From NCBI RefSeq assembly GCF_003576645.1, contig NC_044922.1:17913721-17977720 (forward strand): DNA of 64,000 nucleotides. The letters are read 5' to 3'. The stretch comes from Ipomoea triloba (taxonomy: Eukaryota > Streptophyta > Magnoliopsida > Solanales > Convolvulaceae). Position numbers and translations under genes: made by a program. Shown one piece after another: positions 1-64,000 of the stretch. Positions within the stretch are counted from its first letter, which is position 1. Each line of letters begins with the position of its first letter. The notes beneath the pieces are model-generated. The model was not told the origin of the DNA and did not search any database. It saw only the letters and a list, made by a program, of their open reading frames with translations.

Positions 1-6
1 CAAGTC

Positions 7-1038
7 ATGGGTGGAAATCTGGAAGCACCCAAGTCCCCTCCGACAAAAGGTACCTTTCGATCCTCTTCTCCTTCTACTTCTGACTATGATCAACAGGCCG
101 ACGAAGTCTTCTTTGGCGAAGTGCGTAAATTCATGGCTGATCAAACTCAGAAGCTGGCTCAGCTCGAAAGAATACTCGTTGTGGTCCGCAATGCTGCAAT
201 GCCTGCTGCTGGCACAAGTGAATCACAAGGCCGTCATGCCGAACTTCTCGAACAGGCGATATGGGCTGAGGATGCAGCACGGAAAGCCACTGATGAAGCT
301 GCTGTAGCTCGAGCAGAGGCTGCGAGTGCAAGGGCTGAATTAGCCGAGATGCGAGCAGAGCTTCGAGCCTTTCAACATTCCAGTGAACTTCGACAGGATG
401 TGATGAAGGCCATACTCGATGACCTGTCGAACCAAGTGCCTGCCCAACTTCAAGCAATCTTCGAAGGTATGTCCATCCTTCTTTCCCGTGCTGATAATGC
501 CAACAAGGGGGAAAATAAAGGGAAAAAGAAGGGGGATACAACAAGCAAGAAAAGGGCAGCAAGTGAACCAGCTGGACCACCTCCAAAAAGGCCAAGAATC
601 ATGAGCAAAGCAATGGAGGATGCTAAAAAGGCAGAAAACCTAAGGATCCAGCGCACACTGGAAATGGAGAGAAGGAGAGAAGAGGACAGAGAAAGAAGAA
701 GAAAAAGACAAGAACAACAGTCAGAAGAAGAAAGGAAGATAGATATTCTCATGACAAGCTTTAAGTTTGGGAATAGAGAAGACACTGAACAAATTCTGAC
801 CCTGGAGATATTCAAGCTTTTGAAAACCACTGGGATATCTACACACAGCAATATGTCTCCAGAAGAATGCATTGCCTGGTGGAAAGATGGAGTAATTGAT
901 GGTGAGTTCGTGGGGGAAGCCTACAGGAACTACAGGCATCTAGATGTCACAGATGAATACATAAGCCTGGTAAATCCGAAAGACCCCATCAAGACACGAG
1001 AAGCCATTAACAAGAAGAGGAAAGCCAACAAGAAGTAA
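7..1038 (+). CDS. Accessory (env-like position) ORF of a SIRE-type copia retrotransposon
   Basis: An uninterrupted 343-codon frame that stays open to the left edge of the window, so the true N-terminus may lie outside. Visible: a Ser/Pro-rich start, an Ala/Glu-rich heptad-like stretch at residues ~78-132 that should form a coiled coil, a lysine-rich NLS-like segment at ~167-197 (KKRAASEP, PPPKRPR), a strongly charged helix at ~200-245, then a globular-looking tail with a lysine-rich end. It lies about 290 bp before a polypurine tract and LTR start, the place where SIRE/Maximus copia elements carry an extra coiled-coil ORF after pol. I see no enzymatic motif. The placement is seen; the assignment to the SIRE accessory class is inferred from position and coiled coil. 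An unrelated retroelement-captured ORF is the alternative. Confidence 0.55.
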   Translation: MGGNLEAPKSPPTKGTFRSSSPSTSDYDQQADEVFFGEVRKFMADQTQKLAQLERILVVVRNAAMPAAGTSESQGRHAELLEQAIWAEDAARKATDEAAVARAEAASARAELAEMRAELRAFQHSSELRQDVMKAILDDLSNQVPAQLQAIFEGMSILLSRADNANKGENKGKKKGDTTSKKRAASEPAGPPPKRPRIMSKAMEDAKKAENLRIQRTLEMERRREEDRERRRKRQEQQSEEERKIDILMTSFKFGNREDTEQILTLEIFKLLKTTGISTHSNMSPEECIAWWKDGVIDGEFVGEAYRNYRHLDVTDEYISLVNPKDPIKTREAINKKRKANKK

Positions 1039-1315
1039 GCTCTCGTGGTCCAAACTCCATCTTATTTCAATGTATTGATGTTTATGTTGTTCTTGGTCTT
1101 ATTTCTTTTAAACTTTTCTACTAAACTCTGCTTTGTAAACATTCCCTTTTTATAATCATATATATATCTTTTGCTGGGGGTGTTGCGTGAGTTCTATTAT
1201 TCATGTTTTAGTAGAGTATTTTGTCAAACTTACTATATGCGCTGAAAAATAAAATCTATGTTAATTCTTTCTATCAAATCAGCCATATAGAGTAAGTATA
1301 AGTGTTGGCATCATC
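1039..1315. other. Noncoding retroelement spacer between accessory ORF and polypurine tract
   Basis: AT-rich sequence with no usable frame. It belongs to the 3' untranslated part of the same copia element; a short TATATATAT run lies near 1160. Confidence 0.5.
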
Positions 1316-1328
1316 AAAAAGGGGGAAA
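1316..1328 (+). other. Polypurine tract of copia element
   Basis: A purine run (AAAAAGGGGGAAA) lies directly before TGTTAGGAAC, the usual arrangement of second-strand primer site followed by the 5' TG of the 3' LTR. The wording GGCATCATCAAAAAGGGGG is typical of SIRE-lineage copia elements. Confidence 0.75.
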
Positions 1329-2162
1329 TTGTTAGGAACATCATGTAATAGGTTTTGATGATACCAACTGTTAAGTGAAAATCCCCAAGTCTCGATACAT
1401 AGGGCAAAACGCTGTAAGTTCGACAAGTAAACCAAGAGCGAAAATACAACCGGGTAACTTGAGCTCGACTCGGAAAATATTTAAGCTTAAGGTAAACCTG
1501 TTTGAACATCTTAGAAGTCTCGTGTTATAATCATATAGACAGATCAGAAGAAAGCATGGGACAACACTGGAGGAATAAGGGTCTGCGAGACATCAACTAA
1601 GTCTCGAGACATAAGCAGAGTTCGAGAGGTAGTACCTCTCGATACAGCTATGCAGTTCGAGACATAAATAGAGTTCGAGAGATAGACCTCTCGATATTTG
1701 AGTTCAAGACATCAAAGAATCGAGACATCAACCTTGGTCTCGATAAACTGACACTTCTCCAGTAATGATGAATGACGGTCAGGAAGCATACTTAAAGTTT
1801 GGAGAAGAAGAATATCATGGAGATAGAGGTGCCGAACGTGAGGATTTCAAAATGGGCGGAAATGGATGACACGTCAGATTTCCACCACAAACGGTCAAAA
1901 GGTGCACCAATGATAAAGTGGTCTGATTCCCTACAAACAAGGAATAATGGGAATATAAAAAGAGTAACTTTTACCAAAAGACGAAAGTGGAGCATGGACT
2001 CAAGAAAGTGAACTATGGAATATTCACTACAAGACAAGAGGTTCAAGTTACAAGATCACCACTCCATGAAATATGCTGAAAATATGCAAGACCCATGATC
2101 AGCATGGGAGACAAATTTCAAACGGAATAATTTTCCCTCCAACGGAATTATTCCTCAACTCT

Positions 2163-2174
2163 CATATAAAAAGG
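2163..2174 (+). promoter_or_regulatory. LTR TATA box
   Basis: CATATAAAAAGG inside the LTR, downstream of a region rich in short direct repeats, resembles the U3 promoter of plant copia LTRs. Inferred from motif and position only. Confidence 0.4.
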
Positions 2175-2463
2175 ACGTGAAGACATGAAAGAAAAAAAAA
2201 AAGAAGGGTTAGAAAATTCGAAAGAGGTGTCTGACTAAAACGTTCAAGTGCAAGTGCTTAATTTGGAATATCATCCTGATATTCAAAACAGCGAGAAAAC
2301 ACATCTTAGTGTTTAAGAGAGTTACAAAGCTTAAACTGTTATATATCTAGAAGGTGACCGAAGCTGCTCTACACTGAAGTTGATTCAACGATAGCTTGTG
2401 GTCAGATTGGAGTCTGTTACATTCAACTGTGACAACCAAAAACACCTTGCTTTGGATTAAGCA

Positions 2464-2670
2464 AGAGAGGTGGAGTAACCTGGCAGCTGTCCGAGTGAAA
2501 GAAACCTGAGGCTTGACGCGGGCTTGGTGATCAAAGGTCAAGTGCTCGAGAGGTGGAGTAACTGGAAGCGGGGAGAAAGACCTTGGAGAGGTGGAGTAAC
2601 CTGGGAGCTGTCTTGTGAAGATCCTAAGGCTTGACGCGGGCTTGGTGATCAAAGGTCAAGTGCTCGAGAG
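2464..2670 (+). repeat. Direct repeats at the broken end of the LTR
   Basis: A ~120-bp block occurs twice. Its 43-bp core is identical at 2510-2552 and 2628-2670 (begins GGCTTGACGCGGGC, ends GTGCTCGAGAG). A third partial GAGAGGTGGAGTAAC sits at ~2548. The second core ends exactly where the satellite array starts. Confidence 0.75.
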
Positions 2671-5600
2671 AAATTTTAATTACCCGGTATTACAGGTTAC
2701 TAACAGATAATTATGCCTTGATGACAAAATTGGCATGTTTATGTATCTAATTACAACAATAAAAAGTTTGAGGGCCTAATTGACTTTAGAGATAAAGTTT
2801 GATGGCCTATTTGATAAATTTACAGCAAAAAAAAGTGAAATTTTTATTTACCTGTTATTACAGGTCACTAACAGGTAATTATGCCTTGATGACTAAATTG
2901 CTATGTCTATTTATCTAATTGCAACTTTAAAACGTTTGAGGGCCTAATTGACTTTAAAGATAAATATTGCTGGCCTATTTGATACATTTTATGCAAAAAA
3001 AAAGTGACATTTTTATTACCCGGAATTACAGGTCACTAACTGGTAATTATGCCTTGATTACGAAATTGACAAGTTTATGTATCTAATCGCAACTTTAAAA
3101 AGTTTGAGGGTCTAATTGACTTTACAGATAAAGTTTGATGGCCTATTTGATATATTTTATGCAAAAAAAGGTAACATTTTTATTTACCTGTTATTACAGG
3201 TCACAAATAGGTAATTATAGCTTGATGACTAAATTGGCATGTTTATGTATCTAATTGCAACTTTAAAACGTTTGACAGCCTAATTGACTTTAAAGATAAA
3301 AATTGATAGCCTATTTGATACATTTTATGCCAATAAAAAGTGACATTTTAATTACCCGGTATTACAGGTTACTAACAGGTAATTATGCCTTGATGACAAA
3401 ATTGGCATGTTTATGTATCTAATTGCAACTATAAAAAGTTTGAGAGCCTAATTGACTTTAGAGATAAATTTTGATGACCTATTTGATAAATTTTATGCAA
3501 AAAAAAGTGAAAGTTTTATTTACTTGTTATTACAGGTACTAACAGGTAATTATGCCTTGATGACGAAATTAACATGTTTATGTATCTAATTGCAACTTTA
3601 AAAAGTTTGAGGGTCTAATTGACTATACAGATAAAGTTTGATAGCCTATTTGGTATATTTTATGTAAAAAAAGGTGACATTTTTATTTACATGTTATTAC
3701 AGGTCACTAATAGGTAATTATAACTTGATGACTAAATTGGCATGTTTATGTATCTAATTGCAACTTTAAAACGTTTGAGGGCCTAATTGACTTTAGAGAT
3801 AAATATTGATGGCCTATTTGATACATTTTATGCCAAAAAAAAAAGTGACCTTTACATTTATCTGTTATTACAGGTCACTAACAGGTAATTGTGCCTTGAT
3901 GACTAAATTGCTATGTTTATGTATCTAATTGCAACTTTAAAACAGTTGAGGGCCTAATTGACTTTAAAGATAAAAATTGATAGCCTATTTGATACATTTT
4001 ATGCCAAAAAAAAGTGACATTTTAATTACCCGGTATTATAGGTTAGTAACGGGTAATTATGCCTTGATGACAAAATTGGCATGTTTATGTACATAATTGA
4101 AACTTTAAAAAGTTTGAGGGTCTAATTGAATTTACATATAAAGTTTGATGGCCTATTTGATACATTTTATGCAAAAAAAAAAAAGTTACATTTTTATTAC
4201 CTGTTATTACATATCGCTAGCAGGTAATTATGTCTTAATGACTAAATTGACATGTTTATGTATATAATTGCAACTTTAAAGAGTTTGAGGGCCTAATTGA
4301 CTTTAGAGATAAAGTTTGATGGCCTATTTGATAAATTTTATGCAAAAAAAAAAGTGAAATATTTATTTACCTTCTATTACAGGTCACTAACAGTTAATTA
4401 TGCCTTGATGACTAAATAGACATGTTTATGTATCTAATTGCGACTTTAAAATTTTTGAGGGCCTAATTGACTTTACAGATAAAATTTGATGGCCTATTTG
4501 ATACATTTTATGCAAAAAAAAAAGTGACATTTTTATTTACCTGTTATTACAGGTCACTAACAGGTAATTATGCCTTGATGACTAAATTGACATGTTTATG
4601 TATGTAATTGCAACTTTAAAAAGTTTGAGGGCCTAATTGACTTTACAGATAAAGTTTTATGGCCTATTTGATACATTTTATGCAAAAAAAAGTGACATTT
4701 ATATTTACCTGGTATTACAGGTCACTAACAGGTAATTATGCCTTGATGACTAAATTGACATGTTTATGTATCTAATTGCAACTTTAAAAAGTTTGAGGGT
4801 CTAATTGACTTTAGAGATAAAGTTTGATGGCCTATTTGATACATTTTATGAAAAAAAAAAGTGACATTTTTATTTACCTGTTATTACAGATCACTAGCAG
4901 GTAATTATGCCTTGATGACTAAATTGACATGTTTATGTATCTAATTGCTAACTTTAAAGAGTTTGAGGGCCTAATTGACTTTAGATATAAAGTTTGATGG
5001 CCTATTTGATAAATGTTATGCTAAAAAAAGTGAAATTTCTATTATCTGTTATTACAGGTCACTAACTGGTAATTATGCTTTGATGACTAAATTGACATGT
5101 TTATATATCTAATTGCAACTTTAAAAAGTTTGAGGGTCTAACTGACTTTATAGATAAATATTGATGGCCTATTTGATAAATTTTATGCAAAAAAAGTGAA
5201 AGTTTTATTTACCTGTTATTACAGGTCAGTAACAGATAATTTTGCCTTGATGATTAAATTGCTATGTTTATATATCTAATTGCAACTTTAAAACGTTTGA
5301 GGGCCGAATTGACTTTAAAGATAAATATTGCTGGCCTATTTGATACATTTTAAGCAAAAAAAAAAGTGACATTTTTATTTACCCGGTATTACAGGTCACT
5401 AACAGCTAATTATGCCTTGATGACGAAATTGACATGTTTATGTATCTAATATTATGCCTTGATGACGAAATTGACATGTTTATGTATCTAATTTGAACTT
5501 TAAAAAGTTTGAGCGGCCTAATTGACTTTAGAGATAAAGTTTGACGGCCTATTTGATAAATTTTATGCAAAAAAGAAAGTTAATGTTTTATTTACCTGTT

Positions 5601-8600
5601 ATTACAGGTCACTAACAGGTAATTATTTCTTGATGACTAAATAGACATGTTTATGTATCTAATTGCAACTTTAAAAAGTTTGAGGGTCTAACTGACTTTA
5701 TAGATAAATATTGATGGCCTATTTGATAAATTTTAAGCAAAAAAAAGTGAAAGTTTTATTTACCTGTTATTACAGGTCACTAACAGTTAATTATGCCTTG
5801 ATGACTAAATAGACATGTTTATGTATCTAATTGCGACTTTAAAATTTTTGAGGGCCTAATTGACTTTACAGATAAATATTGATGGCCTATTTGATCAATT
5901 TTATGCAAAAAAAAGTGACATTTATATTTACCTGTAATTACAGATCACTAACTGGTAATTATGCCTTGATTACCTGTAATTACAGATCACTAACTGGTAA
6001 TTATGCCTTGATAACTAAATTGCTATGTTTATGTATTTAATTGCAACTTTAAAACTTTTTAGGGCCTAATTGACTTTCAAGATAAATATTGCTGGCCTAT
6101 TTGATACATTTTATGCAAAAAAAAGTGACATTTTAATTACCCGGTATTACAGGTCACTAAAGGTAATTATGCCTTGATGACGAAATTAACATGTTTATGT
6201 ATCTAATTGCAACTTTAAAAAGTTTGAGGGTCTAATTGACTTTACAGATAAAGTTTGATAGCCTATTAGATATATTTTATGTAAAAAAAGGTGACATTTT
6301 TATTTACCTGTTATTACAGGTCACTAATAGGTAATTATAGCTTGATGACTAAATTGGCATGTTTATGTATTTAATTGCAACTTTAAAACGTTTGAGGGCC
6401 TAATTGACTTTAAAGATAAATATTGATGGCCTATTTGATACATTTTATGCCAAAAAAAAAGTNACAAAATTGGCATATTTATGTACATAATTGAAATTTT
6501 AAAAAGTTTGAGGGTTTAATTGACTTTACAGATAAAGTTTGATGGGCTATTTGATACATTTTATGCAAAAAAAAAAAAAGTTACATTTTTATTTACCTGT
6601 TATTACATATCGATAGCAGGTAATTATGCCTTGATGACTAAATTGACATGTTTATGTATATAATATTATGCCTTGATGACTAAATTGACATGTTTATGTA
6701 TATAATTGCAACTTTAAAGAGTTTGAGGGCCTAATTGACTTTAGAGATAAAGTTTGATGGCCTATTTGATAAATTTTATGCAAAAAAAAAAGTGACATTT
6801 TTATTTACCTGTTATTACAGGTCACTAACAGGTAATTATGCCTTGATGACTAAATTGACATGTTTATGTATGTAATTGCAACTTTAAAGAGTTTGAGGGC
6901 CTAATTGACTTTAGAGATAAAGTTTGATGGCCTATTTGATAAATTTTATGCAAAAAAAAAGTGAAATATTTATTTACCTTTTATTACAGGTTACAAACAT
7001 GTAATTATGTTTTGATAACTAAATTGACATGTTTATATATCTATTTGCTAGTTTAAAAAGTTTGAGGGCCTAATTTACTTTATAGATAAAATTTGATGGC
7101 CTATTTGATACATTTTATGCAAAAAAAAAAGTGACATTTTTATTTACCTGTTATTACAGGTCACTAACAGGTAATTATGCTTTATTTACCTGTTATTACA
7201 GGTCACTAACAGGTAATTATGCCTTGATGACTAAATTGACATGTTTATGTATGTAATTGCAACTTTAAAAAGTTTGAGTGACATGTTTATGTATGTAATT
7301 GCAACTTTAAAAAGTTTGAGAGCCTAATTGACTTTAGAGATAAAGTTTGATGGCCTATTTGATAAATTTTAGGCAAAAACAAGTGAAATTTTTATTTACC
7401 TGTTATTACAGGTCACTAACAAATAATTATGCTTTGATGACTAAATTGACATGTTTATATATCTAATTGCAACTTTAAAAAGTTTGAGGGTCTAACTGAC
7501 TTTATAGATAAATATTGATGGCCTATTGAGGGTCTAACTGACTTTATAGATAAATATTGATGGCCTATTTGATAAATTTTATGCAAAAAAAGTGAAAGTT
7601 TTATTTACCTGTTATTACAGGTCAGTAACAGATAATTTTGCCTTGATGACTAAATTGCTATGTTTATATATCTAATTGCAACTTTAAAACGTTTGAGGGC
7701 CGAATTGACTTTAAAGATAAATATTGCTGGCCTATTTGATACATTTTAGACTTTAAAGATAAATATTGCTGGCCTATTTGATACATTTTATGCAAAAAAA
7801 AAAGTGACATTTTTATTTACCCGGTATTACAGGTCACTAACAGCTAATTATGCCTTGATGACGAAATTGACATGTTTATGTATCTAATTTGAACTTTAAA
7901 AAGTTTGAGCGGCCTAATTGACTTTAGAGATAAAGTTTGACGGCCTATTTGATAAATTTTATGCAAAAAAGAAAGTTAATGTTTTATTTACCTGTTATTA
8001 CAGGTCACTAACAGGTAATTATTTCTTGATGACTAAATAGACATGTTTATGTATCTAATTGCAACTTTAAAAAGTTTNATTGACTTTACAGATAAATATT
8101 GATGGCCTATTTGATCAATTTTATGCAAAAAAAAGTGACATTTATATTTACCTGTAATTACAGATCACTAACTGGTAATTATGCCTTGATGACTAAATTG
8201 CTATGTTTATGTATTTAATTGCAACTTTAAAACTTTTGAGGGCCTAATTGACTTTCAAGATAAATATTGCTGGCCTATTTGATACATTTTATGCAAAAAA
8301 AAGTGACATTTTAATTACCCGGTATTACAGGTCACTAAAGGTAATTATGCCTTGATGACGAAATTAACATGTTTATGTATCTAATTGCAACTTTAAAAAG
8401 TTTGAGGGCCTAATTGACTTTACAGATAAAGTTTGATGGCCTATTTGATACATTTTATGCAAAAAAAAGTGACATTTATATTTACCTGGTATTACAGGTC
8501 ACTAACAGGTAATTATGCCTTGATGACTAAATTGACATGTTTATGTACCTAATTGCAACTTTAAAAAGTTTGAGGGCCTAATTGGCATTACAGGTAAAGT

Positions 8601-11600
8601 TTGAAGGCCTATTTGATACAGTTTATGCAAAAAAAAGTGACATTTATATTTACCTGGTATTATAGGTCACTAACAGGTAATTATGCCTTGATGACTAAAT
8701 TGACATTTTATGTATCTAATTGCAACTTTAAATAGTTTGAGGGCCTAATTGACTTTACAGATAAAGTTGTATGGCCTATTTGATACATTTTATGAAAAAA
8801 AAAGTGACATTTATATTTACCTGGTATTACAGGTCACTAACAGGTAATTATGCCTTGATGACTAAATTGACATGTTTATGTATCTAATTGCAACTTTAAA
8901 AAGTTTGAGGGCCTAATTGACTTTACAGATAAAATTTGATGGCCTATTTGATACATTTTATGCAAAAAAAAAAGTGACATTTTTATTTACCTGTTATTAC
9001 AGGTCACTAACAGGTAATTATGCCTTGATGACTAAATTGCTATGTTTATGTATCTAATTGCAACTTTAAAACGTTTGAGGGCCTAATTGAGTTGAAAGAT
9101 AAAAATTGATAGCCAATTTGATACATTTTATGCCAAAAAAAAGTGACATTTTAATTACCCGGTATTACCGGTTAGTAACGGGTAATTATGCCTTGATGAC
9201 AAAATTGGCATATTTATGTACATAATTGAAATTTTAAAAAGTTTGAGGGTTTAATTGACTTTACAGATAAAGTTTGATGGGCTATTTGATACATTTTATG
9301 CAAAAAAAAAAAAGTTACATTTTTATTTACCTGTTATTACATATCGATAGCAGGTAATTATGCCTTGATGACTAAATTGACATGTTTATGTATATAATTG
9401 CAACTTTAAAGAGTTTGAGGGCCTAATTGACTTTAGAGATAAAGTTTGATGGCCTATTTGATAAATTTTATGCAAAAAAAAAGTGAAATTTTTATTTACC
9501 TGTTATTACAGGTCACTAACAAGTAATTACGCTTTGATGACTAAATTGACATTTTTATATATCTAATTGCAACTTTAAAAAGTTTGAGAGTCTAACTGAC
9601 TTTATAGATAAATATTGATGGCCTATTTGATAAATTTTATGCAAAAAAAGTGAAAGTTTTATTTACCTGTTATTACAGGTCACTAACAGATAATTATGCC
9701 TTGATGACTAAATTGCTATGTTTATGTATCTAATTGCAACTTTAAAATGTTTGAGGGCCTAATTGACTTTAAAGATAATATTGCTGGCCTATTTGATACA
9801 TTTTATGCAAAAAAAAAGTGACATTTTTATATACCCGATATTATATGTCACTAAGATCTAATTATGCCTTGCTGACGAAATTGACATGTTTATGTATCTA
9901 ATTGCAACTTTAAAAAGTTTGAGCGGCCTAATTGACTTTAGAGATAAAGTTTGATGGCCTATTTGATAAATTTTATGCAAAAAAAGAAAGTGAATGTTTT
10001 ATTTACCTGTTATTACAGGTTACTAACAGGTAATTATTTCTTGATGACTAAATAGACATGTTTATGTATCTAATTGCGACATTAAAATGTTTGAGGGCCT
10101 AATTGACTCTACAGATAAATATTGATGGACTATTTGATAAATTTTATCCAAAAAAAGTGAAATTTTTATTTACCTATGATTACAGGTTACTAATATATAA
10201 TTTTGCCTTGATGACTAAATTGCTATGTTTATGTATCTAATTGCAACTTTAAAACGTTTGAGGGCCTAATTGAATTTAAAGATAAATATTGACGGCCTAT
10301 TTGATACATTTTATGGCAAAAAAAAAGTGACATTTTTATTTACTTGTTATTACAGATCACTAACAAGTAATTATGCCTTGATAACTAAATTGCTATATTT
10401 ATGTATCTAATTGCAAATTTTAAAGTTTGGGGGCCTAATTGACTTTAGAGATAATGTTTGATCGCCTATTTGACAAATTTGATGCAAAAAAAATTGAAAT
10501 TTTTATTACCTTTTATTACAGGTCACTAACATGTAATTATGGTTTGATGACTAAATTGACATGTTTATGTATCTAATTGCTACTTTAAAAAGTTTGAGGG
10601 CCTAATTTACTTTAGAGATAAAATTTGATAGCCTATTTGATACATTTTATGCAAAAAAAAAAGTGAAATTTTTATTTACCTGTTATTACATATCACTAAC
10701 AGGTAATTATGCATTGATGACTAAATTGACACGTTTATATATCTAATTGCAACTTTAAAAAGTTTGAGGGTCTAATTGACTTTACAGATAAATATTGATG
10801 GCCTATTTGATAAATTTTATGCAAAAAAAGTGAAATTTTTAATTACCTGTTATAACAGGTCACTAACAGGNGCAACTTTAAAAAGTTTGAGGGTCTAATT
10901 GAATTTACAGATAAAGTTTGATGGCCTATTTGATACATTTTGTGCAAAAAAAGGTGACATTTTTATTTACCTGTTATTACAGGTCACTAACAGGTAATTA
11001 TGCCTTGATGACTAAATTGGCATGTTTATGTATCTAATTGCAACTTTAAAACATTTGACAGCCTAATTGACTTTAAAGATAAAAATTCATAGCTTATTTG
11101 ATACATTTTACTCCAAAAAAAATGACATTTTAATTACCCGGTATTACAAGTTACTAACGGGTAATTATGCGTTGATGACAAAATTGGCATGTTTATGTAT
11201 CTAATTGCAACTTTAAAAAGTTTGAGGGTCTAAGTGACTTTACAGATAAATTTCGATGGCCTATTTGATACATTTTATGCAAAAAAAAAGTGAAAGTTTT
11301 GTTTACCTGTTATTACAGGTCACTAACAGGTAATTATTCCTTGATGACTAAATAGACATGTTTATGTATCTAATTGCGACATTAAAATGTTTGAGGGCCT
11401 AATTGACTNCTTGATGACTAAATAGACATGTTTATGTATCTAATTGCGACATTAAAATGTTTGAGGGCCTAATTGACTTTACAGATAAATATTGATGGCT
11501 TATTTGATAAATTCTATGCAAAAAAAGTAAAATTTTTATTTACCTGTTATTACAACTCATTAACAGGTAATTATGCCTTGAAGACCAAATTGATATGTTT

Positions 11601-13914
11601 ATGTATCTAATTGCAACTTTAAAACGTTTGAAGGCTTAATTGACTTTAAAGACAAAAATTGATAGCCTATTTGATACATTTTATGCCAAAAAAAAGTGAC
11701 ATTTTAATTACCCGGTATTACAGGTTACTAACGGGTAATTATGCCTTGATGACAAAATTGGCATGTTTATGTATCTAATTGAAACTTTAAAAAGTTTGAG
11801 GGCCTAATTGACTTTAGAGATATAGTTTGATGTCCTATTTGATAAATTTTATGCAAAAAAACATTGAAATTTTTATTTACCTATTACTAGAGGTCACTAA
11901 CAGGTAATTATGCTTTGATGACTAAATTGACACGTTTATATATCTAATTGCAACTTTAAAAAGTTTGAGAGTCTAATTGACTNNNNNNNNNNNNNNNNNN
12001 NNNNNNNTTTACAGATAAGTTTGATGGCCTATTTGATACATTTGTGCAAAAAAAGGTGACATTTTTATTTACCTGTTATTCCGTTATAACAGGTCACTAA
12101 TAGGTAATTATGTCTTGATGACAAAATTGGTATGTTTATTTATCTAATTGCAACTTTAAAACGTTTGAGGGACTAATTGACTTTAAAGATAAATATTGAT
12201 GGCCTATTTCATTCATTTTATGCAAAATAAAAAAAGGTGACATTTTTGTTTATCAGGTATTACAGGTCACTAACAGGTAATTATGCCTTGATGACGAAAT
12301 TGACATGTTTATGTATCTAACTGCAACTTTAAAAAGTTTGAGGGTTTAATTGACTTTACAGATAAAGTTTGATGGCCTATTTGATACATTTTATGCAAAA
12401 AAAAGTGAAATTTTTATTTACCTGTTATTACAGGTCACTAACAGGTAATTATGTTATGATGACTAAATTGACATGTTTATATATCTAATTGCAACTTTAA
12501 AACGTTTGAGGGCCTAATTGACTTTAAAGATAAATATTGCTGGCCTATTTGATACATTTTATGCAAAAAAAGTGACATTTTTATTTACTCGGCATTACAG
12601 GTCACTAACAGGTAATTATGCCTTGATGACGAAATTGATATGTTTATGTATCTAATTGCAACTTTAAAACGTTTGAGGGCCTAATTGACTTTAAAGATAA
12701 AAATTGATAGCCTATTTGATACATTTTATGCCAAAAAAAAGTGACATTTTAATTACCCGGTATTACAGGTTACTAACGGGTAATTATGCGTTGATGACAA
12801 AATTGGCATGTTTATGTATCTAATTGAAACTTTAAAAAGTTTGAGGGTCTAATTGACTATACAGATAAAGTTTGATGGCCTATTGGATAAATTTTATGCA
12901 AAAAAACAGTGAAAATTTTATTTACCTGTTACTACAGGTCACTAACAGGTAATTATGCTTTGATGACTAAATTGACACGTTTATATATCTAATTGCAACT
13001 TTAAAAAGTTTGAGGGTCTAATTGACTTTACAGATAAATATTGATGGCCTATTTGATAAATTTTATGCAAAAAAAGTGAAATTTTTAATTACCTGTTATA
13101 ACAGGTCACTAACAGGTAATTATGTCTTGATGACAAAATTGGTATGTTTATTTATCTAATTGCAACTTTAAAACGTTTGAAGGACTAATTGACTTTAAAA
13201 ATAAATATTGATGGCCTATTTCATTCATTTTATGCAAAATAAAAAAAGGTGACATTTTTTTTATCAGGTATTACAGGTCACTAACAGGTAATTATGCCTT
13301 GATTACGAAATTGACATGTTTATGTTTCTAATTGCAACTTTAAAAAGTTTGAGGGTCTAATTGACTTTACAGATAAAGTTTGATGGCCTATTTGATACAT
13401 TTTGTGCAAAAAAAGGTGACATTTTTATTTACCTGTTATTACAGGTCACTAACAGGTAATTATGCCTTGATGACTAAATTGGCATGTTTATGTATCTAAT
13501 TGCAACTTTAAAACATTTGACAGCCTAATTGACTTTAAAGATAAAAATTCATAGCTTATTTGATACATTTTACTCCAAAAAAAATGACATTTTAATTACC
13601 CGGTATTACAAGTTACTAACGGGTAATTATGCGTTGATGACAAAATTGGCATGTTTATGTATCTAATTGCAACTTTAAAAAGTTTGAGGGTCTAAGTGAC
13701 TTTACAGATAAATTTCGATGGCCTATTTGATACATTTTATGCAAAAAAAAAGTGAAAGTTTATGTATCTAATTGCAACTTTAAAAAGTTTGAGGGCCTAA
13801 TTGACTTTAGAGATATAGTTTGATGGCCTATTTGATAAATTTTATGCAAAAAAACATTGAAATTTTTATTTACCTATTACTAGAGGTCACTAACAGGTAA
13901 TTATGCTTTGATGA

Positions 13915-15362
13915 CTAAATTGACATGTTTATATATCTAATTACAACTTTAAAACGTTTGAGGGCCTAATTGACTTTAAAGATAAATATTGCTGGCCTAT
14001 TTGATACATTTTATGCAAAAAAAAGTGAAATTTTTATTTACCTGTTACTACAGGTCACTAACAGGTAATTATGCTTTGATGACTAAATTGACATGTTTAT
14101 ATATCTAATTACAACTTTAAAACGTTTGAGGGCCTAATTGACTTTAAAGATAAATATTGCTGGCCTATTTGATACATTTTATGCAAAAAAAAGTGAAATT
14201 TTTATTTACCTGTTACTACAGGTCACTAACAGGTAATTATGCTTTGATGACTAAATTGACATGTTTATATATCTAATTACAACTTTAAAACGTTTGAGGG
14301 CCTAATTGACTTTAAAGATAAATATTGCTGGCCTATTTGATACATTTTATGCAAAAAAAAGTGAAATTTTTATTTACCTGTTACTACAGGTCACTAACAG
14401 GTAATTATGCTTTGATGACTAAATTGACATGTTTATATATCTAATTACAACTTTAAAACGTTTGAGGGCCTAATTGACTTTAAAGATAAATATTGCTGGC
14501 CTATTTGATACATTTTATGCAAAAAAAAGTGAAATTTTTATTTACCTGTTACTACAGGTCACTAACAGGTAATTATGCTTTGATGACTAAATTGACATGT
14601 TTATATATCTAATTACAACTTTAAAACGTTTGAGGGCCTAATTGACTTTAAAGATAAATATTGCTGGCCTATTTGATACATTTTATGCAAAAAAAAGTGA
14701 AATTTTTATTTACCTGTTACTACAGGTCACTAACAGGTAATTATGCTTTGATGACTAAATTGACATGTTTATATATCTAATTACAACTTTAAAACGTTTG
14801 AGGGCCTAATTGACTTTAAAGATAAATATTGCTGGCCTATTTGATACATTTTATGCAAAAAAAAGTGAAATTTTTATTTACCTGTTACTACAGGTCACTA
14901 ACAGGTAATTATGCTTTGATGACTAAATTGACATGTTTATATATCTAATTACAACTTTAAAACGTTTGAGGGCCTAATTGACTTTAAAGATAAATATTGC
15001 TGGCCTATTTGATACATTTTATGCAAAAAAAAGTGAAATTTTTATTTACCTGTTACTACAGGTCACTAACAGGTAATTATGCTTTGATGACTAAATTGAC
15101 ATGTTTATATATCTAATTACAACTTTAAAACGTTTGAGGGCCTAATTGACTTTAAAGATAAATATTGCTGGCCTATTTGATACATTTTATGCAAAAAAAA
15201 GTGAAATTTTTATTTACCTGTTACTACAGGTCACTAACAGGTAATTATGCTTTGATGACTAAATTGACATGTTTATATATCTAATTACAACTTTAAAACG
15301 TTTGAGGGCCTAATTGACTTTAAAGATAAATATTGCTGGCCTATTTGATACATTTTATGCAA
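13915..15362. repeat. Homogeneous satellite block A, exact 168-bp period
   Basis: The string CCTGTTACTACAGG recurs at 14041, 14209, 14377 and so on to 15217: seven steps of exactly 168 bp with no visible substitution. Neighbouring monomers outside the block differ from each other at many sites. Confidence 0.85.
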
Positions 15363-18300
15363 AAAAAGTGACATTTTTATTTACTCGGCATTACAAGTCA
15401 CTAACAGGTAATTATGCCTTGATGACGAAATTGATATGTTTATGTATCTAATTGGAACTTTAAAACGTTTGAGGGCCTAATTGACTTTAAAGATAAAAAT
15501 TGATAGCCTATTTGATACATTTTATGCCAAAAAAAAAGTGACATTTTAATTACCCGGTATTACAGGTTACTAACGGGTAATTATGCCTTGATGACAAAAT
15601 TAGAATGCTTATGTATCTAATTGAAACTTTAAAAAGTTTGAGGGTCTAATTGACTATACAGATAAAGTTTGATGGCCTATTTGATACATTTTAAGCAAAA
15701 TAAAAAAGTTACATTTTTATTTACATGTTATTACAGGTCACTAGCAGGTAATTATGCCTTGATGACTAAATTGACATGTTTATGTATCTAATTGCAACTT
15801 TAACGAGTTTGAGGGCCTAATTGACTTTTGAGATATAGTTTGATGGCCTATTTGATAAACTTTATGCAAAAAAACAGTGAAATTTTTATTTAACTGTTAC
15901 TACAGGTCACTAACAGGTAATTATGCTTTGATGACTAAATTGACACGTTTATATATCTAATTGCAACTTTAAAAAGTTTGAGGGTCTAATTGACTTTACA
16001 GATAAATATTGATGGCCTATTTGATAAATTTTATGCAAAAAAAGTGAAATTTTTAATTACCTGTTATAACAGGTCACTAACAGGTAATTATGTCTTGATG
16101 ACAAAATTGGTATGTTTATTTATCTAATTGCAACTTTAAAACGTTTGAGGGACTAATTGACTTTAAAGATAAATATTGATGGCCTATTTCATTCATTTTA
16201 TGCAAAACAAAAAAAGGTGACATTTTTGTTTATCAGGTATTACAGGTCACTAACAGGTAATTATGCCTTGATAACGAAATTGACATGTTTATGTTTCTAA
16301 TTGCAACTTTAAAAAGTTTGAGGGTCTAATTGACTTTACAGATAAAGTTTGATGGCCTATTTGATACATTTCGTGCAAAAAAAGGTGACAGTTTTATTTA
16401 CCTGTTATTACAGGTCACTAACAGGTAATTATGCCTTGATAACGAAATTGACATGTTTATGTTTCTAATTGCAACTTTAAAAAGTTTGAGGGTCTAATTG
16501 ACTTTACAGATAAAGTTTGATGGCCTATTTGATACATTTCGTGCAAAAAAAGGTGACAGTTTTATTTACCTGTTATTACAGGTCACTAACAGGTAATTAT
16601 GCCTTGATGACAAAATTGGCATGTTTATGTATCTAATTGCAACTTCAAAACATTTGACAGCCTAATTGACTTTAAAGATAAAAATTCATAGCTTATTTGA
16701 TACATTTTACTCCAAAAAAAATGACATTTTAATTACCCGGTATTACAAGTTACTAACGGGTAATTATGCGTTGATGACAAAATTGGCATGTTTATGTATC
16801 TAATTGCAACTTTAAAAAGTTTGAGGGTCTAAGTGACTTTACAGATAAATTTCGATGGCCTATTTGATACATTTTATGCAAAAAAAAAATGACATTTTTA
16901 TTTACGTGTTATTACATATCACTAGTAGGTAATTATGCCTTGATGACTAAATTGACATGTTTATGTATCTAATTGCAACTTTAAAGATTTTGAAGGCCTA
17001 ATTGACTTTAGAGATAAAGTTTGATGGCCTATTTGATAAATTTTATGCAAAAAAAAAGTGAATTTTTTATTTACCTGTTACTACAGGTCACTAATAGGTA
17101 ATTACGTTATGATGACTAAATTGACATGTTTATATATCTAATTGCAACTTTAAAACGTTTGAGGGCCTAATTGACTTTAAAGATAAATATTGCTGGCCTA
17201 TTTGATACATTTTATGCAAAAAAAGTGATATTTTTATTTACTCGGCATTACAGGTCACTAACAGGTAATTATGCCTTGATGACGAAATTGAAATGTTTAT
17301 GTTTCTAATTGCAACTTTAAAATGTTTGAGGGTTTAATTGACTTTACAGATAAAGTTTGATGGCCTATTTGATACATTTTATGCAAAAAAAAGTGAAATT
17401 TTTGTTTACTTGTTATTACAGGTCACTAACAGGTAATTATGTTATGATGACTAAATTGACATGTTTATATATCTAATTGCACTTTAAAACGTTTGAGGGC
17501 CTAATTCACTTTAAAGATAAATATTGCTGGCCTATTTGATACATTTTATGCAAAACAAGTGACATTTTTATTAACTCGGCACTACAGGTCACTAACAGGT
17601 AATTATGCCATGATGACGAAATTGATATGTTTATGTATCTAATTGCAACTTTAAAACGTTTGAGGGCCTAATTGACTTTAAAGATAAAAATTGATAGCCT
17701 ATTTGATACATTTTATGCCAAAAAAAAGTGACATTTTAATTACCCGGTATTACAAGTTACTAACGGGTAATTATGCCTTGATGACAAAATTGGCATGCTT
17801 ATGTATCTAATTGAAACTTTAAAAAGTTTGAGGGTCTAATTGACTATACAGATAAAGTTTGATGGCCTATTTGATACATTTTAAGCAAAATAAAAAAGTT
17901 ACATGTTTATTTACATGTTATTACAGGTCACTAGCAGGTAATTATGCCTTGATGACTAAATTGACATGTTTATGTATCTAATTGCAACTTTAAAGAGTTT
18001 GAGGACCTAATTGACTTTAGAGATATAGTTTGATGGCCTATTTGATAAATTTTATGCAAAAAAAACATTGAAATTTTTATTTAGCTATTACTAGAGGTCA
18101 CTAACAGGTAATTATGCTTTGATGACTAAATTGACACGTTTATATATCTAATTGCAACTTTAAAAAGTTTGAGGGTCTAATTGACTTTACAGATAAATAT
18201 TGATTGCCTATTTGATAAATTTTATGCAAAAAAAGTGAAATTTTTAATTACCCGTTATAACAGGTCACTAAAAAAAGTGAAATTTTTAATTACCCGTTAT

Positions 18301-20129
18301 AACAGGTCACTAATAGGTAATTATGTCTTGATGACCCGTTATAACAGGTCACTAACAGGTAATTATGTCTTGATGACTAAATTGACATTTTATGTATCTA
18401 ATTGCAACTTTAAAGAGTTTGAAGGCCTAATTGACTTTAGAGATAAAGTTGGATGGCCTATTTGATACATTTTATGCAAAAAAAAAATGACATTTTTATT
18501 TACCTGTTATTACATATCACTAGTAGGTAATTATGCCTTGATGACTAAATTGACATTTTATGTATCTAATTGCAACTTTAAAGAGTTTGAAGGCCTAATT
18601 GACTTTAGAGATAAAGNTAAAACGTTTGAGGGCCTAATTGACTTTAAAGATAAATATTGATGGCCTATTTCATTCATTTTATGAAAAATAAAAAAAGGTG
18701 ACATTTTTGTTTATCAGGTATTACAGGCCATAAAAAAAGGTGACATTTTTGTTTATCAGGTATTACAGGCCACTAACAGGTAATTATGCCTTGATTACGA
18801 AATTGACATGTTTATGTTTCTAATTGCAACTTTAAAAAGTTTGAGGGTTTAATTGACTTTACAGATAAAGTTTTATGGCCTATTTGATACATTTTATGCA
18901 AAAAAAAGTGAAATTTTTATTTACCTGTTATTACAGGTCANNNNNNNNNNNNNNNNNNNNNNNNNNNNNNNNNNCTAATTGACTTTAAAGATAAATATTG
19001 ATGGCCTATTTCATTCATTTTATGAAAAATAAAAAAAGGTGACATTTTTGTTTATCAGGTATTACAGGCCACTAACAGGTAATTATGCCTTGATTACGAA
19101 ATTGACATGTTTATGTTTCTAATTGCAACTTTAAAAAGTTTGAGGGTTTAATTGACTTTACAGATAAAGTTTTATGGCCTATTTGATGCATTTTATGCAA
19201 AAAAAAGTGAAATTTTTATTTACCTGTTATTACAGGTCACTAACAGGTAATTATGTTATGATGACTAAATTGACATGTTTATGTTTCTAATTGCAACTTT
19301 AAAAAGTTTGAGGGTTTAATTGACTTTACAGATAAAGTTTTATGGCCTATTTGATACATTTTATGCAAAAAAAAGTGAAATTTTTATTTACCTGTTATTA
19401 CAGGTCAATAACAGGTAATTATGTTATGATGACTAAATTGACATGTTTATATATCTAATTGCAACTTTAAAACGTTTGAGGGCCTAATTGACTTTAAAGA
19501 TAAATATTGCTGGCCTATTTGATACATTTTATGCAAAAAAAGTGACATTTTTATTTACTCGGCATTACAGGTCACTAACAGGTAATTATGCGTTGATGAC
19601 GAAATTGACATGTTTATGTATCTAACTGCAACTTTAAAAAGTTTGAGGGTTTAATTGACTTTACAGATAAAGTTTGATGGCCTATTTGATACATTTTATG
19701 CAAAAAAAGTGACATTTTTATTTACTCGGCATTACAGGTCACTAACAGGTAATTATGCCTTGATGACGAAATTGACATGTTTATGTATCTAACTGCAACT
19801 TTAAAAAGTTTGAGGGTTTAATTGACTTTACAGATAAAGTTTGATGGCCTATTTGATACATTTTATGCAAAAAATAGTGAAATTTTTATTTACCTGTTAT
19901 TACAGGTCACTAATAGGTAATTATGTTATGATGACTAAATTGACATGTTTATATATCTAATTGTAACTTTAAAACGTTTGAGGGCCTAATTGACTTTAAA
20001 GATAAATATTTCTGGCCTATTTGATACATTTTATGCAAAAAAAAGTGACATTTTTATTTACTCGGCATTACAGGTCACTAACAGGTAATTATGCCTTGAT
20101 GACGAAATTGATATGTTTATGTATCTAAT

Positions 20130-23100
20130 TGCAACTTTAAAACGTTTGAGGGCCTAATTGACTTTAAAGATAAAAATTCATAGCTTATTTGATACATTTT
20201 ACTCCAAAAAAAATGACATTTTAATTACCCGGTATTACAAGTTACTAACGGGTAATTATGCGTTGATGACAAAATTGGCATGTTTATGTATCTAATTGCA
20301 ACTTTAAAACGTTTGAGGGCCTAATTGACTTTAAAGATAAAAATTCATAGCTTATTTGATACATTTTACTCCAAAAAAAATGACATTTTAATTACCCGGT
20401 ATTACAAGTTACTAACGGGTAATTATGCGTTGATGACAAAATTGGCATGTTTATGTATCTAATTGCAACTTTAAAACGTTTGAGGGCCTAATTGACTTTA
20501 AAGATAAAAATTCATAGCTTATTTGATACATTTTACTCCAAAAAAAATGACATTTTAATTACCCGGTATTACAAGTTACTAACGGGTAATTATGCGTTGA
20601 TGACAAAATTGGCATGTTTATGTATCTAATTGCAACTTTAAAACGTTTGAGGGCCTAATTGACTTTAAAGATAAAAATTCATAGCTTATTTGATACATTT
20701 TACTCCAAAAAAAATGACATTTTAATTACCCGGTATTACAAGTTACTAACGGGTAATTATGCGTTGATGACAAAATTGGCATGTTTATGTATCTAATTGC
20801 AACTTTAAAACGTTTGAGGGCCTAATTGACTTTAAAGATAAAAATTCATAGCTTATTTGATACATTTTACTCCAAAAAAAATGACATTTTAATTACCCGG
20901 TATTACAAGTTACTAACGGGTAATTATGCGTTGATGACAAAATTGGCATGTTTATGTATCTAATTGCAACTTTAAAACGTTTGAGGGCCTAATTGACTTT
21001 AAAGATAAAAATTCATAGCTTATTTGATACATTTTACTCCAAAAAAAATGACATTTTAATTACCCGGTATTACAAGTTACTAACGGGTAATTATGCGTTG
21101 ATGACAAAATTGGCATGTTTATGTATCTAATTGCAACTTTAAAACGTTTGAGGGCCTAATTGACTTTAAAGATAAAAATTCATAGCTTATTTGATACATT
21201 TTACTCCAAAAAAAATGACATTTTAATTACCCGGTATTACAAGTTACTAACGGGTAATTATGCGTTGATGACAAAATTGGCATGTTTATGTATCTAATTG
21301 CAACTTTAAAACGTTTGAGGGCCTAATTGACTTTAAAGATAAAAATTCATAGCTTATTTGATACATTTTACTCCAAAAAAAATGACATTTTAATTACCCG
21401 GTATTACAAGTTACTAACGGGTAATTATGCGTTGATGACAAAATTGGCATGTTTATGTATCTAATTGCAACTTTAAAACGTTTGAGGGCCTAATTGACTT
21501 TAAAGATAAAAATTCATAGCTTATTTGATACATTTTACTCCAAAAAAAATGACATTTTAATTACCCGGTATTACAAGTTACTAACGGGTAATTATGCGTT
21601 GATGACAAAATTGGCATGTTTATGTATCTAATTGCAACTTTAAAACGTTTGAGGGCCTAATTGACTTTAAAGATAAAAATTCATAGCTTATTTGATACAT
21701 TTTACTCCAAAAAAAATGACATTTTAATTACCCGGTATTACAAGTTACTAACGGGTAATTATGCGTTGATGACAAAATTGGCATGTTTATGTATCTAATT
21801 GCAACTTTAAAACGTTTGAGGGCCTAATTGACTTTAAAGATAAAAATTCATAGCTTATTTGATACATTTTACTCCAAAAAAAATGACATTTTAATTACCC
21901 GGTATTACAAGTTACTAACGGGTAATTATGCGTTGATGACAAAATTGGCATGTTTATGTATCTAATTGCAACTTTAAAACGTTTGAGGGCCTAATTGACT
22001 TTAAAGATAAAAATTCATAGCTTATTTGATACATTTTACTCCAAAAAAAATGACATTTTAATTACCCGGTATTACAAGTTACTAACGGGTAATTATGCGT
22101 TGATGACAAAATTGGCATGTTTATGTATCTAATTGCAACTTTAAAACGTTTGAGGGCCTAATTGACTTTAAAGATAAAAATTCATAGCTTATTTGATACA
22201 TTTTACTCCAAAAAAAATGACATTTTAATTACCCGGTATTACAAGTTACTAACGGGTAATTATGCGTTGATGACAAAATTGGCATGTTTATGTATCTAAT
22301 TGCAACTTTAAAACGTTTGAGGGCCTAATTGACTTTAAAGATAAAAATTCATAGCTTATTTGATACATTTTACTCCAAAAAAAATGACATTTTAATTACC
22401 CGGTATTACAAGTTACTAACGGGTAATTATGCGTTGATGACAAAATTGGCATGTTTATGTATCTAATTGCAACTTTAAAACGTTTGAGGGCCTAATTGAC
22501 TTTAAAGATAAAAATTCATAGCTTATTTGATACATTTTACTCCAAAAAAAATGACATTTTAATTACCCGGTATTACAAGTTACTAACGGGTAATTATGCG
22601 TTGATGACAAAATTGGCATGTTTATGTATCTAATTGCAACTTTAAAACGTTTGAGGGCCTAATTGACTTTAAAGATAAAAATTCATAGCTTATTTGATAC
22701 ATTTTACTCCAAAAAAAATGACATTTTAATTACCCGGTATTACAAGTTACTAACGGGTAATTATGCGTTGATGACAAAATTGGCATGTTTATGTATCTAA
22801 TTGCAACTTTAAAACGTTTGAGGGCCTAATTGACTTTAAAGATAAAAATTCATAGCTTATTTGATACATTTTACTCCAAAAAAAATGACATTTTAATTAC
22901 CCGGTATTACAAGTTACTAACGGGTAATTATGCGTTGATGACAAAATTGGCATGTTTATGTATCTAATTGCAACTTTAAAACGTTTGAGGGCCTAATTGA
23001 CTTTAAAGATAAAAATTCATAGCTTATTTGATACATTTTACTCCAAAAAAAATGACATTTTAATTACCCGGTATTACAAGTTACTAACGGGTAATTATGC

Positions 23101-24640
23101 GTTGATGACAAAATTGGCATGTTTATGTATCTAATTGCAACTTTAAAACGTTTGAGGGCCTAATTGACTTTAAAGATAAAAATTCATAGCTTATTTGATA
23201 CATTTTACTCCAAAAAAAATGACATTTTAATTACCCGGTATTACAAGTTACTAACGGGTAATTATGCGTTGATGACAAAATTGGCATGTTTATGTATCTA
23301 ATTGCAACTTTAAAACGTTTGAGGGCCTAATTGACTTTAAAGATAAAAATTCATAGCTTATTTGATACATTTTACTCCAAAAAAAATGACATTTTAATTA
23401 CCCGGTATTACAAGTTACTAACGGGTAATTATGCGTTGATGACAAAATTGGCATGTTTATGTATCTAATTGCAACTTTAAAACGTTTGAGGGCCTAATTG
23501 ACTTTAAAGATAAAAATTCATAGCTTATTTGATACATTTTACTCCAAAAAAAATGACATTTTAATTACCCGGTATTACAAGTTACTAACGGGTAATTATG
23601 CGTTGATGACAAAATTGGCATGTTTATGTATCTAATTGCAACTTTAAAACGTTTGAGGGCCTAATTGACTTTAAAGATAAAAATTCATAGCTTATTTGAT
23701 ACATTTTACTCCAAAAAAAATGACATTTTAATTACCCGGTATTACAAGTTACTAACGGGTAATTATGCGTTGATGACAAAATTGGCATGTTTATGTATCT
23801 AATTGCAACTTTAAAACGTTTGAGGGCCTAATTGACTTTAAAGATAAAAATTCATAGCTTATTTGATACATTTTACTCCAAAAAAAATGACATTTTAATT
23901 ACCCGGTATTACAAGTTACTAACGGGTAATTATGCGTTGATGACAAAATTGGCATGTTTATGTATCTAATTGCAACTTTAAAACGTTTGAGGGCCTAATT
24001 GACTTTAAAGATAAAAATTCATAGCTTATTTGATACATTTTACTCCAAAAAAAATGACATTTTAATTACCCGGTATTACAAGTTACTAACGGGTAATTAT
24101 GCGTTGATGACAAAATTGGCATGTTTATGTATCTAATTGCAACTTTAAAACGTTTGAGGGCCTAATTGACTTTAAAGATAAAAATTCATAGCTTATTTGA
24201 TACATTTTACTCCAAAAAAAATGACATTTTAATTACCCGGTATTACAAGTTACTAACGGGTAATTATGCGTTGATGACAAAATTGGCATGTTTATGTATC
24301 TAATTGCAACTTTAAAACGTTTGAGGGCCTAATTGACTTTAAAGATAAAAATTCATAGCTTATTTGATACATTTTACTCCAAAAAAAATGACATTTTAAT
24401 TACCCGGTATTACAAGTTACTAACGGGTAATTATGCGTTGATGACAAAATTGGCATGTTTATGTATCTAATTGCAACTTTAAAACGTTTGAGGGCCTAAT
24501 TGACTTTAAAGATAAAAATTCATAGCTTATTTGATACATTTTACTCCAAAAAAAATGACATTTTAATTACCCGGTATTACAAGTTACTAACGGGTAATTA
24601 TGCGTTGATGACAAAATTGGCATGTTTATGTATCTAATTG
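20130..24640. repeat. Homogeneous satellite block B, exact 167-bp period, ~27 copies
   Basis: CCCGGTATTACAAG recurs with exactly 167-bp spacing from ~20229 to ~24571 (26 steps over 4342 bp, no indels). All units I compared read the same, with marker variants TTCATAGCTTATT, ACTCCAAAAAAAATGAC and TATGCGTTGATGAC. It ends when a different monomer (AAAAAGTTTGAGGGTCTAAG) resumes at ~24640. Confidence 0.9.
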
Positions 24641-25249
24641 CAACTTTAAAAAGTTTGAGGGTCTAAGTGACTTTACAGATAAATTTCGATGGCCTATTTG
24701 ATACATTTTATGCAAAAAAAAAAAATGACATTTTTATTTACCTGTTATTATATATCACTAGTAGATAATTATGCCTTGATGACTAAATTGACATTTTATG
24801 TATCTAATTGCAACTTTAAAGAGTTTGAAGGCCTAATTGACTTTAGAGATAAAGTTTGATGGCCTATGTAACACCCCAATTTCTGCTCCGACAACTATTA
24901 CAATATGCGTAATATAACGCTGCGGAAGCTTACATCTTACAGCAGTAAACTGGGTGCTACCGCCACACTTAGAGTGAAGCCTATCACCTCTTTGATAAAA
25001 CTTCCACTCTAAGTGCACAGGCTAAAGGAAACACACTCAACATCAACACCCCAAACATCAAAATATAATATTCTAGGCATATATATTAATATCAAAAGGT
25101 ATTTATAAGAATTTGCCCGACGGCTGTTATTTACAAACTTCGGGTCCTCCACTGCCCTAACAGACTAGAGCCAGCCAAAACTAAGGCTACCAAAAGATAT
25201 ATATACACAAAAAGAAAAAACCATCCAAAAACTTCCCAACTCTGGCCCT

Positions 25250-25804
25250 CTAATCCAAACTTCGGTACACCGGTGTGGTGTACGTGCCCCAAACGAGGTG
25301 CCACTCTCCCTCGAACCACATGATGTGATCGAGGAAGCGACACTCGACTAACATCATTGACCACTCGTCACGAAAATCTCGTGGGTCGGAGTCCCACGGA
25401 CACGGGTAGCGGACAATGAACTCGATAGGGTCAGAACCGGGAATAAGCTCTATGGGGTAGTACCCATACTGAGCATTTAACTCATCTACTAAGTCCAAAA
25501 AGGAATAAGGATTGACTGGGCTGACTGGGGTTGCTGGAGTATAGTCAGGGGACGCTGGAGTATAGTCTGGAGAGCTTTGAGAATCGGGTGGAGAATAGGG
25601 GTCTCTGTCCGGCGTGTCATGCAAAGTCTGACCAACAAAAGTAGGTCCCGGGCAAACATGATCAGGAGTGTTTGCCGGGCTACAGGATCCTTCACTGGAT
25701 GACATCTGAAATGACGTACACGGTGAAGTGTAATTAGCACAACGGCTAAGTAAGGTAATCCATTTGTCACTTCCATCAGATAAAAGTTTTGACAAATAAT
25801 TCAT
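25250..25804 (-). CDS. 184-aa ORF inside the gypsy LTR, function unknown
   Basis: An ATG-started frame on the same strand as the retroelement. I do not recognise a family. Visible: a Ser/Pro/Thr-rich middle with two SPDYTPA repeats (residues ~82-98), then an acidic, aromatic-rich C-terminal part (LVDELNAQYGYYP, RYPCPWDSDPRDFRDEW, WFEGEWHLVWGTY). LTRs are not normally coding, so this may be chance, a captured fragment, or a small LTR-encoded peptide. Codon and amino-acid composition look more protein-like than the surrounding AT-rich LTR. Confidence 0.3.
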   Translation of the reverse strand: MNYLSKLLSDGSDKWITLLSRCANYTSPCTSFQMSSSEGSCSPANTPDHVCPGPTFVGQTLHDTPDRDPYSPPDSQSSPDYTPASPDYTPATPVSPVNPYSFLDLVDELNAQYGYYPIELIPGSDPIEFIVRYPCPWDSDPRDFRDEWSMMLVECRFLDHIMWFEGEWHLVWGTYTTPVYRSLD

Positions 25805-26290
25805 AAGGGTAAATACACATTACCAAATATGGTGTCCATGCCTTTCATTACTGCAATCAACAATTAATGCCATATAATCACAAGCATATAATGAGTATAT
25901 AAGTCACAACACATTTCCTTATCAAACTTCCTAGTTCATCAAACTAGGTTGCCTTTGATTTCTTTTCATACAGGATAGGTTTTCAGAACTATCCCTGTCT
26001 ATCACACATGTCAATGCCACAATTATGACTTCTAGTTGTCTTCAATTATGAAAACGTTACTTAGTTTCTGACTAGAAGCAAGAGACCTTATTGAGGATAC
26101 AAATTTCTTTGACTAGACCGAAATCGGATCTGGACATGGGGATTACGGTCCTGCCCCAAGTCTCGTTCGTGATCCCTTGGACGAAGGTTCATCATTATGG
26201 TCCCTAGTTTGGCCCCACCTAGGTCCATAAAGCTGATACCAACCCGAAAATGACATGAGTATCTATACTTAAGTGTGCACACCCCCACGG

Positions 26291-26500
26291 CCTACGCCTG
26301 ACTGAGTGATATAGAAAACTCCCCTGCGCCTGACTGAGTGACGCAGAGCCTCCCTACGCCTGACGAAGTGACGTAGAGACTCCCTACGCCTGACGAAGTG
26401 ACGTAGAGACTTGGCGAATAGACTTCGCTTTACGTATGAATAAAACCTGCGCCTGACTGAGTGACGCAGAAACTCCCTACGCCTGACGAAGTGACGTAGA
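26291..26500. repeat. Six hairpin-forming 23-nt repeats within the LTR
   Basis: Units of form CTRCG + 13 nt (CCTGACTGAGTGA or CCTGACGAAGTGA) + CGYAG. Arms are CTGCG/CGCAG at 26324-26346 and 26447-26469, and CTACG/CGTAG at 26354-26376, 26384-26406 and 26477-26499. The first unit (26292-26314) has a decayed right arm. Spacing is ~30 bp within clusters with a 63-bp break. Confidence 0.8.
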
Positions 26501-26749
26501 GGGTTGGCGTATACTGCCGTACATATATTGAAGAAGACCATCGGTATTATAGCCCGAGGTAATATAAATGACAAGGTCCTCTTTAACTTCTTGAAACTAA
26601 GGTTTTAAAAACATTTCCCCTCCTTTCTCATCTTCTTTTGGACATTTTCCACAAAATCAAGTCCCTATTTTGAAAACAATTACCATTCTCAACTTGGTTC
26701 ACAAGTCTCGTCTCTCAAAACATCTTTCTCAAAACATCTTCCATCATCA

Positions 26750-27150
26750 CACTACACATTTGTATATATGCATACCACATAAGCCTAACACTTTCCACAT
26801 ATTTATGCATATTCACTTAAGGTACACATACCAAATATATACATATTACAACACTCCATTTAAATATACATACATACTCATATATGTACATATATTATAA
26901 TACACACATTACACGTATATATATATACATACCACATATATATATACTTAATACTCATACCATATATAATATGTATATATTACTTATATACACATACGTA
27001 GGTTATGCTACACATCCAATATATATAAATATGTAATACTATTTTCATATATATAAATATATCACACACATACATATACAGTATATATATACCACACGCA
27101 CACATCATATATATATTACACACACTCACAATTATCATTAACACATCAAT
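26750..27150. repeat. TA/CA-rich low-complexity tract in LTR
   Basis: Long runs of TATATA, CACACA and CATATATA mixtures. No coding sequence is credible here. Confidence 0.7.
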
Positions 27151-27305
27151 AATCATACTAAGCGTAATTCAGAAAATTTCAGCTTGGCGCAGTCCGAAAG
27201 ATTGAGCCAGTAAAAATAGTTCCCGAACTCTTTTTCACTTGAAATTTTTATGGTAGAACCCCAACTTATAGTACTTGATGTCCATAAAAAGTTTTGGTCA
27301 TTTTG

Positions 27306-28164
27306 NNNNNNNNNNNNNNNNNNNNNNNNNNNNNNNNNNNNNNNNNNNNNNNNNNNNNNNNNNNNNNNNNNNNNNNNNNNNNNNNNNNNNNNNNNNNNNN
27401 NNNNNNNNNNNNNNNNNNNNNNNNNNNNNNNNNNNNNNNNNNNNNNNNNNNNNNNNNNNNNNNNNNNNNNNNNNNNNNNNNNNNNNNNNNNNNNNNNNNN
27501 NNNNNNNNNNNNNNNNNNNNNNNNNNNNNNNNNNNNNNNNNNNNNNNNNNNNNNNNNNNNNNNNNNNNNNNNNNNNNNNNNNNNNNNNNNNNNNNNNNNN
27601 NNNNNNNNNNNNNNNNNNNNNNNNNNNNNNNNNNNNNNNNNNNNNNNNNNNNNNNNNNNNNNNNNNNNNNNNNNNNNNNNNNNNNNNNNNNNNNNNNNNN
27701 NNNNNNNNNNNNNNNNNNNNNNNNNNNNNNNNNNNNNNNNNNNNNNNNNNNNNNNNNNNNNNNNNNNNNNNNNNNNNNNNNNNNNNNNNNNNNNNNNNNN
27801 NNNNNNNNNNNNNNNNNNNNNNNNNNNNNNNNNNNNNNNNNNNNNNNNNNNNNNNNNNNNNNNNNNNNNNNNNNNNNNNNNNNNNNNNNNNNNNNNNNNN
27901 NNNNNNNNNNNNNNNNNNNNNNNNNNNNNNNNNNNNNNNNNNNNNNNNNNNNNNNNNNNNNNNNNNNNNNNNNNNNNNNNNNNNNNNNNNNNNNNNNNNN
28001 NNNNNNNNNNNNNNNNNNNNNNNNNNNNNNNNNNNNNNNNNNNNNNNNNNNNNNNNNNNNNNNNNNNNNNNNNNNNNNNNNNNNNNNNNNNNNNNNNNNN
28101 NNNNNNNNNNNNNNNNNNNNNNNNNNNNNNNNNNNNNNNNNNNNNNNNNNNNNNNNNNNNNNNN
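27306..28164. other. Assembly gap (859 N)
   Basis: Run of N inside the gypsy LTR; content unknown. Confidence 1.
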
Positions 28165-28277
28165 CTATACCTCCGTATAAAAATTCCCTTGACATATCGG
28201 GAGATCATCTTATGAATGTCATAGCCTAAAGATATATTTTCCGACCCTTAGACTTATCGGAAAGACGAGGGGTTACA

Positions 28278-28551
28278 GTCTACCCTCCTTAAAAAGAGTT
28301 TCGTCCCCGAAACTCAAAAGCATTTCAGGCCACGATTTTTCCTTTTGGCTTTGACACTTACAATCCAAACTTTCAGACTCTCAGTCCGAATTACTCCCCT
28401 TAATTTCCTACATCTGGCACTCATTAATCAAGAGTCTGCCAAGTTCCTCCTTAGTATTGTCCAAACAGATGACTCAAATCTGATCAAATTCAATCACTGT
28501 TCATGAAGATTATTCAAATCTTCCTTATAAACAAATATCCAAATCTATCTG
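28278..28551 (-). mobile_element. 3' end of internal region of the gypsy element
   Basis: Polypurine-like tract followed on the minus strand by LTR start; GTTTCGGGGACGAAACTC is visible at 28297-28314. The remaining ~240 bp up to the gap has no clear frame. The pol genes would lie in or beyond the following gap and are not seen to its right. Confidence 0.55.
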
Positions 28552-29551
28552 NNNNNNNNNNNNNNNNNNNNNNNNNNNNNNNNNNNNNNNNNNNNNNNNN
28601 NNNNNNNNNNNNNNNNNNNNNNNNNNNNNNNNNNNNNNNNNNNNNNNNNNNNNNNNNNNNNNNNNNNNNNNNNNNNNNNNNNNNNNNNNNNNNNNNNNNN
28701 NNNNNNNNNNNNNNNNNNNNNNNNNNNNNNNNNNNNNNNNNNNNNNNNNNNNNNNNNNNNNNNNNNNNNNNNNNNNNNNNNNNNNNNNNNNNNNNNNNNN
28801 NNNNNNNNNNNNNNNNNNNNNNNNNNNNNNNNNNNNNNNNNNNNNNNNNNNNNNNNNNNNNNNNNNNNNNNNNNNNNNNNNNNNNNNNNNNNNNNNNNNN
28901 NNNNNNNNNNNNNNNNNNNNNNNNNNNNNNNNNNNNNNNNNNNNNNNNNNNNNNNNNNNNNNNNNNNNNNNNNNNNNNNNNNNNNNNNNNNNNNNNNNNN
29001 NNNNNNNNNNNNNNNNNNNNNNNNNNNNNNNNNNNNNNNNNNNNNNNNNNNNNNNNNNNNNNNNNNNNNNNNNNNNNNNNNNNNNNNNNNNNNNNNNNNN
29101 NNNNNNNNNNNNNNNNNNNNNNNNNNNNNNNNNNNNNNNNNNNNNNNNNNNNNNNNNNNNNNNNNNNNNNNNNNNNNNNNNNNNNNNNNNNNNNNNNNNN
29201 NNNNNNNNNNNNNNNNNNNNNNNNNNNNNNNNNNNNNNNNNNNNNNNNNNNNNNNNNNNNNNNNNNNNNNNNNNNNNNNNNNNNNNNNNNNNNNNNNNNN
29301 NNNNNNNNNNNNNNNNNNNNNNNNNNNNNNNNNNNNNNNNNNNNNNNNNNNNNNNNNNNNNNNNNNNNNNNNNNNNNNNNNNNNNNNNNNNNNNNNNNNN
29401 NNNNNNNNNNNNNNNNNNNNNNNNNNNNNNNNNNNNNNNNNNNNNNNNNNNNNNNNNNNNNNNNNNNNNNNNNNNNNNNNNNNNNNNNNNNNNNNNNNNN
29501 NNNNNNNNNNNNNNNNNNNNNNNNNNNNNNNNNNNNNNNNNNNNNNNNNNN
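28552..29551. other. Assembly gap (1000 N)
   Basis: Exactly 1000 Ns, a conventional placeholder length, so the real distance is unknown. Confidence 1.
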
Positions 29552-29659
29552 ACTATCTATATTAAAGTTTTACTTAAAATTGAAATATTTTGCAATTAGA
29601 GTTTGTATGAGTTATTACATAATGTTCACAGGACAATTGGAACAAAAATAGCATTTCCT

Positions 29660-29855
29660 GTACTGAATCCTTAATAAATACAAACACAAAAGTCTAAAAT
29701 GACACAAATACAACATTAATACTTGGAAAGGTCCAAAGTTAAAAACCAGAAATGGAAGTTTCACTGTCCTTCCTTGACGCAGAACATCATCAGTAGTAGA
29801 AAAACTGTGCTTATCAATTTGAACAGAAATCCACCTTTGACTGTCAATTACAAAT
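29660..29855 (-). pseudogene. Relic of an NLR 3' tail, inverted
   Basis: Read on the minus strand this follows the 3' tail of the NLR at 38010-38230 block by block: TTTCTGTTCAAATTGATAAG, then GATGATGTTCTGCGTCAAGG, AAACTTCCATTTCTGGTTT, CCAAGTATTA and GTGTCATTTTAGAC. It is more diverged than the plus-strand copies and carries no NLR coding sequence next to it, so it is an old orphan piece of the same family in opposite orientation. Confidence 0.6.
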
Positions 29856-29899
29856 GCACTGACAAAAATAATAAAGAATGAGAGGTGTTGAGGTTTATT

Positions 29900-30440
29900 C
29901 ACTCCGCCCTAAAATATCCGGGTTTAATCTGCATTTTTGCTTAGCCAAATAGGTGAGTTTTGTGTTGATAATCAATGTTTTGACTAAATAAACAAGAATG
30001 TTCACGAGTTCAATTCTTGTCATCAATGATCAAACTTATGAAATATTTCTAAGAAAAGCATTTTGTCTTCATAATTTTCTTTTTCCGATTAATATAAAGT
30101 AGATAGTCTATTTTAATATATCATATCATATTATTTATATTCTAACAGTTGACTTTGAGTTTATGATTTCTGTTTGGATTATATATATTTGTAAAGTATA
30201 TCTCATTACAGACTTACAATCTGTAAGATCACTCGAACTCATAATATAGTATCTAACTTAGATGCAGTTCATCATAGACATTCATAGTCAACTCTTGGTT
30301 TCCAGCTGGCACCTGAAGCAGCTCCACATCCAGACAAAACCTTGTTAGTTATGAAATAAACTATGTAAATAAATAGTTTCCCAAAGGGTGGCACATGTGC
30401 CATGTGATATGTTACATATTTCCATATATTTGAAACTTGA
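29900..30440. other. Intergenic, nothing recognised
   Basis: AT-rich unique-looking sequence without a convincing frame, repeat or transposon end. Confidence 0.5.
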
Positions 30441-30470
30441 AAGAGCCAAGCACTCACCTTTGTTCTGCAT

Positions 30471-30514
30471 ATGCTTTCCCTCTCTCTCTGTCTAAACTCT
30501 CAAGAAAATGTAAG

Positions 30515-30550
<36 letters not shown>

Positions 30551-30663
30551 CAAGCCCAATGGATTTCTTTACCTTGTCTTAATTTGCAGTAATAAACCAG
30601 CATCAACATGCAAGCTAGCTATCAAAGTTGGAGCTAGGAGGGGCTGGCCGCTGTGGGATTGAG
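30471..30663 (+). other. Possible 5' leader exons of the downstream NLR
   Basis: A CT-rich stretch ends in a good donor (AAAATGTAAGC, intron from 30510) and an acceptor TAATTTGCAG ends at 30589. A second donor GAGGTGAGC follows at 30664. The next plausible acceptor is GATGTAACAG at 35003, just before the NLR frame. If real, these are noncoding leader exons and the hAT element lies in the second intron. The first intron contains (CT)n and (TA)n runs. Motif-based inference only; no transcript evidence. Confidence 0.25.
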
Positions 30664-30664
30664 G

Positions 30665-31429
30665 TGAGCCCTTTAGTCTCCAAACTGCTGCACAAAGTTT
30701 TTCTTTCAAATCTGTTGAATTAGTGTTTGCATGCATCTGCTCCTACAAGGTTGAATAATTTACATATTGTCAAATACAGTGGTGATGTCTACTAGATTGG
30801 ATAAAGAAAGAAAAGAGTGAAATGGGATAAAAATATAATGCCCTTATTTTCAATTTTTTTTTAGGAGAAGAAACTCCCATAATAATAATGAAGAGTCAAG
30901 GAAAAGGATTGGAATTATGGAAATGATAAACCTTTTTCCACTCTTATCCTAAGAGGTTTCATCAATTTTAATTTCTAATCTTAGCTTTGAAAGTAGTAAG
31001 CAAAACACCTCCAACGTAACTTTAGAAATGAAACTACATTTGCTAGTTGAAATATCCTTGATCTTGTAGTAACAGACAACAATGCGTGTTTAATCTTTCT
31101 TGACTTTTATAGAGAAGAGATTCTGGCAAAGCCATGCATGCTCTAGAATTTCCTTTAATCTCTTCTTTTCTGATCTCAAGGATTTTGACAGTAAATGCTT
31201 ATACGAATTGAAGTCTGTTAGGTTTAAAGAATTATGCATATATATATCTGAACCAAATTTAAGGTGCATACAAATCATGATATAATAATATTCAAATCCC
31301 ACCCTTAAAGATCATTTGCTCCTATGATAATTGGTGAATTAAGAAAATGCTACTTGGACTCATAACTTGCCATCATAATTTATGCTAGCTCACTGGAACG
31401 TAACCATGATTCTTTATATTAATTGGCGA
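30665..31429. other. AT-rich noncoding stretch left of hAT element
   Basis: No credible gene. It may be part of a long leader intron of the NLR (see leader-exon entry). Confidence 0.4.
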
Positions 31430-31437
31430 CCCATGAG

Positions 31438-34400
31438 CAGGGCCGTTCCAATAAAAAATAGGGCCCTGTGCAATATTTTAAATTGGGTCCCTTTTTTCAA
31501 ATAATTTGTATATATAAATAATAGTTGCTCAAAGAATTGTTTCAAAAATTCAAAATATAAATATTGTATAAAAATACATCTAAAATTTCATTTAAAAAGT
31601 GCCATGCGCCGTGCACATTTAGACGCAAAATCATCTACCAAACTTTTGATATCAACTTCTTCCAAAATCTCATTTTCAATCGAGATTAAAGCTAATTCAT
31701 TGAGTCTCTCTTGCAACATACTTGATCGTAAATAAGATTTCAATAATTTCAACTTTGAAAAACTCCTTTCTGCAGAGGCAACAGTAATTGGGATAGTCAA
31801 TAATATTCTGTATGCAATAGTAGCATTTGGAAAACAACCCATCTGCTTCAATGAATTCAATATACTCACTGGTCCTATCTTTTCTTTCGATAAAATTTCT
31901 CTAAGCAATTTTAGCTCAATATACAATTCATTTCCATCAATATCACCACACTGTTCATCTCTCTTAAGAGCTGCTTCTAAACAAATGCAACAAGATTTCA
32001 AATCCATATCAGCCATCGATTGTAACTTGTGAGAACTAAACAAAAAACCAAAAGTTTCTTCATATACTTCATATTGCTCAAACCTTTGGGTCAATGAAAT
32101 AATAGCTTGATCAACAATGTATAAAAAATAATGAACCTTAAAAGATTCTTCTGGTGATAATGAAGTCTCTTCAACACTCTCATCAAATTGTCTTTTTCTA
32201 CGAATTTTTAGCTTTTGAGGAAACACTGACTCAATTTCTAATTCAGTGGCAATTTCCTTTGCAATATCCATGGCACTAGAAAACCCATTTTTTCTATAAT
32301 TATTGAAGAAAGAAACTAACCCTTTAATTTGATTAATAGCAACATCAAGAAGCATATCTTTTGCTTGTAATTGCTTGCTAACTAAATTAACTGCATACAA
32401 GATTTCAAACCAAATGACTGTGGCTAGCAAAAATTCAAAGTTACTAAGCTCATTCGTAGCTAAAGATTTTGCCTCACTTTGAATTTTAGAATCATTGTCT
32501 GTATCTGCCACTTGAAGTAGGGCTTCTCGAATATCACTGACTTGATATCTAATTGCTTTAACACTTTCCACACGACTTTCCCATCGAGTAGATGACAATG
32601 GCTTAAGAGTTAGATTTGTTACATTACTCTTCAAGATATGCCATCTCTTTGTAGAATTAGCAAATATTGTGTAAATACGTTGCACTATTCCAAAGAAATC
32701 TCTTGCTTTGCCACAACTATTTGCAACATCACACAAAGTCAAGTTAAGACTATGACTACCACACGGAGTATAAAATGCTCTACGATTTACATCCAAGAGT
32801 CTTTTTTGTACGCCTTGATGTCTCCCTCTCATATTCGACCCATTGTCATAACCTTGTCCCCTTACATTATCTATATCAAGATCAAGTGATATCAACACAT
32901 TTTGTAATACTTCAAAAAGACCTTGGCCAGTAGTGTCGTTCACAACCAAGAATTCCAAGAAAAACTCTTCTATTTTAATTGGATATGTTGATATATCTAC
33001 ACATCTTAAAATCAAAGACATTTGTTCTTGGTGACTGACATCAGGAGTACAATCTAATATCACTGAAAAATATTTTGCTTCTTTGATTTTTTTGAGGACC
33101 TTTGTTTTAACTGCAGTAGCAAGCATAAGTATCAATTCGTTTTGAATCCTATGACCAAGATAATGATGGTGAATATCATGATTTTTAACACGTAAAACAT
33201 GCTCTTGAATGATAGGATCAAACTCAGCCAACATTTCAATTAGACCCAAAAAATTCCCATTATTATTCTCATACAACTTCTCACTTGTTCCACGAAATGC
33301 CAAGTTATATTTAGAAAGATACTTTACAGCTGCAATAATCCTAAATAGTACTTTCCTCCAATATTCTTTTTCTTTCAAAAGTTGTTCTTGAGCCACTTTA
33401 TCAATTGTCTCATGTTTTTGTAATCTAAGACGCAACTCCATCCAACTTGTCATATTAGTTATATGATCTACACTCGTTTCATGCTCTTTCAGTCTAACAC
33501 CAAGATGTGTCCAATCCCTAAAACCTTCATTAACCAAAACACCTTTTCCTATACCTTTTTTAAAAATCTTGCAACAAAAACAAAACACCTTGTCAAGTTC
33601 TTTTGAATATACAAGCCAATCCCGATCACACTTCTCTCCATTTGGCAAATATCTTGTGTAAAATGCTGAGGAAAATCTTCTAGAGAATTTATCTTTAGGA
33701 CCTTTATTTATTGATAAATCTCTTTTAGGACCATCTTTCACAAGAATATCTATTAATCTAGAATCAAGGACATCCCAATTTCTTGGATCATATATGTCAA
33801 ATAAAAGCGAATCATTTGGTTTATCATTTTGACCAACATCATCTAAACAACTATTGTCATTCTTATTATTTTCATTGTCACAATGATACCTATCCTCGTT
33901 GTGCACACTATCATTTAAATGTTTTCCAATCTCACAATCATCTTGATTTTCTATATGATGATTAGCATCTAACAATTTTTCCTTAGCATCATCTTTTTGC
34001 ACATTCATTTGAGTTTCTTTTGTAATGAATTTTTCAAGAGCTCCCTTTTGAGATTGAGTTAGTTTCTCAATTCTTTTTTTCTTTTTACGCTTTTCAAACT
34101 CAGATGAATATTTTCTAGAAGACATAATTATAAAACCCTAAAGAAAAAATTAAAAAAAATAATTTAGAAACTCTATGAACAAATAATTATTCAAGAAACA
34201 AATTCTTGAATATATTATTCTGAAATAAGAATTATTAACTCATATAAATAAAACAATAAACAAAAATTGTGAATATTTAGTAATTTTAATTACCTGAGAA
34301 TTGAAAGACTTGAAAATTTGTGACTTTGAACTTTGTACGATCAAGAAGAATTCTTCAATTCTATCGAACACAATATAAATATATAGGATAATGGAAGTAA

Positions 34401-34495
34401 TGGACTATTGGCGCAGCATTACAGATGAAAATTGGGGAAAGGGATATAAATATATATGAATACATAAAAAATTGGGGCCCTGTGCGCGGGCCCTG
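31438..34495 (-). mobile_element. Complete hAT transposon, 3058 bp
   Basis: Flanked by a perfect 8-bp duplication CCCATGAG (31430-31437 and 34496-34503). Ends are short imperfect inverted repeats: CAGGGCC at the left, GGCCCTG at the right, with GGGCCCTGTGC also repeated just inside both ends. It encodes one intact transposase on the minus strand. Perfect duplication plus an unbroken gene indicates a recent insertion that could be autonomous. Confidence 0.92.
31588..34125 (-). CDS. hAT transposase with TTF-type zinc finger and hAT dimerisation domain
   Basis: 845 residues from an ATG, no interruptions. Order of parts: basic N-terminus (KRKKKKRIEK), acidic low-complexity region (~50-110), TTF-type zinc-binding domain (~145-230, with VFCFCCKIFKKG at ~180-191), DUF4371-like region, RNase H-like transposase core with candidate catalytic Asp in ILDCTPD (D358) and GQGYDNGSNM (D427), then the C-terminal hAT dimerisation region with SAERSFSKLKLLKSYLR (~784-800). 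This is the plant group often annotated zinc finger MYM-type protein 1-like / TTF-domain proteins. It excises and reinserts the element in the nucleus by cut-and-paste. Length and all domains match an active enzyme. The start is the first ATG; upstream minus-strand sequence (34126-34495) would be its promoter. Confidence 0.92.
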   Translation of the reverse strand: MSSRKYSSEFEKRKKKKRIEKLTQSQKGALEKFITKETQMNVQKDDAKEKLLDANHHIENQDDCEIGKHLNDSVHNEDRYHCDNENNKNDNSCLDDVGQNDKPNDSLLFDIYDPRNWDVLDSRLIDILVKDGPKRDLSINKGPKDKFSRRFSSAFYTRYLPNGEKCDRDWLVYSKELDKVFCFCCKIFKKGIGKGVLVNEGFRDWTHLGVRLKEHETSVDHITNMTSWMELRLRLQKHETIDKVAQEQLLKEKEYWRKVLFRIIAAVKYLSKYNLAFRGTSEKLYENNNGNFLGLIEMLAEFDPIIQEHVLRVKNHDIHHHYLGHRIQNELILMLATAVKTKVLKKIKEAKYFSVILDCTPDVSHQEQMSLILRCVDISTYPIKIEEFFLEFLVVNDTTGQGLFEVLQNVLISLDLDIDNVRGQGYDNGSNMRGRHQGVQKRLLDVNRRAFYTPCGSHSLNLTLCDVANSCGKARDFFGIVQRIYTIFANSTKRWHILKSNVTNLTLKPLSSTRWESRVESVKAIRYQVSDIREALLQVADTDNDSKIQSEAKSLATNELSNFEFLLATVIWFEILYAVNLVSKQLQAKDMLLDVAINQIKGLVSFFNNYRKNGFSSAMDIAKEIATELEIESVFPQKLKIRRKRQFDESVEETSLSPEESFKVHYFLYIVDQAIISLTQRFEQYEVYEETFGFLFSSHKLQSMADMDLKSCCICLEAALKRDEQCGDIDGNELYIELKLLREILSKEKIGPVSILNSLKQMGCFPNATIAYRILLTIPITVASAERSFSKLKLLKSYLRSSMLQERLNELALISIENEILEEVDIKSLVDDFASKCARRMALFK

Positions 34496-34503
34496 CCCAT
34501 GAG

Positions 34504-35003
34504 TGATAGAAAGCATTCAACAACCTCAAGGTCTAAACCTCCTGGCCATTTCTTCAACTATTGTCTGCTGTCTGTATGGATTTCCTTCAACTATTGTCCC
34601 CAATAGAACATAAAACTACTCATTTTTGCATTAGATGTTCCACACAATACTGTGCTTGTTTCCTCTTATATAACTACTCTTCATCCACATTGATGCATTA
34701 GAGCAAAAAGTTGCAAGATGTGATTAGATAGCAGAAAAGAGGCATTATTTTATCCACTTTGGATTAAATTTATATTACTCTGGATAGTACAAGAATCAAG
34801 ATACACATTAAGTGCTCAGTGAAAATTAAAAAGTTGTGAAGTCACATTGTTCAGAAGTTGTGTAAATAGTCGGTATCCTTTCAACAATCAGTATAGTTCA
34901 TTGGTTTTCTTGTTTTAAGGAGTAATAGTTAGGTATGCCATATGCTTTTTGAGGTTAAATGTTCATACTTTTTATCATAATTCATATATATGTGATGTAA
35001 CAG
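34504..35003. other. Noncoding sequence between hAT element and NLR frame
   Basis: No frame resembling a coiled-coil (Rx-N) domain is visible where the N-terminal half of an R1-type protein would be expected. It ends in a good splice acceptor, GATGTAACAG (34994-35003). Confidence 0.5.
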
Positions 35004-35050
35004 GAGAAACTAAGCTCATTAAAAGAAAGGGTTTTGAACTCACTAGGACA

Positions 35051-38007
35051 ATGCCTAACATCCCAACATCTCCCGGTTTTGATGAAATTGTGGTGGGATT
35101 TGAGGATGAAACTGAAAACATAACAGGCCTGCTGATTAGAGGACCAAAAGAGCTAGATGTTGTATCGATTACTGGTATGGCTGGGCTCGGCAAGACAACT
35201 CTGGCCAGAAAGGTGTTTTACCATAAACCTGTTATTGATTGGTTTCATTTTCGGGCATGGTGCTGTGTCTCTCAAGAATATGACAAGAACCGTGTATTCC
35301 ATGAAATTTTTAGTCAAGTTTCAGACGATATGAGTAAGGATGATACAGATGAAGTGCTGCTTGAAATTTTAATGAAAAAGTGCAAAGATGAGCAAAGCTG
35401 GGTTGATACTGCTGAAGCCCTACGCATGGCCCTACGGGGGAAGTGTAAAGGCCACAAGATTAGGGATGATACGACTGAAGTGTTGTATGAAAGTTTAATA
35501 AAAATGAGCGAAGATGATAACAGCTGGAAAAAGATATCTAGTACACTGCACGAAAGCATAATGGAGAAGTGGGAAAACACCAAGAATTGGGATGATATTG
35601 CTAAGCCGTTGTATGAAAGCTTAATTGTGAATTTTGAAGACAATAATGAAATGTCTCCCAAATTCCCAGTGGAAAGGCACAAAGACATTAAGATGTGGGA
35701 AGACATAACAAGTGTGATAAGCCAAAGCAAAATTGTAGACAAAAAAGACATTAGGAGAACAGATGATGAAGTTGGGAATTTGTTCAAAAGCCTACAAGAT
35801 CTAGCTGAGGTGTTGTTCAAAAACATGAATGAAAAGTGCCAAGGGAATGACAGTTGGAAAGAAATGCTGGAAACATTATTCAAAAGCTTAAATGATATAG
35901 TTGAAACTTTGCTCATAAGCTTAAATAAGAAATGCAAAGACAGTAAAAGCTGGGATGACAACATAGCTGAGAAGCTACGCAAGAAACTGCTAGGACAAAG
36001 ATACCTCATTGTGTTGGATGATGTTTGGAGAAAAAAAGCATGGGATGAGTTAAGTAGAGCTTTTCCCTTGGGCGCAGAAGGAAGCAGAATCATCTTAACA
36101 AGTAGAGAAAAAGAAGTTGGAAAATATCCCAGGTCTGGTGCTGATCCCTATTCTCTTCGTTTTTTCACTACTGAAGAGAGCCAAGATTTACTGCAGTTAA
36201 AGCTATCTAAAGGGAATGTTGGCCCTCCAGAGCTAAAGGAATTTGGGAGACAGATAGCAGAAAGATGTGGTGGAGTACCTTTGGTGGTTGTTTTGGTAGC
36301 TGGTATTCTACAAAAAAAGATTGAAGAAAAATACTTCTCGTGGAATGAATTTCTTCAAAGTTTAAGCTCACATATCAGGGGAGATGAATCTCGGAGCATG
36401 GATGTAATAGCATTGAGTTACAAGCATTTACCTGAGCATTTAAAGCCATGCCTTCTTTACTTTGGGGCATTCCCAGAGGACCACGAAATTCCAGTCTCGA
36501 AATTGATACAGCTGTGGATGGCTGAAGGGTTTGTGAAACACATAAAAAAGAAGGTATTGGAGGATGAAGCAGAGGACTACCTGAATCATCTAATTGGTAG
36601 TAACCTAATAATGGTTTCCACCAGGGGATACAATAATGGCAGTGTCAGAACATGCCGTATTCATGATCTGGTAGGTAGCTTTTGTCTGACAAAAGCCGAG
36701 GAAGATAAATTCTTGATGCAAACAGACAGTGAAAAAACCAGCCCACATTCGGAATTGACTTCTACTTATGATCGGTTTTGTTTGCTTAAAAGGAATGATA
36801 AATATCTTTCTCCTGATTCAGCTACGTCACTTAATCCTAGTCTTGGCACACTTTTGTGCTTTTCATCACATAATCCTAACCTTGGCACACATTCCCTCTT
36901 TGCATCGGAGGTGGATCCTTCCTCTGGTTTATGGGTAGCTAGCACATTCAAACTTGTGAGAGTACTGGACTTGGAGTCCGTATTTGTGGGCAAATCATTT
37001 TTGTCCATGGTGGAGTTTCTCCTTTGTTTAAGGTACCTTGCTGTTTGTCTAAAAGGTTGTGGTTCAGTTCCACAGCCATCTCTAGAGCGTCTTCACCATC
37101 TAGAAACATTCAAGGTGAAATCAAGTGTGGATTTGCATTTATCATCCATGATTTGGAATTTAGAGGGTTTGAGACATTTGCATATAGATCACTATTGTCA
37201 TTGGTGCCTCTACTATGGGGGAAATTTTTTTAGTATACCCCCGAAGCCTTTAAATCTCCAAACCTTTTCCGTCCCGATCCTATTCGCCTCACGCAAGGAT
37301 GAGGATCTGTTGAGGAAGCTTCCTCATCTCCAAAAACTTAGATGCAGATTTTCAACATCATGGTATATGAATTGCCATAGATTCCCTGAGTTGGGATTTC
37401 TTGATCAACTTGAATCTCTGGAAGCATGTTACACCAGTGACCATCTGAATGCACCAATCTCCTCTGTGTTTGACTTTCCACCAAGTCTCAAGGAATTGAC
37501 ACTCCACAAGTTTCGCCTGCCATGGGATAGCATTTCAGTAATTGCCACGCTGCCCCGTCTTGAGTCTCTTGAACTGTTCTCAGCATTTGATGGTGAGCAA
37601 TGGGATGTTGAGGAAGGGAACTTCCGCGAACTCAAGTTCTTGAGAATATGCGAATCCAGGATTGTGAGATGGAATGCCACTGCTGAATCTTTTCCCAAAC
37701 TTGAGCGACTGGTTTTGGCAAAATGCAGGCATCTTGAAGAGGTGCCATCTGATTTCCAAGATATTATTACTCTACAAGTAATTGAAATTGATCAATGCAA
37801 CAGCTCTGTCGCTCGCTCAGTCAAGAAAATTCAGGAAGAAATGGAGGCACTGGGAAACGAGAACCTAAATGTTCGCGTACTAAATTCTGATCTGGAACTA
37901 GGAAACTGTAAGTAAAATATCTATGCTTTTCCATAGCACATCCCCTTTCACCCAAATGATGGTTGCTGTAATTTCTTTCTTCTTTATTTTTGTCAGGGTA
38001 CTTGTAA
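35051..38007 (+). CDS. R1-like NB-ARC/LRR resistance protein lacking a coiled-coil domain, NB-ARC expanded by internal repeats
   Basis: Intracellular immune receptor (NLR) of the late-blight R1-like class. The frame is open back to 34949 without an ATG, so I start at the first ATG, 35051; an upstream spliced exon is possible. From that Met: P-loop GMAGLGKTT (42-50), RNBS-A FHFRAWCCVSQEY (65-77), a ~220-residue repeat insertion (~94-315), kinase-2 RYLIVLDDVW (317-326), RNBS-B GSRIILTSR (344-352), GLPL-type CGGVPLVVV (406-414), RNBS-D CLLYFGAFPED (467-477), MHD position RIHDLV (536-541), then LRRs (~630-925). The usual ~300-500 residue N-terminus of this class is absent. The frame runs to a stop at 37913-37915, but a donor (ACT/GTAAGT, intron 37908-37996) and acceptor TTTTTGTCAG would instead give the end ...LELGN-WYL. 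Essential nucleotide-binding motifs look intact; the insertion makes function uncertain. Confidence 0.85.
35330..35995 (+). repeat. In-frame ~63-bp (21-aa) repeats inside the NB-ARC domain
   Basis: About eight degenerate units of pattern D-x-x-E-V-L-x-E-S-L-x-x-K-C-x-D-x-x-S-W-x-D sit between RNBS-A and kinase-2. Examples: TDEVLLEILMKKCKDEQSW, TTEVLYESLIKMSEDDNSW, ISSTLHESIMEKWENTKNW, DLAEVLFKNMNEKCQGNDSW, and the last, DNIAEKLRKKLLGQRYLIV, which runs into kinase-2. Normal R1-like proteins have one such segment (of the type ELAEKLRKxLKGRRYLIV), so the repeats look like multiplied copies of that native helix. Confidence 0.85.
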
Positions 38008-38590
38008 CAGGCTCTGAAAACTGGATTTATTGAATGGTTTCTCTTCGAATTGATGAGCACAGTCAATCTGCTACAGATGATATTCTGCATCAAGGAAAGA
38101 CATGAAACTTCCACGTACTTCTGGTTTGGTACATTGTACTTCAGTGTCTTCAAACTTTCAAGTATTATAATGTTTGTGTATGTGTTATTTGAGGCATTTA
38201 TGTTCTGTGTTTTTAAGGATTAATGTTTGTGTTTGTGTCATTTGAGACATTTAATGTTCTGTGTTTTTAAGCTAGGATTAATGTTTGTGTCATTTGAGAC
38301 ATTCATGTTGTGTGTTTTTAAGGATCCATGGAATAAGTGATCAAGGTCACAGAAACATTATTTGTGTAAATTCAATTATTAAGTGTTGTATTCATTGCTT
38401 TCAAAAAAAAAAAGAGTGTTATATTCATTGTTTTTAGAGTTAAGAATCCCCAATGCAGGAGGCCCTTATTAATGTATTGAGTACATACACTGCACCCATT
38501 TGAGTAGGTAATAGAGATGTCATTGCTCAAGTGCTCATTACTATTAAACTTTATGTTTATTGGGGTTGTACTGTGTATTCATTGTTAAAA
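38008..38590 (+). repeat. NLR 3' untranslated tail, reference copy
   Basis: Follows the spliced stop. Contains CAGGCTCTGAAAACTGGATT, GATGATATTCTGCATCAAGG, the tandem ~50-bp motif TTAATGTTTGTGT...TGAGACATT...TTCTGTGTTTTTAAGGA, and GGGGTTGTACTGTGTATTCA. The same block, with or without the short intron, returns at 39918, 40634, 45829 and 62252 on the plus strand and, diverged, at 29660-29855 on the minus strand. Confidence 0.85.
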
Positions 38591-38599
38591 ATGGATCAC

Positions 38600-39917
38600 A
38601 GATGAATATGAACCTATATGCTAGAGGTATGAAGTTCAACTAACTGAATCTGCGTTGCACTTTTTATGTGTAGTGTATTAGTTATCAAGAATCAATTCAA
38701 GAACATTATAGAAGAGTGGAGTTGAAGGAAAGTAGAGAATTTAATTTCTAGTAAAGTATTTGGACCATAAAATCGATATTACAATGCTTTATTTCATCAC
38801 TCAATTCTCCTTTAGATACGGAAAGTTCTAACTCTACCTCCATCGATCTTTAATCCTTTTTATTTTTGTGCTTTGGAAGTAAGACGACATGCATCTCACA
38901 ATCTCACATCATATAATCCAAAATGGACATACAATCCAAATTATGCGTGGAAAAAGTGTGTAATTGTACTTATTCTCAATTTGATTCTTTTACTTACGTT
39001 GATTTGAAACAAAGCCATTTTAAAAGATTTTTAATCCTTTTAAGTTGTAAATATATAGTTTGTTTCTGTTTCTGACCTACATATACAAACAATTATCATC
39101 TTTTGACAGTGTTAGAATTTAAGATTTGGCCAAGATCATTCAATTGGACTATAATAGACATGGCCAAACACACTTAAAAACACTGCAATCAAGTCCCTCA
39201 ACAACATAAAATCATGCAACTGAACTTAAAGTGAAGTGACTTGTTGATTTGGTATCAGCTGATGCAGCGGTCACTAGATAAAAAAAAATTAATTTTTAAA
39301 ATTTATTTTAATAACTATAAATTAAATAAAAACTAAATATTTTAATTAAAAAAAAAAAAACTCCACCAAACCCCTTCGTCTTTGTTAGAGACAAAGAACT
39401 CTTATTCGTCTTGACGATGAAACCTCTCTCATTTAAGAGTTAATTTCACCAGAGGTCCCTTGTCTTTGGTGGCGATTCTATATTTAGTTTAACATTATCG
39501 TTTTTGTCATTTAACATTCAGACTATTATGTTTTGGACACTTTTGGTCCTTCTGATGATTTTTCTGGTGAGATCTTATTTTTCACAAGGGTATTTTTATC
39601 TATTTAATTTTTCACCAATTTACTTTTTTTTTTTTTTTTTCTTCAGCTGGTTCTTTCTCTCATGGTTTCAGACCTCCCCGAATCAACAAATCCCTACAAT
39701 CTCCTTCATATCTTTCACCATCCTCTTTCACTATCTAGCCTGCCGTTATATTCCAACCTTTGCCTGCTACCAAGTAACATGCATGCATATATTATAGATA
39801 TAATAACGTATGTAATTGAGGCTAGCAGAGCAGCTAGCTTAGCTTTCATATTTTTATTCAGATGAGATGAGATGAATAATGAAATTGTGTGGATATATAG
39901 CTTGGAGCATGGGTTTT
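38600..39917 (+). repeat. Duplicated SEO-upstream / spacer block, copy 1 (with SEO exon scrap)
   Basis: 38600-38960 matches 46600-46759 + 47897-47990 and the SEO upstream region 56818-57900 (shared: TATGAAGTTCAACTAACTGAAT, AGAAGAGTGGAGTTGA, CAATGCTTTA-TTCATCAC, TTTTGTG-TTTGGAAG, CATATAATCCAA). 39100-39917 matches 48090-48324 + 51504-52120. Its last ~20 bases (CTTGGAGCATGGGTTTTGT) resemble SEO exon 8. Apparent small frames at 39504-39865 are not supported as genes. Confidence 0.75.
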
Positions 39918-40633
39918 GTAAAATAGATACTACTCCATTATCTATGCTCATCTCTTCTCTTCTCTTTTCTATAGCACACCCCCTTTCACCCAAATGATGG
40001 TTGCTGTAATTTCTTTCTTCTTTATTTTTGTCAGGGTACTTGTAAGTTGTAACAGGCTCTGAAAACTGGATTTCTTGAATGGTTTCTATTCAAATTGATG
40101 AGCACAGTCAGTCTGTTACAGATGATATTCTGCATCAAGGAAAGACATGAAACTTCCACTTCTGGTTTGGTACATTGTACTTCAGTGTCTTCAAGCCTTT
40201 CAAGTATTATATGTTTGTGTTTGTGTCATTTGAGACATTTTATGTTCTGTGTTTTTAAGGATTAATGTTTGTGTCATTTGAGACATTTAATGTTCTGTGT
40301 TTTTAAGGATTAATGTTTGTTTCATTTGAGACATTCATGTTGTGTGTTTTTAAGGATCCATGGAATAAGTGATCAAGGTCACAGAAACATTATTTGTGTA
40401 AATTCAATTATTAAGTGTTGTATTCATTGTTTTTAGAGTTAAGAATCCCCAATGCAGGAGGTCCTTATTAATGTTAATGTATTGAGTACATATATTTCAC
40501 CCATTTGAGTAGGTAATAGGGATGCCATCCTTTAAGTGCTCATTACTATTAAACTTTATGTTTATTGGGGTTGTACTGTGTATTCATTGTTAAAAATGGA
40601 ACACAGATGAATATGAAAATGATTCATTTAAGT
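39918..40633 (+). repeat. Orphan NLR 3' tail, copy 2
   Basis: Begins inside the terminal NLR intron (AAAATAGATACT-CTCCATTATC) and continues through the acceptor TTTTTGTCAG, the stop-bearing mini exon region and the 3' tail, ending AAAATGATTCATTTAAGT. No NLR coding sequence precedes it; its left edge is fused to an SEO exon scrap. Confidence 0.8.
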
Positions 40634-41160
40634 TGATACTTCTCCATTATCTATGCTCATCTCTTCTCTTCTCTTTTCCTTAGCACATCCCCTTTCACCC
40701 AAATGATGGTTGCTGTAATTTCTTTCTTCTTTACTTTTGTCAGGGTACTTGTAATAGGCTCTGAAAACTGGATTTCTTGAATGGTTTCTCTTCAAATTGA
40801 TGAGCGCAGTCAGTCTGTTACAAATGATATTCTGCATTAAGGAAAGACATGAAACTTCCACTTCTGGTTTGGTACTTTGTGCTTCAGTGACTTCAAACCA
40901 TTCAAGTATTATAATGTTTGTGTTTGTGTCATTTGAGAAATTTATGTTCTGTGTTTTTAAGGATCTATGGAATAAGTGATCAAGTTCCCAGAAAACATTA
41001 TGTGTAAATAGACTGCTCCCATGCACTCCCACATTTGAGTAGGGATGTCATCACATAAGTGCTCATTACTATCAAACTTTCTGTTTATTGGGGTTTTAGT
41101 GTGTATTCATTGTTAAAGATGGAACATAGATGAATATGAAAATTGTTCATTTAAGTTGAA
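40634..41160 (+). repeat. Orphan NLR 3' tail, copy 3
   Basis: Tandem to the previous copy, again starting inside the intron (TGATACTTCTCCATTATC) and ending AAATTGTTCATTTAAGTTGAA. It lacks one of the internal ATGTTTGTGTCATTTGAGAC repeats. Confidence 0.8.
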
Positions 41161-41264
41161 TTACATGTTTATGCATGCATTCATGTATAGTTTGATACTA
41201 ATACTTGTAAGCTTGTTCTTCATTCATTCATCTTTCTAAATCTAAATAAAATATTAATGTCATG

Positions 41265-41660
41265 TTTGGTTGGGTGTAGTTTGGGAGGAATTCAATTATT
41301 GAATTGCAATTCAGTGAATTCCCAAACTACACTGTTTGGTGGAATTGCAATTCCCTCCAAATGATGAATTGCAATTCATCGGTGGAGAAGAGGGGCAATT
41401 GTGTTGGTGTAAAGACAATTTTGCCCCTCCTCTCATACCCTTTGTCTTTTTTTCTTCTGCTGCCGCCGCCGCTGCTGCTGCTGCTGCAACATAAGAGCAT
41501 TTTAGTCATTTTGTCGCTTCTTACCTTTCAATTCCATGTACTCCTGTTCCTGCATACCAAACACTGTAATTTTAATTCATACTTTATTCATTGAATTGCA
41601 ATTCCACCGAATTACAATTCTTTTCTGCCCTGATTCCTTCCTCCCAACCGAACGCCCTGT
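41265..41660. mobile_element. MITE-like inverted-repeat element
   Basis: Left part TGTTTGGTTGGGTG...TTTGGGAGGAATTC and right part GATTCCTTCCTCCCAACCGAACGCCC are imperfect inverted complements, and the interior holds repeated palindromic GAATTGCAATTC motifs. The end sequences resemble the GGGNGTTTGGTT class. I could not fix a target duplication, so boundaries are approximate. A (GCTGCC)-like triplet run lies at ~41458-41487. Confidence 0.45.
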
Positions 41661-41789
41661 AAATGATCTGTCAAGCGATGCAAAACCGCCTAGAATGACC
41701 TCTCCCTTTAGAGGGGTGCATTAAATGTACCTTCTTAGGGGTTTTGATTGAAATGTGTCACTTTGTGGAAGAAGAGACAAGAATATGAT

Positions 41790-44700
41790 TAGGGGTGTGC
41801 AATACCCGACCCACCCGAAAAACCCGACCGACCCGTAATCCGAAATTGAGTATGAAACGGGTGTCACTACCCGATTCCATCAACCGACCCGTTGATTGGC
41901 TTAAGTGCGGGTGTAGGTTATCGGGTAGGGTTGAGAAATCTCCTCCCCGAACCTCCCGAATACCCTATTACATATATACACATATTATATAGATATATAT
42001 ACGACGTCGTATGATGTGTAATATATGTATACTCCTTTGTTCAGAGGGTGCCAACCCTAGGTCATTTGTGCTCTTTCTGCGCAGTCGCGACTCGCGACCT
42101 CTCCTCTCTGGCTCTTTGTTCTCTTCTCTGAGACTCTGAGAGTCTGAGTTCTCTCAATTCTCACTTCTCAGTGATCTCACTTCTCAGTCTCAGTCTCTCT
42201 CGAGTCTTTAGTCTTCTACTCGAGTCTTTTGTTCTCTCAACTTTCCGGTGGAACTGTGGAAGCCCTTAACGCCGTTGCAACTGTCGACTTGAAGCCGGTG
42301 GAAGCCCTAAAACTCCGGTGAGGCTTTTATCTAAAAAAAATAGAGAGTAGACTCATTAGAGACTGAGTCTTTGACTCTTTGAGCCGTTTGAGGTATGCCG
42401 GAACCCTAGTTCATAAATTTTTATTGTTATTGTATATTTGTATTACTGGTGTTGTGGATTTGTGTTTGATATGTGAATATGTGATTCTGTAGTTCTGTTG
42501 CTATGCCTTTGATATGTTATTCTGTTATGATATACTGATTACATTGAAATTAGGGTTTGCCCTAATTCAATCTAAGTGTGGAACTGTGGAAGCCCTTAAT
42601 TATTGTTATGCTTTGATCTGTTATTCTGTTATGATATACTGATTACATTGAAATTAGGGTTTGCCCTAATTCAATTTAAGTGTGGAACTGTGGAAGCCCT
42701 TAATTATTGCTATGCTTTGATGAGTTTGATCTGCTATTCTGTTATGAATTATGATATACTGATTACATTGAAATTAGGGTTTGCCCTAAATCAATTTAAG
42801 TGTGGAAGCCCTATTAGCCCCTAAATGATGAACTTTCTAACTTTGTAAGTTCTGAAATAAAAAATAAGTTTATGAAATTTATGGACCCTTAAATCAGTTA
42901 AATGTGTACCTCAGTATCTGTGTTTGTGTACCTCAGTATATGTTTTTGACTGTATGAGTCTAGCTGCATAACTATAAGTGTATAACCACATTATACTGAC
43001 TTGATCTTTTTTTCCATACTGATTTCTAATACACATCTCATCTGTAAAGATGGAGAGTATTAGTTTGTCTGGGCAACCTCCTCCTATACTATCTAGTGAG
43101 GAACTTACTGGGGTGGAAGCAGAAGCTGTGGAGAGAAATCAATCTCAGCAGCAAACTGTGCCTCCTCCTCAATTTGTTCCTTCAAAAAAAAGAAAGGAGG
43201 TTGAAACCAAATCCCCGGTATGGGATCATTTTGAGAAGGTCAAAAACAGTAGTGGAGTAGTTATGCATGCAAGGTGTATTTATTGTGCAAAATTATATGG
43301 TGGTCAGTCAAAAAAGCATGGCACATCTTCCTTAAGTCATCATATGCTTAACTGCCTAAAGAATCCTCACTCCAAAGATGTTAGACAATCTCTGCTAACA
43401 TTTCAGCATGTGGTTAGTCCTAGTCCAGAGACGAGGGTTAATGTGGGGGTCTTAACTACTTGGGTGTTCAATCAAGATGCAATTAGGAGGGCCCTAGCAG
43501 AAATGATACTCATTGATGAGCTTCCTTTCAGATTTGTAGAGGGGCAGGGGTTTAGAAAATTTATTCTTGTTGCATGTCCTAGATTTAAGATCCCATCTAG
43601 ATGGACTATAAGTAGGGATATTTATCAGATTTTTTCTGATGAGAGGGTAAATCTGAAGAAACTATTTAGGACTTCATGCCAAAGAGTTAGTATCACAACT
43701 GATACTTGGACTTCTGTCCAAAGGATAAACTATATGTGCATCACTGCACATTTTATAGATGACCAATGGAAGCTACACAAAAAGATCATATCATTTGTCC
43801 CTGTCACCTCACATAGGGGAGAATACATTGCCAAAGCCTTAGAAACCTGTCTTCTAGAGTGGGGGCTAAAAAATATATTCACTGTGACTGTTGACAATGC
43901 CTCTAGTAATGACACTGCTATGGGTTTCTTCAAAAAGAAGTTGCTGTCTTGGGGGGTTTCTTCTGTGAAATGCAATTATGTGCACATGAGATGCATTGCA
44001 CATGTCTTAAATTTGATTGTCCAGGATGGGTTAAAGGATGTAGACAGTTCTGTAAAGAAGGTGAGGGATGCAGTTAGATATGTGAGAAATTCTCCTACTA
44101 GGCTAAAAAAATTCAGGGACCTTGCTGATTTAATAGGGGTGGAAGCCAAATCTAGTTTGACTCTTGATGTACCAACTAGATGGAACTCAACCTACTTGAT
44201 GCTTAAGAATGCAGTCACATATCAAAAGGTATTTGAGGCCTATGAAGAAAATGATAGTTCATTCTCACATGATTTAGGTGAATCTGTCCCATATTTTATG
44301 GATTGGCATTCTGTTGAGCATATGGTGAAGTTGCTTAAATGTTTTTATGAAATGACCCTAAGGATTTCTGGTTCTCTGTATGTGACTGCCAATAATTTCT
44401 TCTCTGAAATTTCTGACTTGTCTTGCATGCTGTCTGAAATGGTGGAAGCTGAATCTGCCTCTGTTAATCTGATGGGTTTCAATATGAAAACGAAGTTTGA
44501 GAAATATTGGGGTGATCCTGATAAAATGAATGCCATCATTTTTTATGCAAATATATTGGATCCAAGGGATAAAATTGCATACATGCCATACCAGTTCACA
44601 CAACTGTATGGTGATGATAAGGGAGAATCTTGTTTCAAAAATGTTTTAACTGGTCTGAAGAATTTGTTTGATGACTATGTGCATGGTTCATCTGTCAGTG

Positions 44701-44857
44701 TTGATTCTGCTACTGCTGTCACTGGTACATCCCAGTCCCACTCTCAATCTGTCACCATTGGTAGACCACAGTCTAAACTGAAATCTCAGTTAAAAAAGCA
44801 AAGAGCAGAGAGTGGTGAGTTGGGAGGCAAAAAAACTGAGCTGGAAATCTATCTAAG
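41790..44857 (+). mobile_element. 5' portion of a hAT (RICESLEEPER/BED) element, 3' end lost
   Basis: Begins TAGGGGTGTGCAATACCCG, a hAT-type terminus with the typical CCCGACCC-rich subterminal region; the flanking 8 bases are AATATGAT but no matching right end or duplication exists because the element joins NLR LRR sequence near 44857. The leader region 42000-43049 has CT-rich stretches and a tandem repeat. Confidence 0.7.
42490..42815 (+). repeat. Three tandem ~104-113 bp repeats in the hAT leader
   Basis: TGTTATTCTGTTATGATATA (third copy TGCTATTCTG...) starts at 42515, 42619 and 42732, each followed by GATTACATTGAAATTAGGGT and TTTGCCCTAA. A GTGGAAGCCCT motif of the same family also appears at 42249 and 42290. 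Confidence 0.8.
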
Positions 44858-45960
44858 TGTAGCTAGCACATTCAAACTTGTGAAAGTACTGGACTTGGAG
44901 TCCATAATTGTAGGCAAATCATTTTTGTCCATGGTGGAGTTTCTCCTTTGTTTAAGGTACCTTACTGTTTGTCTAAAAGGTTGGGATTCAGTTTCACCGC
45001 CATCTCTAGAGCATCTTCACCACCTAGAAACTTTCAAGGTGAAATCAAGTGTGGGCTTGCATTTACCATTCATGTTTTGGAATTTGGAGGGCTTGAGACA
45101 TTTGCATATAGATCACTATTGTAATCGCTGTCTCTACAGGAGAAACTTAATTCTTATACCCCCAAAGCCTTTAAATCTTCAAACCTTTTCCATCCCGGTC
45201 CTATTCAACTCGCGCAGGGATGAGCATCTGTTGAGGAAGCTTCCTCATCTCCGGAAACTCAGATGCAGATTTTCAACGGCATGGTATAGGAATTGCCATA
45301 GATTCCCTGAGTTAGGATTTCTTGACCAACTTGAATCTCTGGAAGCATGTCGCATCAGTCACCATATGAATGCAGCAATCCCCTCTGCATTCGACTTTCC
45401 ACCAAGTCTCAAGGAATTGATACTCCACAAGTTTCGCCTGCCATGGGATAGCATTTCAGTAATTGCCAAGCTGCCACGTCTTGAGTCTCTTGAACTGTTC
45501 TCAGCATTTGATGGTGACCAATGGGATGTTAAGGAAGGAAACTTCAGCAAACTCAAGTTCTTGAGAATATGTGAATCCAGGATTGTGAGATGGAATGCCA
45601 CTGCTGAATCGTTTCCCAAACTTGAGCGACTGGTTTTGGAAAAATGCAAGCGTCTAAAAGAGGTGCCATCTGATTTCCAAGATATTATTACTCTACAAGT
45701 AATTGAAATTAATCAATGCAACAGCTCTGTCGCCCGCTCAGTCAAGAAAATTCAGGAAGACATGGAGGCACTGGGAAACGAGAACCTAAATGTTTGCGTA
45801 GTGAATTCTGATCTGGAACTACGAAAGTGTAAGTAAAATAGATACTTCTCCATTATCTATGCTCATCTCTTCTCTTCTCTTTTCCATAGCACATCCCCTT
45901 TCACCCAAATGATGGTTGCTGTAATTTCTTTCTTCTTTATTTTTGTCAGGGTACTTGTAA
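43050..45960 (+). CDS. Chimeric BED-hAT transposase fused in frame to NLR leucine-rich repeats
   Basis: One uninterrupted frame of 928 codons. Residues ~50-105 form a BED zinc finger (VWDHFEKV, C76-x2-C79, H97/H98, C102). Residues ~140-560 are the RNase H-like hAT transposase core with ITTDTW (D218), VTVDNASSND (D282) and PTRWNSTYLM (~375-384). The hAT C-terminal dimerisation region begins as KKTELEIYLS (594-603) and is cut there; from VASTFKLVKVLDLES (604 on) to the end the protein is the LRR region of the NLR at 36940-37915, only moderately diverged. As in that gene, a donor (AAGT/GTAAGT, intron 45829-45949) and acceptor TTTTTGTCAG would end it ...LELRK-WYL (stop 45958-45960); unspliced it stops at 45834-45836. 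No NB-ARC domain. The transposase should bind DNA but not dimerise normally. Whether it is expressed is unknown. Confidence 0.8.
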
Positions 45961-46590
45961 CAGGCTCTGAAAACTGGATTTCTTGAATGGTTTCTCTTCA
46001 AATTGATGAGCAATCTGCTACAGATGATATTCTGCATCAAGGAAAGACATGAAGCTTCCACTTCTGGTTTGGTACATTGTACTTCAGTGTCTTCAAACCT
46101 TTCAAGTATTATAATGTCTGTGTTTGTGTCATTTGAGACATTTTATGTTCTGTGTTTTTAAGGATTAATGTTTGTGTCATTTGAGACATTTAATGTTCTG
46201 TGTTTTTAAGGATTAATGTTTGTTTCATTTGAGACATTCATGTTGTGTGTTTTTAAGGATCCATGGAATAAGTGATCAAGGTCACAGAAACATTATTTGT
46301 GTAAATTCAATTATTAAGTGTTGTATTCATTGCTTTCAAAAAAACAAAGTGTTGTATTCATTGTTTTTAGAGTTAAGAATCCCCAATGCAGGAGGTCCTT
46401 ATTTGAGAAGTTTGAAGAGACCAAGCAAAATATATCATACATCATACATACAATGCACCCATTTCAGTAGGTAATAGGGGTGTCATCTCCTAAGTGCTCA
46501 TTACTATTAAACTTTATGTTTATTGGGGTTGTACTGTGTATTCATTGTTAAAAATGGAACACAAATGAATATGAACCTATGCTAGAGGTA
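45961..46590 (+). repeat. NLR 3' tail behind the chimeric gene, copy 4
   Basis: Same order of motifs as the reference tail at 38008, with two ATGTTTGTGTCATTTGAGAC units and a small insertion (TTTGAGAAGTTTGAAGAGACC) shared with the copy at 62.4 kb, so copies 4 and 5 are closer to each other. Confidence 0.8.
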
Positions 46591-46759
46591 TGAATTGAAG
46601 TTCATGCAAGAATTGAAGTGGTTTGGGACAACAGTACACCTATGCTAAATTTCAACTAATTAACTGAATCTGCGTTGCACTTTTTATTTGTAGTGCATAA
46701 AGCTCTAACCTCCGCCTTTAATCCTTTTTATTTTTGTGCTTTGGAAGCAAGAAGAGATG
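46591..46759 (+). repeat. Duplicated SEO-upstream block, copy 2, left part
   Basis: TTCATGCAAGAATTGAAGTG, AACTGAATCTGCGTTGCAC and TTTAATCCTTTTTATTTTTG match 56818 on and 38640-38890. About 145 bp present in copy 1 (38680-38825) is missing here. Confidence 0.75.
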
Positions 46760-47896
46760 TGATATCTGCTATTTTGTACAATTATTCACCCCTTATTTTA
46801 GTTGTTTTGAAGGTTATTTTCTGTATCCTAGTAAAATTGGGAATTGTTTGTGTGCTATATTGTCCAAGTGCTGAATTATCTACAAGGAACAACAAAGGAA
46901 GAATATTGGAACATTTTGGATAAGTTCTGGAAGAAAAGGGAATTACAAGGAAGAATACAAATTGGAAAAGAATTGGAAGTTGCCTAATGGGCCAAGGCCC
47001 ATCTACCTCCTATATATTCTAAATATTCTCTACAATTGAAGAAGTTCCCCCTACAGAGTTCTGAACCCTAGCTTTTAGTTTATATTTCCCTAGCATAGTT
47101 TAGATTAGTTTTACATTAGATTATTTACTTTCAAGCTTGGAATCGGATTGAAGTTGGATTTGTTCTTTATCAGTAAAGTTTCTCTTCCCTTTTATTTCTT
47201 GCAATGTTTATGATTATTTATTATTGCTTTGTTGTGGTTACTTCCATCATGCGGGAGTAATTCGTTTATGGGTTTGGATTAGGGGTCCATTGTTAATCTT
47301 GATGTTCAATTTATGATTAATTGCATAAAGGGATTGAATCTTTTACCTAGGGTTTATGTTGATTTGGGGATTTCTTTGCACTAGCTATTGGTTTGTGGCC
47401 ATAATTAATTGCTAGTCTAGGAGAGGGATTCATTACAACAACAGTTGGATGGAGACCTCGAGCCTTACCAATTTCAACCTAATTTTCCTGCTATGAAAGT
47501 AGAGGTAATATTGGGGGCTTACAATGCTTAGGTGCTTAAGGTTATGATTGATGCATGGGGCAATCTTATCCTAATTCTCTTATTGATTACGAAAGTAGCT
47601 GAGTAGAATTCTTTTGTGCATTGCCCATATATCCCTTCGGTTAATTATTCCTTCCCTAATCCTGAGCTTGTTAGAACATCAAGGTTACAATCCCCCTAAT
47701 CTGGCCCATACTTTTATCATATAGTTTACACCTTAATCAATTGCTTTCTTTTATTCCACATCATTCAGTCTTTGTTACTTGGATTCTATAAATTCATATA
47801 CTCTAGTGCCTGGTAATTCACACAGTTTCGTGCCATAACACCAATCCTCAGCGGAACGACATTACACCCTTTTACACTCATCATTTGTGCTCATCA
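46760..47896 (+). mobile_element. Solo LTR, 1137 bp
   Basis: Begins TGATATCTGC and ends GTGCTCATCA (TGAT...ATCA ends), flanked by AGATG on the left and ACATG on the right. The paralogous block at 38890 reads CGACATGCATCTC without the insert, so the original target was ACATG and the left copy has mutated. A TATATATT box lies at ~47011 and the right part (TCGTGCCATAACACC, AATCCTCAGCGGAACGAC) resembles Athila/Tat-type gypsy LTR ends. No internal retroelement genes. Confidence 0.7.
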
Positions 47897-48324
47897 ACAT
47901 GCATTTCACAATCTCACATCATATAATCCAAAATGGACATACAATCCAAATTATGCATGGAAAAAGTGTGTAATTGTACGTATTCTCAATTTGATTCTTT
48001 TACTTACCTTGATTTGAAACAAGGCCATTTTAAGTTGTAAATATATAGTTTGTTTCTGTTTCTGACCTACATATACAAACAATTATCATGTTTTGACAGC
48101 GTTAGAATTTAAGATTTGGCCAACGTCATTCAACTGGACTATAATAGACATGGCCAAACACACTTAAAAACACTGCAATCAAGTCCCTGAACAACTCAAA
48201 ATCATGCAATTGAACTTAAAGTGAAGTGACTTGTTGACTTGGTATCGATTGCATCGTCACCAGATAAAAAAAATTAATTTTTAAAATTTATTTTAATAAC
48301 TATAAATTAAATAAAAACTAAATA
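47897..48324 (+). repeat. Duplicated spacer block, copy 2, middle part
   Basis: Matches 38888-39330 closely: ATGCATTTCACAATCTCACA, GACCTACATATACAAACAAT, GGACTATAATAGACATGGCC. Ends in the left copy of the LINE target duplication. Confidence 0.8.
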
Positions 48325-48335
48325 GCCTTGCTTTC

Positions 48336-50086
48336 GTGGGTAGAAACCGGAAGGCAGCCTTTGCTTATATTGAAGACAAGATTAAGCAGCGAATTGGGTC
48401 GTGGAATAAGAAGCGATTATCGCAGGCGGGAAAGGAGATCTTGTTGAAAAGTGTGGCTCAAGCAATGCCTACTTTCTCAATGAGTGTCTTTTTGCTACCT
48501 GATTCAATATGTCTGTCTATTGAGAGAGTGATGAACAGGTTTTGGTGGGGTTCGGGTTCTGAGAGAAGAATTCATTGGAAAGCATGGGATCGCTTATGCA
48601 AACCCAAGAAGTTTGGAGGGTTGGGTTTTAAAGATCTTCGTGCATTTAATTTGGCTATGTTGGGAAAGCAAGCCTAGCGTTTTCTAACTATGCCAGACTC
48701 TCTAGTAGCAAGAATATATAAGGCACGTTATTACCCCAAAACCTCTTTTATTGAGGCATCAATTGGTAGTTCTCCAAGTTTCTGTTGGCGTAGTATCATG
48801 GCTGCTCATGACCTTATTTGTAGCGGTGTGAGACGCAGGATTGGAGATGGGAAGACTATTCTAATTTCGGGCCACCCTTGGCTGCCTGACGATCCAACCC
48901 CAATGGTTCAAACACCAATGCTACCACACCTGAGGGGTTCAGTTGTGTCTGTTTTAATTGATATTGATAGTGGCTCATGGGACATCACTATTCTCAATGA
49001 CATTTTTAATCAGCACGATGTTCAGCGCATTAGCAGGGTGCCTATATCGCTATACTATGAGGATGGGTGGTTTTGGCATGATGACCCAAGGGGCATTTAT
49101 TCTGTGAAAAGTGGTTATAGGTCAGTCATGGGTGAATTCAATGGTATGGAGGGTGAATTTGGCAAATGGAACTCACTATGGAAAATAAAAGTACCCCCCA
49201 AGTGGAAAGCTTTTCTCTGGAGAGCCCTAATTGATTCCCTACCAGTCACCACTAACTTACTTATAAAGAGGGTAGATGTAGACCCAACATGTCCAAAGTG
49301 TGGTGTAGCTCATGAGAATGTTTTGCATGCATTGGTTTCGTGTGTTTATTCCGAATTAATTTGGCATGAACTCAACTTACCTACTGTACCATACGTGGGT
49401 GAGTCTTTTAGTGTGTGGTTCTCAACTGTTTTGCATGGATTTTCAGAAGAGGAAGTTGCATTGACGGTAGCTGCGTTATATTACACTTGGCGTGCACGGA
49501 ATTCAGCTGTTTGGGACGGCATCCTTCCACTGCCGAGGAAGGTGAAGTTCTCAGCAGAAGTTGCGCTGCAGGCATGGAAGGCTCTTCACTACGGCAGCTC
49601 ATCCACATCCGAGGCTGCGTCCATTACAGATGCCGCCTCGGATCACTCGCACACAGCGCGGCCAAATTGTTTCTTCGATGCTGGGTTCTGCGCATCCATG
49701 CTCAAGGCAACATATGGAGCAGTTCTACTCACAGCAAGGGGGAGTTTTTAGCAGCCTGTGCAGGGCCCCTGCCCGATTGCTATTCACCATTAATGGCGGA
49801 GGCGGAGGCATGCAAACTGGTTCTTCCTTGGCTGCGTGACAAGGGGCTGGCGTCGGTGGTGGTTCATACGAATTGCTCACAACTACGGTCACACCTTTTA
49901 CACGGTTATTCCATCCGCTCACATGCAGGTTATGCCATTCAGGCATGTAGGGCGTTTATTCAATTATTTCATAGTTGCGTTTTTCGTTTAGTTCCTAGAA
50001 CGGAAAACGTCATAGCACATACACTTGCCGCATCGACTTTTTTGCAGTTTAATTCCTTGTATTGGGACTCTGTCCCTCCTGACTAG
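48336..50086 (+). pseudogene. LINE polyprotein remnant: RT C-terminus, zf-RVT, RNase H
   Basis: The frame reads [15 protein letters not shown]..., the C-terminal part of a plant non-LTR reverse transcriptase, then the zinc-binding zf-RVT domain (VPPKWKAFLWRAL, CPKCG near 49294), then an RNase H domain (FFDAGF, AEAEACKLVLPWL, ENVIAHTLA). Three lesions: TAG at 48675-48677 in place of the expected Trp of GKQAWRF; a frameshift near 49735-49745 between LLTARG and SKGEFLAAC; and Asn in the RNase H motif VVVHTNCSQL where Asp is expected. The N-terminal endonuclease and most of RT are absent. The stop at 50084-50086 is supplied by the inserted hAT-like element. A dead copy. Confidence 0.88.
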
Positions 50087-51434
50087 GGATGGCAATTTCA
50101 ATCCGCCCCGCGGATATCCACCCGAATCCACCCCGCATGGGTCGGGTTTTTTTGGGTGATAGTGGGTGGTCGGGGTGGATCTTAAAAATGTAAACCCGCG
50201 GTGGGTCGGGTTGGATTCGGGTTTTATGTACAAAACCCGCCTAGCATCCCCACCCGACCCACCATGTGTGCATACATATATGTAATAGTAAAATAAGTAG
50301 TACTAGTATATAGTTAATTATAAAAGTTTCAATAACTTTGGGTAACTTTTTACTATTTTAATATCTAAACAACTAAATTTATTTTTAAAAAATTAACAAT
50401 TTAGTTATTATATTATAATAATATTTCTATTATTTTATGTTTTAGTGTAACTAATGAATTTTGTTGTTTAATTATGTGTAAGTAATTTTGATATTATTTT
50501 TTGAAAAAATAATAAGTTGATAAGTAGTGGGTACCCTAGTGGGCACCCACACCCGGTGGGGGTGGGGATGGATTCTAAAAAAGTCCACCCGATGCGGGTT
50601 GGGGGTGGGGGTGGGTGGAGAAAATGAAAGGTGGGTCGGGTGATGGATGTAGCTAGGGGTGGGCATTTCGGTCTTCGGTTCGGTTTTTTCGGTTTCGGTT
50701 TCGGTTTCGGTTTTAAAAAAAATTGAACCATTCGGTTTAACATTAGAGTTCGGTTCGGTTTCGGTTCGGTTTGAAACGGTTCGGTTTCGGTTCGGATTTA
50801 CTTCGGTTCGGTGTTCGGTTCGGTTTACGGCTCCCGAATTTTAACATTTCCTAGGAGACAAGGCGATCGGAGGTGCCGCGAGTTAGCGGGGCACCGTATT
50901 TACTATACATGAAACATCACATAACCCAAATCCAAAGTAATATTTAAATAATAAATACCACCATAACAAATTAACAATTCAAACAAATTAAAATAAAAAA
51001 ATAAAACTAGAAATTAAATTCCAAAACTGAAATGAATTTGGAAATTCATTCCAGTCATTCCAGTAACTGGAATGAATTTCCAAATTCATTCTTAGTTTTG
51101 AAATATATATATTACGTATTTATAAATAATATATAAATATATTTATTAATTAATATATATATATATATATTTATATTTATAATTATATATAATATATATT
51201 TATATTTAATTATAAAATATTTCGGTTTTTTCGGTTCGGTTCGGTTTTCTCGGTTCGGTTCGGTTTTTAACCGAACCGTTCGGTTCTTCTAAAACATGAA
51301 CCGATCGGTTTTTCGGTTCGGTTTAAAACCGAAACGGACATCTTCAGTTCGGTTCGGTTCGGGTAACCCGAACCGTTTTGCCCACCCCTAGATGTAGCCC
51401 TCCCCGATCCACACCCGACCCATTGTCATCCCTA
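50084..51434. mobile_element. Non-autonomous hAT-like element in LINE 3' region
   Basis: Inverted ends TAGGGATGGCAAT / ATTGTCATCCCTA (one mismatch in 13) and an exact 8-bp duplication CTCCTGAC (50076-50083, 51435-51442). Subterminal CCACCCGAATCCACCCCGC is typical of plant hAT MITEs. No transposase. It is itself split by another element at 50654. Confidence 0.9.
50654..51390. mobile_element. Second non-autonomous hAT-like element nested inside the first
   Basis: Perfect 12-bp inverted ends TAGGGGTGGGCA / TGCCCACCCCTA and an exact 8-bp duplication GATGTAGC (50646-50653, 51391-51398). Subterminal regions are long runs of TTCGGTTCGG (left and right, inverted), a well-known plant hAT MITE look. 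The interior is AT-rich with a TCCAGTCATTCCAGTAACTGGA palindromic area near 51048-51075 and TA-rich sequence; no gene. Confidence 0.92.
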
Positions 51435-51503
51435 CTCCTGACTCTATTTCTGCTTTGCTGCATTAATCAAATTATTCCTTTGATTTCAAAAAAAAATTAA
51501 AAA

Positions 51504-52094
51504 AAATAAAAACTAAATATTTTAATTAAAAAAAAAAATCCACCAAACCCCTTCGACTTTGCCAGAGACAAAGAACTCTTATTCGTCTTAGGTCGGAGAC
51601 GATGAAACCTCTCTCATTTAAGAGTTAATTTCATCGGAAGTCCCTTGTCTTTGGTGGCGATTCCATATTTAGTTTAACACTATTGTTTTTGTCATTTAAC
51701 ATTCAGACTATTATGTTTTGGACACTTTTTGTCGTTCTGATGATTTTTCTAGTGAGATCTTATTTTTCACAAGGGTATTTTTATCTATTTAATTTTTATT
51801 TTTTAATTTTTCACCAATTTACTTTTTTTTTTTTTTTCTTCAGCTGGTTCTTTCTCTCATGGTTTCAGACCTCCCCGAATCAACAAATCCCTACAATCTC
51901 CTTCATATCTTTCACCATCCTCTTTCACTATCTAGCCTGCCGTTATATTCCAACCTTTGCCTGCTACCAAGTAACATGCATGCATATATTATAGATATAA
52001 TAACGTATGTAATTGAGGCTAGCAGAGCAGCTAGCTTAGCTTTCATATTTTTATTCAGATGAGATGAGATGAATAATGAAATTGTGTGGATATA
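51504..52094 (+). repeat. Duplicated spacer block, copy 2, right part
   Basis: Resumes at the LINE target duplication and matches 39320-39897 nearly base for base (CCACCAAACCCCTTCG, TATGTTTTGGACACTTTT, CTCCCCGAATCAACAAATCC, GAGGCTAGCAGAGCAGCTAG). Confidence 0.85.
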
Positions 52095-52187
52095 TAGCTT
52101 GGAGCATGGGTTTTGTTAGGCAAAGAAAAAGAATAATTGCATGCAATATGGGAGATAAAATGGTAGCAATCATGAATGAGTACAATA
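52095..52187 (+). pseudogene. Fragment of SEO gene exon 8
   Basis: TTGGAGCATGGGTTTTGTTAGGCAAAG-AAAAGAATAATTGCATG...GGAGA-AAAATG...ATGAATGAGTA parallels 61752-61836 in the SEO gene (there ...SWTLLSKGKRIIACDMGDKM). The rest of an SEO copy is deleted around it. It marks where a second SEO gene once stood behind the chimeric NLR. Confidence 0.7.
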
Positions 52188-52435
52188 AAAGTAAAAACAA
52201 GTTTTGGGAACCAGATATTAAGGCAATACCAACGAAAGAATAAGCATTATAAGGTACCAAAACTCCCGAAGAGATTTTCCTTTCAGCTTTTAATAATGCA
52301 CTGAGTCCAAAAAAAAACTTAGAGATTCCACATCTAAACAGAGTTCTTGATCTGGAAAAGAGAGCAAACTCTTATTAGGCAAAAAAATAGCTTATTGAAT
52401 TATAAAATACCTTATTATATTTCGACGATGATCCT
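52188..52435. other. Unassigned sequence between SEO fragment and gag remnant
   Basis: No frame or repeat recognised; may be the 3' side of the copia remnant that follows on the minus strand. Confidence 0.35.
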
Positions 52436-53050
52436 TCAATGTAGATTCTCTAATCCAATCCCTTTATCTTCCACTAGTTCCCGAGAACCATTTTTCCCTT
52501 GCGCTGCGTGTGGTATAAATTGAGATATAAAATCTGCTTTCCTGACCCAAACTTGTTTTACAAATGGTGCAATGCGCTTGTGAGTGTATTTCTCGGCCCT
52601 TTGATCCTTGTAAAAGTAGTAGCACTCTGGTCTGGTGTGTCCTCGAATCCTGTAATAATAACAAATAGGATTATAAGGCTTATAGGCATGTTTATATTTC
52701 ATTACCATATTATGACGGTGCCTCGCTGAACTCGTTTGCCTTGTTGTACTGGTTTCTGGAACATCTTTTGGACCTGGTCCAGTTGCTCTGACAAAGACGG
52801 GTTTATCTTTGTTTTGGCCACCGGTGAAGCCAATACCAAACTTTGTAGTTGATTGCCTCTCTGTGTCAAGAATTTGATCTAGAGTTGAAGCCGTATCCAT
52901 CATCTGAATATGCTTCTTGAGAGTGGTCAATGCTTGTTTCATCATTTTAACTTCCTGTTTCAGTTTCTCCGCTTGCTCAGTGGCAGTTTCAATTACCTGT
53001 TTAAGCTTCTTCTCTGTCTCAGAAGCAGTTTTAAGTAGTACATCTTTGTC
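52436..53050 (-). pseudogene. Degenerate Ty1/copia gag fragment
   Basis: The minus-strand frame (open 52436-52945, continuing degenerate to ~53050) shows a coiled-coil-like lead (KQEVKMMKQALTTLKKH), then TASTLDQILDTERQ...GIGFTG, a zinc-knuckle-like ICYYYRIRGHTRPEC whose second Cys has become Tyr, and KQVWVRKADF. This order is typical of SIRE-type copia gag just before pol. No protease, integrase or RT follows, so it is a fragment. Confidence 0.65.
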
Positions 53051-54142
53051 AACTAGTTGAAGTCAATGCTGCGTTATGTGTCTATGTAATTTCTTCTTCT
53101 TTTCCTGTCCTGCCCATCCATACTAATTCCAAGAATACGACAATGTATATAAATATAAATATAAATACCACAATTGCGACGCTTGTGCGGTGTTCGTGCG
53201 ACATTCGTGCGGTGTCTGTGCAATGTTGATAGCATCACATACTTGGTGTTTTTGGGCTCCTACAAAATTTGGGTTTAAGGAGAGAGGTGAACCCAAGACT
53301 ACTTGGTGCAAAACAAAAATCATACCAGCTAAGCTATAGTCACTATTGTCATTGCTTACGTGCAGTAAGTATTAAACGCAAAGGCTCAACATGCATTCAG
53401 TTCTCAAGTTCCCAAAAGGTGATGACTCATGCTGCTAGCAATCAAACACGCGTCCTCTATGCTGACTAAGGCTTTTAAGAGCTTGACACACCAATTCAGC
53501 TAGCCAAGACATTTGTCCATCTTCAGTATAAATGATATTACTTTATTCCCATGCTGAACCTATAAATACCTCCACACCCTTTGTAGAAATTAAATCATCC
53601 GATCAGAATTGAATACAAGAGATGAATTCTCCCTTCTCCTTAGTACCATTATACTGCTGATCTTACTATTACTATTATCATTTTATCATTAGTATTATTA
53701 TTATCATTATATTAGTATTATAAATACTATAGTCCCGATCAAATTCATAACAAATTATATTAATTCTCATACATGATATATATTTTCCCTCCCAAAAGGG
53801 GTGAAAGAGAAGCAGATGGTGACTGGATGAGGGCAGCATTGGCCCATTTTTTATTTCTCTTTCCTTTTCTCTTTCCTTTTCTCTCTCACACAGTCACACT
53901 CCACAATTTGCAACGCATGTCTCATCACACAAAAAATATACAACGCATATCTCATCAGACAAAAAATATACAACCCTAAACTTATTAGGCCTTCTCCAAA
54001 GAGGCACCAAATGCCATTTTGGTTGGAATTTTGTTGCAAACTTATTGCCCCCACACGCAATTTCCCTACGTCTACGTCAGTTCTTGGGATCTTTAAGTCC
54101 TTCCAACGCGCGAAAAAAAAAAAAAAAATCGTCTACGTCAAT
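53051..54142. other. Intergenic, low-information
   Basis: No supported gene. Contains a short GTGCGGTGTTCGTGCGAC-like direct repeat at ~53185-53220, an ATT/ATC triplet-rich tract at ~53655-53730, CTTTTCTCTTTCC repeats at ~53860-53885, and two ACAACGCAT-TCTCATCA-AC repeats at ~53910-53970. Confidence 0.5.
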
Positions 54143-54145
54143 TTA

Positions 54146-54575
54146 GGGTGTGTTTGAAAAGTAGAAAAATGATTTCTGGAAAATGAGTCATTTTTTGGAA
54201 AACAGTTTCATTTCCGGTATTTGGGTTATATTCTGGAAAATTGTCTTTATGTGTTTGGTTCATTTTCTGGAAAATGAATTAAATTGTATAATTTTACATT
54301 TTAATTATTTTTTTAAAATATAAAATAATAATAATAATATTTCTTTTAAAAAGTAACATATGTGATTAGTTTGGCCAAAAAAATTGTTGAAGCCAACAAG
54401 TCCGGAAAATGACTTCCGAAAAAAAAATCCGGAAGTCATTTTCCGAAAAAATGACCTCATTTTTCTTGGTCAACGGAAATTGTTTTCCGTTGACTGCATC
54501 TTCTAGGCACGGCCAAACACCAAAAGCCCGAAAAATAATTTCCAGAAATCATTTTTCGGGCTACCAAACACACCC
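54146..54575. mobile_element. PIF/Harbinger-like MITE, 430 bp
   Basis: Ends GGGTGTGTTTG / CAAACACACCC, extended inverted similarity to ~37 bp (AAAAATGATTTCTGGAAA on both sides), and a 3-bp TTA duplication (54143-54145, 54576-54578). The interior is a near-palindrome of TTCCGG/CCGGAA motifs. A paralogous uninserted site lies at 54638-54690. Confidence 0.85.
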
Positions 54576-54578
54576 TTA

Positions 54579-54985
54579 GTATTCATTTAATTTATATGGG
54601 ACAGCGTCCAACAACAACCTCCAACACACAAAAAAATGTCTACGTCAATTTACTATTCATTTATATCGGACAATGCCCAACAACTTTTCCAAAAAGAAAA
54701 TACTATGTAATTTCATTTTCTACTCTCAATTTTCTCTAACATATAAAATCTTGAGGTAGATAATTGTATTGAGATCCACATGAAAAAAATAACTTATTAG
54801 AATCCGTCACATCAGGAAGTAAAATTGAGAGAGTAAAATTTAGGAATACATGTATTAGAACTCTTTCCAAAACTGACAACACTCACAACCAGCTTGGGTT
54901 TGGAGATTTGAAGAAAAAAGTTGCTAAACCACCTGAGTTTCGCATGTATGGCTGTGTTGTTATGTCTGCCAATGTTAGTCATGAC
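54579..54985. other. Spacer with a paralogous copy of the MITE target
   Basis: GTCTACGTCAATTTACTATTCATTTATAT at 54638 on repeats the sequence that brackets the MITE (54131-54145 + 54579 on), including ...CCAACAAC after it. Downstream to 54985 nothing is recognised. Confidence 0.6.
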
Positions 54986-55104
54986 TTTCAATTTTTTGAA
55001 AATAAATAAATCCGTACTAAATCGTTGCTTTTCCGTCGCTAAATTAGCAACAGAATGAATCCGTCGCTAAATTCGACGTTATTTTCACGTTTTTTTTTTG
55101 TAGT
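54986..55104. mobile_element. CACTA-like transposon terminus
   Basis: Repeated CCGTCGCTAAATT motifs followed by TTTTTTTTTGTAGTG, the complement of CACTACAAAAAAAA, look like the right end of a CACTA/En-Spm element or its MITE. No matching left end is found, so extent is uncertain. Confidence 0.45.
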
Positions 55105-55182
55105 GGAAGAATAGAAGGAAAAACAATACAACACATACCAATGATTTTGACCAAGCATTTAAGGATTACTAAGATATACTAA

Positions 55183-55483
55183 GGGTGTGTTTGGTTGGGG
55201 GGTTTAGGCATAAGGTATGGGTATCAAAGTGATTGTTAGTGTTTGGTTGATAGGTTTTGTGAATGCTACTATGGGTTTGGAATACCCCATTAATGGCAAA
55301 ACCTATACCCTTATTAAATAAGGGTTTCATCTTCCTTCATCATTTCTTCCTCAACTATTAATAATCATTCCCATTCCACCCAACTACCAAACATGCTAAA
55401 TACTTTCACCAAAACCCATTACCCTTACCAAGTATTTGATACCCATTCCGATTCCGATTCCCATGTGCGAACCAAACGCACCC
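55183..55483. mobile_element. PIF/Harbinger-like MITE, 301 bp
   Basis: Ends GGGTGTGTTTGGTT / AACCAAACGCACCC (one mismatch in 14) with a TAA duplication (55180-55182, 55484-55486). Inside, GGTATGGGTATCAAA and TTTGATACCCATTCC are inverted counterparts. No gene. Confidence 0.85.
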
Positions 55484-56204
55484 TAAGTTTTCCTCTTTTT
55501 TTCTTTTTTTTTTTTTCAAAAAAAAATAAAACAAAAATTGTCCCCCCTTTTTTCAAATCAACACCCTTGTTGTGTTCTCAATTACCCATTTAATTTGGAT
55601 AAAATCTGAGAGACTATGTCTTACCCTCAATAATACCACAACATGCATGTATAAATTTGTCACGTCCTCATGTTGTCATTGCATTGCATTCAAGAATTGA
55701 GCAAATATAATGAGAAATTAAATAGTATAATATTAATACAAATCTAACATAATCAAACTTCTGAAAATTAAGATCAGATGATGAATCTTCTAATAAAGAT
55801 TCAGAGGAAGAAGAAGCAGATGAACATGGAAAATCTTAGACTGGGAACATATTACATATATATATATATATATATATATACAGAGATTAAGGCTTTGTCT
55901 GCACGGACAACTCAATTGATTTTAAATGGTAAATTGTAGGCAGTGACACGTGGGCTGCTAGTCATGGTTGTTCCAGTACGCGAGTTTCACTCAATGTGAT
56001 CAACTCTTTGTAGGCAACCTAATATGCACTAGCCCTCTCACCTATTGAGCCGTTGAGTCGTCCTGATTTATTCTTTTTATCTTATCTGGTTAGAGTGTGG
56101 GTTAGTGGGCAAGAGGGGTTAAGGCTTTGAATTTTGTTATATATATGTTGATGAAATTACTTTAGCTCAGATGAATTCAATTAAGTGACATCTGTCATGT
56201 CATT
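55484..56204. other. Intergenic with (TA)n microsatellite
   Basis: T-rich start, a (TA)n run at ~55854-55880, otherwise no supported gene. Confidence 0.5.
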
Positions 56205-56211
56205 CTTGAAA

Positions 56212-56465
56212 TGTTGTTGTCCGACTTTGAGTTAATTAAGTGGAAGTCCTATATGTTATTATTGTCCGACTTTGAGTTAATTAAGTGGAAGTCCTATATG
56301 TTATTATTGTCCGACTTTGAGTTAATTAAGTGGAAGTCCTATATGTTATTATTGTCCGACTTTGAGTTAATTGAGTGGAAGTCCTATATGAAATTACAAA
56401 TGTTTGAGTTAATTGAGTGGAAGTCCTATATGAAATTACAAATGTTGTTGTCGGACTTTGAGTTA
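56212..56465 (+). repeat. 45-bp tandem repeat, ~5-6 units
   Basis: TCCGACTTTGAGTTAATT starts at 56220, 56265, 56310 and 56355 (exact 45-bp steps), each with AAGTGGAAGTCCTATATG; two shorter 42-bp-type variants follow. Because 45 is divisible by 3 a 15-residue repeat peptide stays open in one frame, but there is no other sign of coding. Confidence 0.9.
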
Positions 56466-56817
56466 TTATTACTCGTATTTCTTATGTCCTATATGTTGTA
56501 TATATAATATAATCTCAGTGGAAGTCTCAATTGAAGTCATATAATCTCAGCCGAAGTCTCTTCGACTGAGATTATATTCATATATATAGCGTATAGGACA
56601 GGAGAAATACCAGTAATAATATACTATACAGGTGAACGGACAATTTTACCTATTCATTTGACCTCAATTTAACCAAAATTTGACGAAAGGACTAACATTG
56701 GAAAGAATTTGAAAGTCAAGGGACTTAAATTGTCCAAATTAAAAGTCGGGGACTAATTTTAGAAAATTAACATAGTCGGAGGACCATTGTTGGAATTAAC
56801 TCTTTATTTTTAGTGTT
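56466..56817. other. Inserted-looking noncoding sequence
   Basis: Contains inverted TCTCAGTGGAAGTCTC / GAAGTCTCTTCGACTGAG motifs at ~56511-56572 and ends GGAATTAACTC, which resembles the right end of the MULE-like MITE at 60026-60434. No left end identified. Confidence 0.4.
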
Positions 56818-58106
56818 CATGCAAGAATTGAAGTGGTTTGGGACAACACCTATGCTCGAGGTATGAAGTTCAACTAACTGAATTTGCGCTGCACTTTTTA
56901 TTTGTAATGTATTAGTTATCAAGAATCAATTGAGCAAATTGTCATTTTGATCCACTGAGTATAGGAGTACTGTTAATTGCAATCCACGATTTTCAAAAGT
57001 GTTAATTGAATACCTTGACTATTCAATTTTTATCAATTTTGGTCACTCCGGCCAAATTGGCAGCCAAATTTTGCCGGAATAACTTAATTACCCAATTGCT
57101 TAATCTAAGGGGCAAAATAGTCTTTTCCATTGTGCCCTAATTAACCAAACCCAAACCGGTATATGCGTGCCACCAAAGTAATATGAAATCTTCACTAGCT
57201 TAGCTAGCTTAACTAGTACAATTGAATCTATATGTGTCACACTTTTTATTTATAGTAGTGTATTAGTTATCAAGAAAATCTCAAGAACACGATGTATAGA
57301 AGAGTGGAGTTGAGGGAAAGTAGAAAAATTCATGTAAAGTGTTTGCATATTTAATTTGGGCCAGGCCACAAAATCAATATTATTACAATGCTTTACTTCA
57401 TCACTGAGTATGTTCTCCGGCCTTTAATTTAGATCAGATATATAAAGCTATTTCTATACTACATCTTTAACTCTTTTACCATTGCTCTTTTAATTACTTC
57501 ATTTTGTTGTTCAAATCTCCAAAAAGCTTAGCTATTAAATTGGTAGGCCAGACAAAATAAATCTGTATCTAATGAATAAAGTAAGAAAAAATAATGGCAA
57601 GGAAAGAGATGCGAAATTTTTCAAAAAAAAAAAAAAAAAAACTTTCCTTCAACATCCTTGTTATTCTACTTTACTTTTGTGTTTTGGAAGAAAGAACACA
57701 TGCTTCTCACACAATCCAACAAAAAAAAATACTTTCCTTTAACATCCTTGTTATTCTACTTAACTTTTGTGTTTTGGAAGAAAGAACACATGCTTCTCAC
57801 ATAATCCAACAAAAAAAAAATACTTTCCTTTAACATCCTTGTTATTCAACTTTACTTTTGTGTTTTGGAAAAAACAACACATGCTTCTCACATAATCCAA
57901 AAATGAAAATCCAAAAATTATATTCCTTCACTTTGGTCCTTTCCCTTACAGTGAAGCAAACTCAATTAATTCTTCTACAAGATTTTTAATTCCTATATTA
58001 TATAAGAGCTACATTGTCACGACCAGAACCAACCCAAGTAAACCTTAAGTATTCCCTTTTTCAAAGAGCCAATTTACCTCTTCTTATCTTACCTGGCCTA
58101 CAAGAC
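56818..58106 (+). repeat. SEO upstream region (duplicated block copy 3) with insertions
   Basis: 56818-56935 and 57236-57420 match 38620-38800, split by ~300 bp of foreign sequence (56936-57235; starts GTCATTTTGATCCACTGAG). 57641-57900 is a three-fold ~90-bp tandem (ACTTTCCTT at 57641, 57731, 57822) of the motif seen once at 38850-38935. A TATA-like TATTATATAAGAG is at ~57995, ~110 bp before the SEO start codon. Confidence 0.7.
57994..58006 (+). promoter_or_regulatory. Candidate TATA box of the SEO gene
   Basis: TATATTATATAAG about 105 bp upstream of the chosen ATG; the nearest well-formed TATA motif in the right orientation. Inference. Confidence 0.4.
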
Positions 58107-61100
58107 ATGGCAACCCAACCTCTCCCTCTATCAAGAACAGTGATTTCACAACTACAAATGACTCATGTTGATGAAGAGAAGATCATCATAGAACAAGTTA
58201 AGGATACACATAATCCGAATGGTGGCATAGATGTTGATGCTAATTGTCTTCTCAAGTTTGTGGATGACATTTTCAATTTCAATACGGTTTGTCAATATAC
58301 TTGCATTAAACTATTTTTAATTGTTTCTCTTGAAAAATATATAGATTTAGTTACCATGGTATATTTATATGCACCTATATAGTGAATGAATTTTTCTCAT
58401 ACAATCACCTAAATGCAGCGCATTAATTCTATACTATTAATTATATCATTGTCACCAAGTAAATTTACATCGAATAATCATAGGCCAAAGAGATATTTCT
58501 TAAATGTTCTTACAATTCCTGCTTAGAAATAGTTTCATTCTTAGCTTGTTTTCATCACATATACACTAGTTTTGTTAATGGAGTATGAGTTTAGGTTCGT
58601 CGAGATGCAATGCAAGACAAGTTACACCTACAAGAACACATCCAGAAGGAGATTTCATTTGTTGTTTTACAACTCTCTTTCGTGGTATGGTGTATATAAA
58701 TTCTCCATTTATCACACAATTTTATATGACTACAAATTAAATGATGACTTTTTTCTTTTAAATTTCATTATCATTTTTAGATAGCCTTCACTTCAGTAAA
58801 CAATGATGATAGTCACTCAACTGCAATTTATCTGCTAAGTTTGTTGGAAAGTATATGTGGCATGTTAAGGGAGTAATGTTACTCGCATGTTTTGCGATCA
58901 TCCGGGAAAAATTTAAAGTTGCCTCACAATCATGCCATCGGAAAGGACTGCCCTACAACATGATTGCTCTACGAAAAAGTCTAAAGTCAATGCTATCCTC
59001 TGGCAATGAATTTTTTTTGAATGACTCAATAAAATCTATGTTTGAAATCACTAAGCTTATGGTTGAGCTTCGACATTCATCATCAATGTTTTTGGCAAAC
59101 TACTGGATTGCAAGGAGTGTTGTTGCTTATACTCACCTCCTTATTTTGCAGCCCGGGTAAGACCATTTGATTTAGTTTTGTATACATTACATATATTCGG
59201 TATTTGCCTTAATCTAATTTTTCAATAATCTTTAAAAAGGATTAGTTGTAATATTTTATATAAATATCTATAAATCATTAATACAATATAAAGTAGAAAA
59301 ATATTTCGAAGCATTAATTTACATTGCAAAAAAACAAGTGTAAATTGGGTTTAATTAAGAAATCGTAAATAAGTATAGTGAAGATGGATTTATTGATGTT
59401 TGTTTTTTAATTAATTATTAATTAGCCATGCTCTTATTCTTCAGGCCACAAAATGAGATAATGACAGAACTGTCCAATGTATCCACCAAAATCAAAGAGA
59501 TTCTGGCTTCAAGCCTCCCACTACTAGGTTGGCTTAATATTTTATTTTAATATTTGGTTACAAAATGTTTATGATTATAATTATGAATATCATATAATTT
59601 CTAGTGCATATGAAGTTATTATAAATTGACCGTAAAACTTTGTTTTGCGAATAAATAATCGTTACATTTTCAAATTAGAATAGTTTATTAAATCCAAAAT
59701 TACAGTACAAACTTTGATTAAATAGATTTGACTAAAAATCATAAATTAGCAATGAGATTAATTATATATATAGTTTGGTATATGCAGACGCAAAAAGGGA
59801 AGAAGAATATTATCAAGCGTTGTTACATGTGTTTGACAATTCTTCAAATATTTTGGACGTTTTAAAATTGATATTCAATGTCAAAAATAATAAAGAGGCG
59901 CAAATTTCGGAGAGACTTATGTTACAGGTATGTATAAGTATTTGTTCTTACTTATCATATATGTGTACATGCGAAATACTATACCTGATTTGATGACATC
60001 CAATTATCTTTTATATTATATTATAGAGTTATTAATTCCATTTTTGGTCTTAGATTTATAGATGATGATAGTTTACTTTTAGTCCTTTTTCATAACATTC
60101 ACATTTGGTCTTAGTATTAGTGTGACATAACTATTTGTTGTCCTCTATCAACAAAACATTTTTAACGCCGTTAAATACAAAGGTATTTTGGTCTTAAATT
60201 GCAGATTTTTCAAAAAAAAAAAATAAACATAAAAATATAACGGGGTCAACTCACTTTGTATAAAAATGATTGAAATGTCTTCATATTTAACAATATTTTA
60301 ACAATTTTGTTGACAGAGAACAAAAAATAATCATGTCATAATAATACTAGGACCAAATGTTTATGTTCTAATAAAAAAAAACTAAAATTGAACTATCACC
60401 TATAAATCTAAGACAAAAAAAATGAAATTAACTCTATATTATACATATTTGATATTTACAGGGTTTAGTGGGATCATATGAGTTTGAATGGGAGGGAGTG
60501 CTATTGCTAATATCATCCGGCAAACACTTCCCCTATTATGCATATTTTGCGGGGCCCACTCCAGGACTAACAGGAGTACAATTAATCTGGGTTCCAACTA
60601 TAAATAATCTGGATGATGAGCATATACAAGTGCCTTATTATATCTACAAAAGTAATCTTGTATTAGATCCACAAAAATGGATTGCACCAGCATTCTTAAG
60701 ATTTCTTCAAGATAAGTGTTTCCCAACTTTTCAAATTGGGAGTGACCCTATTGTAATTTCACTTGACAAACGAGGAAGATTGGTTCATTCTAATGCACTT
60801 CACATGATATTCACATGGGGAATTCAACTTTTTGGAAGGAGAACAATGAGATCAGGTGATATAATAGTCCCATCATTAGAAAATGAGTTGCGGGAAATGA
60901 CTTCTGGTGCTGACCGTGTGATTGATGACATTGATAAACAAATACATAATTTTGCCAGAGTGGTCCGCAAAAAGATCAATAATTGGGTGGACGACATCGA
61001 GGCGAAGATGAAAAGTTCGGTATGTCTATCTCATAATTAAACTTTTACTCGCTTATTATATATATGTAGATGTATATCTTTATTTATTTAGAAAAAAATT

Positions 61101-62089
61101 ATAGTTTTAGAATTCTAACCATTTTATACAAATACAATAATATTTTATTCATCAGTTTCGTTCATACAATTACACGCATCAGAGGGAACAAGAGCTTTGG
61201 ATTAAAGAATGTTGGAATCTTAACCTTGTAATAGGATGGTCCCTCCTCCAGAACTTCGAAAAGAGGCTAAACGAGTGGGTAAGTAATGAATCCTCATTTT
61301 CAATTCTAATTAATTACTACTCGGTATTCAATATTTATTTTTTTTACTTTTTATTTTAAATAATCAACGATTTAATTAAACATTAATAAAAAATCGTTCT
61401 ATGTATTTTTCTTTGAACAGATTGATGATGAAAATTACATTTTCTTATGCGGTGGCAATAACATTAACCGAGTTCTAGAATTTATATTTAAGGTAAAAGA
61501 GGTTCGTTCCAAATTTCAAAAGGATATAAGAATTTCATACGTTGGTAGAAGAAAAATGAGTAAAGATATGAAGAGAGCATTTAATGGTGTACTTAACCTA
61601 AGTGATTATAAGCGCTTTTGGGCACGACTTTATAGTGTGGCCTCATCTAGGATTCAATATTTAAATAAGGTTGGACTTGATGAAGGAAGTGATGAAATTC
61701 TGCAAGGACTCAGAAAATTATTATCTTATGAAGATGAATGCACAACAATTGGATCATGGACTTTGTTGAGCAAAGGGAAAAGAATAATTGCATGTGATAT
61801 GGGAGACAAAATGTTAGGAGTCTTGAATGAGTATGAGAAATGGAATAAGAATGCACATGTCAATGATTTTGATGAACAAGTATTCGAGGATTGCTATGAG
61901 ATGCTTAATAGTTCTTCTCCTTGTTCTCATCAACACCTTTGTTGTGCTCTCAATTGCTCATCTAATTTAGATATAATTTCAGAGGTTGTGTCATGCCCTC
62001 AATGTAACCAGAACATGCATATATTTGTCACTTTCTCTTGCTGTCACGGTCCAACCAATTATTTATATTATGAACAGGATGAAGACTAG
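58107..62089 (+). CDS. SEO: Sieve element occlusion (SEO) protein gene, 8 exons, probable 1-nt lesion in exon 3
   Basis: SEO proteins are phloem P-proteins that form filaments in sieve elements and help plug them after wounding. Exons read from splice signals: 58107-58286, 58595-58684, 58781-59156, 59445-59527, 59788-59927, 60462-61019, 61156-61278, 61421-62089. Visible family features: N-terminal TQPLPLSR and DANCLLKFVDDIF; the NTD continuing through exons 2-3 (DSHSTAIYLLSLL, then WHVKGVMLLACFAI); thioredoxin-like middle with IVISLDKRGRLVHSNALHM; and C-terminal Cys-rich VSCPQCNQNMHIF...SCCHG. All exon phases agree except exon 3, which is one base short near 58850 (GGAAAGTATATG), putting its halves in different frames. 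Use of an internal acceptor at 58838-58839 would restore an ~719-residue protein lacking ~20 residues. Otherwise a pseudogene or sequence error. Start is the first ATG, 58107. Confidence 0.82.
60026..60434. mobile_element. MULE-like MITE, 409 bp, in SEO intron 5
   Basis: Long imperfect inverted ends (GAGTTA-TTCCATTTTTGGTCTTAGATTTATAG-TGAT on the left, complement on the right, ~55 bp) and an exact 9-bp duplication TATATTATA (60017-60025, 60435-60443), the size made by Mutator-like transposases. No coding content. Confidence 0.8.
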
Positions 62090-62251
62090 GAATATTAGGA
62101 CTCTATAGCAATTATATTTCAACTATAGTTCTTCTTAGAGTCTTATCTTGTATAGGTTTACATATATTTCCATGTATTGTATTGTAACTATTACGTAATA
62201 CAAAATACCTTCTCTCATCTTGTCTTCAGCGTTAAGTTTCTTTGTTTGCAG

Positions 62252-62835
62252 AGACATTCATGTTCTGTGTTTTTAAGGATTAATGTTTGTGTCATTTGAG
62301 ACATTCATGTGTTGTGTTTTTAAGGATCCATGGAATAAGTGATCAAGGTCACAGAAACATTATTTGTATAAATTCAATTATTAAGTGTTGTATTCATTGC
62401 TTTCAAAAAAACAAAGTGTTGTATTCATTGTTTTTAGAGTTAAGAATCCCCAATGCAGGAGGTCCTTAATAGAGAAGTCTGAAGAGACCAAGCAAAATAT
62501 ATCATACATCATACATACTCTTGCACGCATTTTTTTTGTCAGAACACGAGTTATCTTGAACAGACCCTAACGGTAGGAGACATTTTTAAACCTGTACCGT
62601 ACTCAGATTAATCTCGTCTTGATTTTTCCATACAGAAAGGGGTTTCAAATTAAACTCCAGACCTCTCTTAAAGGACGAAAACACTGCACCCATTTGAGTA
62701 GGTAATAGGGATGTCATCGCTTAAGTGCTCATTACTATTTCTTTGCAAACAAAGTGCTCGTTACTATTAAACTTTATGCCTATTGGGGTTGTACGGTGTA
62801 TTCATTGTTAAAAATGGAACACTGATGAATATGAA
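62252..62835 (+). repeat. NLR 3' tail, copy 5, behind the SEO gene
   Basis: GACATTCATGTTCTGTGTTT, GGATCCATGGAATAAGTGAT and TTAAGAATCCCCAATGCAGG match 46150-46400. A ~165-bp foreign insert (62518-62684) splits it before CTGCACCCATTTGAGTAGG. No NLR coding sequence precedes it; the SEO gene does. Confidence 0.8.
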
Positions 62836-63734
62836 AATGATTCAGGAAAATGGTCAAATAGGCCTTTAAACTTAAACTTTACTTGAAAGTGCAATAAGAA
62901 CTCTGAATTTAAAAAAGGCAAGTAAACATTTAAACTTGTCATTTTAGTGTATGTAAACTCAATAACCGGTAATTTACCTGAAATAACCCGTCATCACGTT
63001 TTCAGCGACAATTCCGATAAAAATTTCAGCAAAAAAAGAATCTGGTAAAAAGAAAAATCTGGTGACCCTGGTGAAGGAGGATGGTGAAGGAGATGAAAAC
63101 AATCTGGTAAAAAGAAAAATCTGGTGACTCTGGTAAGATTTTTTTAAAAAGTAAACCGGTGAAAAATTGAAAAAAGAATTGAAGAGACAAAAGTACCCTC
63201 ACAAACAATAAGGTATCACTGGAAAAATCATTTAACAAATGAAAAATGATAGTTTAGGATGTTAAATTATAAAAACTATGACTAAATTTGAAATTATCAC
63301 TAAAAATGCTAAAACAAGGGACATCTGATCGAATTAACTCCTCACTTCATTTCCATTTTACATTTTCTCTTTCTGGATTTCCTCTCTCTCTCTCTCTGAA
63401 ATTTTCTTGATGATTTGATGAAGAGCTCGAGGAGTTTAGGAGTGGAAGCTACTGATTTTTAGTACACTATTGGTAGCGTTTTATTTATGTTTTTTCTAGG
63501 GATTTCAAAGTGAAAAAAGCAAGTTTTTTTTTTTTTTTTGGGTGAATGATAGAATCTTACAAGAGAAAAGGGGTTGGAAATTTGTAATGTTGAGGGGCAA
63601 ATCAAGAAAAGCAGTGAGCAGCAAGCAAGGTTTCAAGGCGGCCCTTCCGTATCTTCTCTCCAGCAGAGACGGGGGGAGGGGGTATTTTATTTAATTTAAA
63701 ATTATTAAAATATTTTTTAATTAATTTGTTAATT
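62836..63734. other. Intergenic with small direct repeats
   Basis: AATCTGGTAAAAAGAAAAATCTGGTGAC occurs twice, about 61 bp apart (63039 and 63100), with GGTGAAGGAG-ATG repeats between. A (CT)n run lies at ~63380. The start GGTCAAATAGGCCTTTAAAC and the end near 63345 (GATCGAATTAACTCC) look transposon-derived. No supported gene. Confidence 0.45.
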
Positions 63735-63935
63735 TGGTAACTGTCACGTTAGCGGATAGCAAGTCAACAAGTCACTTCAAGTTCAATTACATAGATTTAC
63801 GTTGTCCAGAGATCTAATTGTAATTTTTTTAAATTTAGATGACCCAATTACAAATTCGTGTGTAATTTAATAAAATTCGACTTTTACTCCAATATTAAAT
63901 GATCCATTAAGCGATGTAAAACCGCATAGCATGAC

Positions 63936-63945
<10 letters not shown>
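63735..63945 (-). repeat. Inverted and direct scraps of the duplicated spacer
   Basis: 63755-63830 (AAGTCAACAAGTCACTTCAA and on) is the reverse complement, diverged, of 39190-39260 and 48180-48255. 63897-63942 (AAGCGATGTAAAACCGC, ATGACCTCTC) repeats 41661-41706 in direct orientation. Confidence 0.5.

Positions 63946-64000
<55 letters not shown>
63943..64000. repeat. (TA)n microsatellite at window end
   Basis: Uninterrupted TA dinucleotides running to the last base; length in the genome unknown. Confidence 0.95.

Follow-up and report, generated by a model that had tools for sequence, protein, structure and literature searches.

The genome assembly of Ipomoea triloba contains a reading frame in which part of a hAT transposase continues, without a stop, into the leucine-rich repeats (LRR) of an NLR protein. 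Judged by its sequence, it is a young fusion between a transposable element (TE) and a gene, of an already known kind, and it is neither an NLR with an integrated domain (NLR-ID) nor a working transposase. Its probable origin is a recent, accidental hAT-NLR gene fusion in I. triloba, which would have come about by insertion, deletion and end joining. The coordinates given here are those of the window, that is, the whole stretch of 64,000 nucleotides that was analysed (C7:17913721-17977720), and the genome searches covered 462 Mb in 17 contigs.

The fused frame is present in the assembly as a single uninterrupted frame that runs on the forward strand from the ATG at 43050 to the TAA at 45834-45836, and its 928 codons (43050-45833) bear out the first-pass annotation, which had described 928 stop-free codons joining a BED/hAT part to some 320 residues of LRR (325 are found). 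The transposase half (43050-44858, + strand), delimited by Pfam and by alignment, comprises residues 1-603, with a KKRK stretch, the BED finger (43212-43346), D218, D282, R377-W378 and the helical insertion domain, and is 97.9% identical to the intact transposase P0002. The hAT part ends in the residues ELEIYLS, the cut lying where the dimerisation region begins. The LRR half (44859-45836, + strand) consists of 325 residues and the unspliced stop; its protein identity is 98.2% to P0049 of I. batatas (over 325 residues), 92.0% to P0071 of I. nil and 83.8% to NLR1, an NLR upstream in the same window. The identities of 97.9% and 98.2% to two unrelated database proteins exclude chance as the explanation of this two-part frame.

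Downstream of the LRR half, a putative intron that comes from the NLR (45829-45949, + strand; GTAAGT...TTGTCAG) is predicted from splice signals alone. If it is spliced out, the terminal residues become RKWYL and the stop moves to 45958-45960, which fits the end of the feature at 45960 assigned at first. By DNA homology, 45837-46594 (+ strand) is the 3' non-coding DNA of an NLR, and it runs colinear with NLR1's downstream part. Pfam recognises in the 928-residue frame a zf-BED domain (residues 55-99), a hAT-like RNase-H (440-543) and LRR_14 (604-795; 2.5e-18), the last of which marks the LRR as NLR-type, and NRC2a matches residues 604-908 at 7.5e-26. Two domains are absent from the Pfam matches to this frame at E <= 0.01: NB-ARC, the loss of which had been noted from the start and which an NLR or a BED-NLR (an NLR-ID) should have, and the hAT dimerisation domain PF05699, which an active transposase should have.

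A survey of plant hAT elements, which on this point follows Hickman et al., describes D180, D248, R318, W319 and E572 (Hermes numbering) as essential (PMC6027215). The fused protein keeps D218, R377 and W378, which align to positions 105, 243 and 244 of 6dww and hence to Hermes D180, R318 and W319 (by an offset of 75, counted by hand). Opposite Hermes D248, in a gapped part of the printed alignment, stands D288; judged by the family motif, D282 (within VTVDN) is presumably the likelier equivalent, and both aspartates are retained. The segment VASESAFSTSGR of P0002 aligns to AASERTFSLAGN of Hermes, and its Glu corresponds to position 477 of 6dww, which becomes 572 once the offset of 95 residues to 8edg is added. 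This Glu (of SESAFS), the third catalytic acid, is missing from the fused protein, since the frame leaves the hAT sequence before reaching it. The set of five residues that characterises an active hAT transposase is thus broken, and by that measure the fused protein cannot be a working DDE transposase. The BED finger announced in the first-pass annotation stands, while the “hAT catalytic core” that accompanied it is, on this alignment, better called an incomplete core.

On the other side of the junction, DNA homology to NLR1 opens exactly at 44859 (equivalent to 36935), with no ragged edge, and extends over 1764 aligned columns to 46594, spanning coding sequence, putative intron and 3' non-coding DNA. 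NLR1 (34919-37915, + strand) is a stop-to-stop frame in which Pfam and homology identify NB-ARC, winged-helix and LRR. The close match of the LRR half to this NLR, 8 kb upstream, had been pointed out before, and the homology holds; as a parent, NLR1 gives way to a P0049-type NLR on the protein identities given above, and it is a paralogue of the parent. P0049 is an unfused protein of 605 residues whose front is NLR-like and which lacks a transposase part. Its precomputed Pfam list lacks NB-ARC, which may mean that the parent NLR was incomplete before the fusion or that the P0049 gene model is poor. In the I. triloba genome (72 of 725 candidates scored), residues 281-605 of P0049 match the fused locus at 98%, residues 1-167 have no close match (the best, at 91%, being NLR1 and a duplicate scaffold) and residues 404-578 find a further partial place on C16 at 86%. 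The fused locus, where the back of P0049 matches while its front has no close match among the candidates scored, therefore seems to hold the remainder of a P0049-type NLR gene.

The cut had been described as falling exactly at the start of both regions, and this is true of the hAT dimerisation region and not of the LRR. Immediately ahead of the cut point, NLR1 (DRFCLLK...LGTLLCFSS) remains alignable to NRC3 (YRRLCIQ...VRSFLCVGS), which indicates that part of the N-terminal edge of the LRR was lost too. We take this stretch to be the first LRR; the Pfam LRR_14 model itself begins near the cut. Three remnants of NLR 3' ends (39918-40617, 40635-40964 and 41020-41159; together 39918-41159, + strand), recognised by DNA homology, lie upstream of the hAT insertion, and a search of 38700-41790, ahead of the hAT 5' end, with 121 protein queries revealed no coding sequence of an NLR.

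The 5' end of the hAT element (41790-43049, + strand) comprises the terminal sequence TAGGGGTGTGCAATACCCGACC, a subterminal stretch that motif counts show to be rich in ACCCG, and a leader in which a 104-bp sequence is repeated in tandem (42498-42721). Ten hAT loci were retrieved, seven of which were used in the 5'-end analysis (L013, L017 and L018 were left out), and these seven sibling copies (C1, C5, C8, C9, C12, C14, C15) have in common the end TAGGGGTGTGCAATAC found at 41790, which establishes a hAT insertion at the locus. A perfect 8-bp direct repeat flanks six of the seven siblings, and for C8 the second copy of the duplication was not found; the six elements measure 4683-4878 bp, except C5 with 6397 bp. 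At the same place, the fused locus has AATATGAT (41782-41789, + strand), a candidate for the 5' copy of the 8-bp target-site duplication. Over the retained 3069 bp, the fused copy is 96.0-98.5% identical to the seven siblings, C1 being the closest (98.5%), and carries 19 private substitutions. On this comparison, the transposase half belongs to a young hAT family with elements of about 4.7 kb. Another member of the family, C15, corresponds to the I. triloba protein P0003, with 100% identity in three of four pieces (582, 56 and 44 residues) and 92% in the fourth (25 residues).

The last 1.65 kb or so of the element and its 3' end are absent from the window, and a search of the 100 kb on each flank (9.9% N, window included) did not find them, nor did it find the exact hAT 3' end followed by AATATGAT, so that the candidate duplication has no partner in that span. 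A complete hAT element has both ends and the 8-bp duplication, and here the 5' end is present and the 3' end was not found. These results also bear on Pack-type capture, in which the LRR piece would travel inside a mobile hAT element. Plant DNA transposons do capture gene fragments, a matter that one review discusses for Helitrons and Pack-MULEs (PMC5819176). A captured fragment should lie between both ends of its carrier, however, and no 3' end appears in the window or, outside runs of N, in the 100 kb on each side (9.9% N); in addition, the subterminal motif (ACCCG/CGGGT) is absent from 44859-47500, and homology to NLR1 runs on through the 3' flank. Capture is the least probable of the readings weighed here, and the sequence appears largely to refute it.

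The junction itself lies at 44858/44859, with an overlap of 1 bp (G). With a slash for the cut, five siblings read AAGT/GAGGA (the others are close variants), NLR1 reads TATGG/GTAGC and the fused copy AAGT/GTAGC, so that a single base is shared; in a longer reading, most siblings have CTAAGT/GAGGAAATTG, NLR1 has TTATGG/GTAGCTAGC and the fused copy has CTAAGT/GTAGCTAGC. Neither an element end nor a target duplication is present at the joint, which is therefore not itself a product of transposition, and a deletion closed by end joining would be its simplest cause.

In the proposed course of events, an element from a hAT family that has recently been spreading would first have inserted upstream of an NLR gene, or inside its now lost front, in a small, TE-rich NLR cluster; the exact ancestral site is inferred. 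A later deletion, probably a single one, would have taken the last 1.65 kb or so of the element, and with it the rest of the catalytic and dimerisation region, the 3' end and the second target duplication, together with the front of the NLR. The broken ends would then have been rejoined, presumably by end joining, with their 1-bp overlap, and the two frames would have matched by a one-in-three chance. As a result, the hAT leader, presumably with its promoter, now precedes a 928-residue frame that ends in the intron and 3' region of an NLR, and transcription may start from there. The product, if made, would be a dead transposase that keeps its DNA-binding N terminus and carries an open-ended LRR with no NLR switch. 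The fusion is most probably neutral and in decay.

A query of 401 bases over the junction gave 31 matches in the genome, only one of which covers both sides, namely the locus itself. An assembly artefact, the main rival reading, could produce the same picture: a high-copy hAT sequence and the LRR end of an NLR would have been brought together by gap filling or scaffolding, with no such fusion in the plant. According to its published description, the assembly is a short-read one made with SOAPdenovo2 and GapCloser, and then treated with PBJelly, using 5x PacBio data, and Pilon (PMC6214957), a procedure that includes gap filling. The 152-160 bp on the hAT side of the joint match ten other places at 99-100%, and the duplicate scaffold mentioned above, which is unplaced, repeats 2815 bp of NLR1 at 100% identity, with a run of 1000 N on each side. 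The hAT family does cause assembly errors, as four of the five single-N joints in the retrieved hAT loci precede a 30-mer already seen upstream and are probably unmerged overlaps. In L016, the single-N joint possibly marks a genuine tandem repeat. Against an artefact, the joint interrupts the coding body of the hAT element rather than sitting at a repeat end, it contains no N, and the window is free of N after 29551. A k-mer misjoin would be expected to leave a long shared stretch, and the joint shares 1 bp. Moreover, the hAT half carries its 19 private substitutions, and the other genomic places listed as matches to the LRR half reach at most 92% identity in DNA. On balance, we regard an assembly chimera as unlikely, and favour the accidental fusion in the plant.

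The first-pass annotation had also considered that the chimera might be very young and not yet decayed, and the data support this suggestion: besides the similarity to C1 and to the unfused I. batatas relative, the terminal branch of the fused copy among the hAT copies is only 0.0069 substitutions per site. At a rate of 7e-9 per site per year, the hAT copy would be about 1 Myr old, which is an upper bound for the age of the fusion. The private coding changes in the hAT half are seven nonsynonymous and four synonymous (7:4), with no stop. The corresponding counts are 7:2 in C12, 6:4 in C15, 7:6 in C9 and 3:7 in C1, and 6:3 with two stops in C14, 17:7 with three in C5 and 19:6 with two in C8; of the eight copies scanned, C1 alone keeps its frame open from MESISLS up to and including the catalytic Glu. 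For 11 changes, the site fractions give a neutral expectation of about 8.2:2.8, and the observed 7:4, small counts with little power, appears compatible with both neutrality and weak constraint. A neutral substitution has a 4.0% chance of creating a stop, which gives a probability of 0.60 that the frame stays open over 12.6 substitutions; an open frame is thus likelier than not even if selection is left out. The substitutions of the hAT half give no sign of selection and appear to resemble those of the defective siblings.

In the LRR half, T639 is the only residue unique to the fused protein (in a comparison with P0049 and nine other NLRs); three further differences from P0049 are private to the latter, and two more are not assignable to either side. 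The Ka/Ks of this half against NLR1 is 0.61 (bootstrap 0.39-1.00), most of the divergence being older than the fusion.

A different possibility is that the fused frame encodes a working new protein, either a dead hAT protein that binds the subterminal repeats of its family and represses live copies, or a nuclear DNA-binding LRR sensor or decoy. The product, if made, would probably have a DNA-binding, nuclear N terminus (KKRK, BED), a broken RNase-H core and an LRR with an exposed N-terminal edge. The frame is open, the BED finger, the KKRK stretch and both candidate aspartates are retained, and a sibling with an open frame, C1, exists. It has been reported that hAT N-terminal regions alone were co-opted many times as DNA-binding host proteins (PMC8097297), which makes a role as repressor or decoy thinkable, not likely. 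Neither conservation (in 121 stored and 36 listed proteins) nor a signature of selection (in the 7:4 counts) is seen, however, and two of the private changes affect conserved positions of the finger region: K54, near the BED finger, is R in 40 of the 41 transposases with a residue there, and S96, in the finger, is R or K in 35 of 38. We consider a working protein highly unlikely. Less likely still is its most specific form, a nuclear protein that would bind the ACCCG subterminal repeats of its own recently spreading family, unable to cut, with the dimerisation domain replaced by an NLR sensor surface. Were it true, this would be a newborn transposition repressor or a DNA-tethered LRR decoy, and a live intermediate in the entry of BED domains into NLRs.

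The accidental fusion can be compared with several known systems. BED-NLRs (Xa1, Xo1, Yr5, Yr7, Pm6Sl) retain the NLR body and take the BED domain only, whereas the I. triloba fusion keeps the transposase body and loses NB-ARC. In both, NLR material is combined with a BED finger of the BED-DUF4413-hAT type, the BED domains of BED-NLRs having been described as similar to those of BED-DUF4413(-hAT) proteins (PMC7761493). SETMAR, CSB-PGBD3 and KRABINER likewise place the DNA-binding part of a transposase in frame with a host domain (PMC12062965); they bind DNA and regulate expression, while the I. triloba fusion is known from sequence alone. The domesticated SLEEPER genes and CGG-binding proteins, also hAT-derived (PMC8097297, PMC3499209), are established gene families, in contrast to a fusion that occupies one locus, is about 98% identical to mobile siblings and has a foreign C terminus.

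The formation of NLR-IDs by transposition or ectopic recombination similarly involves a rearranged NLR locus that yields a chimeric frame. In the accounts cited here, TE footprints erode fast, so that recent integrations are needed (PMC5819176), and the evidence is insufficient for a role of transposon activity in NLR-ID formation (PMC4759884); surveys of NLRs with extra domains are undecided on that role, in part because of this erosion (PMC5819176, PMC4759884). In the present case the footprint can still be read, but the product is not an NLR. The element 5' end, one candidate target duplication, the siblings and the unfused NLR relative are all legible, which allows the probable sequence of insertion, deletion, end joining and chance frame match to be traced and makes the locus a readable early snapshot of a process that surveys have only inferred. 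If the product is neutral, the raw material of fusions is on view, and if it is expressed and kept, domestication would have been caught at an early stage. Where a short-read assembly shows a frame of this sort, proof at the level of reads is required.

The search for the fusion among predicted proteins gave 846 hits at full length, with 120 listed and the best 8000 candidates scored. None of the 121 stored proteins (the best 120 of 846 plus NLR1) matches both halves, and none of the 36 hits of a junction-spanning search (residues 560-928) covers both, the best coverage (89%) being LRR only. The same junction, which had been proposed as something to look for in relatives, is thus missing from these 121 stored and 36 listed proteins, and the earlier idea of a new DNA-binding LRR protein or decoy gains no positive support from them or from hAT substitutions like those of defective siblings. 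The fused protein itself is not among the matches listed, although named I. triloba entries exist; this is weak evidence, since NLR1 is represented in the protein database by a shorter entry, P0127. Among the matches listed, an evidently foreign Pfam accession occurs in two (P0047 and P0068) of 108 non-NLR proteins; predicted hAT-host chimeras, none of them with LRR, therefore do occur.

The NLR frame located about 8 kb upstream of the chimera (NLR1, 34919-37915, + strand), in which Pfam lists no CC domain, contains an interrupted NB-ARC: in the sequence alignment, approximately 195 residues (~146-340 of P0001) separate the P-loop part from the kinase-2 part. Because sequence resembling this interruption is also visible in the database proteins P0071 (I. 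nil), P0049 (I. batatas) and P0105, the split NB-ARC seems, from these comparisons, to be a trait of the Ipomoea NLR group around NLR1.

The NLR1 unit (36935-38633) and the unit that comprises the LRR half of the chimera (44859-46594) differ with a Ks of 0.13, and their coding DNA is less alike (91.8%) than their non-coding 3' DNA (95.2% identity over ungapped columns). This higher non-coding likeness perhaps reflects local gene conversion, or else diversifying selection on the LRR. Three consecutive remnants of NLR 3' ends, recognized by DNA similarity, occupy 39918-41159; the first starts at the position that matches the end of the NLR coding sequence, and adjoins a repeat (39318-39919) that has a second copy, of 93% identity, at 51498-52116.

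Other hAT-related sequences also occur in the window. Pfam and frame translation identified a second transposase frame, of a different subfamily, at 31588-34137 (- strand), with 849 residues, zero stops, DUF4371, a dimerisation domain and the sequence SAERSFS. A further one is a non-autonomous hAT-like element of 737 bp (50654-51390); its ends are inverted copies, TAGGGGTGGGCA, and it has a perfect duplication of 8 bp, GATGTAGC.

In three loci of the young hAT family of the chimera, sequence already found upstream is repeated after single-N joints (L012, 4354; L013, 2462 and 5277; L016, 5223, where it may be a true tandem repeat). Judging from sequence, overlaps at these young hAT copies were probably left unmerged when the public assembly was built. 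Within the window, long frames overlap in all six frames at 27306-28164 and 28552-29551 because these are N runs.

The NLR cluster has as its neighbour a tandem satellite of about 22 kb (2674-24867; repeat analysis). Its unit is ~168 bp, periods close to 334 bp are also seen, and stretches of 42 bp are locally duplicated; our guess is that this region is possibly pericentromeric. Pfam also identified a LINE-like remnant (zf-RVT and RVT_3, 48678-50086) and, at 61376-62089, a sieve element occlusion gene represented by its C-terminal part.
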